This document shows positions 1-64,000 of a stretch of 64,000 bases of DNA, in pieces. The notes beneath the pieces were generated by a model. It ran no database searches and had not been told where the DNA came from. It saw only the letters and a program-made list of their open reading frames with translations. Positions within the stretch are counted from its first letter, which is position 1; every line of letters starts with the position of its first letter. This stretch comes from Cycloclasticus sp. (GTDB lineage Bacteria; Pseudomonadota; Gammaproteobacteria; Methylococcales; Cycloclasticaceae): NCBI GenBank assembly GCA_012959695.1, contig DUCS01000006.1, forward strand, positions 96,705 through 160,704, given 5' to 3'. The position numbers and the translations under genes are program-made.

Positions 1-1
1 G

Positions 2-514
2 ATTATTCGTGATGCACCAAAGCCAGTGATAGCAAAAGTGCAAGGTTATGCGATTGGTGGCGGTAACGTATTTGCCACTATTTGTGACATGACCATTGCA
101 TCTGAAAAAGCTGTCTTCGGTCAAGTGGGGCCTAAAGTTGGCTCTGTAGACCCAGGTTTTGGAACCGCTTATTTAGCCCGTGTTGTTGGTGAGAAAAAAG
201 CACGCGAAATTTGGTATATGTGCCGTAAATATTCTGCACAAGAAGCACTTGATATGGGGTTAGTTAATGCCGTAGTCGCGCACGACCAACTCGATGCAGA
301 AGTTGAAAAATGGTGTGATGAAATTATGCAAAAAAGTCCAACAGCCATTTCAATTGCTAAACGCTCATTTAATGCAGATTCAGAAAACATACGCGGGATT
401 GGTGCACTTGGTCTACAAGCCTTAGCGCTTTATTACGATACCGATGAATCTCAAGAAGGCGTTAAAGCGTTTAATGAAAAACGTAAACCAGATTTCCGTC
501 AATTTAAAAAATAA
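2..514 (+). CDS. badI: BadI-like 2-ketocyclohexanecarboxyl-CoA hydrolase (crotonase/MenB superfamily), 5' truncated by window edge
   Basis: Open frame from the window start ([72 protein letters not shown]...[11 protein letters not shown]); resembles BadI/MenB ring-closing or ring-opening crotonases. Confidence 0.8.
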
Positions 515-1116
515 TGGCTAACAAAAGTCCGAAGGTGTTTTCAATTGATGGTGTCATTCCCGTCATTCACCCTACGGCGTTTGTTGATAGTACAGCCGTT
601 GTTATTGGTGATGTGGTAATTGGGGCGAATTGTTATATTGGGCCCAATGTATCGCTACGGGGCGATATGGCGGCTATAGAGATTGGCGAAGGCTCTAATA
701 TCCAAGATAATTGCACCCTGCATTGCATGACGGGCATACCCACCATTGTTGGGGAGTGGGGGCATATTGGCCACGGTGCTGTTGTTCATAGCGCATGTTT
801 GGAAAAAAATGTGCTGGTAGGGATGAATGCGGTGGTCATGGATGAATCCATCGTTGGTGAGAACAGCGTTGTCGCAGCCATGGCTTTTGTTAAAACGGGC
901 ATGCAAATACCTAATAATAGTTTAGTTGCTGGTGTACCCGCCCGTATTATTCGTAGCCTAAAACCTGAAGAAATTGAATGGAAACGTGATGGCACCCGTT
1001 GCTACCACGAATTAGTTGAACGGTGCCATGCTTCGTTGGAAGCTGTTGATGCACTCACAGAAAAAGAAAATAACCGACCGTCTTTGAAAGTCAGCATGAT
1101 TGATAAGAAGGCCTAA
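514..1116 (+). CDS. Hexapeptide-repeat gamma-carbonic anhydrase / PaaY-like protein
   Basis: Left-handed beta-helix hexapeptide pattern (VIGDVVIGANCYIGPNVSLRGDMAAIEIGEGSNIQDNCTLH...GHIGHGAVVHSACLEKNVLVGMNAVVMD). Confidence 0.8.
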   Translation: MANKSPKVFSIDGVIPVIHPTAFVDSTAVVIGDVVIGANCYIGPNVSLRGDMAAIEIGEGSNIQDNCTLHCMTGIPTIVGEWGHIGHGAVVHSACLEKNVLVGMNAVVMDESIVGENSVVAAMAFVKTGMQIPNNSLVAGVPARIIRSLKPEEIEWKRDGTRCYHELVERCHASLEAVDALTEKENNRPSLKVSMIDKKA

Positions 1117-1153
1117 TCGTCGTTGATGATGAACAAACAGTAAGGAGAACAGT

Positions 1154-2353
1154 GTGGATTTAAATTACAGCCCTGAAGAACAAGCATTTCAACTGGAAGT
1201 GCGAGAGTTTCTGCGTACACATTACCCCAAAGATATTCAAGAAAAGGTGGCTAATGGCATTGCACTAAAAAAGGATGATTATGTCCGTTGGCAGAAAATA
1301 CTCTACAAAAAAGGTTGGGTTGCTCCAGGGTGGCCAAAAAAATATGGCGGTACGGGGTGGACGCCTGTTCAAAAATATATTTTTGAAGAAGAATGTGGTG
1401 CAGCCAACTGCTTAAGGCTGGTTGCATTTGGCCTAGTGATGCTTGGCCCCGTTTTATTAGAATTTGGTTCTGAAGAACAAAAGCAGCAGTACCTACCGGA
1501 TATTTTGGAAAGTAACCTGTGGTGGGCTCAAGGCTATTCTGAACCAAACTCCGGTTCTGACTTGGCATCGTTACAAACCAAAGCGGAAAAAGTTGGCGAC
1601 CATTACATTGTTAATGGCTCTAAAACATGGACAACACACGGTCACTACGCAGATAAAATCTTCACATTGGTTAGAACAAGCCAAGAAGATAGAAAACAAA
1701 AAGGCATTAGCTTCTTACTCATCGATATGGATGATCCTGGCGTTACCGTAGATCCAATTATCACTGTTGATGGTATGCACGTGGTTAACCAAGTGTTTTT
1801 TGATAACGTTAAAGTGCCGGTTGAAAACATCGTTGGCAAAGAGGGTGATGGTTGGACAATCGCCAAATACTTATTGCAGCACGAGCGCACAAACATCGCT
1901 CAAGTGCCACGTTCTAAAACTCAAATTGCACGTTTGAAAGCATTGGCAACAAAGCAACAAAGTAACGGTAAGCCTTTATTAGAAGATGAACGTTTTAGAA
2001 GCAAGATAGCAGAGATTGAAGTTGAGCTGATGGCGCTAGAAATGACCAGTCGTCGTGTGTTATCTAAACTGTCTTCTGGTGCGCCTCCTGGTGCTGCGTC
2101 GTCTTTGCTAAAGGTGAAGGGAACAGAGGTTCAACAAGCCATTACCGCTTTATTAATGGAAGCAGTTGGTTATTACGGTTTCCCTTATATGAAAGAGGTG
2201 ATGCTGAATGGTTGGCAAGATGAGCCATCTATTGGCCCTGAAGAGGCAGCTGTGCTCGCACCGCATTATTTTGATTGGCGTAAAACGTCTATCTACGGTG
2301 GCTCGAATGAAATTCAAAAAAACATTATGGCGAAGGCCGTATTGGGTCTTTAG
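1154..2353 (+). CDS. pimC: Acyl-CoA dehydrogenase, PimC-like (pimeloyl-CoA dehydrogenase large subunit)
   Basis: Acyl-CoA dehydrogenase motifs (QGYSEPNSGSDLASLQTKA, YGGSNEIQKNIMAKAVLGL); paired with a smaller ACAD next door. Confidence 0.7.
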   Translation: MDLNYSPEEQAFQLEVREFLRTHYPKDIQEKVANGIALKKDDYVRWQKILYKKGWVAPGWPKKYGGTGWTPVQKYIFEEECGAANCLRLVAFGLVMLGPVLLEFGSEEQKQQYLPDILESNLWWAQGYSEPNSGSDLASLQTKAEKVGDHYIVNGSKTWTTHGHYADKIFTLVRTSQEDRKQKGISFLLIDMDDPGVTVDPIITVDGMHVVNQVFFDNVKVPVENIVGKEGDGWTIAKYLLQHERTNIAQVPRSKTQIARLKALATKQQSNGKPLLEDERFRSKIAEIEVELMALEMTSRRVLSKLSSGAPPGAASSLLKVKGTEVQQAITALLMEAVGYYGFPYMKEVMLNGWQDEPSIGPEEAAVLAPHYFDWRKTSIYGGSNEIQKNIMAKAVLGL

Positions 2354-2376
2354 GCCATTAGGTAAAAGGGTAAATT

Positions 2377-3504
2377 ATGAACTTAGAATTCACAGAAGAA
2401 ATGGTCATGTTGCAAGATGGCTTGAACAAGTTTTTGCAAAATGAATACAATTTTGAAACACGGCAGAAACTGAGCCGAGATGGCATCGGTTACAGTGAAA
2501 GCAATTGGCAGCAATTTGCTGATATGGGCTTATTAGGTGTTCCATTTGAAGAAGAATATGGCGGTTTTGGTTTTGGCCAAACAGGGCTGATTGTCATTAT
2601 GGAAGCCATCGGTAAAGGTTTGGTGGTAGAACCTTACCTCGCCAGCATTATCTTAGGTGGCCAGCTGATTCAACAAGCAGGCTCTGAAGAACAAAAACAA
2701 GCCTTATTGCCTGCGCTAATTGGTGGCGAACTGAAACTTGCGTTTGCCTACGCAGAACAGCAGTCTCGTTATAACTTGGCCGATGTTGCTTGCACGGCTG
2801 AAAAGCAAGGTGAGCAATACGTTCTAAACGGCCATAAATCAGTCGTTTTTAATGCCGAAACAGCCGATAAAATCATTGTGTCCGCTAGAACAAGTGGCAA
2901 CACCATCAGCGAACAAGGCGTTTCATTATTTATTATTGATAAAGCGGCTAATGGTTTAACAGCTAGGCATTACGAAACAGTGGATGGATTGCGTGCGTCT
3001 GATCTGTCTTTTGAAGCGGTGACTGCTGAGGCTGTATTGGGCACAATTGATGAAGCGTTTGCGGTTATTCAAACGGTGATAGATTCAGCAACCGCTGCTA
3101 TTTGTGCGGAGGGTGTAGGTGTTATCAATCAACTACGTGAAAAAACCGTTGAGTATCTTAAGACTCGAAAACAGTTTGGGCAACCTTTGGGGAGTTTCCA
3201 AATACTTCAACATCGTAGCGTCGATATGTTTATGGCAGAAGAACAGATGCGTTCATTGGCTTATTTGGCAGCGATACATGCTACTAGTGATGATAAGGCC
3301 GAATGCGTTAAAAGCGTTAGTGCAGCAAAAATATATTTGGGCGATACCCGTTCAATCGTTGCTGAGCAAGCCGCTCAATTACATGGTGGCATTGGCGTTA
3401 CCGATGAATTAGACGTGGCGCATTACGTAAAACGACTCACTATGCTTAATGCATTATTTGGTGATCGAGATTTCCAAATGCAGCGCTTTTGCCAAGTAAG
3501 TTAA
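2377..3504 (+). CDS. pimD: Acyl-CoA dehydrogenase, PimD-like (small subunit)
   Basis: ACAD fold (QLHGGIGVTDELDVAHYVKRL); immediately follows the PimC-like gene. Confidence 0.7.
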   Translation: MNLEFTEEMVMLQDGLNKFLQNEYNFETRQKLSRDGIGYSESNWQQFADMGLLGVPFEEEYGGFGFGQTGLIVIMEAIGKGLVVEPYLASIILGGQLIQQAGSEEQKQALLPALIGGELKLAFAYAEQQSRYNLADVACTAEKQGEQYVLNGHKSVVFNAETADKIIVSARTSGNTISEQGVSLFIIDKAANGLTARHYETVDGLRASDLSFEAVTAEAVLGTIDEAFAVIQTVIDSATAAICAEGVGVINQLREKTVEYLKTRKQFGQPLGSFQILQHRSVDMFMAEEQMRSLAYLAAIHATSDDKAECVKSVSAAKIYLGDTRSIVAEQAAQLHGGIGVTDELDVAHYVKRLTMLNALFGDRDFQMQRFCQVS

Positions 3505-3513
3505 GGCGTTAAT

Positions 3514-4542
3514 TTGTTAAAGGAATCTTCATCGCTGGAATACCCATTTCAAACTAAACCAGAATTTGGCAAGTTAATTGAGGTATCCGATGGAATATTT
3601 TGGCTGAGAATGCCCATTCCTTTTTCATTAGATCACATCAATTTATGGGTGTTAAAAGATGGTGATGGTTGGGCCCTAATTGACACTGGGTTTTACAGTG
3701 AAGAGTCTGTGGCACTTTGGGAAAATGTACTAGCAGGCCATTGTCATGGTGCAAAAATAACTAAAATTATCGTCACACATTTCCACCCAGATCACGTGGG
3801 TATGGCAGGTTGGCTTACTAATAAAACGGGCGCGCCCTTACATATGAGTAAGGGTGAGTTTGAAATGTTACATATCGCTTGTCAGCCATTTACTGAAGAG
3901 CAAATAATTACTAGAGGCGGTTTTTATCAGCAGTTTGGTTTAGCTGATGAAACGGTTAACAAGCTATTATCTAGAAAAGGAAGTTATGCTGATGGTGTTC
4001 CCAATGCACCGTTATCGTATCAATGCATGGTCGATGGTGAATCTATTGATATTAATGGTGAGAGTTGGCAATTTAATAACTTTGCTGGCCACAGTCCAGA
4101 ACACGTTTGCCTGTTCAATGAACAACGCAATATCCTTATTTCTGGCGATCAAGTCTTGCCGTCTATTTCTCCGAATATCAGTGTGTCATACGCTGCCCCT
4201 GTTTCTGACCCGTTAGCGCACTATTTATCCAGTTTAAGGGCGTTGTCTACATTTCCTGCGGATGCAGTTGTTTTGCCGTCACATGGCCGCGTGTTTAAAG
4301 GCTTACGTGATAGAACGAAGGTATTGATGTCTGGACACCAAGCAGACCTTGAGAAATTACAGGTCTTCTGTCAAACGCCCCGAACAGGGCGTGACGTAAT
4401 GGAAGAACTTTTTGGTGATAGATTAAATTTATTCAATATATTCTTAGCCGTTGGTGAAGCATTGGCTCATTTAAACTGCCTAGTAGGGCAGGATAAGGTG
4501 GTTCGCATTGATGCCCCCGTTATTCAGTATCAAACGAAGTAG
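3514..4542 (+). CDS. Metallo-beta-lactamase fold hydrolase
   Basis: THFHPDHVGMAG metal motif, downstream NFAGHSPEH and SGDQVLP; TTG start. Confidence 0.85.
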   Translation: MLKESSSLEYPFQTKPEFGKLIEVSDGIFWLRMPIPFSLDHINLWVLKDGDGWALIDTGFYSEESVALWENVLAGHCHGAKITKIIVTHFHPDHVGMAGWLTNKTGAPLHMSKGEFEMLHIACQPFTEEQIITRGGFYQQFGLADETVNKLLSRKGSYADGVPNAPLSYQCMVDGESIDINGESWQFNNFAGHSPEHVCLFNEQRNILISGDQVLPSISPNISVSYAAPVSDPLAHYLSSLRALSTFPADAVVLPSHGRVFKGLRDRTKVLMSGHQADLEKLQVFCQTPRTGRDVMEELFGDRLNLFNIFLAVGEALAHLNCLVGQDKVVRIDAPVIQYQTK

Positions 4543-4562
4543 TTTCAATCGAAGGAGTAAAG

Positions 4563-4988
4563 ATGAGTGACTATGTAAAATATGGCAGCATGAAGGAAGG
4601 GGATAACTTCCTTGATCCGGCACCTGCCTTTGATGTAACAGAGGACGTTGTTGATAAATACATGGCGTCAACAAACGACAATACACCAGCGTTAAAAGAG
4701 CTTAATAGCGATGGTAAACGTATCGCGCCTCCTATGCTTGCCGCTGTTTATGTTATTGATGCGTTGCGTACTAGAGTGGGCCCACCGGGCGGCATTCACG
4801 CCAAACAACAATTTAAATTTCATAGACCTGCTGTTATCGGCGAAACCTTGTTTACATCAGCGGTCGTCCTAAAGATGTACGAACGCAAAGGACGAAATTA
4901 CGTTGAAATGACAACAGAAACAAAAAATCAGCAGGGTGAGTTAATCACAAGCGGCATGATTACACGTATTTGGGGGAAAGAGTCATGA
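4563..4988 (+). CDS. MaoC-like / FAS1-like hot-dog dehydratase domain protein
   Basis: Hot-dog fold composition (IAPPMLAAVYV..., GGIHAKQQFKFHRPAVIGETLFTSAVV). Confidence 0.65.
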   Translation: MSDYVKYGSMKEGDNFLDPAPAFDVTEDVVDKYMASTNDNTPALKELNSDGKRIAPPMLAAVYVIDALRTRVGPPGGIHAKQQFKFHRPAVIGETLFTSAVVLKMYERKGRNYVEMTTETKNQQGELITSGMITRIWGKES

Positions 4989-5413
4989 GTAACGTTGAAT
5001 CCCTACAGCAATACAAAGGCCTTTCTGTTGGCGATAATTTGCCGGAACTAATTCAAGCGGTTGATCAGAATATGATTGATGCCTATGCTGACGCTTCGGG
5101 TGACATTAACCCCTTACACATTGACCCTGAGTTTGCAAAAACCACTTTTTTTGGTCGTACCATCGCACATGGCTTACTAACATTAGCTTTTGTATCACGC
5201 GTATTATCACAATGGAATTGGAACGGCTGGGCCTATGGTGGTGAATTAAATGTCGCTTTTTTAGGGCCTGTTTACCCTGGCGATACCGTTCGTGTCAGTG
5301 GTGAAATAGAATCAATAGAGCACCGAGATGATGGCGTGTATGCGTGTTGTCAGTTAGTGTGCCATTGCGCCGAAAAAGCCGTTGTTAAAGGGTACGCCAT
5401 TTGTAAAATTTAA
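4970..5413 (+). CDS. MaoC-family dehydratase
   Basis: DINPLHIDPEFAKTTFFGRTIAHGLLTLAFVSR MaoC hydratase motif. Confidence 0.85.
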   Translation: MGERVMSNVESLQQYKGLSVGDNLPELIQAVDQNMIDAYADASGDINPLHIDPEFAKTTFFGRTIAHGLLTLAFVSRVLSQWNWNGWAYGGELNVAFLGPVYPGDTVRVSGEIESIEHRDDGVYACCQLVCHCAEKAVVKGYAICKI

Positions 5414-5441
5414 CTCATTGTTAAATCAAAAGAGAAGAGTC

Positions 5442-6821
5442 ATGTCATATATCAAAGAAGGGGCGTTAGCTAAAAAAGATGAGCCTTGTTATCACCCCAT
5501 TGAAGTGATGGCTCAAGCAGATATTATTGAACTGCAAGAACAAAAACTACAGCAACAAATGCTGTATCTAAAACAGAACTCTACCTTGTATCAAAACAAG
5601 TTCGCTGAAGCCGGCATAGCCTTTGATGACATTAAAACCTTAGAAGATTTAGCCACCATTCCATTTACTGTCAAACAAGATTTACGCGACAGTTTGCAGG
5701 CTGAACCACCGTTTGGCCAACATCGCGCTGCTGATTTAAACGACATTATTCAAATGCAAGCATCGTCTGGTACAACGGGTAGCCCAGCCTACGTTGCGCT
5801 AACAGAGAATGACTTACTGATGTGGAATGAGTTAAGCGCACGCGGCTTCTTTGCCTGCGGCGTAAACCCCGGTGACTTTGTGTTGCATGGCTTTTCTATG
5901 AGCAAAGGCTTTGTTGGTGGTATACCTTGCGTGCAAGCACTGCAATATATGGGGGCTATTGATATTCCCGTGGGTGCTGATGGCGGTGTAGACCGTTTGC
6001 TAAGAGCTTGCGCAGACATCAAACCCAGAGTGGTGATTGGTGCCCCCAATTTTTTATTACACGTGGCATCACAAGCAAAAAGTATCCTTGGTATCGATGC
6101 GAAAGATTTAGGCGTTGAACAATTAGTGGTTGGTGGCGAGCCCGGTGGTGGCATTCCTGCTATACGCGAAGCCCTTGAAGCGGCATGGGGTGCGAAAGTC
6201 TGTGAAATGATGGGTGGTACAGATTTAGGTGTTATTTACTGGGGTGAATGTGACCAGCAAGACGGCATGCACATGATATGTCAGGATCATATCATTGTTG
6301 AACTGATAGACCCTGAAACAGAACAAGTCATTGAATTTACCAAAGGGGCGACAGGCGAACTGGTCTATACCGCGATTGGACGCGAAGCATCACCCGTAGT
6401 TCGTTTTAAAAGCGGCGACCACATTGTCGTTATTGACACCGAATGTGGCTGCGGTCGTACAGGGCCAAAGATACGTTGTTTTGGCCGCACAGATGATATG
6501 TTAATCGTGCGTGGTATTAATGTATTTCCATCCGCTATTCAAGACCTTGTACTGCAAATGCAGCCCGACACTAACGGTGTGATGCGTGTATGGGCCGATT
6601 TTGAAGGCCACACGACTCAATCTAACCTAAAGGTCATTGTTGAAAGAGGCAGTAACCATAACAACGCACAAGATGCATCCTTAATAGAGAAAATTGAAAC
6701 AACTATTAGAAACAGCCTGTCGTTTAAAGCGCAAGTTATTTTAGTGGATGCCAATAGTTTTGAAAAACCCGGCGTCGCCAAGGTTGCTTTAACCCTGCGC
6801 GATGCGCCCAATTTTATTTAA
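5442..6821 (+). CDS. PaaK-like AMP-forming acyl-CoA ligase
   Basis: QASSGTTGSP P-loop, MMGGTDLGV, GELVYTAIGREASPVVRFKSGDH; likely start MSYIKEG at 5442 rather than ORF start 5382. Confidence 0.8.
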   Translation: MSYIKEGALAKKDEPCYHPIEVMAQADIIELQEQKLQQQMLYLKQNSTLYQNKFAEAGIAFDDIKTLEDLATIPFTVKQDLRDSLQAEPPFGQHRAADLNDIIQMQASSGTTGSPAYVALTENDLLMWNELSARGFFACGVNPGDFVLHGFSMSKGFVGGIPCVQALQYMGAIDIPVGADGGVDRLLRACADIKPRVVIGAPNFLLHVASQAKSILGIDAKDLGVEQLVVGGEPGGGIPAIREALEAAWGAKVCEMMGGTDLGVIYWGECDQQDGMHMICQDHIIVELIDPETEQVIEFTKGATGELVYTAIGREASPVVRFKSGDHIVVIDTECGCGRTGPKIRCFGRTDDMLIVRGINVFPSAIQDLVLQMQPDTNGVMRVWADFEGHTTQSNLKVIVERGSNHNNAQDASLIEKIETTIRNSLSFKAQVILVDANSFEKPGVAKVALTLRDAPNFI

Positions 6822-6835
6822 CCAACTGAATAACC

Positions 6836-8446
6836 ATGTCGATTATAAAAACAATAATTAATACGCAGTCTGACAATTTTGTAGAAAACCGAGACTTTTA
6901 TTCAGAGCGTATAAAAGATTTACATCAACGCCGTCACCGCGCACACGCTGGTGGCCCTGAAAAAGCGAGGAAGCGTCACACAGAACATCGTGAACAAATC
7001 CTTCCACGGGATCGCATACGTTTAATACTCGACCCAGGCTCTCCTTTTTTAGAATTAGGCGAGTTGGCAGGCGATAATCTACCCGAAGGCACGCAAGCGG
7101 GCGCGAGTATTATCACGGGCATTGGGCTCATCAATAATCGTCAATGCATGATTATCGTTAACGATGCAACGGTGAAAGGTGGAACATACTACCCAATGAC
7201 ATGCAAAAAACACGTACGCGCTCAAACCTTTGCAATTCAACATCGCTTACCGTGCGTAACCATGGTGCAAAGCGGTGGCGCATTTTTACCTGAACAAGAA
7301 GGTATCTTTCCAGACGAAGGGATGTTTGGCAGCATTTTTGTCAATCAAATAGAAATGTCAGGGCAGGGAATCCCACAAATTGCCATCGTCATGGGCTCAT
7401 CCACAGCTGGTGGCGCGTATATTCCCGCTTTATGTGATGAGATTGTAATTGTTCGCGGTAAAGGATTTATGTACTTAGGCGGCCCACAATTAGTGGAAGC
7501 CGCCACCGGTGAAAAAGTCGGTCACGAAGAGTTAGGTGGTGCTGAAATGCACTGTCGCGATAGTGGCGTAACCGATCACATTGCTGAAGATGACGCGCAT
7601 GGTTTGAATATTGTTAGAGACATAGTACGCAATTTAGGCAACCTACCTACTCAGCGGTGGGATGTGGCCGAGTCAGTTGAACCTTTGTACCCAATTGAAG
7701 AGATATATGGCCTGATTAATAAAGACACCAAAGTACCAAATGCCAATCGAGAAATACTGGCGCGTTTGGTCGATGGCAGTAATTTTGATGAATTTAAGGC
7801 AAATTACGGCGACACTTTGATGTGTGGTTTTGCCAAAATACACGGTTTTGAAATTGGTGTTTTGGCCAATAATGGCGTGATGTTTAGTGAGTCCGCTAAG
7901 AAAGGCGCCCACTTTATTAACTTGTGTTGCCAACGAGATATTCCCTTATTATTTATGGCAGATGTACCTGGCTTTATGGTCGGTGAACACGCCGAGCGTG
8001 GCGGCATCGCTAAAGATGGCGCTAAGTTTATTACCGCTATGTGCTCTGCAAAAGTTCCTAAATATACCTTGATCACGGGGGGCTCTTATGGGGCCGGTTA
8101 TTTGGCTATGTGTGGCCGACCCTTTAAACCCAATGCCATGCTGTCTTGGCCGTCAGGTCGCTCTGGCATTATGGGGCCAGAACAAGTCGCCAATACTTTG
8201 GCAACGGTTCGTGAAGATATTTTGAAACGCGAAGGCAAAACGTGGACGGAAGATGAACGCGAAGAATTTAAAGCGCCACATCGGAAACGTTTTGAAGACT
8301 CTGAAGATGCGTATAACTTTGCCTCAAAACTTTGGTATGACGCGGTTATTGATCCGGTCGAGACGCGCGAAACGTTCGCACTGTTACTTGATTTAGCTGG
8401 GCGTTCACCCAAAGTAGACACAAAATTCGGGGTATTTAGACAATGA
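6836..8446 (+). CDS. Acyl-CoA carboxylase, carboxyltransferase (beta) subunit
   Basis: Carboxyltransferase motifs ([44 protein letters not shown]). Confidence 0.9.
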   Translation: MSIIKTIINTQSDNFVENRDFYSERIKDLHQRRHRAHAGGPEKARKRHTEHREQILPRDRIRLILDPGSPFLELGELAGDNLPEGTQAGASIITGIGLINNRQCMIIVNDATVKGGTYYPMTCKKHVRAQTFAIQHRLPCVTMVQSGGAFLPEQEGIFPDEGMFGSIFVNQIEMSGQGIPQIAIVMGSSTAGGAYIPALCDEIVIVRGKGFMYLGGPQLVEAATGEKVGHEELGGAEMHCRDSGVTDHIAEDDAHGLNIVRDIVRNLGNLPTQRWDVAESVEPLYPIEEIYGLINKDTKVPNANREILARLVDGSNFDEFKANYGDTLMCGFAKIHGFEIGVLANNGVMFSESAKKGAHFINLCCQRDIPLLFMADVPGFMVGEHAERGGIAKDGAKFITAMCSAKVPKYTLITGGSYGAGYLAMCGRPFKPNAMLSWPSGRSGIMGPEQVANTLATVREDILKREGKTWTEDEREEFKAPHRKRFEDSEDAYNFASKLWYDAVIDPVETRETFALLLDLAGRSPKVDTKFGVFRQ

Positions 8447-10422
8447 TTAAACGAATCCTAATAGCGAATCGTGGTGAAATTGCCTGCCGCATTGCCCGAA
8501 CCTGCCAAAAACTCGGTATAGAGGCCGTCGCTGTTTATTCAGAGGCCGATAAGAATAGCCGCCACGTTAGAGAAATTGGTCACGCGATTAAACTGGGTGG
8601 TGCCTTAGCATCAGACAGTTATTTAGATATTAATAAAGTGATTACTGCTGCAAAACAAACCGCCTGCGATGCCATCCACCCCGGCTATGGTTTTCTATCT
8701 GAAAACCCAGATTTTGCTGATGCGATAGAAGCCGCTGGTTTGATATTTATTGGCCCGCGCGCCGATAGTTTACGGCGCTTTGGTGATAAATCTGCTGCTA
8801 AAAAAGAAGCCACAAACGCCAATGTTAATGTCATACCGGGCAGTGAAGGAAAACTATCAGACCCAGCGAAAATTGCCGAGTGTGTTAAAAGCATGGCCTT
8901 ACCTGTGATGTTAAAAGCGGCCGCAGGTGGCGGTGGTAAAGGCATGCGCGTGTTGAATAATTTGGACAATTTAGAAGCTGATATAGAATCGGCCATGAGT
9001 GAAGGGTTGCGCGCGTTCTCCGACGATGCTTTATTAGTAGAACAATGTATTAATAACGCACGCCATGTCGAGGTGCAAATAGCCGGTGATGGTGAAGGTA
9101 ATGTTGTGCATTTGTTTGAAAGGGAATGCTCTTTGCAGCGGCGCCATCAAAAAGTGGTGGAAGAAGCCCCTGCTGTTTTCCTAAATGCATCGCTACGCGA
9201 ATCGTTGTTGTCAGCCGCGTGTCGTTTAGGTGAACAAATACAATACCGGGGTTTAGGCACAGTAGAATTTTTGGTGCTAGGCGAGGAGTATTATTTCTTA
9301 GAAGTAAACCCGCGCTTACAAGTTGAGCACCCCGTAACAGAAAGCATAACGGGGCTTGATTTAGTCGAATTACAAATTAGTATTGCAAACGGTAATGGCT
9401 TTGGTTTTGCACAAAGTGACGTAACATCGAATGGGCATGCCATTGAAGTACGCTTATATGCAGAGTCACCGGCACAAAATTTTATGCCCTCTACCGGCAC
9501 AATAGACACGATTGTCTTCCCAAAACACCTACGCGTTGAAACAGGTGTGGACAGCGGTGATGATGTGTCATCTTACTACGACCCGATGATGGCTAAATTG
9601 ATTGCCACAGGCGCAACACGCAATCAGGCATTAGAACGTTTACAGCAAGGGTTAACCGACACAGCCGTGTTGGGTCTGGATAACAATCGTCACTTCTTAC
9701 AAGCGTTGCTGGCGAATGCCGATGTGCAGGCGGATACCATTGATACGGGGACGTTAGATCGTTGGCTGCCAGATTATGCTGAAACAATAGATGAGGCGTT
9801 AGCCGACAGGCAGGCTGCGATAGCCGCTGCACTATGGATGCGTCAATACCGTGAAGTGGGCAGCAAAAACCCTTGGAAACGCACAGAAGTATTTAGCCAA
9901 TGGGCACTCAGTTCACTGGTGGATACACCCATACACACCGTGGTGCTAAAGCACACTGAGGCAGAGTGGAATATTGCCTTTTTAAGTGTCGATGGCGAAA
10001 GCCAGGTCTCTCTTAATGTGAATGATAAACCCTATCAGGTAGCTTTAAAGGCCGTAGGTAATAGCGCCTATCTTGCGCAGTTTGATGACCTTCGTTTGCC
10101 GATAACGGCCGTTGCCCATAAAGAGGTGATTTATACGCAATCATTGTCGCAGCAAATAACGTTTGAAGTTAACCCTGTGGTGAGCGATAAACTCGGCGAG
10201 TCAGAAGGGCATAACAATATTGTCGCGCCGATGATGGGTGAAATTATTAAAGTACACGTTAAAGAAGGTGACGAAGTGGAAGCAGGGCAACTACTGATTG
10301 TTATGGAATCGATGAAGATGCAGTTACAAATTGAAGCCATTGACGCCGGTACAGTGACTAATATTTATTGTAAAGCAGGGTACAACGTTGCCCGTGGTGC
10401 GGTGGTCGTCGATGTCGAATAG
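8443..10422 (+). CDS. Acyl-CoA carboxylase, biotin carboxylase/BCCP (alpha) subunit
   Basis: RILIANRGEIACRI, GGGGKGMRV, FLEVNPRLQVEHPVTE, C-terminal biotin site MESMKM. Confidence 0.93.
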   Translation: MIKRILIANRGEIACRIARTCQKLGIEAVAVYSEADKNSRHVREIGHAIKLGGALASDSYLDINKVITAAKQTACDAIHPGYGFLSENPDFADAIEAAGLIFIGPRADSLRRFGDKSAAKKEATNANVNVIPGSEGKLSDPAKIAECVKSMALPVMLKAAAGGGGKGMRVLNNLDNLEADIESAMSEGLRAFSDDALLVEQCINNARHVEVQIAGDGEGNVVHLFERECSLQRRHQKVVEEAPAVFLNASLRESLLSAACRLGEQIQYRGLGTVEFLVLGEEYYFLEVNPRLQVEHPVTESITGLDLVELQISIANGNGFGFAQSDVTSNGHAIEVRLYAESPAQNFMPSTGTIDTIVFPKHLRVETGVDSGDDVSSYYDPMMAKLIATGATRNQALERLQQGLTDTAVLGLDNNRHFLQALLANADVQADTIDTGTLDRWLPDYAETIDEALADRQAAIAAALWMRQYREVGSKNPWKRTEVFSQWALSSLVDTPIHTVVLKHTEAEWNIAFLSVDGESQVSLNVNDKPYQVALKAVGNSAYLAQFDDLRLPITAVAHKEVIYTQSLSQQITFEVNPVVSDKLGESEGHNNIVAPMMGEIIKVHVKEGDEVEAGQLLIVMESMKMQLQIEAIDAGTVTNIYCKAGYNVARGAVVVDVE

Positions 10423-11590
10423 AAGCTTACGCGGAAAAGTCGCCATTGTTGGTGTAGGGCAATCGCCGTCTGGGCGAGTCCCCGACAGAAGCCCGTTGGA
10501 TTTAACCGCCGACGCAACGTTAAAAGCGTTAGCCGATGCAGGCATGGACAAAAGCGAAATAGACGGCGTGTTAACGGGTAATGCCTTTGCGTCATCTTTC
10601 CATCGTTTTAGTGTGGCATTGAGTGAATACCTAAACATACAACCTTCCTATTCAAATACCTTGCAAGTATCAGGCGCCACGGCGGCAGCCGCGGTTAATA
10701 CAGCAGCAGCGGCCATTAATGCAGGGCTTGCCGATACGGTGTTAGTGGCTTGTGGTGATAGTCTGTTAACAGGTATGACGCCCGATATGGCGATTCGCGC
10801 GATGACCGAAAGTCGAGATCAGCAATACGAAATGCCGTTTGGAATTCCCGTAGCAAACACCTTTGCTATGACAGCGCACCGGCACATGAAAGAATTCGGC
10901 ACCACCCCAGAACAAATGGCGCAGGTGGCGGTTACTTTTAGGGAGCATGCAGCACGTACCCCGGGCGCACAAAAAACCGATCCGATAACCATTGAAGATG
11001 TGCTGGCATCAAAAATGGTGACTACGCCGTATCATAAACTCGATTGTTCGTTAATTTCAGACGGCGGAGTCGCATTAATTTTAACCTCGGCTGAAAGGGC
11101 CTATGACTACGCGCAAGAACCTATATTTATTTTGGGTGCTGGCGAACACTACAGCCACGAGCATATTTTCCTAATGCCAGAGTTAACCGAAACAGGCGCC
11201 GTTAAATCAGCCCAAAAAGCATACGATATGGCAGGTATCAGTGCTAAAGATGTTGATGTAGCCGGTATTTATGATTGCTTTACAGGAACCGTTTTAATGA
11301 TGCTTGAAGACCTAGGTTTTTGTAAAAAAGGTGAAGCGGGGCCCTTCGTTGAGGCGGGGGAAATCACCTACGGTGGAACTATTCCAACCAATACCCACGG
11401 TGGCATGCTCTCGTACGCGCACCCCGGTATTCCCGCGGCGTGGTACCACTTTGCAGAAGTGGTCAGGCAGTTACGTAACAGTTGCGGCGATCGACAAGTT
11501 ACCGATGCTGAGCTGGGCCTTGTGCACACCTTGGGGGCTGGTTTCTCAACACAAGCGACCACTATCTTAGGTAAGGAGAGTACGTTGTGA
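10412..11590 (+). CDS. Thiolase-like protein (SCP-x / Ltp2-like lipid-transfer family), catalytic Cys replaced
   Basis: Thiolase fold (GIYDCFTGTVLMMLEDLGFC, NTHGGMLSYAHPG); nucleophile segment reads LQVSGATAA with no Cys. ATG at 10412 overlaps the upstream stop. Confidence 0.8.
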   Translation: MSNRSLRGKVAIVGVGQSPSGRVPDRSPLDLTADATLKALADAGMDKSEIDGVLTGNAFASSFHRFSVALSEYLNIQPSYSNTLQVSGATAAAAVNTAAAAINAGLADTVLVACGDSLLTGMTPDMAIRAMTESRDQQYEMPFGIPVANTFAMTAHRHMKEFGTTPEQMAQVAVTFREHAARTPGAQKTDPITIEDVLASKMVTTPYHKLDCSLISDGGVALILTSAERAYDYAQEPIFILGAGEHYSHEHIFLMPELTETGAVKSAQKAYDMAGISAKDVDVAGIYDCFTGTVLMMLEDLGFCKKGEAGPFVEAGEITYGGTIPTNTHGGMLSYAHPGIPAAWYHFAEVVRQLRNSCGDRQVTDAELGLVHTLGAGFSTQATTILGKESTL

Positions 11591-12000
11591 GTGAACAGAC
11601 AATTCGAAAACCTCTGCCCACAACAGATGGCGACAGCCAGGCACTGTGGGACGGGTTGAAAGAAGGCAAACTACTGCTCCAACACTGCGCCGATTGTGGA
11701 CACGTTCAATATTATCAGCAAAGTCTGTGCAGGCTATGTCAGTCGAAAAACTTAGTCCACAAGCCAGCTAGCGGGCGCGGAAAGATTCATTCATACAGCG
11801 TAGTTCACAGAGCCCCTGGCCCAGCATTTAAAGGCGATGTGCCGTATGCAGTATTACTGGTAGAGCTCGAAGAAGGCCCACGGATGATTAGTCGATTGGT
11901 CGGTAACGACTTTGATGCACTAGATTTTGATTTGCCTGTAAAACTACAAACGGTAAAAATCAGTGATGACGTGTGCTTACCTTACTTTTCATTAATGTAG
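11587..12000 (+). CDS. DUF35 OB-fold / Zn-ribbon acyl-CoA-associated protein
   Basis: CADCGHVQYYQQSLCRLC zinc ribbon followed by OB-fold (GKIHSYSVVHRAP). Confidence 0.88.
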   Translation: MSEQTIRKPLPTTDGDSQALWDGLKEGKLLLQHCADCGHVQYYQQSLCRLCQSKNLVHKPASGRGKIHSYSVVHRAPGPAFKGDVPYAVLLVELEEGPRMISRLVGNDFDALDFDLPVKLQTVKISDDVCLPYFSLM

Positions 12001-12016
12001 CCGTAAGGAAAAGACA

Positions 12017-12499
12017 ATGAACAAAGACGTGACGACTAAAAAGCCTTTAGGCAGCTATATGACAGCTAGGCGCACGATATTTGACGCCGATATATGTGCC
12101 TTTGTGAATGTTGCTGGTTTGCAAGAGCCTTTGTTTGTGGATATGGAATACGTCAAAACAAATATGCCAGCATCACACCAAAAACGTTTCGCGCCAGGCC
12201 CTTTTTTAATATCCATGGGCATGGGGCTAGTCGCTCCCATATTAATGACCATGCTAGATGACCTCGCTAAGATTCAACCTTTTGGTCTAATGAAAGGTAT
12301 GGTCAACGTCAATGCCGATATTAAATTACCGGGATACGCAGGTGATACCATGCAAGTTGAACTGGTACCTACCATTACCTCAGTTACCCAATCTGGCAAC
12401 GTATTATTGGCGTTACAACACATTATGCGCAATCAAGATAATCAAGTGGTTGTCGATTTCACCGAAACGCTATTGCTTGGACCACCTGATGAAAAGTAA
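12017..12499 (+). CDS. MaoC-like hot-dog dehydratase (putative)
   Basis: Size, ISMGMGLVAPILMTML and VNVNADIKLPGYAGDTMQVELV resemble MaoC-type acyl dehydratases; operon context. Confidence 0.5.
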   Translation: MNKDVTTKKPLGSYMTARRTIFDADICAFVNVAGLQEPLFVDMEYVKTNMPASHQKRFAPGPFLISMGMGLVAPILMTMLDDLAKIQPFGLMKGMVNVNADIKLPGYAGDTMQVELVPTITSVTQSGNVLLALQHIMRNQDNQVVVDFTETLLLGPPDEK

Positions 12500-12654
12500 G
12501 TAGAGGTGTTATTTTCAGATAAAGCTCGAAAATCATTTGTTGAGCCAAACTGTGACCCCATACCGAGACATTAAGTATAAATGCCTAACAAGTCATTCGA
12601 CACGCCCAACAAGAACCGACTGTTTGCTCCTGGGGTCGGTAAATTAAACAAACT

Positions 12655-12703
12655 AAACGGGACGCTACCCTTTGATTCGTAAAACCATGGGCTAATCCCG
12701 TTT
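12655..12703. terminator. Possible bidirectional terminator between convergent operons
   Basis: Inverted repeat AAACGGGA (12655-12662) / TCCCGTTT (12696-12703), in the gap between genes ending at 12499 (+) and 12753 (-). Confidence 0.35.
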
Positions 12704-12752
12704 ATCTTTCACTCTAACAATAACAAGCAAATACAAACTAAAAAGCAGTTAC

Positions 12753-14756
12753 TTATTCTGTCTCAACAAATGTAATTAACGTCGCGTCCGCTTCAACAAA
12801 ATCTTCAGCCGCATAAAATACTTGGTCAATTTCACCGTCAAACGGTGCTACCAATGTATGCTCCATTTTCATCGCTTCAAGAATGGCAAGTGGTTGGTTT
12901 TCTGTCACACTATCGCCGTTAGCTACGAGTACTTTCAGTAATTTACCTGGCATGGGTGCGACGATGGTTGATGCACCTGCAACGTCAGTGATATCAGCTT
13001 CAAATGGGTTTACTTCGTTTAACAGATACCAACGGTTTTTCCATGAAATTAGAACGATATTGTCATGTCTAAGGGTAATGAATTTTTCCCAGCTATTGTC
13101 TATTTGTAAACGTAACACCTGATTGGTTGATTCTTCAGCGATAACGTCCATATCGGCGTCTAAATGGAACACAAAATGGTTTTCACGTTCGCTTACAACA
13201 ACTTCTATATCATCGCCGTCTTCATAGTTGAAGAATAAGCTGCGCTCACTTTGACCGTTTGGTCGCCAGCCAGTGGTGTCGTGCCATGGGGAATTAGGGT
13301 CGCTTGAAACAACAGCCCCATCAGCAACGGTTTTTTGTTGATCGAGCAATAATCTAACGCTGGCTGCTAATAAAACGTGCTGGGGTAATTCAACGCGGCT
13401 GCTATCGAGTATCGCGTCTAGTTTTGCATCGATGTACTGTGTATCAATTTTATTGTCGATAAAATCAGGGTGAGTCGATAATGTTTCTAAAAATGCAATA
13501 TTGTTTTCCACGCCGATAATGCCTGAGTCGCCGAGTGCGGTCAGTAAGCGTGAACGTGCGATTTCGCGTGTTTCGCCCCATACAACGAGCTTTGCAATCA
13601 TTGGATCGTAGAACACGCTAATGGTGTCGCCTTGTTCAACGCCGGTTTCTACTCGGCAGTTTTCGTTGGCTTGTGGGAAACGCAAAGCATGTAATTTGCC
13701 GGTTGACGGTAGGAATAAATTATTAGGGTTTTCAGCGTATAGGCGTGTTTCAAACGAATGCCCAGTGCTGGTAATTTGTTCTTGCTTTAACGGTAAGGCT
13801 TCACCCGCAGCAACACGTACTTGCCATTCAACTAGATCTTGCCCAGTGACCATTTCGGTAACGGGGTGCTCCACCTGTAATCGCGTATTCATCTCCATAA
13901 AATAAAATGAACGGTCTTCGCCGACAATAAATTCAATGGTGCCTGCACCGTTATATTCAATAGCACGCGCAGCGTTTACGGCAGCGATGCCCATTGCTTC
14001 ACGCGTGGCATCATCAAGGAAAGGAGAAGGGGTTTCTTCAATAATTTTTTGATGGCGACGCTGTAATGAACATTCGCGTTCATGCAGGTGTACGTAATTG
14101 TCGTGAGTGTCTCCAAATACTTGAAATTCAATATGACGTGGTTTGCCAATGTAACGTTCGAGTAACACACGGTCATCACCAAAAGCATTTTGTGCTTCGC
14201 GCATCACCGCATCTAACATGTCATTAAATTCATCAGCCGAATTAACCACGCGCATACCTTTGCCGCCACCGCCAGAAACCGCTTTAATCAATAGTGGATA
14301 GCCTACCTTGTCAGCTTCTGCTTTAAGATGAACAGCGCCTTGCTCTTTGCCGTGATAACCTGGTACGACAGGTACATTAGCAGCTTCCATTAGATGTTTG
14401 GCGGCATCTTTTGCGCCCATTTTTTCAATGGAGTCGGCTGTTGGGCCAATAAAGGTAATGCCAGCGGCAGGGCAAGCACGTGCAAAGCCACTGTTCTCAG
14501 ATAAAAATCCGTATGCTGGGTGAATGGCATCTACTCCCACACGCTTTGCCAGTGCGATGAGGTTATCACCTAGAAGGTATGATTCATCGGGACGTGAGCC
14601 ACCAATATGGTATGCCTCATCAGCCAATTTAACGTGACGCGCATGTTGGTCAGCATCCGAATAAACCGCAACACTGGTGATGCCCATTTTTTTTAAGGTG
14701 GAAATAACACGGCAAGCGATTTCACCGCGATTTGCTATTAATACTTTTTTAAACAT
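12753..14756 (-). CDS. liuD: Methylcrotonyl-CoA carboxylase-like biotin-containing alpha subunit
   Basis: KVLIANRGEIACRV, GGGGKGMRV, MNTRLQVEHPVTE, ILEAMKMEH biotinylation site; in a Liu-like operon. Confidence 0.82.
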   Translation of the reverse strand: MFKKVLIANRGEIACRVISTLKKMGITSVAVYSDADQHARHVKLADEAYHIGGSRPDESYLLGDNLIALAKRVGVDAIHPAYGFLSENSGFARACPAAGITFIGPTADSIEKMGAKDAAKHLMEAANVPVVPGYHGKEQGAVHLKAEADKVGYPLLIKAVSGGGGKGMRVVNSADEFNDMLDAVMREAQNAFGDDRVLLERYIGKPRHIEFQVFGDTHDNYVHLHERECSLQRRHQKIIEETPSPFLDDATREAMGIAAVNAARAIEYNGAGTIEFIVGEDRSFYFMEMNTRLQVEHPVTEMVTGQDLVEWQVRVAAGEALPLKQEQITSTGHSFETRLYAENPNNLFLPSTGKLHALRFPQANENCRVETGVEQGDTISVFYDPMIAKLVVWGETREIARSRLLTALGDSGIIGVENNIAFLETLSTHPDFIDNKIDTQYIDAKLDAILDSSRVELPQHVLLAASVRLLLDQQKTVADGAVVSSDPNSPWHDTTGWRPNGQSERSLFFNYEDGDDIEVVVSERENHFVFHLDADMDVIAEESTNQVLRLQIDNSWEKFITLRHDNIVLISWKNRWYLLNEVNPFEADITDVAGASTIVAPMPGKLLKVLVANGDSVTENQPLAILEAMKMEHTLVAPFDGEIDQVFYAAEDFVEADATLITFVETE

Positions 14757-14773
14757 GATTAATTACCTGTAGG

Positions 14774-16381
14774 CTACATTCTAAAGACGCCGTAAGAGGC
14801 ATCATCAATGGGTGTTTTAGCGGCAACGGCTAGGGATAAACCCAATACGCGACGGGTATCTCTCGGGTCAATAATGCCATCATCCCACAGTCGAGCGGTG
14901 GCAAAATACGGGTTACCTTGTTCCTCGAACTGGTCGAAAATTGGTTTTCTAAATGCTTCTTCTTCGTCTTCTGACCAGGTTTCACCACGTAGTTCAATAG
15001 CGTCACGCTTGACCGTAGCAAGTACAGCGGCGGCTTGCTCGCCACCCATGGTTGAAATACGTGAATTCGGCCATGTCCACAACATACGTGCGCCAAATGC
15101 TCGACCACACATGCCATAGTTACCAGCACCATAGGAACCACCAATTAGCACGGTGAATTTAGGGACGGTAGAACAAGAAACGGCTGTGACCATTTTTGCG
15201 CCATTTTTGGCGATACCTTCCTCTTCGTATTTTTTACCGACCATAAAGCCCGTGATATTTTGTAGAAATAATAAAGGAATACCACGTTGGTTACACAGTT
15301 CAATAAAGTGTGTGCCTTTTAACGCAGAAGGTGAGAACAAGATGCCATTGTTAGCAATAATACCAACCGGATAGCCGTGAATATGAGCAAAGCCACAAAC
15401 CAGAGTTGGGCCATATAATGGCTTGAATTCTTGGAACTCAGAGCCATCCACTAAACGTGCAATAATTTCGCGTACTTCAAACGGTTGGCGCGCATCCTTA
15501 GGGATTACACCTATAATGTCGTCCGTTGGGTATAAAGGTTCACGAGACTCACGTACTTTTGTATGTACTGTTTTATTAACATTTAAGTGGCTGATGATAT
15601 CGCGTGCAATATTCAGCGCATGCGTGTCATTTTCGGCGATATGGTCTGTCACACCCGATTGTTTACAGTGTAGTTCAGCACCACCTAAGTCTTCAGATGA
15701 TACAACTTCGCCTGTGGCGGCTTTAACTAACGGCGGGCCGCCTAAAAATATAGTGCCTTGTTCGCGAACAATAATAGATTCATCACATAGCGCAGGAATA
15801 TATGCTCCACCCGCAGTACACGAACCCATGACCACTGCTATCTGCGAGATACCTGCGCCAGACATGCGTGTTTGGTTATAGAAAAAACGCCCGAAATGCT
15901 CTTTATCTGGGAACACGTCGTGTTGTAGGGGTAGGAAAGCACCACCTGAATCAACTAAATAGATACAAGGTAAGCGATTTTCTTGCGCTATCTCTTGTGC
16001 TCGTAGGTGTTTTTTAACCGTCAATGGATAGTACGTACCCCCTTTAACGGTTGCGTCATTTGCAATCACCATTACTTCGACACCGTGTACACGACCAATG
16101 CCTGTAATAATCCCTGCGGCAGGTGCATCATCGTTATAGATGCCATAGGCTGCTAGTTGTGACAGTTCTAAAAACGAACTACCCTTATCGAGCAACGCTT
16201 TTATGCGGTCTCTAGGTAACAGCTTATCCCTTGCCAAGTGTTTTTTACGCGCTCGCTCACCACCACCTGCGGCGGCTGTTGTGATACGTTCATTCAACTC
16301 AGCGACCAATGTTGCCATAGCAGCTGTGTTGTCTTTAAACTCAGGGGAAGCCGTTTCTAGCTTAGATTTTATAATAGGCAT
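14774..16381 (-). CDS. liuB: Methylcrotonyl-CoA carboxylase-like carboxyltransferase beta subunit
   Basis: Carboxyltransferase motifs ([65 protein letters not shown]). Confidence 0.88.
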
Positions 16382-16415
16382 AAGATTAAGTTTACTTTAT
16401 AAGTTTTTGTTTTAA

Positions 16416-17597
16416 TTAAATAATTTCTATCGCCATTGCTGTTGCTTCACCACCGCCAATACACAAGCTGGCAATGCCTTTTGTAAAGCCACGGTTTTTA
16501 AGCGCGTGTAATAAAGTAACGACTATACGAGCGCCTGACGCACCAATAGGATGACCCAGCGCACAAGCACCACCATTGACGTTTACTTTTTCAGGGTCAA
16601 GGTTTAACTCTTTAATAGCTGCCATGGTCACCACAGCAAAGGCTTCGTTTATTTCGTAAAGGTCAACATCTTCGGTCGTCCAGTTACATTTTTTAAGTAG
16701 CTTTTCAATGGCATAAACAGGTGCCGTCGTGAACCAGTCTGGATCTTGTGCGTACGAGGTATGCGCTGTTATCTTTGCTAACGGTTTTAAGCCCTTTTTA
16801 TCTGCCTCATCCGCATCCATCAATAGTAGAGCCGTTGCACCATCCGATATAGATGACGCATTAGCCGCTGTTACTGTGCCGTCTTTCTTAAAAGCAGGGC
16901 GCAAGCTACGAATTTTATCCATCTGTGCGTTTAGAGGTGATTCGTCAGTATCAACAACTATCTCTTGTTTCCGTTTTTTTACGGTAATAGGCGTGATTTC
17001 GTCTTTAAACGCCCCATTATTAATGGCGGTAGTAGCACGCTCAAGCGAACGGATAGCAAAATCATCTTGTTGCTCTCGTGAAAAATCGAACTTATCTGCG
17101 CATAACTCAGCAAACGACCCCATCAACTTACCGTGTTTTACGTCTTGTAAACCATCACAAAACATATGGTCTAACATGGCACCGTCACCCATTTTTTGCC
17201 CGCCACGTGCGGCTGGCAATAGATAAGGTGCGTTAGTCATCGATTCCATACCTCCAGCAATAACGGCAGTTGCATCACCCGCTAAAATTTGGTTATAGGC
17301 GTAAATAAGCGTTTGCATGGCCGAGCCACACATTTTATTCACGGTGTTACACGGCACAGATAAGGGGAGGCCGCCTTTTAACGCAGCTTGACGAGCAGGT
17401 GCTTGACCTTGCCCAGCTGGTAAAACGCAACCAAAATGGACGCTGTCAATATCAGCTCCATCAATTTGGCTATCGGTTAATACAGCTTCAATGGAAGCCG
17501 CACCTAAGTCAGATGCTGACAAACTTGAAAACTGACCCTGAAACGAGCCTAGCGGCGTGCGCTTTGCGGCGACAACCACAACGGATGTTGAACTCAT
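16416..17597 (-). CDS. Acetyl-CoA C-acyltransferase (thiolase)
   Basis: Active-site Cys in NKMCGSAMQT; NVNGGACALGHPIGASGARI; CIGGGEATAM. Confidence 0.92.
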   Translation of the reverse strand: MSSTSVVVVAAKRTPLGSFQGQFSSLSASDLGAASIEAVLTDSQIDGADIDSVHFGCVLPAGQGQAPARQAALKGGLPLSVPCNTVNKMCGSAMQTLIYAYNQILAGDATAVIAGGMESMTNAPYLLPAARGGQKMGDGAMLDHMFCDGLQDVKHGKLMGSFAELCADKFDFSREQQDDFAIRSLERATTAINNGAFKDEITPITVKKRKQEIVVDTDESPLNAQMDKIRSLRPAFKKDGTVTAANASSISDGATALLLMDADEADKKGLKPLAKITAHTSYAQDPDWFTTAPVYAIEKLLKKCNWTTEDVDLYEINEAFAVVTMAAIKELNLDPEKVNVNGGACALGHPIGASGARIVVTLLHALKNRGFTKGIASLCIGGGEATAMAIEII

Positions 17598-17605
17598 GAA
17601 TATTC

Positions 17606-18766
17606 CTATTTAGTTTCGTCGAACAATTCACGTCCAATCAGCATGCGGCGTATTTCATTGGTACCAGCGCCAATGTCATACAATTTTGCATCGCGCAGTA
17701 ATCGCCCTGTTGGAAACTCATTGATATAGCCATTTCCACCCAATGTTTGGATAGCTTCAAGCGCTACTTTTACGGCATTTTCGGAGGTGAAGAGTAATAA
17801 GCCTGCGGCGTCTTTTCGAGAATCATTACCTTTGTCGTATTGTTCAGCTACACGATAGGCGAATGCACGGCTGGATTGAAGCGCAACGTACATATCGGCC
17901 ATTTTGCCTTGCATCAATTCAAACATGCCGATGGGTTTACCAAACTGCTTGCGTTCGTGCACGTACGGTAAACAAATATCCATAGCTGCTTGCATAATGC
18001 CGATAGGGCCGCCTGACAGCACCATACGTTCAGTATTGAGGCCACTCATCAACACTTTAACGCCTTCGTTCACTTCCCCAAGCACGTTTTCATCTGGTAT
18101 TTCGCAATCTTCAAACACCAATTCACAGGTATTTGAACCGCGCATGCCTAATTTATCTAATTTTTGCGCCGTGCTGAAACCTTTAAAGTCTTTTTCAATA
18201 ATGAAGGCAGTCATACATTTCGAACCTGCTTCAGGACCAGCGGTACGCATGTAAACGATTAACACATGAGCATCTGGCCCATTGGTGATCCACATTTTAT
18301 TGCCGTTAGCGATCCATTTATCACCTTTTTTTACTGCACGACAGCTCATTGAACCGACCACATCGGAGCCCGCACCAGGTTCAGACATAGCTAGCGCACC
18401 GATGTGTTCACCGGTACATAATTTAGGTAGATATTTATGGCGCTGCTCTTCAGTACCATTTAAATAGAGGTTGTTTAAGCATAAATTAGAATTTGCCCCG
18501 TAAGAGAGACCAATAGAAGCTGATGCTCTAGAGATTTCTTCCATAACAACGAGGTGGGATAGATAGTTTAAACCAGTACCGCCATACTCTTCTGGTACGG
18601 TCATACCAAGCAAACCCATGTCACCAAATTGTGTCCAAAGTTGATTGGGAAATTCGTTTTTAAAATCTGTTTCTTCGGCTATAGGGGCTACTTCACCATC
18701 AGCAAACTTTCGTACAGCATCTCTTAATTCATCTATTTCGTCGTTAATTTTGATATTAAATGGCAT
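17606..18766 (-). CDS. liuA: Isovaleryl-CoA dehydrogenase-like acyl-CoA dehydrogenase
   Basis: [78 protein letters not shown]. Confidence 0.88.
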
Positions 18767-18813
18767 GGCTCTCTCTTATTAATTGCTATCAATAAATGGT
18801 AGCACTATACTAA

Positions 18814-18848
18814 TTCTAATACTAATTAGAATCTAATGATGATTAGAA
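18814..18848. promoter_or_regulatory. Two tandem palindromic operator-like sites upstream of tetR
   Basis: TTCTAATACTAATTAGAA (18814-18831) and ATCTAATGATGATTAGAA (18831-18848), in the divergent IVD/tetR gap. Confidence 0.7.
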
Positions 18849-18852
18849 AAAA

Positions 18853-19464
18853 ATGGATCAACACGTAACGCAACTTAAACCAGTTTTAAAAAAAGAAAAA
18901 ACGCGACTTTTATTATTAGATAAAGCTGCACAAATGTTTAGCCAACGCGGTTACCAGTCAACCTCATTAAAAGACATAGCTGCAGAAGCAGGCATGAAGG
19001 CCGGTAGCTTGTACTATCACTTTGCATCGAAAGAGGCATTAATGATTGAAGTGTTAGATAAGAGTATGCAACTTATCAGCGATACCGTTGGTGGCGAGAT
19101 TGAAAAGCTCGATGATGACTTTAGCTTCGAAGAAGGCTTGCACGCTTATATTTTTGGTCATTTAACCGCTATTTTGAAACATTCAGACTACACCACCACG
19201 ACGATTAGGAATAATGGGCAAGTACCTGAAGCTGTGCACAAAGCAGTGAGAGTGAAGCGTGAACATTATGAACAACAATGGAGAAAACTGATGCGCCAGG
19301 GTAAAGAAGAAGGCGCTATTCGTGCAGATTTAGATGAAACATTACTTCGGCTGATGATATTGGGCGCATCAAACTGGTCGTCCGTTTGGTTTAAGTCTGA
19401 TGGGCACAGTATTGAGGATCTCGCTCGTGAATATACGAGTGTGTTTTTAAAGGGGTGTAAATGA
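18853..19464 (+). CDS. TetR-family transcriptional regulator
   Basis: N-terminal HTH (AAQMFSQRGYQSTSLKDIAAEAGMKAGSLYYHFASKEALM); stop overlaps next start (ATGA). Confidence 0.92.
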   Translation: MDQHVTQLKPVLKKEKTRLLLLDKAAQMFSQRGYQSTSLKDIAAEAGMKAGSLYYHFASKEALMIEVLDKSMQLISDTVGGEIEKLDDDFSFEEGLHAYIFGHLTAILKHSDYTTTTIRNNGQVPEAVHKAVRVKREHYEQQWRKLMRQGKEEGAIRADLDETLLRLMILGASNWSSVWFKSDGHSIEDLAREYTSVFLKGCK

Positions 19465-20249
19465 TGTCTTATAACACATTGAAGTTTGCGGTCGATGACC
19501 GTGGTGTCGCCAAGGTAACGTTGAATAGGCCGGATGTTCATAACGCGATGAGTGCCGAATTAATCCAAGAGTTATTGTCACTTTGCCAAGATATTGATAA
19601 GGACGGTTCCATTCGCGTGGTTGTGTTGACAGGCGCAGGTAAAAGCTTTTGTGCGGGTGGTGATTTGAACTGGATGAAAAGTAATATAAACAAAACCCGA
19701 GAAGAGCGTATTGCACAAACCAGCGTATTGGCAGATATGCTCGCCGCCTTAAATGGCTTGAGTAAACCGTTAATTGGTCGTATTCAAGGCCCAGCTTATG
19801 GTGGTGGCGTAGGTATGGTGTCGGTGTGCGATATTACCGTTGGCGTTAGTTCTGCGAAATTTGGTTTAACTGAGGTAAAGCTAGGCCTAACTCCAGCGAC
19901 TATTTCGCCATATGTTGTAAAACGTATTGGCGCAACAAACGCACGTCGTAATTTTTTCAACTGCCGGTTCTTTGGTGCTGTTGAAGCACAATCCATGGGT
20001 TTATTAAGTGAAGTAGTCGATCCCGATCAGCTTGATGAGGCAGTAGAAAAAGAACTCAGCATGATCCTAAAATGTGCACCGGGAGCGATCGCCTCAACCA
20101 AGAAATTAGTAGATTATGTAGATATGCATAATGCCAAGGAAAACAGAGTTTACACAGCCGCCAACCTTGCGGATGCATGGGAAACAGACGAGGGAAAAGA
20201 GGGTATTGATGCCTTCCTAAATAAACGAAAAGCAAATTGGCTTAAATAA
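19461..20249 (+). CDS. Enoyl-CoA hydratase/isomerase family (methylglutaconyl-CoA-hydratase-like)
   Basis: GAGKSFCAGGDLNWMK, RIQGPAYGGGVGMVSVCDI crotonase motifs. Confidence 0.85.
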   Translation: MMSYNTLKFAVDDRGVAKVTLNRPDVHNAMSAELIQELLSLCQDIDKDGSIRVVVLTGAGKSFCAGGDLNWMKSNINKTREERIAQTSVLADMLAALNGLSKPLIGRIQGPAYGGGVGMVSVCDITVGVSSAKFGLTEVKLGLTPATISPYVVKRIGATNARRNFFNCRFFGAVEAQSMGLLSEVVDPDQLDEAVEKELSMILKCAPGAIASTKKLVDYVDMHNAKENRVYTAANLADAWETDEGKEGIDAFLNKRKANWLK

Positions 20250-20269
20250 TATGATTAGGAGATAAAAAA

Positions 20270-21415
20270 GTGAATTCAATTTATTTTAATGAAGAACACA
20301 CCATGCTACGCGACCAAATTCGTCGTTTTATAGAACAACGTGTGATGCCAGTTGCAGAACCTTGGGAAGAAGCGGGATCAGTACCTCGGGAGATTCTTCA
20401 AGAGATGGGTGAATTGGGCTTTCTAGGTATCCGCTATTCTGCTGAATACGGTGGCAGTGAAATGGATGCGCTCGGTTCGGTTATTTTGGCTGAAGAACTT
20501 GGCCGTTCAACATTCGGCGGTTTTGCGGTGACTGTGTTGGTACATACCGATATGGCATCACCCCATTTAGATAACTTTGGCAATAAAGCTCAACTTGATA
20601 AATACATGCCAGATATTATTTCAGGCAAAAAAATTGTAGGCGTGGCGGTTACCGAACCAGATGTAGGCTCTGATGTTGCTGCAATGAAAACCCGCGCTGT
20701 AAAAGATGGTGATCATTACGTTTTAAATGGTTCAAAAATGTTCATCACTAACGGCGTGCACGGTGATTTGTTTTTTGTAGCCGCTAAAACAGACACCAGC
20801 GTAAAACCTTCACGTGGCATCACCATTTTTGCTATTGAAAAAGGCACACCTGGTTTCACTGTGGGCAGAAAACTCGACAAAATGGGATGGTTATCTTCAG
20901 ATACCGCCGAATTGGTTTTTGATAACTGTCGTGTGCCTGCTGAAAATATATTGGGTGAAGAAAACAAAGGCTTCTACTCAATTATGCGCAATTTCCAAAA
21001 TGAAAGAATGGTGTTGGGTGCTCAATCAATGGGTGAAGCATCCAAAGCGCTTGAACTAACGATGGACTATGTAACGACACGCAAAGCGTTCGGCGGAGTT
21101 CTGTTCGATAAACAAGTCATTCGCCAGCGTTTAGCGTCTCTTGCGTCACAAGTAGAGGCGGGCAGACAGCTCGTTTACCACGCAGCGTGGCTAGATGCGC
21201 AGGGCTTGGACTGCATTAAAGAAGTGTCAATGGTGAAAGCCTATTGCGGCGAACTGGTTAATAAAGTGATGTACGATTGTTTACAGTTTCACGGTGGCTT
21301 CGGCTATATACGTGAAAGTGCGATTGAGCGTATGTATCGCGATGCACGTATCCAATCAATCGGTGGTGGTGCGACAGAAGTGATGCTTGAAGAAGTATCT
21401 AAACGAATGATTTAA
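20270..21415 (+). CDS. Acyl-CoA dehydrogenase
   Basis: VGVAVTEPDVGSDVAAMKT, FHGGFGYIRESAIERMYRDARIQSIGGGATEVMLEEV. Confidence 0.9.
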   Translation: MNSIYFNEEHTMLRDQIRRFIEQRVMPVAEPWEEAGSVPREILQEMGELGFLGIRYSAEYGGSEMDALGSVILAEELGRSTFGGFAVTVLVHTDMASPHLDNFGNKAQLDKYMPDIISGKKIVGVAVTEPDVGSDVAAMKTRAVKDGDHYVLNGSKMFITNGVHGDLFFVAAKTDTSVKPSRGITIFAIEKGTPGFTVGRKLDKMGWLSSDTAELVFDNCRVPAENILGEENKGFYSIMRNFQNERMVLGAQSMGEASKALELTMDYVTTRKAFGGVLFDKQVIRQRLASLASQVEAGRQLVYHAAWLDAQGLDCIKEVSMVKAYCGELVNKVMYDCLQFHGGFGYIRESAIERMYRDARIQSIGGGATEVMLEEVSKRMI

Positions 21416-21435
21416 ATTTAACTAAGGGAACGAAT

Positions 21436-21849
21436 ATGTCAGACGGTTACAGTATAGATGAAATGGAAGTGGGCCAAAGTGCCTCAATGAGCAAAACAGT
21501 TACCGAAGCAGATATTGTGATGTTTGCCGGCGTGACGGGGGATTTTAACCCAGCACACATAGATGCCGAATATGCGGCAGCTAGCATGTTTAAAGAGCGT
21601 ATCGCGCATGGTATGTTATCGGCTGGTTTTATTAGCGCGACCATAGCGATGAAGTTGCCTGGACCGGGCACTATTTATTTAGGGCAACAATTAAAATTTA
21701 AAGCGCCTGTGTTAATAAATGACACGGTTAAAACTGTTGTAACGATTAAATCAATCGATGAAAAAAGAAAAATTGTTGTACTTGATACAACTTGTTCAGT
21801 GGCGGGGAAAACAGTTCTTGCTGGTGAAGCGACAACAATGAAGCCATAA
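21436..21849 (+). CDS. MaoC-family (R)-specific enoyl-CoA hydratase, PhaJ-like
   Basis: GDFNPAHIDAEYAAASMFKERIAHGMLSAGFISATIAMKLPGPGTIYLGQQLKF. Confidence 0.88.
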   Translation: MSDGYSIDEMEVGQSASMSKTVTEADIVMFAGVTGDFNPAHIDAEYAAASMFKERIAHGMLSAGFISATIAMKLPGPGTIYLGQQLKFKAPVLINDTVKTVVTIKSIDEKRKIVVLDTTCSVAGKTVLAGEATTMKP

Positions 21850-21888
21850 TAAATCAATAAAAACAAGCACCTAACGGTAATACCTCAT

Positions 21889-23223
21889 ATGAAATATGAA
21901 GAAGAATTAAAACAAAAAATATGTACTGCAGATGATGCAGTATCACTGGCCAACAGTGGCGATGTTATCGATTATGGTTTTGGTCTGACGCAATCTGATG
22001 TTTTCGATGCCGCGTTAGCTGCTCAACGAGGACGCTTAAGCAATGTCACCATTCGTGGCACATTAAGTGTTGCTGCTAGGCAAGTTATCGAGCTTGACCC
22101 AGATCAACAGCACTTCGAATATCACAATTGGCACTGTTCCGGTTACGATAGGAAGAAGTGTGAATTAGGGCAAATGAGTTACCTGCCTTTCAATTTTGGC
22201 GAAGGCCCGGGGATTTATCGTGCTCATCTTCATGCTGATGTTTTGGTTTTAAAAACATCCCCAATGGATGAAAACGGACATTTTAACTTTGGTATTTCTA
22301 ACACGTTTGCTAAAGCTAACTGCGAAGTGGCCAAAAAAATTGTAATAGAAACCTCAACGGCTATCCCTATTTGTTTGGGTAGTGATAATACCGTGCATAT
22401 TTCTGACGTAACCGCTGTGATAGAGGGCGATAACGCTCCTTTATTTGAGTTGCCCAGCGGTGACATTACCGACATAGATCGCCAAGTTGCGGCCTATGTT
22501 TTACCGCTGATTAAAGACCGTAGTTGCGTGCAAATAGGTATTGGTGGCATGCCAAATGCTGTATGCGCAGCATTAACAGAATCGGACATTAAAGACCTAG
22601 GCATCCACACTGAAATGTTTGTCGATAGCATGGTTGCATTAATTGACGCGGGTAAAGTTACCGGAAAATACAAACAAACGTATCCTGAAAAAATTACTTA
22701 TACCTTTGCATTAGGTTCTAAAAAAATGTACAACTTTTTAGACAACAACGACACCTGCGTTAGTATTCCAGTAGACGTGACAAACCTACCTGACAACATC
22801 TCTGCGAATGATCGCGTTGTATCGATTAACAACTGTTTACAAATAGACCTGTCAGGCCAAGTTGCATCTGAAAGCTCAGGCTATCGGCACATATCTGGCA
22901 CAGGTGGCCAGCTTCAATTTGTAAGAGGAGCCGTTGCTTCAAAAGAAGGGCAATCATTTATGTGCTTGTCATCGCGTTTTTACGATAAAAGCGGGAAAGG
23001 CATCTCAAGAATAGTACCTGGCTTATCGCCGGGAACCGTTGTTACCACGCCCCGATCAGATGTTATGTACGTTGTAACTGAATACGGCATTGTTAACTTA
23101 AAAGGAAAAAGTGTTAACGAACGAGTGTTAGCGCTTATTAGTATCGCCCACCCAGATGACAGGGAAGAGCTACATAAACAAGCCTGTGAAAATGGCATAT
23201 TGACAAAAAAATACTGGTCTTAA
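21889..23223 (+). CDS. Acetyl-CoA hydrolase/CoA-transferase family (butyryl-/4-hydroxybutyrate CoA-transferase-like)
   Basis: QIGIGGMPNAVCAAL, SGTGGQLQFVRGA motifs. Confidence 0.85.
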   Translation: MKYEEELKQKICTADDAVSLANSGDVIDYGFGLTQSDVFDAALAAQRGRLSNVTIRGTLSVAARQVIELDPDQQHFEYHNWHCSGYDRKKCELGQMSYLPFNFGEGPGIYRAHLHADVLVLKTSPMDENGHFNFGISNTFAKANCEVAKKIVIETSTAIPICLGSDNTVHISDVTAVIEGDNAPLFELPSGDITDIDRQVAAYVLPLIKDRSCVQIGIGGMPNAVCAALTESDIKDLGIHTEMFVDSMVALIDAGKVTGKYKQTYPEKITYTFALGSKKMYNFLDNNDTCVSIPVDVTNLPDNISANDRVVSINNCLQIDLSGQVASESSGYRHISGTGGQLQFVRGAVASKEGQSFMCLSSRFYDKSGKGISRIVPGLSPGTVVTTPRSDVMYVVTEYGIVNLKGKSVNERVLALISIAHPDDREELHKQACENGILTKKYWS

Positions 23224-23224
23224 C

Positions 23225-24007
23225 ATGTCGGATACCATCTTAGTCACCAAAAAAAATGCCGTTGCATTGATAACAATGAACAACGCGGCGACGATGAATG
23301 CGATTACAGACCCTGTCATGTTAGAAGATGCAATAAATGCATTTAAAAACATTGAACAGGATAAAAGCATTCGAGTGTGTGTTTTAACCGGTGTAGAAAA
23401 TGCCTTTTGTTCAGGTGGTAATGTTAAAGACATGCTGAACCGTGAAAAGATGTTTGCGGGTGAACCACTAGAGCTACAAGAAGGATACAGAAAGGGTATT
23501 CACCGCTTATCAAAGCTGATGTATAACTTTGAAAAACCTTTGATAGCCGCAGTTAATGGTGCTGCCGTAGGAGCGGGTTTCGATTTAGCCATGTTATGTG
23601 ATATTCGAATGGCATCAACAACCGCTCGATTTGGTTCAACCTTTATAAACTTGGCTGTTATTCCTGGCGATGGCGGTGCTTGGTTACTGAAAAAAGTAGT
23701 CGGTGCACAACGCGCTGCAGAATTAGTTCTGACCGGCCGTATTTTTAAGGCTGAAGAAGCACTCGATATGGGGCTGATCTTAAAGATGGTTGATAAAGAG
23801 CAGTTGCTCGCCGAAGCCATGTTATGCGCTAACGTAATAGCAAAAAAATCACCTGATGCGTTGAGAATTGCAAAACGGTTATTAAATTCAACTGACCGCC
23901 TAGGTTTTGAAGACCACCTAGAACTATGCGCTGCAAACCAGGCGATGATGCACCACACACCAGAGCATGAAGAGGCCGTTAAGCGGTTTTTCAACAAAAC
24001 AAAATGA
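23225..24007 (+). CDS. Enoyl-CoA hydratase/isomerase family protein
   Basis: GVENAFCSGGNVKDML, AAVNGAAVGAGFDLAMLCDIRMAS. Confidence 0.9.
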   Translation: MSDTILVTKKNAVALITMNNAATMNAITDPVMLEDAINAFKNIEQDKSIRVCVLTGVENAFCSGGNVKDMLNREKMFAGEPLELQEGYRKGIHRLSKLMYNFEKPLIAAVNGAAVGAGFDLAMLCDIRMASTTARFGSTFINLAVIPGDGGAWLLKKVVGAQRAAELVLTGRIFKAEEALDMGLILKMVDKEQLLAEAMLCANVIAKKSPDALRIAKRLLNSTDRLGFEDHLELCAANQAMMHHTPEHEEAVKRFFNKTK

Positions 24008-24059
24008 ATTCGTTCGAGGATATACAAATATAGCCTGGCAATACATAATATGAGTACAG

Positions 24060-24085
24060 TATAATAATCTAATAGTCGTTAGATT
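24060..24085 (+). promoter_or_regulatory. Putative etfBA promoter -10 (TATAAT, 24060-24065) followed by palindromic operator AATCTAA-TAGTCG-TTAGATT (24066-24085)
   Basis: Perfect inverted repeat with the same TCTAA-N6-TTAGA architecture as the tetR and pmoC sites. Confidence 0.65.
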
Positions 24086-24130
24086 TTTATGAGCAAGTCA
24101 ACAATACAAAACATTAAAGAAGGTAAATAG

Positions 24131-24877
24131 ATGAAAATTTTAGTGGGTGTAAAACGCGTTATTGATTTCAATGTGCGTGTTCAAGTTAAATCGGATGGCT
24201 CAGGCGTCGTTAAAGATGGCGTAAAAATGAGCATGAACCCGTTTGATGAAATAGCGGTTGAAGAAGCGCTAAGAATTAAAGAAGCGGGCAATGCTGAAGA
24301 AGTTATTGTTGCAACGATTGGCCCTAAAGCTTGTCAAGAACAGCTTAGAACGGCCTTAGCTATGGGTGCAGACCGCGCTATTCACGTTCAAACGGATGAA
24401 GAAGTTCAACCTTTAACGGGTGCTCGAATTTTTAAAGCACTGGCTGATAAAGAACAACCAAAAATCATTTTACTGGGTAAGCAAGCCATTGATGATGACA
24501 ATAACCAAACAGCACAAATGCTCGGCGCTTTGTCTCATTGGCCACAAGCTACATTCGCATCAGAGGTTAAAATAGAGGGTGAAACAGCGACTGTCATCCG
24601 CGAAGTAGATGCGGGACTTGAAACACTTTCAGTTGATTTACCTGCTGTTATCAGCGTGGATTTACGTTTGAACGAACCACGTTATGTAAAGCTTCCAGAC
24701 ATAATGAAAGCAAAACGCAAACCACTCGAAACAATGAGCATTGAAGATTTAGGAGTGGAGCATGTAGCCGAAGTGAAAGTGCTAAAGACCGTAGCGCCTG
24801 CTAAAAGACAAGCTGGCATTAAAGTGGACTCTGTGGCAGAACTGGTTACAGCACTTAAAGAAAAGGGGTTAATCTAA
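24131..24877 (+). CDS. etfB: Electron transfer flavoprotein beta subunit
   Basis: [59 protein letters not shown]. Confidence 0.95.
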
Positions 24878-25815
24878 TGAGTAAAGTATTAGTTATTGCT
24901 GAACACGACGGCACAAATTTAAATGGCTCTACAGCCCGAGCAGTCAGCTGCGCTAGCGATTTAGGCTTAGATGCTATTGATGTTGTTGTACTAGCCGCTG
25001 ATGGATCTGCTGTAGCAGAACAAGCTGCAAAAATATCAGGTGTTACTAACGTACTATTAGTACAAAACCCTGCCAATGAAAATGCAGTTGCTGCGTTTCT
25101 TGCGCCGCAAATTGAAGCCTTAGCCGCAGACTACAGTCATGTATTGGCGCCAAGCACGACCTTTGGTAAAGATTTAATGCCACGCGTTGCTGCCCATTTA
25201 GGTCGTCCGCAAATCAGTGACATTATGCGAGTTGAAAGTAGCCATGTGTTTGACCGTCCTGTGTACGCCGGCAATGCCATTGCTACAGTAGAAGCGCCTG
25301 AAGGACTTGTTATTGGAACCGTAAGAACCGCTTCATATAAAGCAGCAGCAAATGAAGGTTCAGCATCTGTAGAAACACGCAGCGTTGAAGTAACACTTCC
25401 TACTCATACGCGGTTTGTGGAATTAGCATCAGGTGGTGGCGGAGATCGTCCAGACTTACAAGCAGCTTCTAAAGTCGTTTCAGGTGGCCGTGGTGTTGGC
25501 AGTGAAGAAAACTTCAAACATATTTATAGTTTAGCTGACAAACTGGGCGCCGGCGTTGGCGCTTCAAGAGCAGCAGTCGACGCTGGGTTTATTCCAAATG
25601 ATCATCAAGTGGGTCAAACTGGAAAAATTATCGCACCGGACTTGTACATGGCTTTTGGTATTTCAGGCGCTATCCAACATTTAGCGGGTATTAAAGATGC
25701 TGGAACCATCGTCGCTATCAATAAAGATGCCGATGCACCGATATTTGAAGTGGCTGATTATGGTTTAGTCGCTGATTTATTTGAAGTGATTGAAGAGCTT
25801 GAAAAAGCACTTTAA
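24877..25815 (+). CDS. etfA: Electron transfer flavoprotein alpha subunit
   Basis: [77 protein letters not shown]. Confidence 0.96.
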
Positions 25816-25834
25816 ATTTTATTAGATTAAGGAT

Positions 25835-25872
25835 AGGCGCCAGTACTGCTGAAAGTATTGGCGCCTTTTTTA
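25835..25872 (+). terminator. Rho-independent terminator after etfA
   Basis: GGCGCCAGTACT...AGTATTGGCGCC stem followed by TTTTTTT. Confidence 0.85.
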
Positions 25873-25893
25873 TTAGCAAAATGAGGAATAGTT

Positions 25894-27546
25894 ATGGAAC
25901 GTGAATCTATGGAGTTTGATGTCGTCATCGTTGGCGCTGGCCCTGCAGGGTTATCAGCTGCGTGTAAATTAATGCAATTGGCTCAAGAAACTGAACAAGA
26001 ATTAATGGTTTGCGTTATTGAAAAGGGCTCGGAAGTAGGTGCGCACATTCTATCTGGCGCGGTGCTAGAACCGACCGCCATCAACGAATTATTCCCAGAC
26101 TGGAAAGAGAAGGGCGCACCCATTAATGTAAAAGTTGATGGCGATGATGTTTACTACCTTACTAGCGAAGGAAAAGGCATTAAAACGCCCGGCTTCTTAG
26201 TCCCGAAACCGATGCATAATGAAGGCAATTACATCGTCAGCATGGGCAATGTATGTCGTTGGCTAGCGGAACAAGCGGAAGATATGGGTGTTGAAATTTT
26301 CCCAGGCTTCACCGCGTCAGAAATTCTTTATAACGACGACGGTAGTGTTAAAGGCATCTTAACCGGCGATATGGGTGTAGCCGAAGATGGCAGTGAAAAA
26401 GACGGCTATATGCCTGGCATGGAGCTACTCGCTAAACAAACTATATTCGCTGAAGGTTGCCGTGGCCATCTAGGCAAGCAACTGATGGACAGTTTTGACC
26501 TTAACAAAGACGCTGATCCACAGCACTACGGTTTGGGTATTAAAGAAATTTGGACCATTGACCCTGAAAAACACCAAGAAGGCTTAGTGGTGCATACTGC
26601 AGGTTGGCCTTTAGATAATCATACTGAGGGCGGCGGATTTCTGTATCACATGGAAAATAACCAAGTGTCATTAGGCTTTATTGTTGCGTTGAACTATACA
26701 AATCCGCACTTAAGCCCATTTGATGAAATGCAGCGTTGGAAATCAAATCCAAAAATCAGCCAATTTTTAGAAGATGGCGAACGTGTAGGCTATGGCGCAC
26801 GTGCAGTTAATAAAGGCGGTATGCAATCTGTGCCAAAGCTGAGTTTCCCTGGCGGTTTGCTAGTTGGTTGTGATGCTGGTTTTTTAAATGGTGCAAAAAT
26901 CAAAGGCAACCATACAGCAATGAAAACAGGCATGTTAGCGGCTGAAACTATTATCGAGTCACTAAAGGCTGGTGAGATTGCTAGTAAAGAACTTAGCTTG
27001 ATGGATGAGAAATACAAGTCATCTTGGGTATTTGAAGAATTGCATACAACGCGTAATTTTGGCCCTGCGTTACATAAGTTCGGCACTTTATTAGGCGGTT
27101 CATTTGCTTGGTTAGATCAAAACATTTTTGCCGGCAAACTACCATTTACCTGGCATAACACCACGCCAGACTACGATACACTAAAACCCGCAGCCGAATG
27201 TGAGGTGATTAACTACCCAAAGCCCGACGGCAAATTAACCTTCGACAAGCTATCATCAGTATTTTTATCCAGCACTAACCACGAAGAAGACCAGCCTTGT
27301 CATTTAAAGCTGGCGGATAGCAATATTCCCATTGCTCAAAACTTGCCGCTATACGATGAGCCAGCTCAACGATATTGCCCAGCAGGCGTGTATGAAGTGG
27401 TTAAAGACGATTCAGGTAATGATAAATTTCAAATAAACGGCCAAAACTGCGTGCATTGCAAAACCTGCGACATTAAAGATCCAGCACAAAATATTACTTG
27501 GGTAACACCCGAAGGTGGCGGCGGCCCAAATTATGGAAATATGTAA
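25894..27546 (+). CDS. etfD: Electron transfer flavoprotein-ubiquinone oxidoreductase
   Basis: FAD motif VIVGAGPAGLSAA; HILSGAVLEP; C-terminal 4Fe-4S (CPAGVYE...NCVHCKTCDIKDPAQNITW). Confidence 0.95.
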   Translation: MERESMEFDVVIVGAGPAGLSAACKLMQLAQETEQELMVCVIEKGSEVGAHILSGAVLEPTAINELFPDWKEKGAPINVKVDGDDVYYLTSEGKGIKTPGFLVPKPMHNEGNYIVSMGNVCRWLAEQAEDMGVEIFPGFTASEILYNDDGSVKGILTGDMGVAEDGSEKDGYMPGMELLAKQTIFAEGCRGHLGKQLMDSFDLNKDADPQHYGLGIKEIWTIDPEKHQEGLVVHTAGWPLDNHTEGGGFLYHMENNQVSLGFIVALNYTNPHLSPFDEMQRWKSNPKISQFLEDGERVGYGARAVNKGGMQSVPKLSFPGGLLVGCDAGFLNGAKIKGNHTAMKTGMLAAETIIESLKAGEIASKELSLMDEKYKSSWVFEELHTTRNFGPALHKFGTLLGGSFAWLDQNIFAGKLPFTWHNTTPDYDTLKPAAECEVINYPKPDGKLTFDKLSSVFLSSTNHEEDQPCHLKLADSNIPIAQNLPLYDEPAQRYCPAGVYEVVKDDSGNDKFQINGQNCVHCKTCDIKDPAQNITWVTPEGGGGPNYGNM

Positions 27547-27580
27547 AGCTAATTGATTTTAATCATAAATTAAAGCTTTT

Positions 27581-27611
27581 TTCTAACGCGCATTAGAATT
27601 TATGGTATGAT
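27581..27611 (+). promoter_or_regulatory. Putative pmoCAB promoter: operator TTCTAA-CGCGCA-TTAGAA (27581-27598) overlapping the -35 position, extended -10 TGGTATGAT (27603-27611)
   Basis: Palindrome of the same form as the tetR and etfB sites, plus a good -10 upstream of the RBS (GGAGG) and ATG at 27644. Confidence 0.6.
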
Positions 27612-27643
27612 GATTATTGTAAATAAAGAAAATGGAGGTAGTA

Positions 27644-28420
27644 ATGGCTGTTACACAAGATAACATTGTAAAAAACCAAGATATAAAACCTTGGAAATTC
27701 AACCTTAAGCCAATGATAATTTGCATGTTGATCCTAGTGGCTTTGATGGGTACAGCACGCTGGTATCAACAGTGGGCGGCGTGGGACTTTGGTTTGGATG
27801 CAACTGACCCAATGTTCGACGTATATTGGATGAAGCTTTTTTGGGCTCAAATTATTATAGAACCTATCTTATTTGTTATTTTTGTCGGCTATATGTGGCT
27901 AACGAGAGATAAGCACTTAAATGACCTTGCGCCAAGAGAAGAGCTGAACAAACTTATACTGTGGATTTCAATGCTAGTTGTGTATGCATTTGCTTTTTAC
28001 TTTGCTGGCAGTTTGTATGCAGAACAAGATGCTTCATGGCATCAAACAGTTGTAAGAGACACCAGTTTTACACCGAGTCATATTTTCTTGTTTTATGGAA
28101 CGATGCCTATTTTCATTATTATTGGTTTCACGTTATTTTTCTATGCGATTACACGACTTCCATTTTTCGCAAAAGAAATATCAATACCCTTGGTGCTAGT
28201 CGTTTGTGGTCCATTCATGTTGTTACCAACCGTAGGTTATAACGAGTGGGGACATGCGTTTTGGCTAATGGAAGAGTACTTTACTGTACCTCTTCATTGG
28301 GGCTTTGTGTTTTTCGGTTGGTCAATTATTGCTTTAGGTGGAGTCTTGGTACAAGTTATTAAGTACATCATAGATTTGATGCCAAAAGTAATTAATGAAA
28401 AAGGCGAACTACTGTCTTAA
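27644..28420 (+). CDS. pmoC: Copper membrane monooxygenase subunit C (PmoC/AmoC/HmoC-like)
   Basis: AEQDASWHQTVVRDTSFTPSHIFLFYG (conserved D-x3-H...H Cu ligands), LNEWGH-like VGYNEWGHAFWLMEE; GGAGG RBS supports ATG at 27644. Confidence 0.93.
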   Translation: MAVTQDNIVKNQDIKPWKFNLKPMIICMLILVALMGTARWYQQWAAWDFGLDATDPMFDVYWMKLFWAQIIIEPILFVIFVGYMWLTRDKHLNDLAPREELNKLILWISMLVVYAFAFYFAGSLYAEQDASWHQTVVRDTSFTPSHIFLFYGTMPIFIIIGFTLFFYAITRLPFFAKEISIPLVLVVCGPFMLLPTVGYNEWGHAFWLMEEYFTVPLHWGFVFFGWSIIALGGVLVQVIKYIIDLMPKVINEKGELLS

Positions 28421-28431
28421 TAATTGTTTTT

Positions 28432-28468
28432 AAGGGCCTTAACTCATAAGAGTTAAGGCCCTTTTTTT
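28432..28468 (+). terminator. Perfect 14-bp stem hairpin plus T-tract between pmoC and pmoA (intra-operon terminator/attenuator or processing element)
   Basis: AAGGGCCTTAACTC (28432-28445), loop ATAA, GAGTTAAGGCCCTT (28450-28463), run of T to 28468. Confidence 0.9.
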
Positions 28469-28492
28469 ATAAATAATGGAAAAGGTTGAATT

Positions 28493-29305
28493 ATGAGTTT
28501 AGAACAACATGAAGCAAAGCTACTTAGCGCCATTTCAACACCCGGCTCCGACGCCGCTAAAATTGCAAGAGGGCTTGACTGGATTGTAGTTGGTATTTTG
28601 GTCTTCGCAATTATTGCTGCATATCATATTCATATGATGTTAACAGTTGGCGACTGGGATTTTTGGGTGGACTGGAAAGACAGAATGAACTGGGTCACAT
28701 TGACACCCATGCTTCTTGTTGTTATTCCCGCAGCGCTTTCCTATCCATTTATGGAAAAGTTCGGCCTGCCTATTGCCGGAACCTTGTGTGCGCTATGTTT
28801 AATGATTGGTGAGTGGGCGAGTCGTTATTTTAGTTTCCATTTATGGACATACTTCCCAATGAGTATGGTTTGGCCATCTATCGTTATTCCAGGTCTTATG
28901 CTAATGGACATGGTGTATTTGTTATCAAGAAACCTTTTTGTAACATCTATTTTTGGAGGCAGTGCCGTCGCTTTTGCCTTTGCGCCGGCTAACTGGCCAA
29001 TACTAGCGCCTTATCACGTACCTGTTATCCATATGGATCAAGTTGTCAGTGTGGCTGATTTGATTGGTTACACTTTCACCCGTACAGCAACGCCAGAATA
29101 TTTAAGAATGATTGAACGAGGAACCTTAAGAACCTTTGGCGGTGAGTCCACGTTAATTTCAACGTTCTTCTCAGCCTTTGTCTGCATGATTTTGTACTTT
29201 GTATGGTGGAAGATTGGAGAGTGGCTCACAAATATGGGCAGCACGCCCAATGTACTTAAAAAATACGTGGGCTATAGCGATGATGTTGAAAAGGAGAAGC
29301 AGTAA
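28493..29305 (+). CDS. pmoA: Copper membrane monooxygenase subunit A (PmoA/AmoA/HmoA-like)
   Basis: VGDWDFWVDWKDRMNWVTLTPM signature and multiple TM segments. Confidence 0.95.
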   Translation: MSLEQHEAKLLSAISTPGSDAAKIARGLDWIVVGILVFAIIAAYHIHMMLTVGDWDFWVDWKDRMNWVTLTPMLLVVIPAALSYPFMEKFGLPIAGTLCALCLMIGEWASRYFSFHLWTYFPMSMVWPSIVIPGLMLMDMVYLLSRNLFVTSIFGGSAVAFAFAPANWPILAPYHVPVIHMDQVVSVADLIGYTFTRTATPEYLRMIERGTLRTFGGESTLISTFFSAFVCMILYFVWWKIGEWLTNMGSTPNVLKKYVGYSDDVEKEKQ

Positions 29306-30556
29306 ATGAATGTCACTACTGTATTTAAAAAAACTGTACTCATGCTTATGTTGCTGATAGTTTCAACAGTCATTTATGCGCATGGCGAGAGAAATCAAGA
29401 ACCATTTTTAAGGATGAAAACCTTGCAATGGTACGATGTTAAATGGTCTGTTAAAAATGAAGCAACCATCAAGGTAAACGATGAGCTGATACTTGAAGGT
29501 AAGGTGCACTTTTTCTCAAGGTGGCCGCAAGTAATCAATAAACCAGATACCATATTCTTAGCCAATGCTACCCCAGGGCCAGTTTTTATAAGAGAAGAAA
29601 GTTACATGAATGAAGTCCCTATGATTCAGTCAACAGGTGTCGAAGTCGGCGAAGTATATGATTTCAGGGTAAAGCTAAAAGCTCGAATACCAGGACGACA
29701 CCATGTGCACCCTATGATTAATGTAGAGTCAGCCGGTGGTTTAGTTGGACCTGGTATTTGGGTGAATGTTGAAGGGGACGCTGATGATTTTGTTTACAGC
29801 GTTGAAACTAGAACTGGCCAAACTATCGAAAACCTTGGTACCTACGCAACAGGTAATGTGTATAAATGGCATGCTATTTGGGCTGCTATTGCAGCATTTT
29901 GGCTTATCTGGTGGATAAGGCGTCCTTTGTTAATACAAAGATATTTACTGGTTAAAGATGGCCAATGGGGAAAATTAATCACTCTGACAGATAAGAAAAT
30001 GGGTGCTACTTTAATGGTCGTTATTATCGGTCTGTTAATTTACGCCAATAGTATTACCAGAGAAGCTTATGAATACACCATTCCCTTACAAGGGGGTAGA
30101 GCTGTAGTTGATGTGGTGCCAAATTCAGATAAGGGTTTAATTACCGTAAAAAACAAAAGGGCTGAATATTATTTACCCGGTAGAACAGTAACTATTGATG
30201 CTGAAATTACTAATAATCATAATTTACCAATACGGATAGGCGAATTTACATCAGCGAATTTACGGTTTATTAATAAAGCATTGCCGTATGCTGTTGCAGG
30301 TCTTGATGAAGGTTATCCAGAAGAGCTCGTTGCAGGTGCATCTCTAGGTATTGATGATGATACCTCAATAATGCCAGGTGAAACAAAGCGTGTGCTTATC
30401 GATGCTACTGATGTTGCATGGGAGATAGAACGCCTTAGCAGCCTTCTTAATGATCCTGATAGTAGTTATGGCGGCCTACTGTTTTTCTATGATAGTAATG
30501 GTAAGAGAATTATCAAAGAGGTATATGGGCAAATACTGCCTACCTTTAAAAAGTAA
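29306..30556 (+). CDS. pmoB: Copper membrane monooxygenase subunit B (PmoB/AmoB/HmoB-like)
   Basis: Signal peptide then HGERNQEPF (mature N-terminal His), HHVHPMINVESAGGLVGPGIW copper-site motif. Confidence 0.95.
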   Translation: MNVTTVFKKTVLMLMLLIVSTVIYAHGERNQEPFLRMKTLQWYDVKWSVKNEATIKVNDELILEGKVHFFSRWPQVINKPDTIFLANATPGPVFIREESYMNEVPMIQSTGVEVGEVYDFRVKLKARIPGRHHVHPMINVESAGGLVGPGIWVNVEGDADDFVYSVETRTGQTIENLGTYATGNVYKWHAIWAAIAAFWLIWWIRRPLLIQRYLLVKDGQWGKLITLTDKKMGATLMVVIIGLLIYANSITREAYEYTIPLQGGRAVVDVVPNSDKGLITVKNKRAEYYLPGRTVTIDAEITNNHNLPIRIGEFTSANLRFINKALPYAVAGLDEGYPEELVAGASLGIDDDTSIMPGETKRVLIDATDVAWEIERLSSLLNDPDSSYGGLLFFYDSNGKRIIKEVYGQILPTFKK

Positions 30557-30578
30557 ACCTTACGAGTTGTAAAAAGTA

Positions 30579-31139
30579 ATGAAAAGACAAGGCAGACTTT
30601 CTATATTGTTGTTTGCCTTGTTTTTTTATGCCCCAAGCATATACGCGCATGGTGGCCTTACTATTGACCAAGATAAGTGTGTCTTTCGCGTAGCCCGAAC
30701 AGTTGTTCACTTCACGGCATACCAGCCTGAGGTGTCTCAAGAAGAAGAGTTGTGTAAAGATATTCCTGCAGGAAATAATACGATTTTCGTTGTTGATTTT
30801 GTTGGCGAGAAATTACGAAAAAAACCAATTCAACTGTCTGTAGAACAAAAAACTAATAATCGATATGAAAGTTATTTGTCTAAAGTATCTCAGATATATC
30901 CCTCTGGAACGACTAATTTAAACTTACCTAATCTAGGTTCAGGTGAATATCGCATTTCATTGTTATTTAACGGCCCTGATGACGCTAGTGCACACACAGA
31001 GGGGTATTTCTACATAACGGTTACAGCGAGTAATAAAGAAGACAGTATGCTTGGTTTGTTTGATAAATACTCATGGCTGCTAATCCTCGCATCAATTGGT
31101 TTCGTCGCATATTTATTATCCGCAAGACTTAAGTCTTAA
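30579..31139 (+). CDS. Secreted, C-terminally membrane-anchored protein of the CuMMO operon with predicted mature N-terminal His
   Basis: Signal peptide ending ...SIYA-HGGLTIDQDKC, C-terminal TM helix (WLLILASIGFVAYLL), 22 bp after pmoB. Confidence 0.7.
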   Translation: MKRQGRLSILLFALFFYAPSIYAHGGLTIDQDKCVFRVARTVVHFTAYQPEVSQEEELCKDIPAGNNTIFVVDFVGEKLRKKPIQLSVEQKTNNRYESYLSKVSQIYPSGTTNLNLPNLGSGEYRISLLFNGPDDASAHTEGYFYITVTASNKEDSMLGLFDKYSWLLILASIGFVAYLLSARLKS

Positions 31140-31200
31140 AATCATAACTAGTCGCCACTTAAGAGCGCTCAATTACTTAACAATAAAGGAGGGGGATTTG

Positions 31201-31251
31201 ATGGGTTATAAATTCTTCAGAGCCGGCCTAATACCGGTAAGCTGCTGCTGA
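31201..31251 (+). other. Candidate small ORF, 16 aa (MGYKFFRAGLIPVSCC)
   Basis: Very strong SD AAAGGAGGGGG, 5-nt spacer, ATG; 61 nt after the last pmo-operon gene. Not in the supplied ORF track (too short). Confidence 0.4.
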
Positions 31252-31372
31252 AATTTAGCTGTTTGGGTCAGATAAAGCGTCTTTATTTTTCACCACTTCA
31301 CGGAGTGATTGTTAAAAACAAGTTGTTATTTGATTAGATAGCGGATTGCACGCTAATGGAGTTCATATTTAA

Positions 31373-31576
31373 TTACTTTTCATCTCGCGCCTTTCTTTTA
31401 GAAGCATCTGATATAGCTAGTCCATATTTTGTTTCTTGTTCACGGCCTGGTTCTTCTGTTTTCTTTTCAACCGCACGGGCTTGTGCTCTCAGAGGGTTTT
31501 CCGGCACATCGCAGCCAGCAAGGACAATTAGGAGTAGTGAAGTAATTAGAATTGCGAGACTATTTTTATAGTCCAT
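31373..31576 (-). CDS. Small lipoprotein
   Basis: Hydrophobic leader with lipobox LIVLAGC. Confidence 0.55.
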   Translation of the reverse strand: MDYKNSLAILITSLLLIVLAGCDVPENPLRAQARAVEKKTEEPGREQETKYGLAISDASKRKARDEK

Positions 31577-31934
31577 TGTTATTTTATTTAATCTTAATTC
31601 GTAATTTTAAAACGTAACGCGGATTTAAACAAACTAATATTCAAAATCCAGTAATTGTTTAAAGCGAGCGCATTTTCCTTTGCGGAAAATTTGCCCATAG
31701 AATCTGAAGAGTACATGCTGTAAGCCTTAGCCTACCGCGACGAACTCAATATTCTACTTCGTATAATGTATATTATGTTAAATAGAATAGCTAAGTAGGA
31801 AGCAATTAAAACAAATTGTTGTTATGGAGTGAAGATGAGCCGAATTACGATAGGTGGTAATGGAAAGAATATAAGTGATAACTTAGATTATAAAAGATAA
31901 GTAACTTATTGATTAATTGAGAAATAAAAAGTAA

Positions 31935-32414
31935 TTATTTTTTAATAGCGAAAAGCTCAACATCAAAAATTAAAGTAGACCCACCTTGAATTGAGCCAAC
32001 TGACTGATTGCCGTACGCAAGGTTACTAGGTATAAAGAAACGCGTTTTTTCTCCCACAACCATTAACTGTAAACCTTCCGTCCAGCCTTTAATAACTTGG
32101 TTTAGACCAAAGGTAATTTGTTCATCCCGATCTACAGAGCTATCAAATACAGTGCCATTTAGTAATGTGCCGTGATAATGCACTGTAACTTTGTCTCTTG
32201 CGCTTGGATGCTCAATTCCAGTTCCCTGCGTAAGAACTAAGTATTGAAGACCTGACGACGTTGTTTTAACGCCATCTTTTGATGCATTGGCCGCAAGAAA
32301 TTCCTCACCAGCGGCAATATTGTCGGCTGAACCAGCTTTTCCTTTAGTATTTAAAAAATGTTGCAGCATATAAAAAACGGCGGCTATGACGATAAGGATC
32401 AGTAAAATTTTCAT
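31935..32414 (-). CDS. FKBP-type peptidyl-prolyl cis-trans isomerase
   Basis: VTVHYHGTLLNGTVFDSSVDRDEQITFGLNQVIKGWTEGLQLMVVGEKTRFFIPSNLAYG. Confidence 0.95.
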   Translation of the reverse strand: MKILLILIVIAAVFYMLQHFLNTKGKAGSADNIAAGEEFLAANASKDGVKTTSSGLQYLVLTQGTGIEHPSARDKVTVHYHGTLLNGTVFDSSVDRDEQITFGLNQVIKGWTEGLQLMVVGEKTRFFIPSNLAYGNQSVGSIQGGSTLIFDVELFAIKK

Positions 32415-32423
32415 ATAAAACGC

Positions 32424-32768
32424 CTATTTAATGACGACGAGTTTAGAAATTACTTTTTTAACACCGCTAATTGTTTTAGTAAGGCGTATAGCGCGTGTAA
32501 TTTGAGATGTGTTTTTTACATGGCCATGTAGGGTAACAACGCTTCTATATGTATCGACATTAATGTCGAAAGCATCTATTTGATCATCCCTTATTAAGGT
32601 CGTTTTAACGCTCGCTGTAATAGAAACATCCTCAGATATAACACCAAGAGGTCTTTCATCTGTTCCGGCTGTATAGCCGCCGACTCCTGCGCCACCAACT
32701 AGCACCGCGGTACAGCCGTTTAGAAAAAAAACTGAAGTGATGGCGATTAACGATAAGTATTTATTCAT
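32424..32768 (-). CDS. BON-domain lipoprotein
   Basis: Lipobox FLNGC; BON domain (ASVKTTLIRDDQIDAFDINVDTYRSVVTLHGHVKN). Confidence 0.85.
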   Translation of the reverse strand: MNKYLSLIAITSVFFLNGCTAVLVGGAGVGGYTAGTDERPLGVISEDVSITASVKTTLIRDDQIDAFDINVDTYRSVVTLHGHVKNTSQITRAIRLTKTISGVKKVISKLVVIK

Positions 32769-32833
32769 TTGTTATTCCATTGATGTTATTTGTGTTTATT
32801 TAATACGATAGTACCGTTTAATTGTCGCTATTA

Positions 32834-34141
32834 TCAGTTTTTTTGCGCGCTTTTATTCAGCTCCCTAAGGTGCTGTAATTTGTCTGAAATTTTAATTTCC
32901 AAACCACGTTTAACAGGCTGATAATAAATATCTCCAATAAGTTCATTTGGAAGGTAAGTCTCGCCTGCTGCAAAGGCATTAGGTTCGTTATGCGCATAAC
33001 GATAACCCTTATGGTAGCCTTCTTCTTTCATTAGCTTTGTAGGGGCATTACGCAAATGGTGTGGAACCTCTAGGCTTCCTGAACGTTTAATAACGGCTCC
33101 AACGGTGTTGTAGGCGCTGTACACGGCATTGCTTTTCGCTGCGCAAGCCAAGTATGCAACCGCTTGAACTAGTGCTAACTCCCCTTCTGGGCTACCAAGT
33201 TTCTCTTGTGTGTCCCATGCATTTAGAGCAAGTTGTAATGCTCTTGGGTCAGCATTACCAATATTTTCAGAAGCAATTCGAACAAGTCGCCTAGCAACAT
33301 ATAATGGATCGCAGCCACCGTCGAGCATTCGTCTTAACCAATAGATAGACGCGTCAGGATCACTGCCGCGCACGGATTTATGAAGCGCTGAGATTTGGTT
33401 ATAGAAATCTTCGCCGTGGTTATCAAAGCGCCGTACACCGTCTTTAACAACGTCGATAACTACTGCTGTAGTAATTTGTTTATTGCCCTGCGTTTCGGCT
33501 AGCTGTACAGATAATTCAAGAAAGTTCAGCAGCCTTCGTGCATCGCTGTCAGCCGCATTGATTAACAATTCGCTAGCTTCACCTTCAATTGTAATGGCGG
33601 CCTTAATGCCTAATAAGTCGCTACTATTGCAGAGCGCATTGTTAAGAATGGCTTCCAATTCATTCTTTTGCAGTGGTTTTAATGTGTAAACGCGTGCTCT
33701 TGATAGCAAAGCGTTGTTGAGTGAAAAGGAAGGGTTTTCAGTGGTCGCGCCAATAAAAGTAAAGACACCCGTTTCAACGTGCGGCAGGAATGCATCCTGT
33801 TGGGATTTGTTGAAACGATGAACCTCATCAACAAATAAGATGGTATTTTGTTGGTTTTCTAAACGGTTTTTTTTAGCTTCCTCAACAACCAGTCTAATAT
33901 CTTTAACGCCAGCGAGAACAGCAGAAAGCGATACAAAGTTAGCGTCTGCATATTGAGCAATAATGTGTGCTAACGTGGTTTTGCCTACGCCTGGCGGGCC
34001 CCATAATATTAATGAATGAAGTTTCCCAGAGTAAATTGCTTCGTATAACGGTTTACCTTTAGACAGTACGTGTTTTTGGCCGACAAAATCGTCTAAGTTT
34101 TTGGGTCTTAAGCGATCAGCAAGTGGCACGTCGCCCTTCAT
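32834..34141 (-). CDS. rarA: Replication-associated recombination protein A (AAA+ ATPase)
   Basis: [57 protein letters not shown]. Confidence 0.95.
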
Positions 34142-34767
34142 TGTTCTATCGTTTCATCAAATACATCTGCACCGTTAGGCGTTTGAAATTCAAACAAGGT
34201 GTCGTCCATATTTGAATGAACAGCTACGTCCGTAAAAAGTAAATGTGTCGTTTGGCCAAAATTATCTGCCATTATCATGCGGGCGAGAATACCGTTCTCA
34301 AAGCCAATACTTATGTATTCAAAACCACTAGAATCATTTTTTGGCGTTAATTTTAACCACTCTAATAGGTCATCGTTTTTAATTGGCGATACTTCAAATG
34401 AATCGCCAAGTGATGCAGACCCCAAAATTATTGCTAATGGAGACGAATCGACGGATTGCGATGAATTTTTAATGCTAACTTGCTCTAAGTCTTCGTCATA
34501 AACCCAAACTTTTCCTCCGTTGGATATTATTTCTTGGATATAAGGGCTTGAATAATGCCAGCGAAATTTATTTGGTTTTTTTATCCAAAACTCACCCGTT
34601 GATGAATTGGTATTGTTGCTTGTTTGACTGCTGATGATTTGGGTAAATTGGCCACTAAGTTTGTTGTAATTCTGTAGGTGGTTTTCGAGAATCAACAAAC
34701 CATCGCTTGAAAAACCAGGTGTTACGAATGAAATTAAAAGTAATAGTGTAAAGAATTGAGTTTTCAT
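34138..34767 (-). CDS. lolA: Outer-membrane lipoprotein carrier protein LolA
   Basis: SGQFTQIISSQ...STGEFWIKKPNKFRWHYSSPYIQEIISNGGKVWVYDEDLEQVSI; upstream of rarA as commonly seen. Confidence 0.93.
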   Translation of the reverse strand: MKTQFFTLLLLISFVTPGFSSDGLLILENHLQNYNKLSGQFTQIISSQTSNNTNSSTGEFWIKKPNKFRWHYSSPYIQEIISNGGKVWVYDEDLEQVSIKNSSQSVDSSPLAIILGSASLGDSFEVSPIKNDDLLEWLKLTPKNDSSGFEYISIGFENGILARMIMADNFGQTTHLLFTDVAVHSNMDDTLFEFQTPNGADVFDETIEQ

Positions 34768-34771
34768 GGGC

Positions 34772-37066
34772 TTATAATTCTGGTGGGGGCGGCGCTAATA
34801 CTTCGCGAGTGCCATTGGATTGTAAAGGCCCTACTACGCCACATTGTTCCATTTCTTCAATCATTCGCGCGGCACGGTTGTAACCAATTCGTAATTGGCG
34901 CTGCACGCCTGAAATGGAAGCGCGCCGTGTTTCGGTCACAATCTTTAATGCTTGATCGTATAGCTCGTCCGAATTTTCTCCATTTCCACCAGACCCACTG
35001 CCATCAAACTCCGCAGGGTCAGTGGTTGTTAAAATACTCTCGATATAATTAGGCTTCCCAAGCTTTTTTAATTGTTTGACGACTTTGTGGACTTCATGGT
35101 CATCGACAAATGCACCGTGTACCCGTTGCGGTAGGCCTGAACCAGGGGGTAAATACAGCATATCGCCATTACCCAATAAAGACTCTGCGCCACTTTGATC
35201 AAGAATGGTACGTGAATCAATTTTAGATGACACTTGGAAAGCAATGCGTGAAGGGATATTCGCTTTAATTAACCCCGTTAATACATCAACTGACGGACGC
35301 TGAGTGGCTAAGATGAGGTGCAAACCAGACGCCCGTGCTTTTTGAGCTAATCGGGCGATCAGCTCCTCTACTTTCTTGCCAACGACCATCATCATGTCAG
35401 CTAATTCATCAATGATAATGACGATTTGAGGCAGTTCGGACAGAGTGCCTGCTTCATCTTCATCAAGAAAAGCAGTGGGTTCCCATAACGGGTCTGCTAG
35501 GGGGTTGCCTTCTTTAATGGCATCACGAACCTTTTTGTTATAACCCGTCAGATTCCGCACACCCAATAAGGACATTAGTTTATAGCGCCGCTCCATTTCT
35601 GCAACGCACCAGCGTAATGCATTAGCTGCCTCTTTCATGTCGGTAACAACAGGTGTCAATAAGTGTGGAATGCCCTCGTAGACGGATAGTTCGAGCATTT
35701 TTGGGTCAATCATAATCATTCGAACTTGTTCAGGCGTTGCTTTGTACAACAAGCTTAAAATCATTGCATTAATGGCAACAGACTTGCCCGAACCGGTTGT
35801 TCCCGCAACCAGTAAATGTGGCATTTTTGCTAAGTCAGCGACGGTTGCTTGGCCGGCAATATCTTTGCCCAAGACCAGTGTTAACGGTGAGGTTGATTTT
35901 TCATAGGCTTCAGATGAGAGGATTTCGCTTAACCTCACCATTTCACGTGACTCATTAGGAATCTCTAAACCAATGACAGACTTACCAGGGATAACCTCAA
36001 CAACACGGACGCTGTGAGTTGACATGGATCGCGCTAAATCTTGTGCTAGACCACTGATGCGACTGGCTTTAATGCCTGGCGCGGGCTGTATTTCAAACCG
36101 TGTAATGACCGGCCCGGGATTGACCGCGACCACGTTAACTTCAACGCCAAAGTCTAACAGCTTAATTTCCACCAGCTTAGACATCGCCTCTAAGGCGGCT
36201 TTTGAATAGCCTTCAACATGATCGGCCGCGGGGTCGAGTAAGGCGAGAGCAGGCAGCGAGTCTTCACCTTCTTCGAATAAACTGGTTTGCCTTTCTTTAT
36301 CAATGCGCTCGCTGGGTTTTATTTGCTTAATAACCGGTTCGATGCGCGCCTTTGGTTTGGCAGAAAATATTTTCGATTGCTTTTTGAAGGTATCGCCCCG
36401 CTTCCTTCGCACATCTTCAGATGTTTTGCGTTCTTTGCTGTCTTCAATGTAATTACGAATGGAGACGAATAAGGCGATAGCGAATGAGCCTAACTTATCC
36501 ATAAGGCTTAACCATGATAGCCCTGTGGATAATGTGATACCGACAAGGAAGATACTCAGTAGAACCAACGTTGCACCTTCAAACGCAAACAGCTGTCTTA
36601 ATAAATCGCTAAGTTCTAGGCCAATAATGCCACCGGGTGAACCAGGAATAGTCAACCAGTTTTGGTAATAGTGCATATCGAGTAAGCCAGCGCCAGCAAT
36701 GAGAAAGGCAATGAAGCTAACCCAACGGATAATTTGGTGTGTGATGCTGTCTGCGTGATCAGTTCTGGCTTCTGATAGAAATTTCCATGCGCTACTCAGC
36801 AGCATCAAAGGGAAGGTGAAGGCCATAAAACCGATAACTGACAGCATGAAGTCGGCAATCCATGCGCCAACAACACCGGTGAGATTCAAAACGACTTGAT
36901 TAGAGCCGCTGTGTGTCCAACCGAAATCATCAACGTTGTAGCTGAAAAGAGCACCAAGTAAAAACAAGCTGATGCTTAACAATGCCAAAAAGGCGGACTC
37001 CCTTAAAAGCTTAACAATTTGATGTTGTGCAGGTGACGCTGTTTTAGAGGCTATTTTTTGATTCAC
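34772..37066 (-). CDS. ftsK: DNA translocase FtsK
   Basis: N-terminal TM helices, [28 protein letters not shown]-terminal gamma domain ([19 protein letters not shown]). Confidence 0.96.
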
Positions 37067-37131
37067 TTTATATTATATAGTTTCTAGGTTATGCTTCTAA
37101 CTATTTGTTATATATTGAATTAAGTTAAAAT

Positions 37132-38178
37132 TCAACGGCTATATCCCCATGCCGTTAAATTAACGGCGTTGCGCAGTATATTATCATTTTCGTACCAATT
37201 GTTTAGCGTTAATCGCTGAATATATTTGGGTAATAAGCTGGATAATGCCTGTGTTGCTGTCCTCGGTACCGCGCCGGGCATATTGGCCACGCAAAAATGT
37301 GTCACGCCCTCTTCTACGAAGGTTGGATTTTGATAGGTAGTTGGCCGTGTGGTTTCTATGCAACCGCCTTGATCAACTGAAATATCAACAATCACGGAAC
37401 CTTTTCTCATGCTTTTAAGGTGTTCGCGTTTTATCAGATGCGGTGTTTTGCGCCCGGGAACCAGTAGCGCGCCAATTAACAGGTCAGTATATTGAAGAAG
37501 AGAAAGGCACTCAGCTTCATCTGATAAAAACGTTAACTTATCGTTTGTTATAGCCAACGTAGCCAACGCCTTTTGATATTTATCGAAAACAATCACGTTT
37601 GCGCCCATCGCTTGCGCTAATAAAGCGGCCTGCGAACCTGCTGAGCCGGCACCCAATACGAGTACTTGGCCATTATCAATGCCTTCACTAGCGAGCCCAC
37701 CAAGTAACACCCCCGCTCCACCGTGTTGCAAATGCAATAAATTACTGCCGATTTGTACCGCCAATTTGCCGGCTATTTCGCTCATCGGTTTTAAAAGTGG
37801 CAGGCAGTTATCTTCCACGACGGATTCAAATGCAATGGCCGTTAAGCCAATATCAGCTAAGGCGTTTGCAAGCGGCTTATTTGCAGCCAGATGAAGAAAA
37901 CAAAAAAGCGTGTGCGTTGAGGTTAAATAGACCAGTTCGGCATCGAGGGGTTCTTTAACCTTCACGATCAATTCGCTTTTGGCATACAACGTTTTAGCAT
38001 CGGCACAGATGGTGACGTTGTAATGTACGTATTCATCATCGTTAAAATCACTCAATACCCCAGCATGACGTTCAACAAACACGGAATGACCACTGGCAAT
38101 AAGCTCAGCGCAGGCAAGGGGCGTTAACGCTACGCGGCCTTCGAACGGCTTAATCTCTTTTGGTACGCCAATATTCAT
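37132..38178 (-). CDS. ald: Alanine dehydrogenase
   Basis: MNIGVPKEIKPFEGRVALTP start, VLVLGAGSAGSQAALLAQAMGANVIVFD; ORF extends to 38247 but the MNIGVPKE start fits the family. Confidence 0.88.
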   Translation of the reverse strand: MNIGVPKEIKPFEGRVALTPLACAELIASGHSVFVERHAGVLSDFNDDEYVHYNVTICADAKTLYAKSELIVKVKEPLDAELVYLTSTHTLFCFLHLAANKPLANALADIGLTAIAFESVVEDNCLPLLKPMSEIAGKLAVQIGSNLLHLQHGGAGVLLGGLASEGIDNGQVLVLGAGSAGSQAALLAQAMGANVIVFDKYQKALATLAITNDKLTFLSDEAECLSLLQYTDLLIGALLVPGRKTPHLIKREHLKSMRKGSVIVDISVDQGGCIETTRPTTYQNPTFVEEGVTHFCVANMPGAVPRTATQALSSLLPKYIQRLTLNNWYENDNILRNAVNLTAWGYSR

Positions 38179-38265
38179 GTGTTTATACTTTACGTAATTA
38201 GCTCTTATCGCCATACTACAGCACTTTATTAAACGTTCAATTAACAAGGCTGCTGAGTGCCTTGA

Positions 38266-39246
<981 letters not shown>

Positions 39247-39263
39247 AACGGGCTTATATCATC

Positions 39264-39956
39264 ATGTTACCCTGGCTTGACCCCGATGATGATACGACGC
39301 CCTTTCCAGCATTAGAAACGGCATTAAACGAGCCGAATGGTTTGTTAGCAGCTGGCGGATCACTTTGTCCAGAGCGTTTATTAGAGGCGTATCGACGCGG
39401 TATATTCCCATGGTTTGAGGATGATCAACCCATTTTATGGTGGTCGCCTAATCCGAGGATGGTGCTAAAGCCAAGTGAAATTCATATTTCTAAAAGCTTA
39501 CGAAAAACCATCAATAAAGAGATGTTCAATTGTACGATTGACACATGTTTCAGCGAAGTGATTAGAGCCTGTTCAAAATTAAGAGATCATCAAGATGGAA
39601 CATGGATTACGGCTTCTATGATTCAAGCATATGAAAGCTTATTTGAAAATGGTCATGCGCATTCCATCGAAGTTTGGTCTGATGAAGTGTTAGTTGGTGG
39701 TTTATACGGTATCAGTATTGGCCAGGTGTTTTTTGGTGAGTCTATGTTTAGTTGTAAAAACAATGCATCCAAAGTTGCTTTTGTTTTTTTGTCTGAGAAG
39801 TTATCAGATTGGGGATATCAGTTAATCGATGGTCAAGTTCAATCTAACCACCTTGAAACACTGGGCGCGTATAGCATTAGTCGTGAAAGTTTTGCAGAGC
39901 AGATTACACTATTTTGTTCAGCTGAAGCCTCTAAAAATGCTTGGTTAAATACATGA
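39264..39956 (+). CDS. aat: Leucyl/phenylalanyl-tRNA--protein transferase
   Basis: GLLAAGGSLCPERLLEAYRRGIFPWFEDDQPILWWSPNPRMVL. Confidence 0.96.
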   Translation: MLPWLDPDDDTTPFPALETALNEPNGLLAAGGSLCPERLLEAYRRGIFPWFEDDQPILWWSPNPRMVLKPSEIHISKSLRKTINKEMFNCTIDTCFSEVIRACSKLRDHQDGTWITASMIQAYESLFENGHAHSIEVWSDEVLVGGLYGISIGQVFFGESMFSCKNNASKVAFVFLSEKLSDWGYQLIDGQVQSNHLETLGAYSISRESFAEQITLFCSAEASKNAWLNT

Positions 39957-40726
39957 CGAATACACCTCAAATAGGACGACAGTTAGAGCTCTATATTTCA
40001 TCTCCCCAGGCTTGTGATTATTTAAAGGACAACAAAGCGAAAAGTATTTTTATTTCACCTGATGTAAATATTACGCCTGGAATCTATGAACATTTAATAA
40101 GTATTGGATTTAGGCGAAGTGGACAACATGCCTATCGGCCACATTGCGATGCGTGTCGTGCCTGTATTTCCTGCCGGCTTGATGTTAATCAATTTGTTCC
40201 GTCTCGCAGTCAAAAAAGGCTCATGGCAAAAAATGAAAACTTGATTTTTAAGCCGTTAGAGTCAACTTTTTCTGAAGAGTATTATGATTTGTATAAGCGA
40301 TATCAATCCTATAAACACCCGGGTGGATCAATGGAGAGTTTTGGACCTGATGAATACAAAGCCTTTTTGTGTCAGTCGTTTGGCAATAATATTGTTTATG
40401 AAACACGTTTAAATGGGCAATTGATTGCGGTTGCCATTACGGATGTGTTTTCTGATGCGCTATCCGCCGTTTACACATTTTTTGATCCTGAGTATTCATC
40501 AAGAAGCATTGGTACATATAATCTTTTACAACAAATTAATGCGACTAAACAATTAAAAAAGAAACATTTATACCTTGGTTACTATATAAAAGACTCGCTG
40601 AAAATGTCATATAAAGCGAATTTTAGGCCCATTGAAATGTTTATCGAAGGCGAGTGGACTTCTTACAGTAAAAGGGCTGACTTGCCGGTTCAGAGTGCAT
40701 CTTTAGATACGCCGCTAAGTTTTTAA
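39941..40726 (+). CDS. bpt: Aspartate/glutamate leucyltransferase (bacterial N-end rule)
   Basis: GFRRSGQHAYRPHCDACRACISCRLDV; likely start MTNTPQIGRQLELY at 39953. Confidence 0.94.
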   Translation: MVKYMTNTPQIGRQLELYISSPQACDYLKDNKAKSIFISPDVNITPGIYEHLISIGFRRSGQHAYRPHCDACRACISCRLDVNQFVPSRSQKRLMAKNENLIFKPLESTFSEEYYDLYKRYQSYKHPGGSMESFGPDEYKAFLCQSFGNNIVYETRLNGQLIAVAITDVFSDALSAVYTFFDPEYSSRSIGTYNLLQQINATKQLKKKHLYLGYYIKDSLKMSYKANFRPIEMFIEGEWTSYSKRADLPVQSASLDTPLSF

Positions 40727-40879
40727 TTCAAATCGCACTTAATGGGCGCTAAATAGTGTAAAATCGCGCCGCATTAGCTTGTTACATCCATCAAGTATCA
40801 GTTTCATAGACATGGATGGGGAAAGCACCACCGCTTAACTCAGTTTTAATTAAGCGTTTATACATTTATAAAGGTAAAC

Positions 40880-41098
40880 ATGGCAAAAGAAGATCAAATT
40901 GAAATGGAAGGCGTTGTAAAAGATACGCTTCCAAATACAATGTTTCGTGTTGAGTTAGAAAATGGGCACGTCATAACAGCGCATATCTCAGGAAAAATGC
41001 GTAAACACTACATTCGTATACTGACAGGTGACCGCGTTAAAGTAGAAATGACACCCTACGATTTATCAAAAGGCCGTATTACCTACCGCGTTAAATAA
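40880..41098 (+). CDS. infA: Translation initiation factor IF-1
   Basis: [70 protein letters not shown]. Confidence 0.98.
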
Positions 41099-41107
41099 GT
41101 CGACGCC

Positions 41108-43375
41108 CTATTCTTGCTCGATTAAGTCTTTTCTGGCTTCGGTAATCACGAAGTCAATTTTATTATCTACCACGCAGACCTTCACCGCTCCGCCGTTAAC
41201 TAATTGGCCGAAGAGCAATTCATTCGCTAAGGGCTTTTTAATGTGCTCTTGCACCGTTCGTTCCATTGGTCTTGCACCCATTTTAGGATCGTAGCCTTTT
41301 TTCGCTAACCAGTTTCTAGCTTCTGGCTCTAACGATAGCGTGACATTTTTTTCATGTAACTGAGATTCCAGTTGGAAAATAAACTTGTCCACCACGTGGA
41401 TAATAGTGTCTTCAGTCAGTGCTTTAAATTGAACAACGGCATCTAAACGGTTTCTAAATTCTGGTGAAAAGGATTTTTCAACCACTTTCATGCTGTCCGA
41501 TGAGTGCTCTTGTTCAGTAAAACCGATAGACGCCCTGCTACCTTCTTGAGCACCGGCGTTCGTTGTCATTACCAACATAATGTTTCTAAAATCGGCCTTT
41601 CTGCCGTTATTATCTGTTAACGTGCCATGATCCATTATTTGCAATAAGATATTAAAAATATCTGGGTGCGCTTTTTCAATTTCGTCCAACAATAAAATAG
41701 CGTACGGGTGCTTATTCACTTCTTCGGTTAATAAGCCACCTTGGTCGTAACCCACATAGCCTGGTGGCGAACCAATTAAACGCGATACGGTGTGGCGTTC
41801 CATATATTCAGACATATCAAAGCGGATTAAATCAACGCCCATGATTTTTGCAAGTTGCTTGGTGATTTCTGTTTTACCAACGCCTGTCGGGCCTGCGAAT
41901 AAAAATGAACCAATCGTTCTTTCTTCATTGCCAAGTCCGGCGCGGCTAAGAATCACAGCATTAGACAGCCTCTCGATGGCTTCTTCTTGGCCAAATACAA
42001 CGAGTTTTAAATTACGTGCCAAATCTTTAAGTTTATCTTTGTCTTGCGATGAAATGCTTTTTTCAGGAATTCGCGCGATTTCAGCAATTATTTGTTCAAT
42101 ATGTGAGGTCAAAATAACGGGCTGACGTTCGTCTTCTGGTAATAAACGTTGTTGAGCGCCAGCTTCATCAACAACATCAATGGCTTTGTCGGGAAGGAAT
42201 CGGTCATTGATATAACGGTCAGCTAACTTGGCCGCTGTTTCTAAACTTTCAGAACTGAATTTTAAATTATGATGCTCTTCATATCGAGGACGTAATCCTT
42301 TGAGAATTTTAATCGTATCTTCAACGGACGGTTCGTTGATGTCTATCTTTTGGAAACGTCGCGCTAAGGCATGGTCTTTTTCAAAAACGCCTCTAAATTC
42401 TTTGTACGTGGTTGAGCCAATGCAACGTAACTCACCCGACGCAAGCGCAGGTTTAATCATATTGGAGGCATCCATCACGCTGCCAGACGCTGATCCGGCA
42501 CCAATAATGGTATGAATTTCATCAATAAATAAAATACTTTTTTCTTCGCTTCTTAATTGTGAAACTAGCCCTTTCAAGCGTTTTTCAAAATCACCACGGT
42601 ATTTAGTGCCGGCGACTAATGAGCCCATGTCTAGAGAATAAATGGTCGTATTTTCAAGAACTTCCGGCACATTGCCTTCAATGATCTTTAGTGCCAAGCC
42701 TTCAGCGATGGCTGTTTTACCCACGCCGGCTTCACCAACCAATAAGGGATTATTTTTACGGCGACGACACAGTGTTTGGATGGTGCGTTTTAACTCTTTC
42801 TCGCGACCAATCAATGGATCAATCTTGCCTAATTTAGCTTGTTCGTTAAGGTTAACGGTGTACTTTGTTAGCGGGTCATTCGCCGTCTCTTCGTTTTCTA
42901 CTGTGGTTGATTCATTGAAATCGACCATGTCGTCATCGTCGTCGATACGTGCAATGCCGTGTGAAATAAAATTAACAACATCAAGTCGGGTAACATCTTG
43001 TCTATTCATTAAATAGACGGCTTGTGAGTCTTGCTCACTAAAGATAGCGACCAATACGTTAGCGCCGGTCACTTCTTTTTTACCGGACGATTGCACATGA
43101 AAAACCGCACGTTGCAAAACCCGTTGGAAACCTAGAGTTGGCTGTGTTTCGCGTTCAACATCTAAGGGGATAACAGGTGTTGATTGTTCAAGGTAAGACT
43201 CTATGTCGGTGGTCATTGCATCAGTATCACCACCGGCGGCTTGAAAAACATCGCAGGCTGATTTATTGCCCATCATTGCTAAAAGAAGGTGTTCAACGGT
43301 AATGAATTCGTGACGCAGCTCATTAGCGCGTTTAAAAGCATCGTTTAAAGATTGTTCAAGCTCTTTGTTTAACAT
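41108..43375 (-). CDS. clpA: ATP-dependent Clp protease ATP-binding subunit ClpA
   Basis: Two AAA+ modules (LLVGEAGVGKTAIAEGLA, FAGPTGVGKTEITKQLA), Clp N-domain. Confidence 0.97.
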   Translation of the reverse strand: MLNKELEQSLNDAFKRANELRHEFITVEHLLLAMMGNKSACDVFQAAGGDTDAMTTDIESYLEQSTPVIPLDVERETQPTLGFQRVLQRAVFHVQSSGKKEVTGANVLVAIFSEQDSQAVYLMNRQDVTRLDVVNFISHGIARIDDDDDMVDFNESTTVENEETANDPLTKYTVNLNEQAKLGKIDPLIGREKELKRTIQTLCRRRKNNPLLVGEAGVGKTAIAEGLALKIIEGNVPEVLENTTIYSLDMGSLVAGTKYRGDFEKRLKGLVSQLRSEEKSILFIDEIHTIIGAGSASGSVMDASNMIKPALASGELRCIGSTTYKEFRGVFEKDHALARRFQKIDINEPSVEDTIKILKGLRPRYEEHHNLKFSSESLETAAKLADRYINDRFLPDKAIDVVDEAGAQQRLLPEDERQPVILTSHIEQIIAEIARIPEKSISSQDKDKLKDLARNLKLVVFGQEEAIERLSNAVILSRAGLGNEERTIGSFLFAGPTGVGKTEITKQLAKIMGVDLIRFDMSEYMERHTVSRLIGSPPGYVGYDQGGLLTEEVNKHPYAILLLDEIEKAHPDIFNILLQIMDHGTLTDNNGRKADFRNIMLVMTTNAGAQEGSRASIGFTEQEHSSDSMKVVEKSFSPEFRNRLDAVVQFKALTEDTIIHVVDKFIFQLESQLHEKNVTLSLEPEARNWLAKKGYDPKMGARPMERTVQEHIKKPLANELLFGQLVNGGAVKVCVVDNKIDFVITEARKDLIEQE

Positions 43376-43378
43376 GGT

Positions 43379-43720
43379 CTACTCCACTTCCTCTAATGTG
43401 CATTGCAAAGGGTGCTGGTTCTCTTGTGCGTATGCAATAACTTGTTGTACTTTTGTTTCAGCTATATCTTTAGTATAGACGCCACACACACCAATACCAG
43501 CCGTATGGACATTCATTGTGATTCTAACGGCTTCTTCTTTTCCTTTATAGAAGATGTTCTGCAAGATAGAGACAACAAAATCCATCGGGGTGAAGTCATC
43601 ATTTAGCAGCAACACCTTATACATTGGTGGCTTTTGCAACTTTGGCCTAGCCTCTTGTACTGCAAGGCTTCCATCGTCGTCATGTTCAAAAGGTTGGTCT
43701 GACATAGTTCGGTTATTCAA
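43379..43720 (-). CDS. clpS: ATP-dependent Clp protease adaptor ClpS
   Basis: [24 protein letters not shown]...[22 protein letters not shown]. Confidence 0.97.
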
Positions 43721-43821
43721 TCTCTAGTTATTGGTTATTTTGACAGAAAAAAAGGCTACTTGTTCTATAAAGCTAAATTAAATAAAACAACATCGGGCAT
43801 GGCAGCAATTGTGTGGGTATA

Positions 43822-43850
43822 AAAAAACCTCACTATTGTAATGGAGGTTT
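43822..43850 (-). terminator. Rho-independent terminator downstream of the orphan pmoC (minus strand)
   Basis: On minus strand AAACCTC...GAGGTTT followed by T-tract. Confidence 0.7.
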
Positions 43851-43878
43851 AGAGACGGTTTTTCAAGTGAAATGGCAA

Positions 43879-44652
43879 CTACATGTTCTCTCGTATCTCA
43901 GCCTCACCTGCAAGCCTAGATAGTCCAATTAGCCTCAATATGACTTGAGCGCCTAATCCGCCAATCGCTAAAGCAGACCAACCGAGCACCACAAAGCCCC
44001 AATGTAAGGGTGCAGTGAACAACTCTTCCATAAACCAAAAGGTATGCCCCCATTCGTTTAAGCCAACATTGGGCAGTATCATAAAAGGACCAACAATAAG
44101 GATAACGAAGGGAATAGAAATATTATCGGCAAACTGTGGCAAACGTGTACGGGCATATAAAAAAGAAGAAACACCCGCAATAATATAAGCCGGAAAAGTC
44201 CCATAAAATAGTACGATATGGCTGGGTGTAAAATCGGTATCACGCACGGTTACTTGGTGCCATGATGCATCTTGCTCTGCAAAAAAACTGGCTGCCCAGT
44301 AGACGATCCAAGTGTAGCTTAATAGCCATAAAAACAAAGTGAAATAACGCCTTAGTTCTTCCGCTGGCGATATATTAAAAACATTTTTATCTCTAGTTTT
44401 TAACAAATAGCTCCAAATTGTGGACGCTAAGATAAACTCAATAATCCACTGGGCATAAAGAAGGTTCATCCAATAGGTTTGAAACTCAGGCTCAAAAGAA
44501 TCCATGCCCATATCCCAAGCATACACTTGTTGGTAAACCCTCCAAGCAACCATTACGCACAGGATCCCTAAAATAATAAAAATAACGGCTTTAACGTTAA
44601 TTAAGTTCTTTGTTGGGTCGCTGGATAATTCGGTTATTTCTGTCGATGGCAT
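43879..44652 (-). CDS. pmoC: Orphan second copper membrane monooxygenase subunit C (PmoC/AmoC-like)
   Basis: AEQDASWHQVTVRDTDFTPSHIVLFYG, VGLNEWGHTFWFMEELFTAPLHWGFVVLGW; no pmoA/pmoB adjacent. Confidence 0.93.
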   Translation of the reverse strand: MPSTEITELSSDPTKNLINVKAVIFIILGILCVMVAWRVYQQVYAWDMGMDSFEPEFQTYWMNLLYAQWIIEFILASTIWSYLLKTRDKNVFNISPAEELRRYFTLFLWLLSYTWIVYWAASFFAEQDASWHQVTVRDTDFTPSHIVLFYGTFPAYIIAGVSSFLYARTRLPQFADNISIPFVILIVGPFMILPNVGLNEWGHTFWFMEELFTAPLHWGFVVLGWSALAIGGLGAQVILRLIGLSRLAGEAEIRENM

Positions 44653-44701
44653 AGCCCCAAATTAACACCTAACAGGCGTTTAAACAAATGGTGTGAACAC
44701 T

Positions 44702-45271
44702 TTATGTTTGGATAGAAACAAGTGATACGAACTCCGCATCAATATCTGTGTCGATATACGCCATTCCAAGCTTATTTAAATACTCTATACGATTAGCCTT
44801 CATTAAATCGATGTCTAGCACACCAGCACTACCCTCTTGATAAATCTTAGCGAGATAATCCATGTACAACTCCCCTTCCGTTACCATTAGCAACGTAGCA
44901 GCACCCACATCAGGTTGTACATTAACGTTCAGCTCTTTGGGTAATTTAACAGCAAAAACGACAGGAGTTTCCTCACCTTCAATACGAACACCTCGTTCCC
45001 TAACTGTTTGTTCTGCCCAAAAGTAAGCTAGCTGTTTACTTTGTGTTAAAAAAACGGGTTCTATGGATTCTGTATAGCTGTTACCAATTGTTGCCATTGT
45101 GCCTTTTGCTGCTTGCTTCATGGCTGTATCACCCGAGCGTTTTAGACCATGTGTTTCGATAGAACTAACTAAGGCGGAAGATGTGCCGTGATACCAAACA
45201 TCACTTGTTGCAAAGCCGTCTTTAGTTAGCAAGTTTTTTGCATCTTGTAAGTAGTTTGGAATATTGCTCAT
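44702..45271 (-). CDS. Hypothetical protein with ADP-ribosyltransferase-like (ART/KptA/PARP-type) fold signature
   Basis: VWYHGTSSALVSSIETHGLKRS, then PVFLTQSKQLAYFWAEQ; pattern resembles the ART-fold HG[TS] start and 'ylt...A..yA' strand. Confidence 0.45.
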   Translation of the reverse strand: MSNIPNYLQDAKNLLTKDGFATSDVWYHGTSSALVSSIETHGLKRSGDTAMKQAAKGTMATIGNSYTESIEPVFLTQSKQLAYFWAEQTVRERGVRIEGEETPVVFAVKLPKELNVNVQPDVGAATLLMVTEGELYMDYLAKIYQEGSAGVLDIDLMKANRIEYLNKLGMAYIDTDIDAEFVSLVSIQT

Positions 45272-45338
45272 TATTTATTCACCTTGGGTCATGATGTAAG
45301 CATTTGGTTACAATTGAATATTTTAAACTTAGCTAAAT

Positions 45339-45374
45339 AAAAAGGCGACTTTCAATTAAGAAAGTCGCCTTTTT
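45339..45374. terminator. Bidirectional rho-independent terminator
   Basis: AAAAAGGCGACTTTC-AATTAA-GAAAGTCGCCTTTTT perfect 15-bp stem. Confidence 0.9.
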
Positions 45375-45422
45375 AAATACAACAAGCTTTTAGAAAAAAA
45401 AGCTTAACTAGCCTGCCTCAGA

Positions 45423-47021
45423 TTACGAGAACTGATTAGATGTATTTTTAGCACCACCGGCTTTAAGCGCGTTTTCACCAGCAAAGTATTCTTTGTGGTC
45501 ATCGCCCATGTCTGAACCAGACATGTTTTGATGTTTTACACAGGCAATACCTTGACGGATTTCTTTACGCTGTACGCCAGCAACATAACCCAACATACCT
45601 TGCTCACCGAAGTAGTCTTTAGCTAGGTTGTCTGTAGACAATGCAGCTGTATGGTAAGTCGGTAAAGTAATCAAGTGATGGAAGATGTTCGCTTCACGAG
45701 CAGAATCAGCTTGGAATGTGCGGATTTTTTCATCAGCAGCATGAGCCAAATCAGTTTCATCGTATTCAGCACTCATTAAACCATCACGGTCGTATGCAGA
45801 AACGTCTTCACCTGCTTCAGCCATCGCGTCGAAGGCTTGTTGACGGAAGTTAAGCGTCCAGTTGAATGATGGGCTGTTGTTGTAAACGAGTTTCGCATCA
45901 GGAATTTCTTTACGTACTTCGTTCATCATATTAGCAATGTCTTTAACGCTTGGTGTTGCTGTTTCAATCCAAAGAAGATCAGCACCCGCTTTAATTGCTT
46001 CGATAGAATCGAATACGCAACGCTCTTCGCCTGTGCCTTGACGGAACTGGTAAAGACCAGAAGGTAAACGCTTAGGACGAACCAATTTGCCATCACGGTT
46101 GAAGCATACATCGCCTTCAGCCATGTCTGCTACGTCGATTTCTTCAACATCTAGGAAAGAGTTGTAACGATCGCCTTGATCGCCTGGCTCTTTAACAACG
46201 GCAATTTCTTTCGTAAGGCCAGCGCCTTCAGAGTCAGTACGTGACACGATAATACCGTTGTCGATACCTAGTTCTAAGAAGGCGTGACGCAATGCGCGAA
46301 TTTTAGAATGGAAGTCAGCATGAGGTACGGTTACTTTGCCGTCTTGGTGACCACATTGTTTTTCATCAGCTACTTGGTTTTCGATTTGAAGTGCACATGC
46401 ACCCGCTTCGATCATTTGCTTAGCCATGATGTAAGTCGCTTCTGCATTACCAAAGCCCGCATCAATATCTGCAACGATAGGCACAACGTGAGTTACGTGG
46501 TTGTCAATAGCATCTTGTACGCGTTTTGCTGCAACATCATCGCCAGCTTCACGAGCAGCGTCTAAGTCACGGAACAAGCCGCCTAGTTCACGAGCATCTG
46601 CTTGACGTAGGAATGTGTATAACTCTTCAACCAAGCTAGCAACGGTAGTTTTTTCATGCATTGATTGGTCAGGTAAAGGACCAAAGTCTGAGCGTAGTGC
46701 AGCAACCATCCAACCAGAAAGGTACAGGTAGCGACGATCAGTTTTTCCACCAAAATGTTTCTTAATAGAAATCATTTTTTGTTGGCCGATAAAACCATGC
46801 CAGCAACCTAAAGACTGTGTGTACTGAGATTTGTCTGCATCAAATGCAGCCATGTCAGCGTTCATGATATCAGCTGTGTATTGAGCTACATCAAGGCCAG
46901 TTTTGAATTTGTTTTGCGCGCGCATACGTGCAATTGATTCAGGGTTAATTGGAGCCCAAGAATCGCCTTTGGCTTCTACCAATGCTGAAACAGCATTTAT
47001 ATCATTTATATAAGATGACAT
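45423..47021 (-). CDS. aceA: Isocitrate lyase (long ~530-aa form)
   Basis: KKHFGGKTDRRYLYLSGWMVAA, VVPIVADIDAGFGNAEATYIMAKQMIEAGACALQIENQVADEKQCGHQDGKVTVPH. Confidence 0.96.
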   Translation of the reverse strand: MSSYINDINAVSALVEAKGDSWAPINPESIARMRAQNKFKTGLDVAQYTADIMNADMAAFDADKSQYTQSLGCWHGFIGQQKMISIKKHFGGKTDRRYLYLSGWMVAALRSDFGPLPDQSMHEKTTVASLVEELYTFLRQADARELGGLFRDLDAAREAGDDVAAKRVQDAIDNHVTHVVPIVADIDAGFGNAEATYIMAKQMIEAGACALQIENQVADEKQCGHQDGKVTVPHADFHSKIRALRHAFLELGIDNGIIVSRTDSEGAGLTKEIAVVKEPGDQGDRYNSFLDVEEIDVADMAEGDVCFNRDGKLVRPKRLPSGLYQFRQGTGEERCVFDSIEAIKAGADLLWIETATPSVKDIANMMNEVRKEIPDAKLVYNNSPSFNWTLNFRQQAFDAMAEAGEDVSAYDRDGLMSAEYDETDLAHAADEKIRTFQADSAREANIFHHLITLPTYHTAALSTDNLAKDYFGEQGMLGYVAGVQRKEIRQGIACVKHQNMSGSDMGDDHKEYFAGENALKAGGAKNTSNQFS

Positions 47022-47058
47022 TTATTATCTCCTTTTTTAAGTTAACGTTAAATTTAAA

Positions 47059-48642
47059 TTACAAGTAGTCGTAAGCTGGTACGGTTAAGAAATCAACCAG
47101 CTCTTCGGATGTTGTGAAACGATCCATGATTTTTGCCGCTTCATCAAAACGACCGGCGTTAAAGCGTTCTTCGCCCACTTCGCCTTTAATCGTTTCCATT
47201 TCTTCGTTCATCAATTCACGAAACAGTTCAACGGTGACTTTTTTGCCGTTGCTCAAGTCTTTACCGTGGTGAATCCACTGCCAGATTGATGAACGGGAAA
47301 TTTCAGCGGTTGCTGCATCTTCCATCAAGCCATAAATAGGTACACAGCCGTTGCCTTGAATCCACGCTTCAATATATTGAACCGCAATACGTAAGTTAGC
47401 GCGCATGCCCTCTTCTGTTCTGTCGCCTTCACAAGGTTCTAGTAATTCAGCAGCCGTCACGTCAGCATCATCCGCACGCGATACGCTCATTTGGTTGGCA
47501 TTACCTTCGCCGATGTATTCATCAAGCACAGCCATTGCTGTATCAGCCAAGCCTGGGTGAGCCACCCATGTGCCATCGTGGCCATTTTGCGCTTCTAATG
47601 TTTTATCACCCACTACGCGCTTTAATACAGCCGCGTTAGCTTCAGGATCTTTAGCAGGAATAAAGGCAGCCATGCCGCCCATCGCCAATGCACCACGTTT
47701 GTGACACGTTTTAATCAATAAGCGAGAATAAGCACTTAAGAAAGGCTTGTTCATGGTGACCGCTTGGCGATCTGGAAGCACACGATCAGGGAAATTTTTA
47801 AGTGTTTTAATATAACTGAAGATGTAATCCCAACGGCCACAGTTTAGAGCCACGATATGGTCACGAAATTCATGCAGAATTTCGTCCATTTCAAATACCG
47901 CCGGCAATGTTTCAATAAGCACTGTTGCTTTAACTGTGCCGCGCTCTAATCCAACTAAATCTTCAGCAGTATCCATCACGTCAGCCCACCAGCGTGCTTC
48001 TTTATGAGATTGCAGTTTAGGAATGTAGAAGTATGGAGCAGACCCTTTTGCGGTTAATGCTTTGTAGTTATGGAAGAAGTAATAGCCAAAATCAATCAGG
48101 CCACCTGGGATTTCTTGGTCATATAAATGGATGTGTTTTTCAGGCAAATGCAAACCACGTGCGCGGCAGATAAGCACAGCAGGATCTTCATTTAATTCGT
48201 AATGCTTACCCGATTTTGGGTCGTCTAGGCTAATCGTGCCATTAACCGCATCACGCATGTTTATTTGGCCTTGAGCCACCTTCTCCCATGTAGGAGACAG
48301 TGAATCTTCAAAGTCAGCCATAAACACTTTAACGTTAGCATTTAGCGCGTTAATGATCATCTTACGGTCAACAGGGCCAGTAATTTCAACGCGTCTGTCT
48401 TGTAGGTCGTCAGGCACGCCAAGAATAGACCAGCCGCCTTCACGTATTGCTTTGGTTTCAGGTAAAAAATCAGGTAATGCGCCCGCGTCAATTTCTGCCT
48501 GTCTTTCTTTACGTGCATCTAATAATGCGTGTACATGTGGAGCAAACTCTTCAGCCAGTGTTGCTACGAAGTTATTCGCTTCTGCTGTATAAATGCTGGC
48601 GTATTCAGGTGTCATTTCACCTTTAAATGTTAATTCTTTCAC
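47059..48642 (-). CDS. aceB: Malate synthase A
   Basis: MADFEDSLSPTWEKVAQGQINMRDAV, LIETLPAVFEMDEILHEFRDHIVALNCGRWDYIFSYIKT. Confidence 0.97.
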   Translation of the reverse strand: MKELTFKGEMTPEYASIYTAEANNFVATLAEEFAPHVHALLDARKERQAEIDAGALPDFLPETKAIREGGWSILGVPDDLQDRRVEITGPVDRKMIINALNANVKVFMADFEDSLSPTWEKVAQGQINMRDAVNGTISLDDPKSGKHYELNEDPAVLICRARGLHLPEKHIHLYDQEIPGGLIDFGYYFFHNYKALTAKGSAPYFYIPKLQSHKEARWWADVMDTAEDLVGLERGTVKATVLIETLPAVFEMDEILHEFRDHIVALNCGRWDYIFSYIKTLKNFPDRVLPDRQAVTMNKPFLSAYSRLLIKTCHKRGALAMGGMAAFIPAKDPEANAAVLKRVVGDKTLEAQNGHDGTWVAHPGLADTAMAVLDEYIGEGNANQMSVSRADDADVTAAELLEPCEGDRTEEGMRANLRIAVQYIEAWIQGNGCVPIYGLMEDAATAEISRSSIWQWIHHGKDLSNGKKVTVELFRELMNEEMETIKGEVGEERFNAGRFDEAAKIMDRFTTSEELVDFLTVPAYDYL

Positions 48643-48729
48643 TGCTTTAAACTCCTAAAACTGTCTTAATCATGATTGTGCGGTGCATTATAGGCGTTTC
48701 CTATCCCCCTACAATCCCAATAAAGCTAT

Positions 48730-48758
48730 TTCTATCATTAAGAAAATTAATGATAGAA
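48730..48758. promoter_or_regulatory. Perfect 12-bp inverted repeat in the aceB/lysR divergent intergenic region
   Basis: TTCTATCATTAA-GAAAA-TTAATGATAGAA immediately upstream of the LysR start (48766). Confidence 0.6.
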
Positions 48759-48765
48759 TGTGTGA

Positions 48766-49677
48766 ATGAGTGAGCAAGTAATAAAATCCAATAGGCACAA
48801 ACAACTTAGGTCATTTTGTATGGCTGCAAAAGTAGGTGGTTTCTCAAAAGCTGCTGAATTATTACAACTCAGTCAGCCTTCTGTATCGCTACAAATACAA
48901 AGTTTAGAAAAGGAGCTAAAAGCGAAGCTATTCACTAGAAATGGCCCAAAAATCAGCCTAACGGACGCAGGTAAAAAGCTACTGGAGCTAGCGCAACCGC
49001 TCGTGGAGCAAATGGATAGCCTCCCCACACGTTTTACCGCCATGCATAATCCTGAAGAAAATACCGAAATAAACATCGCTGCCGGTGAAGCCAGTATTTT
49101 GTACTTACTGCCTAATATTATTGAAACATTTAAACAACGCTACCCCAACGTACATATACGTTTACATAACGTGTCCGGTAAGTCAGGCGTTGAAGCTATC
49201 AGAAATAACGAGGTGGATTTTGCCGTGGGCCCCATGCTGGAAATACCGGCAGATATTTTGTACAAACAGGTATATCGCTTTGTGCCCGTGCTGATTATGC
49301 CGTTTGGCCATCCGCTTGCCTCAGTAGACGATGTCAGCCTGCAAGAAATTGTTCAATACGACCTTATCTTGCCACCAAAACACCTTAATACATGGCGTAT
49401 TGTGGACGATGTATTACAAAAGCATAAACTCAACTATAAAGCGTCATTAGAAGCGTGGAGTTGGGAGATAATAAAAAAATACGTGGAACTTGGGCTAGGG
49501 TTATCTATTGTTACCAGTGTGTCGCTAACAGGTAACGAACAGCTCATTGCAAAGCCACTTTCAAAATATTTTCCTGATTACTATTATGGTGTTACGATGA
49601 AAAGGAAAGGCGCTTTATCACTACCAGCAAAGAACTTTATCGAATTGATTGACCCCAGTTTTTTTCGGGGGTCTTAA
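48766..49677 (+). CDS. LysR-family transcriptional regulator (CysB-like)
   Basis: LRSFCMAAKVGGFSKAAELLQLSQPSVSLQIQSLEKELKAKLFTRNGPKISLTDAGKKLL HTH. Confidence 0.93.
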   Translation: MSEQVIKSNRHKQLRSFCMAAKVGGFSKAAELLQLSQPSVSLQIQSLEKELKAKLFTRNGPKISLTDAGKKLLELAQPLVEQMDSLPTRFTAMHNPEENTEINIAAGEASILYLLPNIIETFKQRYPNVHIRLHNVSGKSGVEAIRNNEVDFAVGPMLEIPADILYKQVYRFVPVLIMPFGHPLASVDDVSLQEIVQYDLILPPKHLNTWRIVDDVLQKHKLNYKASLEAWSWEIIKKYVELGLGLSIVTSVSLTGNEQLIAKPLSKYFPDYYYGVTMKRKGALSLPAKNFIELIDPSFFRGS

Positions 49678-49710
49678 AGACTTTAACATTTTGCTACTCG
49701 TACTTCAGGG

Positions 49711-50178
49711 TCACAATTTATATTCTGTGACGTCACAGTTATCTACATAGGCTCTAAATTTATCGTTAAAAAACTCTTTTCTCAGACTCCAAAAATAGCT
49801 AATGTGTGTTAAATCCATAAATGAAACGAATTGCTTAGCCATTGGTATCCACATGTCATCATCAAGCCTGCCATTTTTATGCATTAAGTAGGCTTCTTCC
49901 CAAACACGTAACACTTGTTGGCAAGAAGTGAATAGCTGGAACCGTTCCGTTTCATCAAGTGAATCTATATCATTTTTTGCCCTGATAAAAATGTCAGCTG
50001 CCCCATTTTCTGAGTACTGTTTAATGCTATCTCGAAAAGCCGCTGATATCTCATGCATAGCTAACGCTTGCGTTTCTTTGCTTTGTACCCTAATTTGGAC
50101 AGCCAAATATACCAACGAGACCACTACCGCAAAAGCCCCCACAATGTCCCCAATAGCCCCTATTGCATCCCAGTTCAT
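49711..50178 (-). CDS. Conserved hypothetical membrane-anchored protein
   Basis: MNWDAIGAIGDIVGAFAVVVSLVYLAVQIR N-terminal TM; start set at internal ATG. Confidence 0.6.
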   Translation of the reverse strand: MNWDAIGAIGDIVGAFAVVVSLVYLAVQIRVQSKETQALAMHEISAAFRDSIKQYSENGAADIFIRAKNDIDSLDETERFQLFTSCQQVLRVWEEAYLMHKNGRLDDDMWIPMAKQFVSFMDLTHISYFWSLRKEFFNDKFRAYVDNCDVTEYKL

Positions 50179-50320
50179 ATAAGTCTCGTATATTGTTGTA
50201 AAAAAAGTGTTCCCACAAATATTATGTGAAAATTGCTCGAAAATAAACAATAAGGTCTCTTCGTTGTAAGAACAACCTTTTTATTCAATCACCATTTTTA
50301 TACTCTGTTCCTGTAGTCTC

Positions 50321-51028
50321 TTAGACTATGGGAACACAGCCGCGACCATATAGGTCAGGTGTTAGCTCTGCGTACTTTTTTGTGTTTATAAAGGCAGGCC
50401 TTGCTCGCATACGTTCTAGATAAGCCAAAGTTTTTGGTGCCTCGCCTGATTTTAAATCCATAAGCCCCCATGAGTCTCCCATATGTAGGCTAAAGGCGCA
50501 CATCGTGTCGGCAATACTAAAACCGCTGTCGAGAAGGTAATCTCCACCTTGCTTGTCAAAATGTGACTCGAAATGGGCGACATTCTCTCTAAATACTTGT
50601 CGCATTGGCTCAATTAACTGTGCTTGCACATCAGTTAATTTCGTTCCATTACCCATAAGTAAGTGCAACAATGGCATTCTAAAGGTAATACATGTCTCAG
50701 CCATTCCTAGCCATTGCAACATCTCTATTCTTTCAGCCGCGACACCTAATAACTGTTTATTTTCTTGATACCTTTCGGCAATAAGTTGTGAAATAACACC
50801 TGAATCACCAATTTCGTGACCATCCATTTGTAAAGTAGGAATTTTGTACGAGTGCATAACCCCGTGTTTTTGCATTTGTGGCGCATAAGGTTGTCCAGGC
50901 GTTAGCATACAAACTTCAAAATCGTCCGTGCCTGGCTCTTCAAGAAGCCACAAGCAACGAAACGCTCGTGAATGGCCGTAGCTCGGTATTGCCATATGAA
51001 ACAACCTAATGTTGGACATAACATTCAC
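50321..51028 (-). CDS. Glutathione S-transferase-like protein
   Basis: RCLWLLEEPG...YKIPTLQMDGHEIGDSGVISQLIAERY thioredoxin-like N-domain. Confidence 0.85.
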   Translation of the reverse strand: MNVMSNIRLFHMAIPSYGHSRAFRCLWLLEEPGTDDFEVCMLTPGQPYAPQMQKHGVMHSYKIPTLQMDGHEIGDSGVISQLIAERYQENKQLLGVAAERIEMLQWLGMAETCITFRMPLLHLLMGNGTKLTDVQAQLIEPMRQVFRENVAHFESHFDKQGGDYLLDSGFSIADTMCAFSLHMGDSWGLMDLKSGEAPKTLAYLERMRARPAFINTKKYAELTPDLYGRGCVPIV

Positions 51029-51037
51029 TTTTTTTAA

Positions 51038-51463
51038 TTACCGTAACACTTGCGCCACATAAGCCACCTTAAATGCACCCTCTTGAAATACCTTTAAACC
51101 TGTCTCAGCAAACGTAATGGGTAAAGTATTTTCAGATAGCCCAATTTTAATATCCTTTTGCGGTATCACGGTCACATCAAAATCGGCAATTAACTGAAGT
51201 GCGGCCTCTAATTTAAAACCAATAGCGCCACCGGCAAACTTCCCTTTTGGTGGTCGTTCTTTAATCGCAATCGTAGTAACGGCGTAATCATTCATTAACT
51301 TAACGAATGTCGATTGGAAATATTGAAGGTCTCCACGTGTATGGTTTTTAGGTAACGTGATTTTTCGCACCCTACAGTCAGGTAAATTAAATTGATGCTT
51401 ATCTAATTCAAGCAAGCAAATAACCGCATCATTACCCGTCAGCTCTACGCCACATATTTTCAT
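51038..51463 (-). CDS. DUF3010 family protein
   Basis: MKICGVELTGNDAVICLLELDK...LPDCRVRKITLPKNH. Confidence 0.7.
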   Translation of the reverse strand: MKICGVELTGNDAVICLLELDKHQFNLPDCRVRKITLPKNHTRGDLQYFQSTFVKLMNDYAVTTIAIKERPPKGKFAGGAIGFKLEAALQLIADFDVTVIPQKDIKIGLSENTLPITFAETGLKVFQEGAFKVAYVAQVLR

Positions 51464-51703
51464 GTCTATTCCTTAGTGAAGGTTCAATCACCGTATTGCT
51501 TACCCCTGCTATTAACAATGAAACTAAGCATCAGAATACGGCATTATTAGCGACCTATTATACAAGGCTAGCAACTAGTCAAATAGTTAATTAAGCAAAG
51601 GTAAGGGAGTTAAATAGATAAGCAAGCTTGTTAGTAAGCAGTTTTAAGCCCGCCCTAACCGATTTATTCTATAATGGTTAATCAAAAACTATAACGTCCC
51701 CGC

Positions 51704-52150
51704 ATGATCTGGAAACCCAATGTTACCGTTGCCTCTATTGTTGAGCTTAACGGAAAATTTCTTATGGTTGAGGAAGAGTCCCCTACTGGTGCTGTATTAA
51801 ACCAACCTGCGGGACATTTAGAACCGAGAGAAACCATCGAAGCTGCTGTCATACGTGAAACGCTTGAGGAAACGGGTTATCGTTTTACACCTTCTTTTAT
51901 GGTGGGTTCCTACCTTTGGTACAACGAAGCAAATGATACGACCTATTTTCGTACCACGTTCTCCGGTTCCGTTTGTGAAAAGCACATCGCGGATAAACTT
52001 GATGAAGGTATTATTCGTGCGGTTTGGATGACACATGATGAAATTTTGCAAAACGAACAGCGTTTAAGAGGCCCGATGATTCTTGAAAGCCTTAACGACT
52101 ATCTAGACGGTAAGAAATATCCTTTAGATACCGTTAAATCATTTGTCTAG
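51704..52150 (+). CDS. nudJ: NUDIX hydrolase (NudJ-like phosphatase)
   Basis: GHLEPRETIEAAVIRETLEETGYRF Nudix box; precedes mnmA. Confidence 0.88.
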   Translation: MIWKPNVTVASIVELNGKFLMVEEESPTGAVLNQPAGHLEPRETIEAAVIRETLEETGYRFTPSFMVGSYLWYNEANDTTYFRTTFSGSVCEKHIADKLDEGIIRAVWMTHDEILQNEQRLRGPMILESLNDYLDGKKYPLDTVKSFV

Positions 52151-52171
52151 TAAACGGCGGACTCATCTTAA

Positions 52172-53260
<1,089 letters not shown>

Positions 53261-53277
53261 TTCAACCTCATTCTTAA

Positions 53278-54681
<1,404 letters not shown>

Positions 54682-54801
54682 AGTGTGACGTAATTCATGT
54701 TTTGTTCATATTGAGCTGCTATATTTAAATACAACAAGGCGGTTTGAAGAGTTTATTTTCCTCCCTCTCCCCTTTTTATAAGCTTTACGTCTTGTTCATT
54801 T

Positions 54802-54829
54802 AACCGAATCGTTTGATTCGGTTTTTTTT
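54802..54829 (+). terminator. Rho-independent terminator downstream of purB
   Basis: AACCGAATC-GTTT-GATTCGGTT followed by T8. Confidence 0.85.
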
Positions 54830-54893
54830 GTTTATTTGCAATTCATCAATAGCACTGGTTAACTGTCACTGTGTAGTGTGTTTGGAGTAAACG

Positions 54894-55412
54894 ATGCCGA
54901 ATGATGAATTTAAAGATGCCGTTTTCAGGGAAACAAAAACAACCTTTGATTTGAATTCTTTTGAAGAAGATAAATTTGCGTTAGTCTCTCTAATTAAGCA
55001 AACAAAATCTGAGGTTAACATTTACAGCCATATTCTATGCCCTGTCATTTTTGATACCGAAGAAGTTGTCCTCGCTTGTGAGCAGTTTTGCCTCAAAAAT
55101 CACCGAACTAAAATTAATGTGTTAGTGAATGAAAGTCGTCCAATTACACGCGTATCTCATCGGCTTTTAAGCCTTGCGCACCGCCATTCGAGCAGTGTCT
55201 TTTTTAAAACGATAAACCCTCTTATTCATTCGCGTGAGGATGATTTTATTTGCTTTGATAAAAGTGCTTATTTTCAATTGCCCAACCACCAACACTATGA
55301 GGCCAAATGTAACTTTTCGGACGCTGATCAAAATTCACGGCTGATGACGTTCTTTTTAGACTCATGGGCAAGAAGCGAGGTTGATACTGAATTTCGTTCG
55401 GCATTATTATGA
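54894..55412 (+). CDS. Conserved hypothetical protein
   Basis: 172-aa ORF, stop overlaps next start (ATGA); no firm family recognised. Confidence 0.65.
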   Translation: MPNDEFKDAVFRETKTTFDLNSFEEDKFALVSLIKQTKSEVNIYSHILCPVIFDTEEVVLACEQFCLKNHRTKINVLVNESRPITRVSHRLLSLAHRHSSSVFFKTINPLIHSREDDFICFDKSAYFQLPNHQHYEAKCNFSDADQNSRLMTFFLDSWARSEVDTEFRSALL

Positions 55413-56233
55413 ACATTAAACTCGCTATTATCTTATGTTTGTTGCTGGTCGCTACGTCAGCAAATGCAGAACTCACGTTTTACACACTCAGTCACAAAAC
55501 AGCATCAGATATTATTCCCAGCATTAAACCCTTTTTACAAGCGGATGAAACGGTCGGCGCGGCGCGCAACGAACTTATTCTTCGCGTTCATGCTAACAAT
55601 TTGGCTGACATTAAAAGGCTTATCAAAAAGTTAGATCAGCCTTCTCATCGGCTGATTATTTACGTTAATCGTAACGGTAAATTTGATCAACAAACCGAAG
55701 GCTATAATGTCAATAGCAGGGTTAAAATTGGCGTTGGCTCGGGCGTTAACAGCTCGTACTCAGGGAAGCTAAAAGTTTACAGTACGACAGATAGTTCAAA
55801 TAATAGAAACAACCAAAGCATTCACGTTTTAGAGGGTCATACTGCACATATTTCTGAAGGCGTCAGCGAGCCGATAACCAATTTTTCTGTACAACAATAC
55901 GCTGGCCACAGCCATATTTCGAGCAATACGAATTACAAAGACGCATCAAATGGCTTTTATGTCACGCCTCGTCTCGCCAATGATTCGGTAATTTTAGACA
56001 TTGCACCGTGGTATGAAAGTCCATTGTCTGAGAACAGATCGTCGGCAAAATTCATACGTGCCTCTAGTGTTGTTCGAGGTCGGTTAAACACCTGGATTGA
56101 ATTAGCTGGGATTCATGACAATTCATCGAAAACATCATCCAAAATATTAGGGCGTCATGTTCAGACGAACAAACGAAAAAATACAATTTGGGTAAAAGTG
56201 GTTGATTTAGATGCGAGGTTAACGGTTAGGTAA
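55409..56233 (+). CDS. Periplasmic secretin N-domain-like protein
   Basis: Signal peptide; LSHKTASDIIPSIKPFLQADETVGAARNELILRVHANNLADIKRLIKKLDQPSHRLIIYV resembles secretin/NolW N-domains. Confidence 0.65.
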   Translation: MNIKLAIILCLLLVATSANAELTFYTLSHKTASDIIPSIKPFLQADETVGAARNELILRVHANNLADIKRLIKKLDQPSHRLIIYVNRNGKFDQQTEGYNVNSRVKIGVGSGVNSSYSGKLKVYSTTDSSNNRNNQSIHVLEGHTAHISEGVSEPITNFSVQQYAGHSHISSNTNYKDASNGFYVTPRLANDSVILDIAPWYESPLSENRSSAKFIRASSVVRGRLNTWIELAGIHDNSSKTSSKILGRHVQTNKRKNTIWVKVVDLDARLTVR

Positions 56234-57574
56234 AAATATCAGCCACTGTTGACCACCCAAATCCCCAGCTCCCGATTTTAAGCTACCGTTATACAAAGAA
56301 ACCAGCTCATTGACGACGGCTAAACCGATGCCGTGACCATGGGTTGATTCATCCGCGCGAATACCGCGTTGCAGTACATTATCAAGCTCGTTTTTTGCTA
56401 TTCCTGGCCCGTCATCTTCAATCATTATTTGGACGCCTTGTTTTGTAGCATCACTGCCGTTTTGAACACGAATGTAGACCTTCGAATTTGCCCACTTATA
56501 CGCGTTATCAAGTAAGTTACCAAACAGCTCAAACATATCGCCCTTCTCTGCATTGAACTTAATGGACTCATCAATGGTTGTTACAACGGTTAGTTGTTTA
56601 TCAAGATACACTTTGTCTAATGAGGTAATAATTTGCTGAGCAATGGGCTGAATTTGCAGGGGCAAGGCCAACGTTTGATGGCCTTTTGCCGCAGCCTTTT
56701 GCAATTGATAATCAACTAACTGGCGCATTTGTAAGGTTTGAGTTTCTAGCGTTTTAATGTCCGTCGTCGATAAGCTTTTTTGTCCATAGAGCCCCGTCAG
56801 AACAGATAACGGTGTTTTTAGGCTGTGCGCAAGGTCAGCGAGCGTGTTTCTGTAACGTTTTAGGTGTGTGCGTTCATTGTCAATTAACCTATTCAAGGTA
56901 TTTGCAATGTCCTTTAGCTCATCACTGTAGTGCGTCTCTAAGTGTTGCGCATGGCCTTGTTGTATTTTCTCAAGATCAAGCACGATATGCCGTAACGGTT
57001 GTAAGCTGATTCGTATAATAAAGTACTGAACGATAAGCAATAAAAGGCCAATGCCGCCTAACCATTGCCATAAAACAGAACGAAAACTTGCCACTTGATT
57101 ATCTAGGCTATCGCTAGATTCAATCACAACAAATTCAAAGCGACTGGATTGATTAAATGCGTTTTCTAAGATCGCTTTATAGTGCAATTCAATGCTGGGT
57201 CGCCCGGGTAATGAGCTACGCATAAACGTTTTCTGACCAGGGCTTAGGCTTTTAACCGAGTTTATTTGTTCGCCCGTTGATGAAGAGCTTCGCCAGACGA
57301 CCTCACCGTTAGTGTCAAAAATATAGGCGTACAAACCGGATGCCACTTGCATAAACCGTGGTTCAGACAAACCTGACGGCACCATCAAGCGATTATTTTT
57401 GCTCAGTTCTGCTTTTGCTAAAATGGCATACAGGTGGATTTGGAGTTGGTCATGTAAGGCTTGTTGAGCGCCTCTTTTGTACGCAGCATCCAATACAAAG
57501 GCGGCCAAGCTTAAAAAGCTAATTAAGACGATACTTGCAGAAATAAGCAGGCGAGATTGAATGCTGCTATTCAT
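56219..57574 (-). CDS. Two-component sensor histidine kinase (PhoQ-like)
   Basis: HAMP region, H-box LADLAHSLKTPLSVL, IEDDGPGIAKNELDNVLQRGIRADESTHGHGIGLAVVNEL. Confidence 0.92.
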   Translation of the reverse strand: MNSSIQSRLLISASIVLISFLSLAAFVLDAAYKRGAQQALHDQLQIHLYAILAKAELSKNNRLMVPSGLSEPRFMQVASGLYAYIFDTNGEVVWRSSSSTGEQINSVKSLSPGQKTFMRSSLPGRPSIELHYKAILENAFNQSSRFEFVVIESSDSLDNQVASFRSVLWQWLGGIGLLLLIVQYFIIRISLQPLRHIVLDLEKIQQGHAQHLETHYSDELKDIANTLNRLIDNERTHLKRYRNTLADLAHSLKTPLSVLTGLYGQKSLSTTDIKTLETQTLQMRQLVDYQLQKAAAKGHQTLALPLQIQPIAQQIITSLDKVYLDKQLTVVTTIDESIKFNAEKGDMFELFGNLLDNAYKWANSKVYIRVQNGSDATKQGVQIMIEDDGPGIAKNELDNVLQRGIRADESTHGHGIGLAVVNELVSLYNGSLKSGAGDLGGQQWLIFLPNR

Positions 57575-57598
57575 TGTTTATATCGGGTTGAATTCCGC

Positions 57599-58279
57599 TT
57601 AACTGTTAAGCGGAATGGAAAATCGATAGCCTCTTCCACGTAAGGTTTCTATAGGTTTATGCTGTTCTTCGGGGTCGAGTTTTTTTCGTAAGCGGCCAAC
57701 AAACACTTCAATCACATTACTGTCACGGTCAAAGTCTTGATCATAAATATGCTCGGTTATTTCAGTTTTAGAAATAACACGGCCTGAGTGCATCATCATG
57801 TATTCAAGCATTTTGTATTCGTAAGCAGTTAATTGAACAGGTGTTTCATTAACCAGTACTTGTTGCGCGTTAGTATCAAGGGTGATGGGGCCACAAACAA
57901 GTTGTGCCGTCGCCACGCCAGCTGACCGTCGTATCAAGGCGTTCATGCGTGCTAGCAATTCCTCGGTATGAAACGGTTTTACCAAATAATCATCCGCACC
58001 CGCCTCAAGCCCTTCTACCTTCTCTTCCCAGCGTGTTCTTGCGGTAAGAATCAGTATAGGGAACGTTAAGTCCTTAGCGCGTAGCTGTTTGATGACGTCC
58101 ATGCCGGATATATCGGGCAGGCCCAAATCCACAATGGCGATATCAATAGGAAATTCAGTACCAAAATACAAAGCGTCTTGGCCATTATCAACCGCATCAA
58201 CCGCGTAGCCCTTTTTGCTTAAACTGTTAACCAATTGTTGTTGCAGTGTTATGTCATCCTCGACAACCAGTACTCGCAT
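57599..58279 (-). CDS. OmpR/PhoP-family response regulator
   Basis: MRVLVVEDD, IAIVDLGLPDISGMDVI, winged-helix C-domain ending LRGRGYRFS. Confidence 0.95.
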   Translation of the reverse strand: MRVLVVEDDITLQQQLVNSLSKKGYAVDAVDNGQDALYFGTEFPIDIAIVDLGLPDISGMDVIKQLRAKDLTFPILILTARTRWEEKVEGLEAGADDYLVKPFHTEELLARMNALIRRSAGVATAQLVCGPITLDTNAQQVLVNETPVQLTAYEYKMLEYMMMHSGRVISKTEITEHIYDQDFDRDSNVIEVFVGRLRKKLDPEEQHKPIETLRGRGYRFSIPLNS

Positions 58280-58303
58280 GATACGTCCTTTTGTCTGTAG
58301 AAT

Positions 58304-58594
58304 TTAGCGCTTAGCGTTAGGTCTAATACGAATTTTTTTAACATGACCTGTTTTAGTCAACACCTTAATAACATGTACCGGTTTACCATCTATATGCAAT
58401 GTTTCTGCACCTAAAACTTTTGCTTTTCTATTCTTTCGGATTCGGTTAACGGCTTGATCTAAGGTAATAACCTCGGCTTCAGCTAGAACAATACTGGTAT
58501 TGCAAGCAACAACCAGTGTTGTTGACGTTACATAAATAAGAGCAGCGAAAGCCAGCAGCTTGATTAAACGAATAAAAGAAAGTTGATTCATCAT
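58304..58594 (-). CDS. PepSY-domain secreted protein
   Basis: Signal peptide; ITLDQAVNRIRKNRKAKVLGAETLHIDGKPVHVIKVLTKTGHVKKIRI. Confidence 0.75.
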   Translation of the reverse strand: MMNQLSFIRLIKLLAFAALIYVTSTTLVVACNTSIVLAEAEVITLDQAVNRIRKNRKAKVLGAETLHIDGKPVHVIKVLTKTGHVKKIRIRPNAKR

Positions 58595-58645
58595 GTTAGT
58601 GATTAGTTTAATAGCGTCGTATGAATTCTAGCTGAATAATCAGAA

Positions 58646-59617
58646 TTAGAATATTTTATTCGCGTTCATCGATGTCAATGTTGCGGCAAATTCTGCCATC
58701 GCAACACCCATGCCTTTAGCCAGCTTCTCAAGAAAAGGTTGTTGAGCGGTGAAATCGACAATTTTTTCTTCGCCAATTTCATTTTTTGCTACCGATTCAA
58801 CATTGCCGATGGCGTCAGTTAAGCCCAGTTGAATACTTTCAGAGCCTGCCCAAACAAGGCCGCTAAATAGATCAGGGTTCTGTTTTAAACGATCACCACG
58901 CCCCGTCTTAACCGCTTGTATGAATTCTTGATGGATATCATTCAGCAAACTCTGCACGTGTGCTTGTTCACCCGGATTGACATCGGAAAATGGGTCTAAG
59001 AAACCCTTATGCTCACCCGCAGTATATAAGCGGCGTTCAACACCCAGTGTCTTCATCGCGTCTGTAAAACCAAAGCCGTTCATTACCACGCCGATAGAGC
59101 CGACAATACTGGACTCATTAACAAATATTTTATCGGCAGCAGAGGCGATAAAGTAACCACCCGATGCACACAAATCTTCAACCACGGCGTGAATAGGGAT
59201 ATCAGGGTATTCTTTTCTAATGTCACGAATCGCTTGGTAAACGTAGCTCGATTGTACTGGGCTACCACCGGGTGAATTTACACGCAAGATAATGCCCTTA
59301 GTATTCGGATCTTGTACCGCCTTGTTTAAACTTTTTATTATCATTCCTGCATCGGCTTCGCCGCCCGAAACAATAATTCCCTTCACATCAATAACAGCCG
59401 TGTGTGAGCCGCCAGCTATTTTTGAGACGCCGTTCATCGGCGACATAGCAAGGCTGCTGATAATGACAATGTAGGCCAAAAACAAAAGCTTAAAGAAAAT
59501 CCCCCAACGGCGGCTTCTCCTCTGTTCAACAACCGATGCCAACGCGACTTTTTCAAGTACAGAGCGTTGCCACTGTTGATCGTTTTGCTCAACTTTATCC
59601 TTTCCAAACAATGCCAT
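58646..59617 (-). CDS. sppA: Signal peptide peptidase SppA-like serine protease
   Basis: ILRVNSPGGSPVQSSYVYQAIRDIRK, CASGGYFIASAADKIFVNESSIVGSIGVV. Confidence 0.93.
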   Translation of the reverse strand: MALFGKDKVEQNDQQWQRSVLEKVALASVVEQRRSRRWGIFFKLLFLAYIVIISSLAMSPMNGVSKIAGGSHTAVIDVKGIIVSGGEADAGMIIKSLNKAVQDPNTKGIILRVNSPGGSPVQSSYVYQAIRDIRKEYPDIPIHAVVEDLCASGGYFIASAADKIFVNESSIVGSIGVVMNGFGFTDAMKTLGVERRLYTAGEHKGFLDPFSDVNPGEQAHVQSLLNDIHQEFIQAVKTGRGDRLKQNPDLFSGLVWAGSESIQLGLTDAIGNVESVAKNEIGEEKIVDFTAQQPFLEKLAKGMGVAMAEFAATLTSMNANKIF

Positions 59618-59619
59618 CG

Positions 59620-60264
59620 TTACCTCTTAAATAATTCCATTAAGTTGTTTATACACGCTAACGGCGCGTGCTGTTTAAGTTCTTCGTGAGAATGTGCCCC
59701 AGTCGTCACGCCAATGCTGGCAACACCCGCATTGTTAGCCATGATTAAATCGAGTGTTGAATCGCCAATCATGAGCGTTTTCTCGGGCTTGATGTTACTT
59801 TCTTCCATAATATCAAAAAGCATGTGTGGGCTGGGCTTAGATTTCATGGTGTCGGCACAGCGAAAATACTTAAAAAATGAACGAATGCCAGTGCCATCAA
59901 GCCCTCTGTCCAGACCTTGTCGCCCTTTTCCTGTGGCAATGGCTAATGTTTTATTCATTTTCTTTAAAGCCGTTAACGCGGGCATCACATCCAAGAATAA
60001 ATCATTGCCTGAACTGCCTTTTGCCAAATACCGTGTTCGGTACAACTCGACCATCGCCAGTTTATTGGCATCCGAGATAGCGGGAAAAAGCTGCAACATC
60101 GCTTCGGATAAGCTCAAGCCAATAATATCTTTACAGCTTCGTTCGTCAGGCTTAACTAAGTTCTGCTCTTCAGCTACGTGTCGAATGCAGTCAACAATCC
60201 AATCGATAGAATCAACCAAGGTTCCGTCCCAATCAAAAACGATTAAATCGTAGTCACGTATCAT
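59620..60264 (-). CDS. HAD-superfamily hydrolase (phosphoglycolate-phosphatase-like)
   Basis: LIVFDWDGTLVDSIDWI, LMIGDSTLDLIMANNAGVASIGVTTGAHS. Confidence 0.93.
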   Translation of the reverse strand: MIRDYDLIVFDWDGTLVDSIDWIVDCIRHVAEEQNLVKPDERSCKDIIGLSLSEAMLQLFPAISDANKLAMVELYRTRYLAKGSSGNDLFLDVMPALTALKKMNKTLAIATGKGRQGLDRGLDGTGIRSFFKYFRCADTMKSKPSPHMLFDIMEESNIKPEKTLMIGDSTLDLIMANNAGVASIGVTTGAHSHEELKQHAPLACINNLMELFKR

Positions 60265-61199
60265 AATTGTTTTAAAAAGCTCTTTAGCTCGGCATCTAGT
60301 GGGGCTTCAAATGACATTTTTTCATCCGTTAAAGGGTGAATAAAGTTGAGTTTACTCGCATGTAAAAATAATCGTTTCAAACCATTTTCTCTGTATTGTT
60401 TATATTGAGAGGGGCTTGAATAGCGCTCGTCGCCGGCTATAGCGTGCCCCAAATGCTTGGCGTGCACCCTAATCTGATGTGTTCGCCCTGTCTTCGGTGA
60501 TGCGTAAACAAGTGTGGCGTTTTTATATGATTGGATTTTTTCGTACGTTGTTTCCGACTTTTTCCCTTCTGGATGCACACGAACGCGGTGTTCTCCACTG
60601 TCTAATGTTCGTTTTTCCAGCGGTGCTTTAACAGTAATTGATGCTTGGTGAATAACGCCACAGACTAAAGCCGTATACGTCTTATTGATGGTTCTGTTTC
60701 TCAATAAAGATTGTAGGCCGTTCAGCATTTTTCTATTTTTAGCAATCATTAAGCAACCCGAGGTTGCCTTATCAAGTCGATGTGCTAATTCAAGGTAGCG
60801 TTCATCAGGGCGTAAGAAACGTAAGGCATCAATAACACCATGATTGTTGGCAGTACCACCATGGACAGCTATGCCAGAGGGTTTATTAAGAACCAATAAA
60901 TCTTTATCTTCATGAATAATTCTTTTTTCTATGCTTTGAATCATCCATTTAGCGGGTTTTGATTCATCTTTTTCATCTATTCTTACTGGCGGAATCCTCA
61001 CTACATCATTGAGTTTCAGACGATAAACATTTTTTATCCGCCCTTTGTTAATACGCACCTCACCGCGACGGATAATTTTGTAAATATGGCCTTTTGGCAC
61101 ACCTTTGAGCTGACTCATTAAGAAATTATCAAGACGCTGCCCTTCTGAGTTCTCATCAACTTCGATATATCGAACTTGGTCATGTACCTGTGTTTTCAT
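60261..61199 (-). CDS. rluC: 23S rRNA pseudouridine synthase RluC
   Basis: S4 domain plus LELAHRLDKATSGCLMIAKN, KTGRTHQIRVHAKHLGHAIAGDERY; divergent from rne. Confidence 0.94.
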   Translation of the reverse strand: MKTQVHDQVRYIEVDENSEGQRLDNFLMSQLKGVPKGHIYKIIRRGEVRINKGRIKNVYRLKLNDVVRIPPVRIDEKDESKPAKWMIQSIEKRIIHEDKDLLVLNKPSGIAVHGGTANNHGVIDALRFLRPDERYLELAHRLDKATSGCLMIAKNRKMLNGLQSLLRNRTINKTYTALVCGVIHQASITVKAPLEKRTLDSGEHRVRVHPEGKKSETTYEKIQSYKNATLVYASPKTGRTHQIRVHAKHLGHAIAGDERYSSPSQYKQYRENGLKRLFLHASKLNFIHPLTDEKMSFEAPLDAELKSFLKQL

Positions 61200-61697
61200 A
61201 AAATTTTAACTTTACAGCTTATCTGATTGATGTTGTTAGATTTACTTGCTATAGTCAGAAGAGTTTAGTCGTCTTTAATGGCGTTACTAACTGATGGTAG
61301 TCATAATAACGGTTGTCTGATAGCAAGGCTATGCAAACGTTTAATTACTGTTCCCCAATGGGGATAAGTTTCGTTAAAGCGGAAGATTTTTTCCGTTTAA
61401 CTCAGCTTTACAAAGAATCTGAATGTATTGGTTTATACCGACATTCAAACGGGTTTTATTTGCTCGACCCAAGATGAGCGATTTTTAATTGCCCACAAAC
61501 AACAGGAATTTAATACGGACATTACAAAAAAAGATCGTTATAAAAAACTAACGCTTTTATGTCTGACCTCGTGAGAAATCAATATTTTTAAACAAACAAA
61601 ACAAATTTAAAGATAATCAAATAACAAATGAATCAACTTTCATCATCTCACAACCCTATTATTTCTGTGGACCGTGCGGCATCAGGAAAACAACACA
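61200..61697 (+). promoter_or_regulatory. Long rne 5' leader / promoter region
   Basis: About 500 nt without an annotated ORF between divergent rluC and rne; contains small hairpins such as TTCCCCAATGGGGA. Known RNase E leaders mediate autoregulation. Confidence 0.45.
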
Positions 61698-64000
61698 ATG
61701 AAAAGAATTTTAATCAATGCAACTCATGCCGAAGAGCTAAGAGTTGCACTAGTCGATGGACAAAAACTATATGACCTTGATATTGAGGTCCCAGAAAAAG
61801 AACAGAAAAAATCAAACATCTACAAAGGGCTTATTACCCGCGTAGAACGTAGTTTAGAAGCTGTTTTTGTTGACTATGGCGGAGACCGTCATGGCTTTCT
61901 TCCCTTTAAAGAAATCACCGGTCAAGCGATTGGGCTTGATACACACGTTATAAAAGACAAAAACCAGATTAAAGAAGGTCTGGAAATTGTTGTTCAAGTT
62001 GAAAAAGAAGAACGTGGCAACAAAGGCGCAGCCCTTACAACGCAAATAAGCTTAGCGGGCAGCTATTTGGTATTGATGCCTGACAACCCCGGTGCAGGTG
62101 GTATTTCACGCCGTATCGATGGCGACAATAGAACAGAGTTGCGTGAGGTTTTAAATCAACTAGATATTCCTGAAGATATTGGCCTTATCGTACGTACCGC
62201 AGGTGTTGGAAAATCCGCTGAAGAATTGCAATGGGATTTAAACTACCTAACGCAACTTTGGGACGCCATTAGCCGTGCATCAGAAGACCGCAAAGCGCCC
62301 TACTTAATCTTCCAAGAAAGTAACTTTGTTATACGTTCTATTCGTGATTACCTACGTGCAGACATAGATGAAGTGCTTATTGATAGCGTCGGGTCTTACA
62401 ACTTGGCTCATGATTTTATGCAGCAAATTATGCCGCAATATCTATCACGCGTTAAGTTATATGAAGACAGCGTGCCACTGTTTACCCGTTATCAAATAGA
62501 AAGCCAAATTGAAACAGCGTATGGCCGTGAAGTCCCTCTTCCATCGGGCGGCTCAATTGTTATTGATCCGACTGAAGCACTTACCTCAATCGACATCAAC
62601 TCCGCGCGAGCTACCAAAGGCGCAGATTTTGAAACCACCGCGCTTAATATTAATTTAGAAGCCGCAGACGAAGTTGCAAGGCAGTTACGTATCCGTGATA
62701 TGGGTGGCTTATTCGTTATCGACTTTATTGACATGGGGCCGAGTAAAAACCAACGCATGGTTGAGGCTCGCATAAAAGAAGCCATGAAGCACGATAGAGC
62801 GCGTATTCAATTCAGTAAAATATCTCGATTTGGCTTGCTTGAAATGTCACGTCAGCGCATTCACTCATCACTGACTGAATCAAGCTTGCCCGTGTGCCCG
62901 CGCTGCCATGGCCAAGGGACCATTCGTAGCGTTGAGTCGCTATCGCTTTCAATCATTCGTATTTTAGAAGAAGAAGCGATGAAAGAGCACACGGCAAGAG
63001 TTATTGTTCAAGTGCCTATTGACTGTGCAACCTTTGTCTTAAATGAAAAACGCTCGGAAGTTGAGCAAATAGAAAAGAGCCATAAGGTTTCAATTATTGT
63101 CGTGCCAAATAAGCACCTAGAAACGCCTCAGTATGAAATAGAACGAATTCGTACAAAAGACGTTAAGGACGACACAACTGCCAGCCATGAACGTGTTCCT
63201 CATGATGAAATACGCGAAGTTAAACCGTACAAACGAGACCCCGTTGAACAGCAAAAAGCCGTTGTACAAACCGTTGTGCCAGCCACGCAACGTCCAGTTC
63301 CCGCCGCTAAAGAAGAGGCTAAAACGGAAGGCTTCCTTAAGCGAATGTTCAATAAAATCATTCCATCGTCAACCGATGAAGTGAAAAAAGAACAACCTAA
63401 AAAAACCAGCAATAGGCGCCCGCAGCAAAATCGCCAGCAACGCCCAAAAGATGGTGAAGGTCAAAATAAAAATAGGAATAGAAACCGTAACAGAAACCGT
63501 AACCAGCAAAACCGTAATAAGGGTCAAGGACAGCAAAAGACGTCTGATAATAAACAACGTCAGGAGAAGCCCCATACGGAACAAAAAGAACTGGACAAAC
63601 AGCAACAGGTAGCACAAGGCAGTCCTGAAGCAGGTAAAACGGATGGCAATAACTCTTCGGACAAGCCAACACGCAGACGCAGAAGACCTCGTCGCTCACC
63701 GGCCAATCAAGAAAACAACGCCATTAAGGAAACCAGCGGTAATTCAACTGACACAACAGCAAATGATAATGAACCGGCAACTGCTATAGACAGCGTTAAA
63801 CCGGTTGTTGAGCAATCAGTTGAGCAAAAGCCGGTGGATAAAAAGGTCGCCGTAGAAAGCCAAGAGAAAGCAACCGCTGAAAAACCAAACGACGCTAAGG
63901 CTGATAGCGCGACAGAAAAAACAGGCGTGCGTCATCCACGCAGAAGGCGCCGTAATACGTCAGCAAAGCCTAAAGCAGACGTTGAGCAAACATCCAATAA
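61698..64000 (+). CDS. rne: Ribonuclease E, 3' truncated by window edge
   Basis: [31 protein letters not shown]1 domain, CPRCHGQG Zn-link, basic RNA-binding C-terminal region; open to the window end (absent from the supplied ORF track). Confidence 0.96.

Follow-up and report, generated by a model that had tools for sequence, protein, structure and literature searches.

The operon and its copper sites

The locus lies in a 64,000-nucleotide stretch of a Cycloclasticus sp. contig (DUCS01000006.1, here C6 of genome G000), referred to below as the window. Three genes on the forward strand, in the complete order C-A-B, encode the subunits of a copper membrane monooxygenase (CuMMO), and in a Pfam profile search all three match their families (E<=1e-86, to the order of magnitude): pmoC (27644..28420; gamma subunit of a type-2 Cycloclasticus pHMO; PF04896, AmoC, E=2.1e-86), pmoA (28493..29305; beta subunit, assigned also by its position in the PmoA tree; PF02461, AMO, E=1.3e-90) and pmoB (29306..30556; alpha subunit, with a signal peptide and a mature N-terminal His; PF04744, Monooxygenase_B, E=9.7e-132). 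The pmoC start at 27644, as given in the initial annotation of this DNA, is preferred over the 27632 of the open reading frame list: GGAGG lies just 5′ of it, and the resulting N-terminus (MAVTQ...) agrees with relatives. The NCBIfam profiles AmoA_BACT and AmoB_BACT also exceed their cutoffs for window proteins. PGAP gives these two names to a Pxm-type protein as well.

The copper ligands can be followed by alignment to solved chains of Methylococcus pMMO, whose residue numbering is used for its copper sites. PmoB H26, H133 and H135 are the counterparts of H33, H137 and H139. Against chain C of 1yew, the D-x3-H-x12-H of PmoC corresponds to D156, H160 and H173 and its N-x3-H-x13-H to N227, H231 and H245; the CuC and CuD ligand positions of PmoC are retained. 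PmoA contains GDWDFW. Profiles and ligand alignment together bear out the initial annotation's description of a pmoC-A-B set with hallmark copper motifs.

Between pmoC and pmoA, a sequence scan found a terminator- or attenuator-like hairpin with a perfect 14-bp stem followed by a T run (28432..28463, forward strand). The same gap folds to a hairpin in all type-2 loci (7/7) and type-1 loci (3/3) that were folded, and the sequences are unrelated, which suggests that the structure is retained more than the sequence. This arrangement recalls the way in which over-expression of pmoC/amoC is known to be controlled.

A fourth open reading frame (30579..31139, forward strand), missing from the initial annotation, encodes a PmoD-like protein (phmmer to PDB 6cpd PmoD, E=4.6e-4; no match in the Pfam or NCBIfam profile searches). 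A pmoD homologue lies 3′ of pmoB in most related loci. The window protein resembles PmoD/AmoD (PDB 6cpd; PMC6189053) in its signal peptide, its periplasmic domain with two conserved Cys, the His of the CuA motif, a C-terminal transmembrane helix and the adjacency to pmoCAB. It differs in the motif itself: Cx7MxHxnC reads Cx7VxHxnC, with Val in place of the Met ligand. Since CuA formation is restricted to Cx7MxHxnC proteins (PMC6189053), no CuA site is predicted, and the protein is probably a PmoD homologue that lacks the centre. As a whole, the locus is a complete CuMMO operon, a type-2 pHMO pmoC-A-B-D of a kind ordinary for Cycloclasticus.

Phylogeny of PmoA

The window genome carries two types of PmoA, type 2 in the window and type 1 in an operon on another contig (C12), and a third type is additionally present in other Cycloclasticus species. 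Type-2 PmoA forms a clade made up of Cycloclasticus only (support 100/99), which adjoins one uncultured proteobacterial sequence and is nested in a group of 30 rows (99/98) free of any methanotroph PmoA, Pxm or AMO row. Those three form separate clades: methanotroph PmoA (24 rows, 100/99), Pxm (100/100) and AMO (100/100, anchored and named through PDB 9pxf). When type 2 is joined to methanotroph PmoA, the approximately unbiased (AU) test rejects the grouping (p=0.00067), as it does when type 2 is joined to AMO (p=0.029). The initial annotation had looked to PmoA phylogeny as a check and would have counted a place inside a methanotroph or nitrifier clade against itself; the tree puts type 2 in none of these three clades. 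A common clade with the actinobacterial HMO, whose branch is very long, is not recovered in the tree, nor does the AU test reject it (p=0.17).

Three known systems are close enough to compare. First, the pMMO of Methylococcales (PDB 1yew, 3rgb) shares protein family, C-A-B order and copper ligands; it differs in belonging to a separate clade, with about 47% PmoA identity, and the window's host differs in lacking the formaldehyde-activating enzyme (Fae). Second, the plasmid-borne HMO of actinobacteria (Mycolicibacterium chubuense NBB4, Rhodococcus, Mycobacterium dioxanotrophicus) is likewise a non-methanotroph CuMMO of C-A-B order, but its PmoA is only 38% identical to that of the window. Third, the pHMO of free-living Cycloclasticus that use short-chain alkanes (PMC12510462) comes from the same genus, has the same subunits and occurs in several divergent copies per genome. 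It differs in position, as the type-2 copy of the window is relocated. Where records with this operon carry a name, they belong to Cycloclasticus, marine oil-degrading bacteria. The enzyme of the window is thus a further example of an already known Cycloclasticus pHMO, in line with the initial annotation, which did not regard the family as new. Cycloclasticus symbionts of mussels and sponges reportedly carry pHMO as well (Rubin-Blum et al., 2017).

Neighbours of the operon in the window

As the initial annotation had it, the operon directly follows the genes of an electron transfer flavoprotein and its dehydrogenase: etfB (24131-24877), etfA (24877-25815) and ETF:QO (25894-27546), identified by Pfam and together spanning 24131..27546 on the forward strand. 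We treat them as positional neighbours and not as a functional part of the operon. Among the nearby acyl-CoA genes are two pairs for biotin-dependent acyl-CoA carboxylases, enzymes not required to oxidise n-alkanes.

The gap between ETF:QO and pmoC contains a palindrome, TGATTTTAATCA (27554..27565; TGAT-N4-ATCA, FNR/CRP-like), which has only three matches in the whole 64-kb window. Four of the seven type-2 loci (window, L022, L023, L024) have it 84-90 bp 5′ of pmoC, and a regulatory role may be proposed for it. In the window the palindrome starts 8 bp past the ETF:QO stop and marks the left limit of the segment that appears to have moved. This spacing suggests that the element was carried along when the operon moved and that the operon probably forms its own transcription unit.

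On the other side, past pmoD, lies dif, the chromosome-dimer resolution site (ACTTCGTATAATGTATATTATGTTAAAT; 31756..31783, forward strand), which matches the E. coli-type dif at 24/28 positions (next best in the window, 18). The dif core occurs once and with zero mismatches in most genomes that have it, and in most Cycloclasticus genomes one site stands out as the best. GC skew changes near dif, from positive values to values around zero or below. The outer adjacencies recur in relatives: FKBP lies next to dif also in G002 and G016, and ETF:QO next to dif in G012. The interval is therefore natural at the replication terminus, and only the roughly 4.2 kb with pmoCABD is new. The stretch from pmoD to FKBP has one significant match among the loci compared, 20 bases that correspond to dif, and no remnant of a phasin-like gene was found 3′ of pmoD in the window by tblastn.

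An empty native site

The type-2 operon is present in seven other Cycloclasticus genomes (G004, G005, G006, G007, G008, G012, G013), and most of these point to one native site. The order there is DEAD helicase, YlqF-like gene and phasin-like gene, then pmoD-B-A-C, then NhaD, mobB, moeA and galE. The NhaD-mobB-moeA-galE group adjoins the operon in G004, G005, G007 and G012, and the helicase and YlqF-like genes lie on its other side in G004, G005, G006 and G012. On that other side G007 has only the phasin-like gene in common with the native site, and in G013 the contig is short and covers the NhaD side. In G008 the operon lies elsewhere and has two tandem pmoC genes.

In the window genome, the native site holds the phasin-like gene, a second pmoD-like gene and NhaD, without pmoD-pmoB-pmoA-pmoC. 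It is divided over two contigs: C26 ends within the phasin-like gene, whose 5′ part opens C25; directly after it come the second pmoD-like gene and NhaD. Both contig ends bear the same insertion sequence (IS) terminus. Once this terminus is removed by script, an 8-bp target duplication, AAGAAAAA, remains, and the reading frame of the phasin-like gene is whole again across the IS1595-like insertion (...SYIQTKEKLMKIIEK...). Across the genome, 11 sites carry this terminus exactly, several of them at contig ends (0 in a reversed control), and a 707-bp copy on C4 encodes, as judged by eye, an IS1595-type transposase. The second pmoD-like gene is otherwise found at the native site only in G007 and G012. 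That it was left behind argues for loss of the operon from this site and not for primitive absence.

A probable relocation and its alternatives

Taken together, these observations make it quite probable that the window holds a type-2 pHMO for short-chain alkanes that was relocated to the ETF:QO-dif interval, its linkage to etf being incidental. In this genome alone, operon and palindrome would have moved from the native site of the relatives into that interval, and the association with etf and beta-oxidation genes would simply reflect an insertion at the replication terminus. The host genome is an incomplete MAG (metagenome-assembled genome), so that it may also hold a second copy.

The main alternative is that pHMO forms a functional cluster with the etf and beta-oxidation genes, in which case the linkage would itself be evidence for a pathway from alkane to acyl-CoA. 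ETF:QO, etfBA and the acyl-CoA genes are indeed co-directional, ETF:QO ends only about 97 bp from pmoC, and a general alkane pathway is plausible for Cycloclasticus (PMC12510462). Against this, the other type-2 loci, inspected for up to about 9 kb in either direction (less on L019 and L024, whose contigs are short), show no etf genes next to the operon, and the etf genes of other Cycloclasticus are located away from pHMO. ETF:QO was found in 10/10 good genomes, including the pHMO-free G014 and G017. What follows it 3′ varies: a P2-coat virus in G012, a CRISPR-Cas-like set (by eye) in G010, and tetR and other genes in G007 and G014. As a conserved linkage the cluster is already refuted, and with the operon relocated in this species to an interval that borders dif we consider a functional cluster improbable. 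Since the linkage is not conserved and the operon moved into the ETF:QO-dif interval, the association with beta-oxidation is a positional accident. The initial annotation had singled out this linkage as the notable part and as evidence for the substrate; it is a one-off position at dif and unfit for that use.

A slightly smaller chance still attaches to an assembly chimera, in which a false join placed the operon of C6 next to ETF:QO and dif. The junctions rest on the single assembly of a MAG in 44 contigs and are seen in no other genome compared. However, the outer adjacencies are natural ones, and the palindrome stands at its usual distance from pmoC. The native site is moreover continuous without the operon, interrupted only by an IS flanked by a clean 8-bp duplication, which means that the operon must have its place somewhere else. 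Gene identities to the left and right of the junction, taken relative by relative, vary from gene to gene and speak neither for nor against a chimera.

As for how relocation could have come about, two candidates were tried. Xer integration would call for a second dif-like site between ETF:QO and pmoC, and is rejected, as the best arm there scores 14/22 and shuffled sequences commonly reach 13-14. The IS1595-like element as mover finds no support, with 0 copies of its ends on contig C6. Elements that exploit Xer at dif (IMEX) offer a likeness, as they too place accessory DNA beside dif, and a P2-coat (PM2-like) virus is the dif neighbour in G012. The pmo operon differs from them in having dif on its right flank only, with no second dif-like site. 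No integrase or phage gene was seen flanking it.

Substrate and host metabolism

With the linkage set aside, other evidence has to speak for the substrate. Fae was found in 0/11 Cycloclasticus genomes, with methanotroph controls positive in 3/3; the host genome is an 80% complete MAG, in which absences alone would be weak. Fae does occur in a number of sister-clade MAGs (G062-G066, G069) and in G070. Because type 2 stands apart from methanotroph PmoA and AMO and its host appears non-methylotrophic, the enzyme is most likely a short-chain hydrocarbon monooxygenase.

A PQQ alcohol dehydrogenase (PQQ-ADH) is encoded on another contig of the window genome, C5 (TIGR03075, E=6e-237; hits of this profile were taken as one group of methanol- and other-alcohol-type enzymes). 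Its neighbours are an acyl-CoA synthetase, a methylisocitrate-lyase-like and a citrate-synthase-family protein and an aconitase-like open reading frame, which we read together as a putative methylcitrate cluster. This adjacency, along with the lack of Fae in the Cycloclasticus tested, upholds the reading as a hydrocarbon monooxygenase, and the genes on C5 are better metabolic evidence than the etf neighbourhood. The genome also encodes two tungsten-type aldehyde oxidoreductases (AOR, present in 18/18 genomes), as well as isocitrate lyase and malate synthase. Since pHMO-free species likewise have AOR and isocitrate lyase, these two are permissive, not diagnostic.

From these genes, the most likely reaction of the type-2 enzyme is the hydroxylation of short-chain n-alkanes (about C2-C5), with PmoC/PmoB providing the copper site. 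The resulting alcohol would be oxidised by the PQQ-ADH encoded elsewhere in the genome and the aldehyde converted to the acid by the tungsten AOR, if the pathway runs in this order; the acids could then enter beta-oxidation and the methylcitrate and glyoxylate routes. The same route has been proposed for pentane-grown Cycloclasticus, whose pHMO subunits were detected by proteomics on n-pentane and which share the PQQ-ADH, AOR and methylcitrate partners and show no methanotroph C1 marker (PMC12510462). The short-chain alkane reading of the initial annotation thus stands for the enzyme, by phylogeny and the lack of Fae in the genomes searched, and falls as far as it leaned on a gene neighbourhood that is not conserved. 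That the enzyme instead oxidises methane or ammonia in a cryptic methanotroph or nitrifier is very improbable: the scores above the AmoA_BACT and AmoB_BACT cutoffs favour it, though a Pxm-type protein receives those names likewise, and the PmoA tree, the AU tests, the lack of Fae in Cycloclasticus and the heterotrophy of the genus all stand against it.

Wider meaning

What the window adds is one more example of a known alkane oxygenase, relevant at oil and gas seeps, and a clean case of a CuMMO operon changing position, in which the empty donor site and the dif-adjacent acceptor site are both visible. It also counsels caution, as a striking neighbourhood loses its evidential value once the operon of a sister species is compared.

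A second pmoC in the window bears on a broader and quite speculative idea. This orphan, pmoC2 (43879..44652, reverse strand; AmoC_BACT over cutoff), has intact copper ligands, is 70-76% identical to the PmoC of the type-1 pHMO operon, and is conserved beside aceA-aceB in G006, G009 and G010. It is conceivable, if doubtful, that pHMO operons are semi-mobile modules that keep their own promoter element as they occupy the native site, dif or other loci, with selection acting on position and replication dosage. If so, pmoC2 beside aceB-aceA would supply extra PmoC when alkanes that form C2 units induce the glyoxylate shunt.

Additional pmoC genes and AmoC-like proteins

The orphan pmoC of the window, pmoC2, lies outside the pmoCABD operon as the last gene of an aceB-aceA-orf44-pmoC2 block (43879-48642, minus strand), with counterparts at loci L041, L044 and L045. 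All copper ligands are kept in pmoC2. The order aceB-aceA-orf44-pmoC2, together with a divergent LysR gene, is kept in three genomes (the window's own genome, G000, and its relatives G006 and G010); the contig of G009 begins within aceA. Isocitrate lyase is present in most genomes, including those without pmoC2, and orf44 matched no family in Pfam or NCBIfam.

The type-1 operons of G015 and G016 (L013, L014, L042 and L043) have no pmoC ahead of pmoA: in both genomes pmoC was found on a separate contig from the type-1 pmoA, and in G015 a transposase-like ORF lies ahead of pmoA.

Two families of short, stand-alone, divergent AmoC-like membrane proteins (L046:9215-9907 and L047:9164-9625 (G000); L048; L049) match PF04896 at E values of about 1e-14 to 1e-17. 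They keep the D-x3-H motif only in part, and the remaining ligands are missing. The PF04896 search returned no such proteins in the pHMO-free genomes G001, G003, G014 and G017, the first two of which are incomplete.

Surroundings of dif and acyl-CoA carboxylase clusters

Between pmoD and dif lies a small ORF for a putative lipoprotein (31369-31575, minus strand; about 68 aa), and in this stretch dif itself was the sole match among the compared loci. In G012, a gene for a P2-type viral coat protein (L031:1439-2251; PF18628, PF25513) adjoins dif downstream of ETF:QO, and this coat protein therefore points to a PM2-like virus.

The window also carries two biotin-dependent acyl-CoA carboxylase pairs (6836-10422, plus strand; 12753-16381, minus strand), accompanied by acyl-CoA dehydrogenases and thiolases, clusters that resemble those of leucine/isovalerate or terpenoid catabolism.
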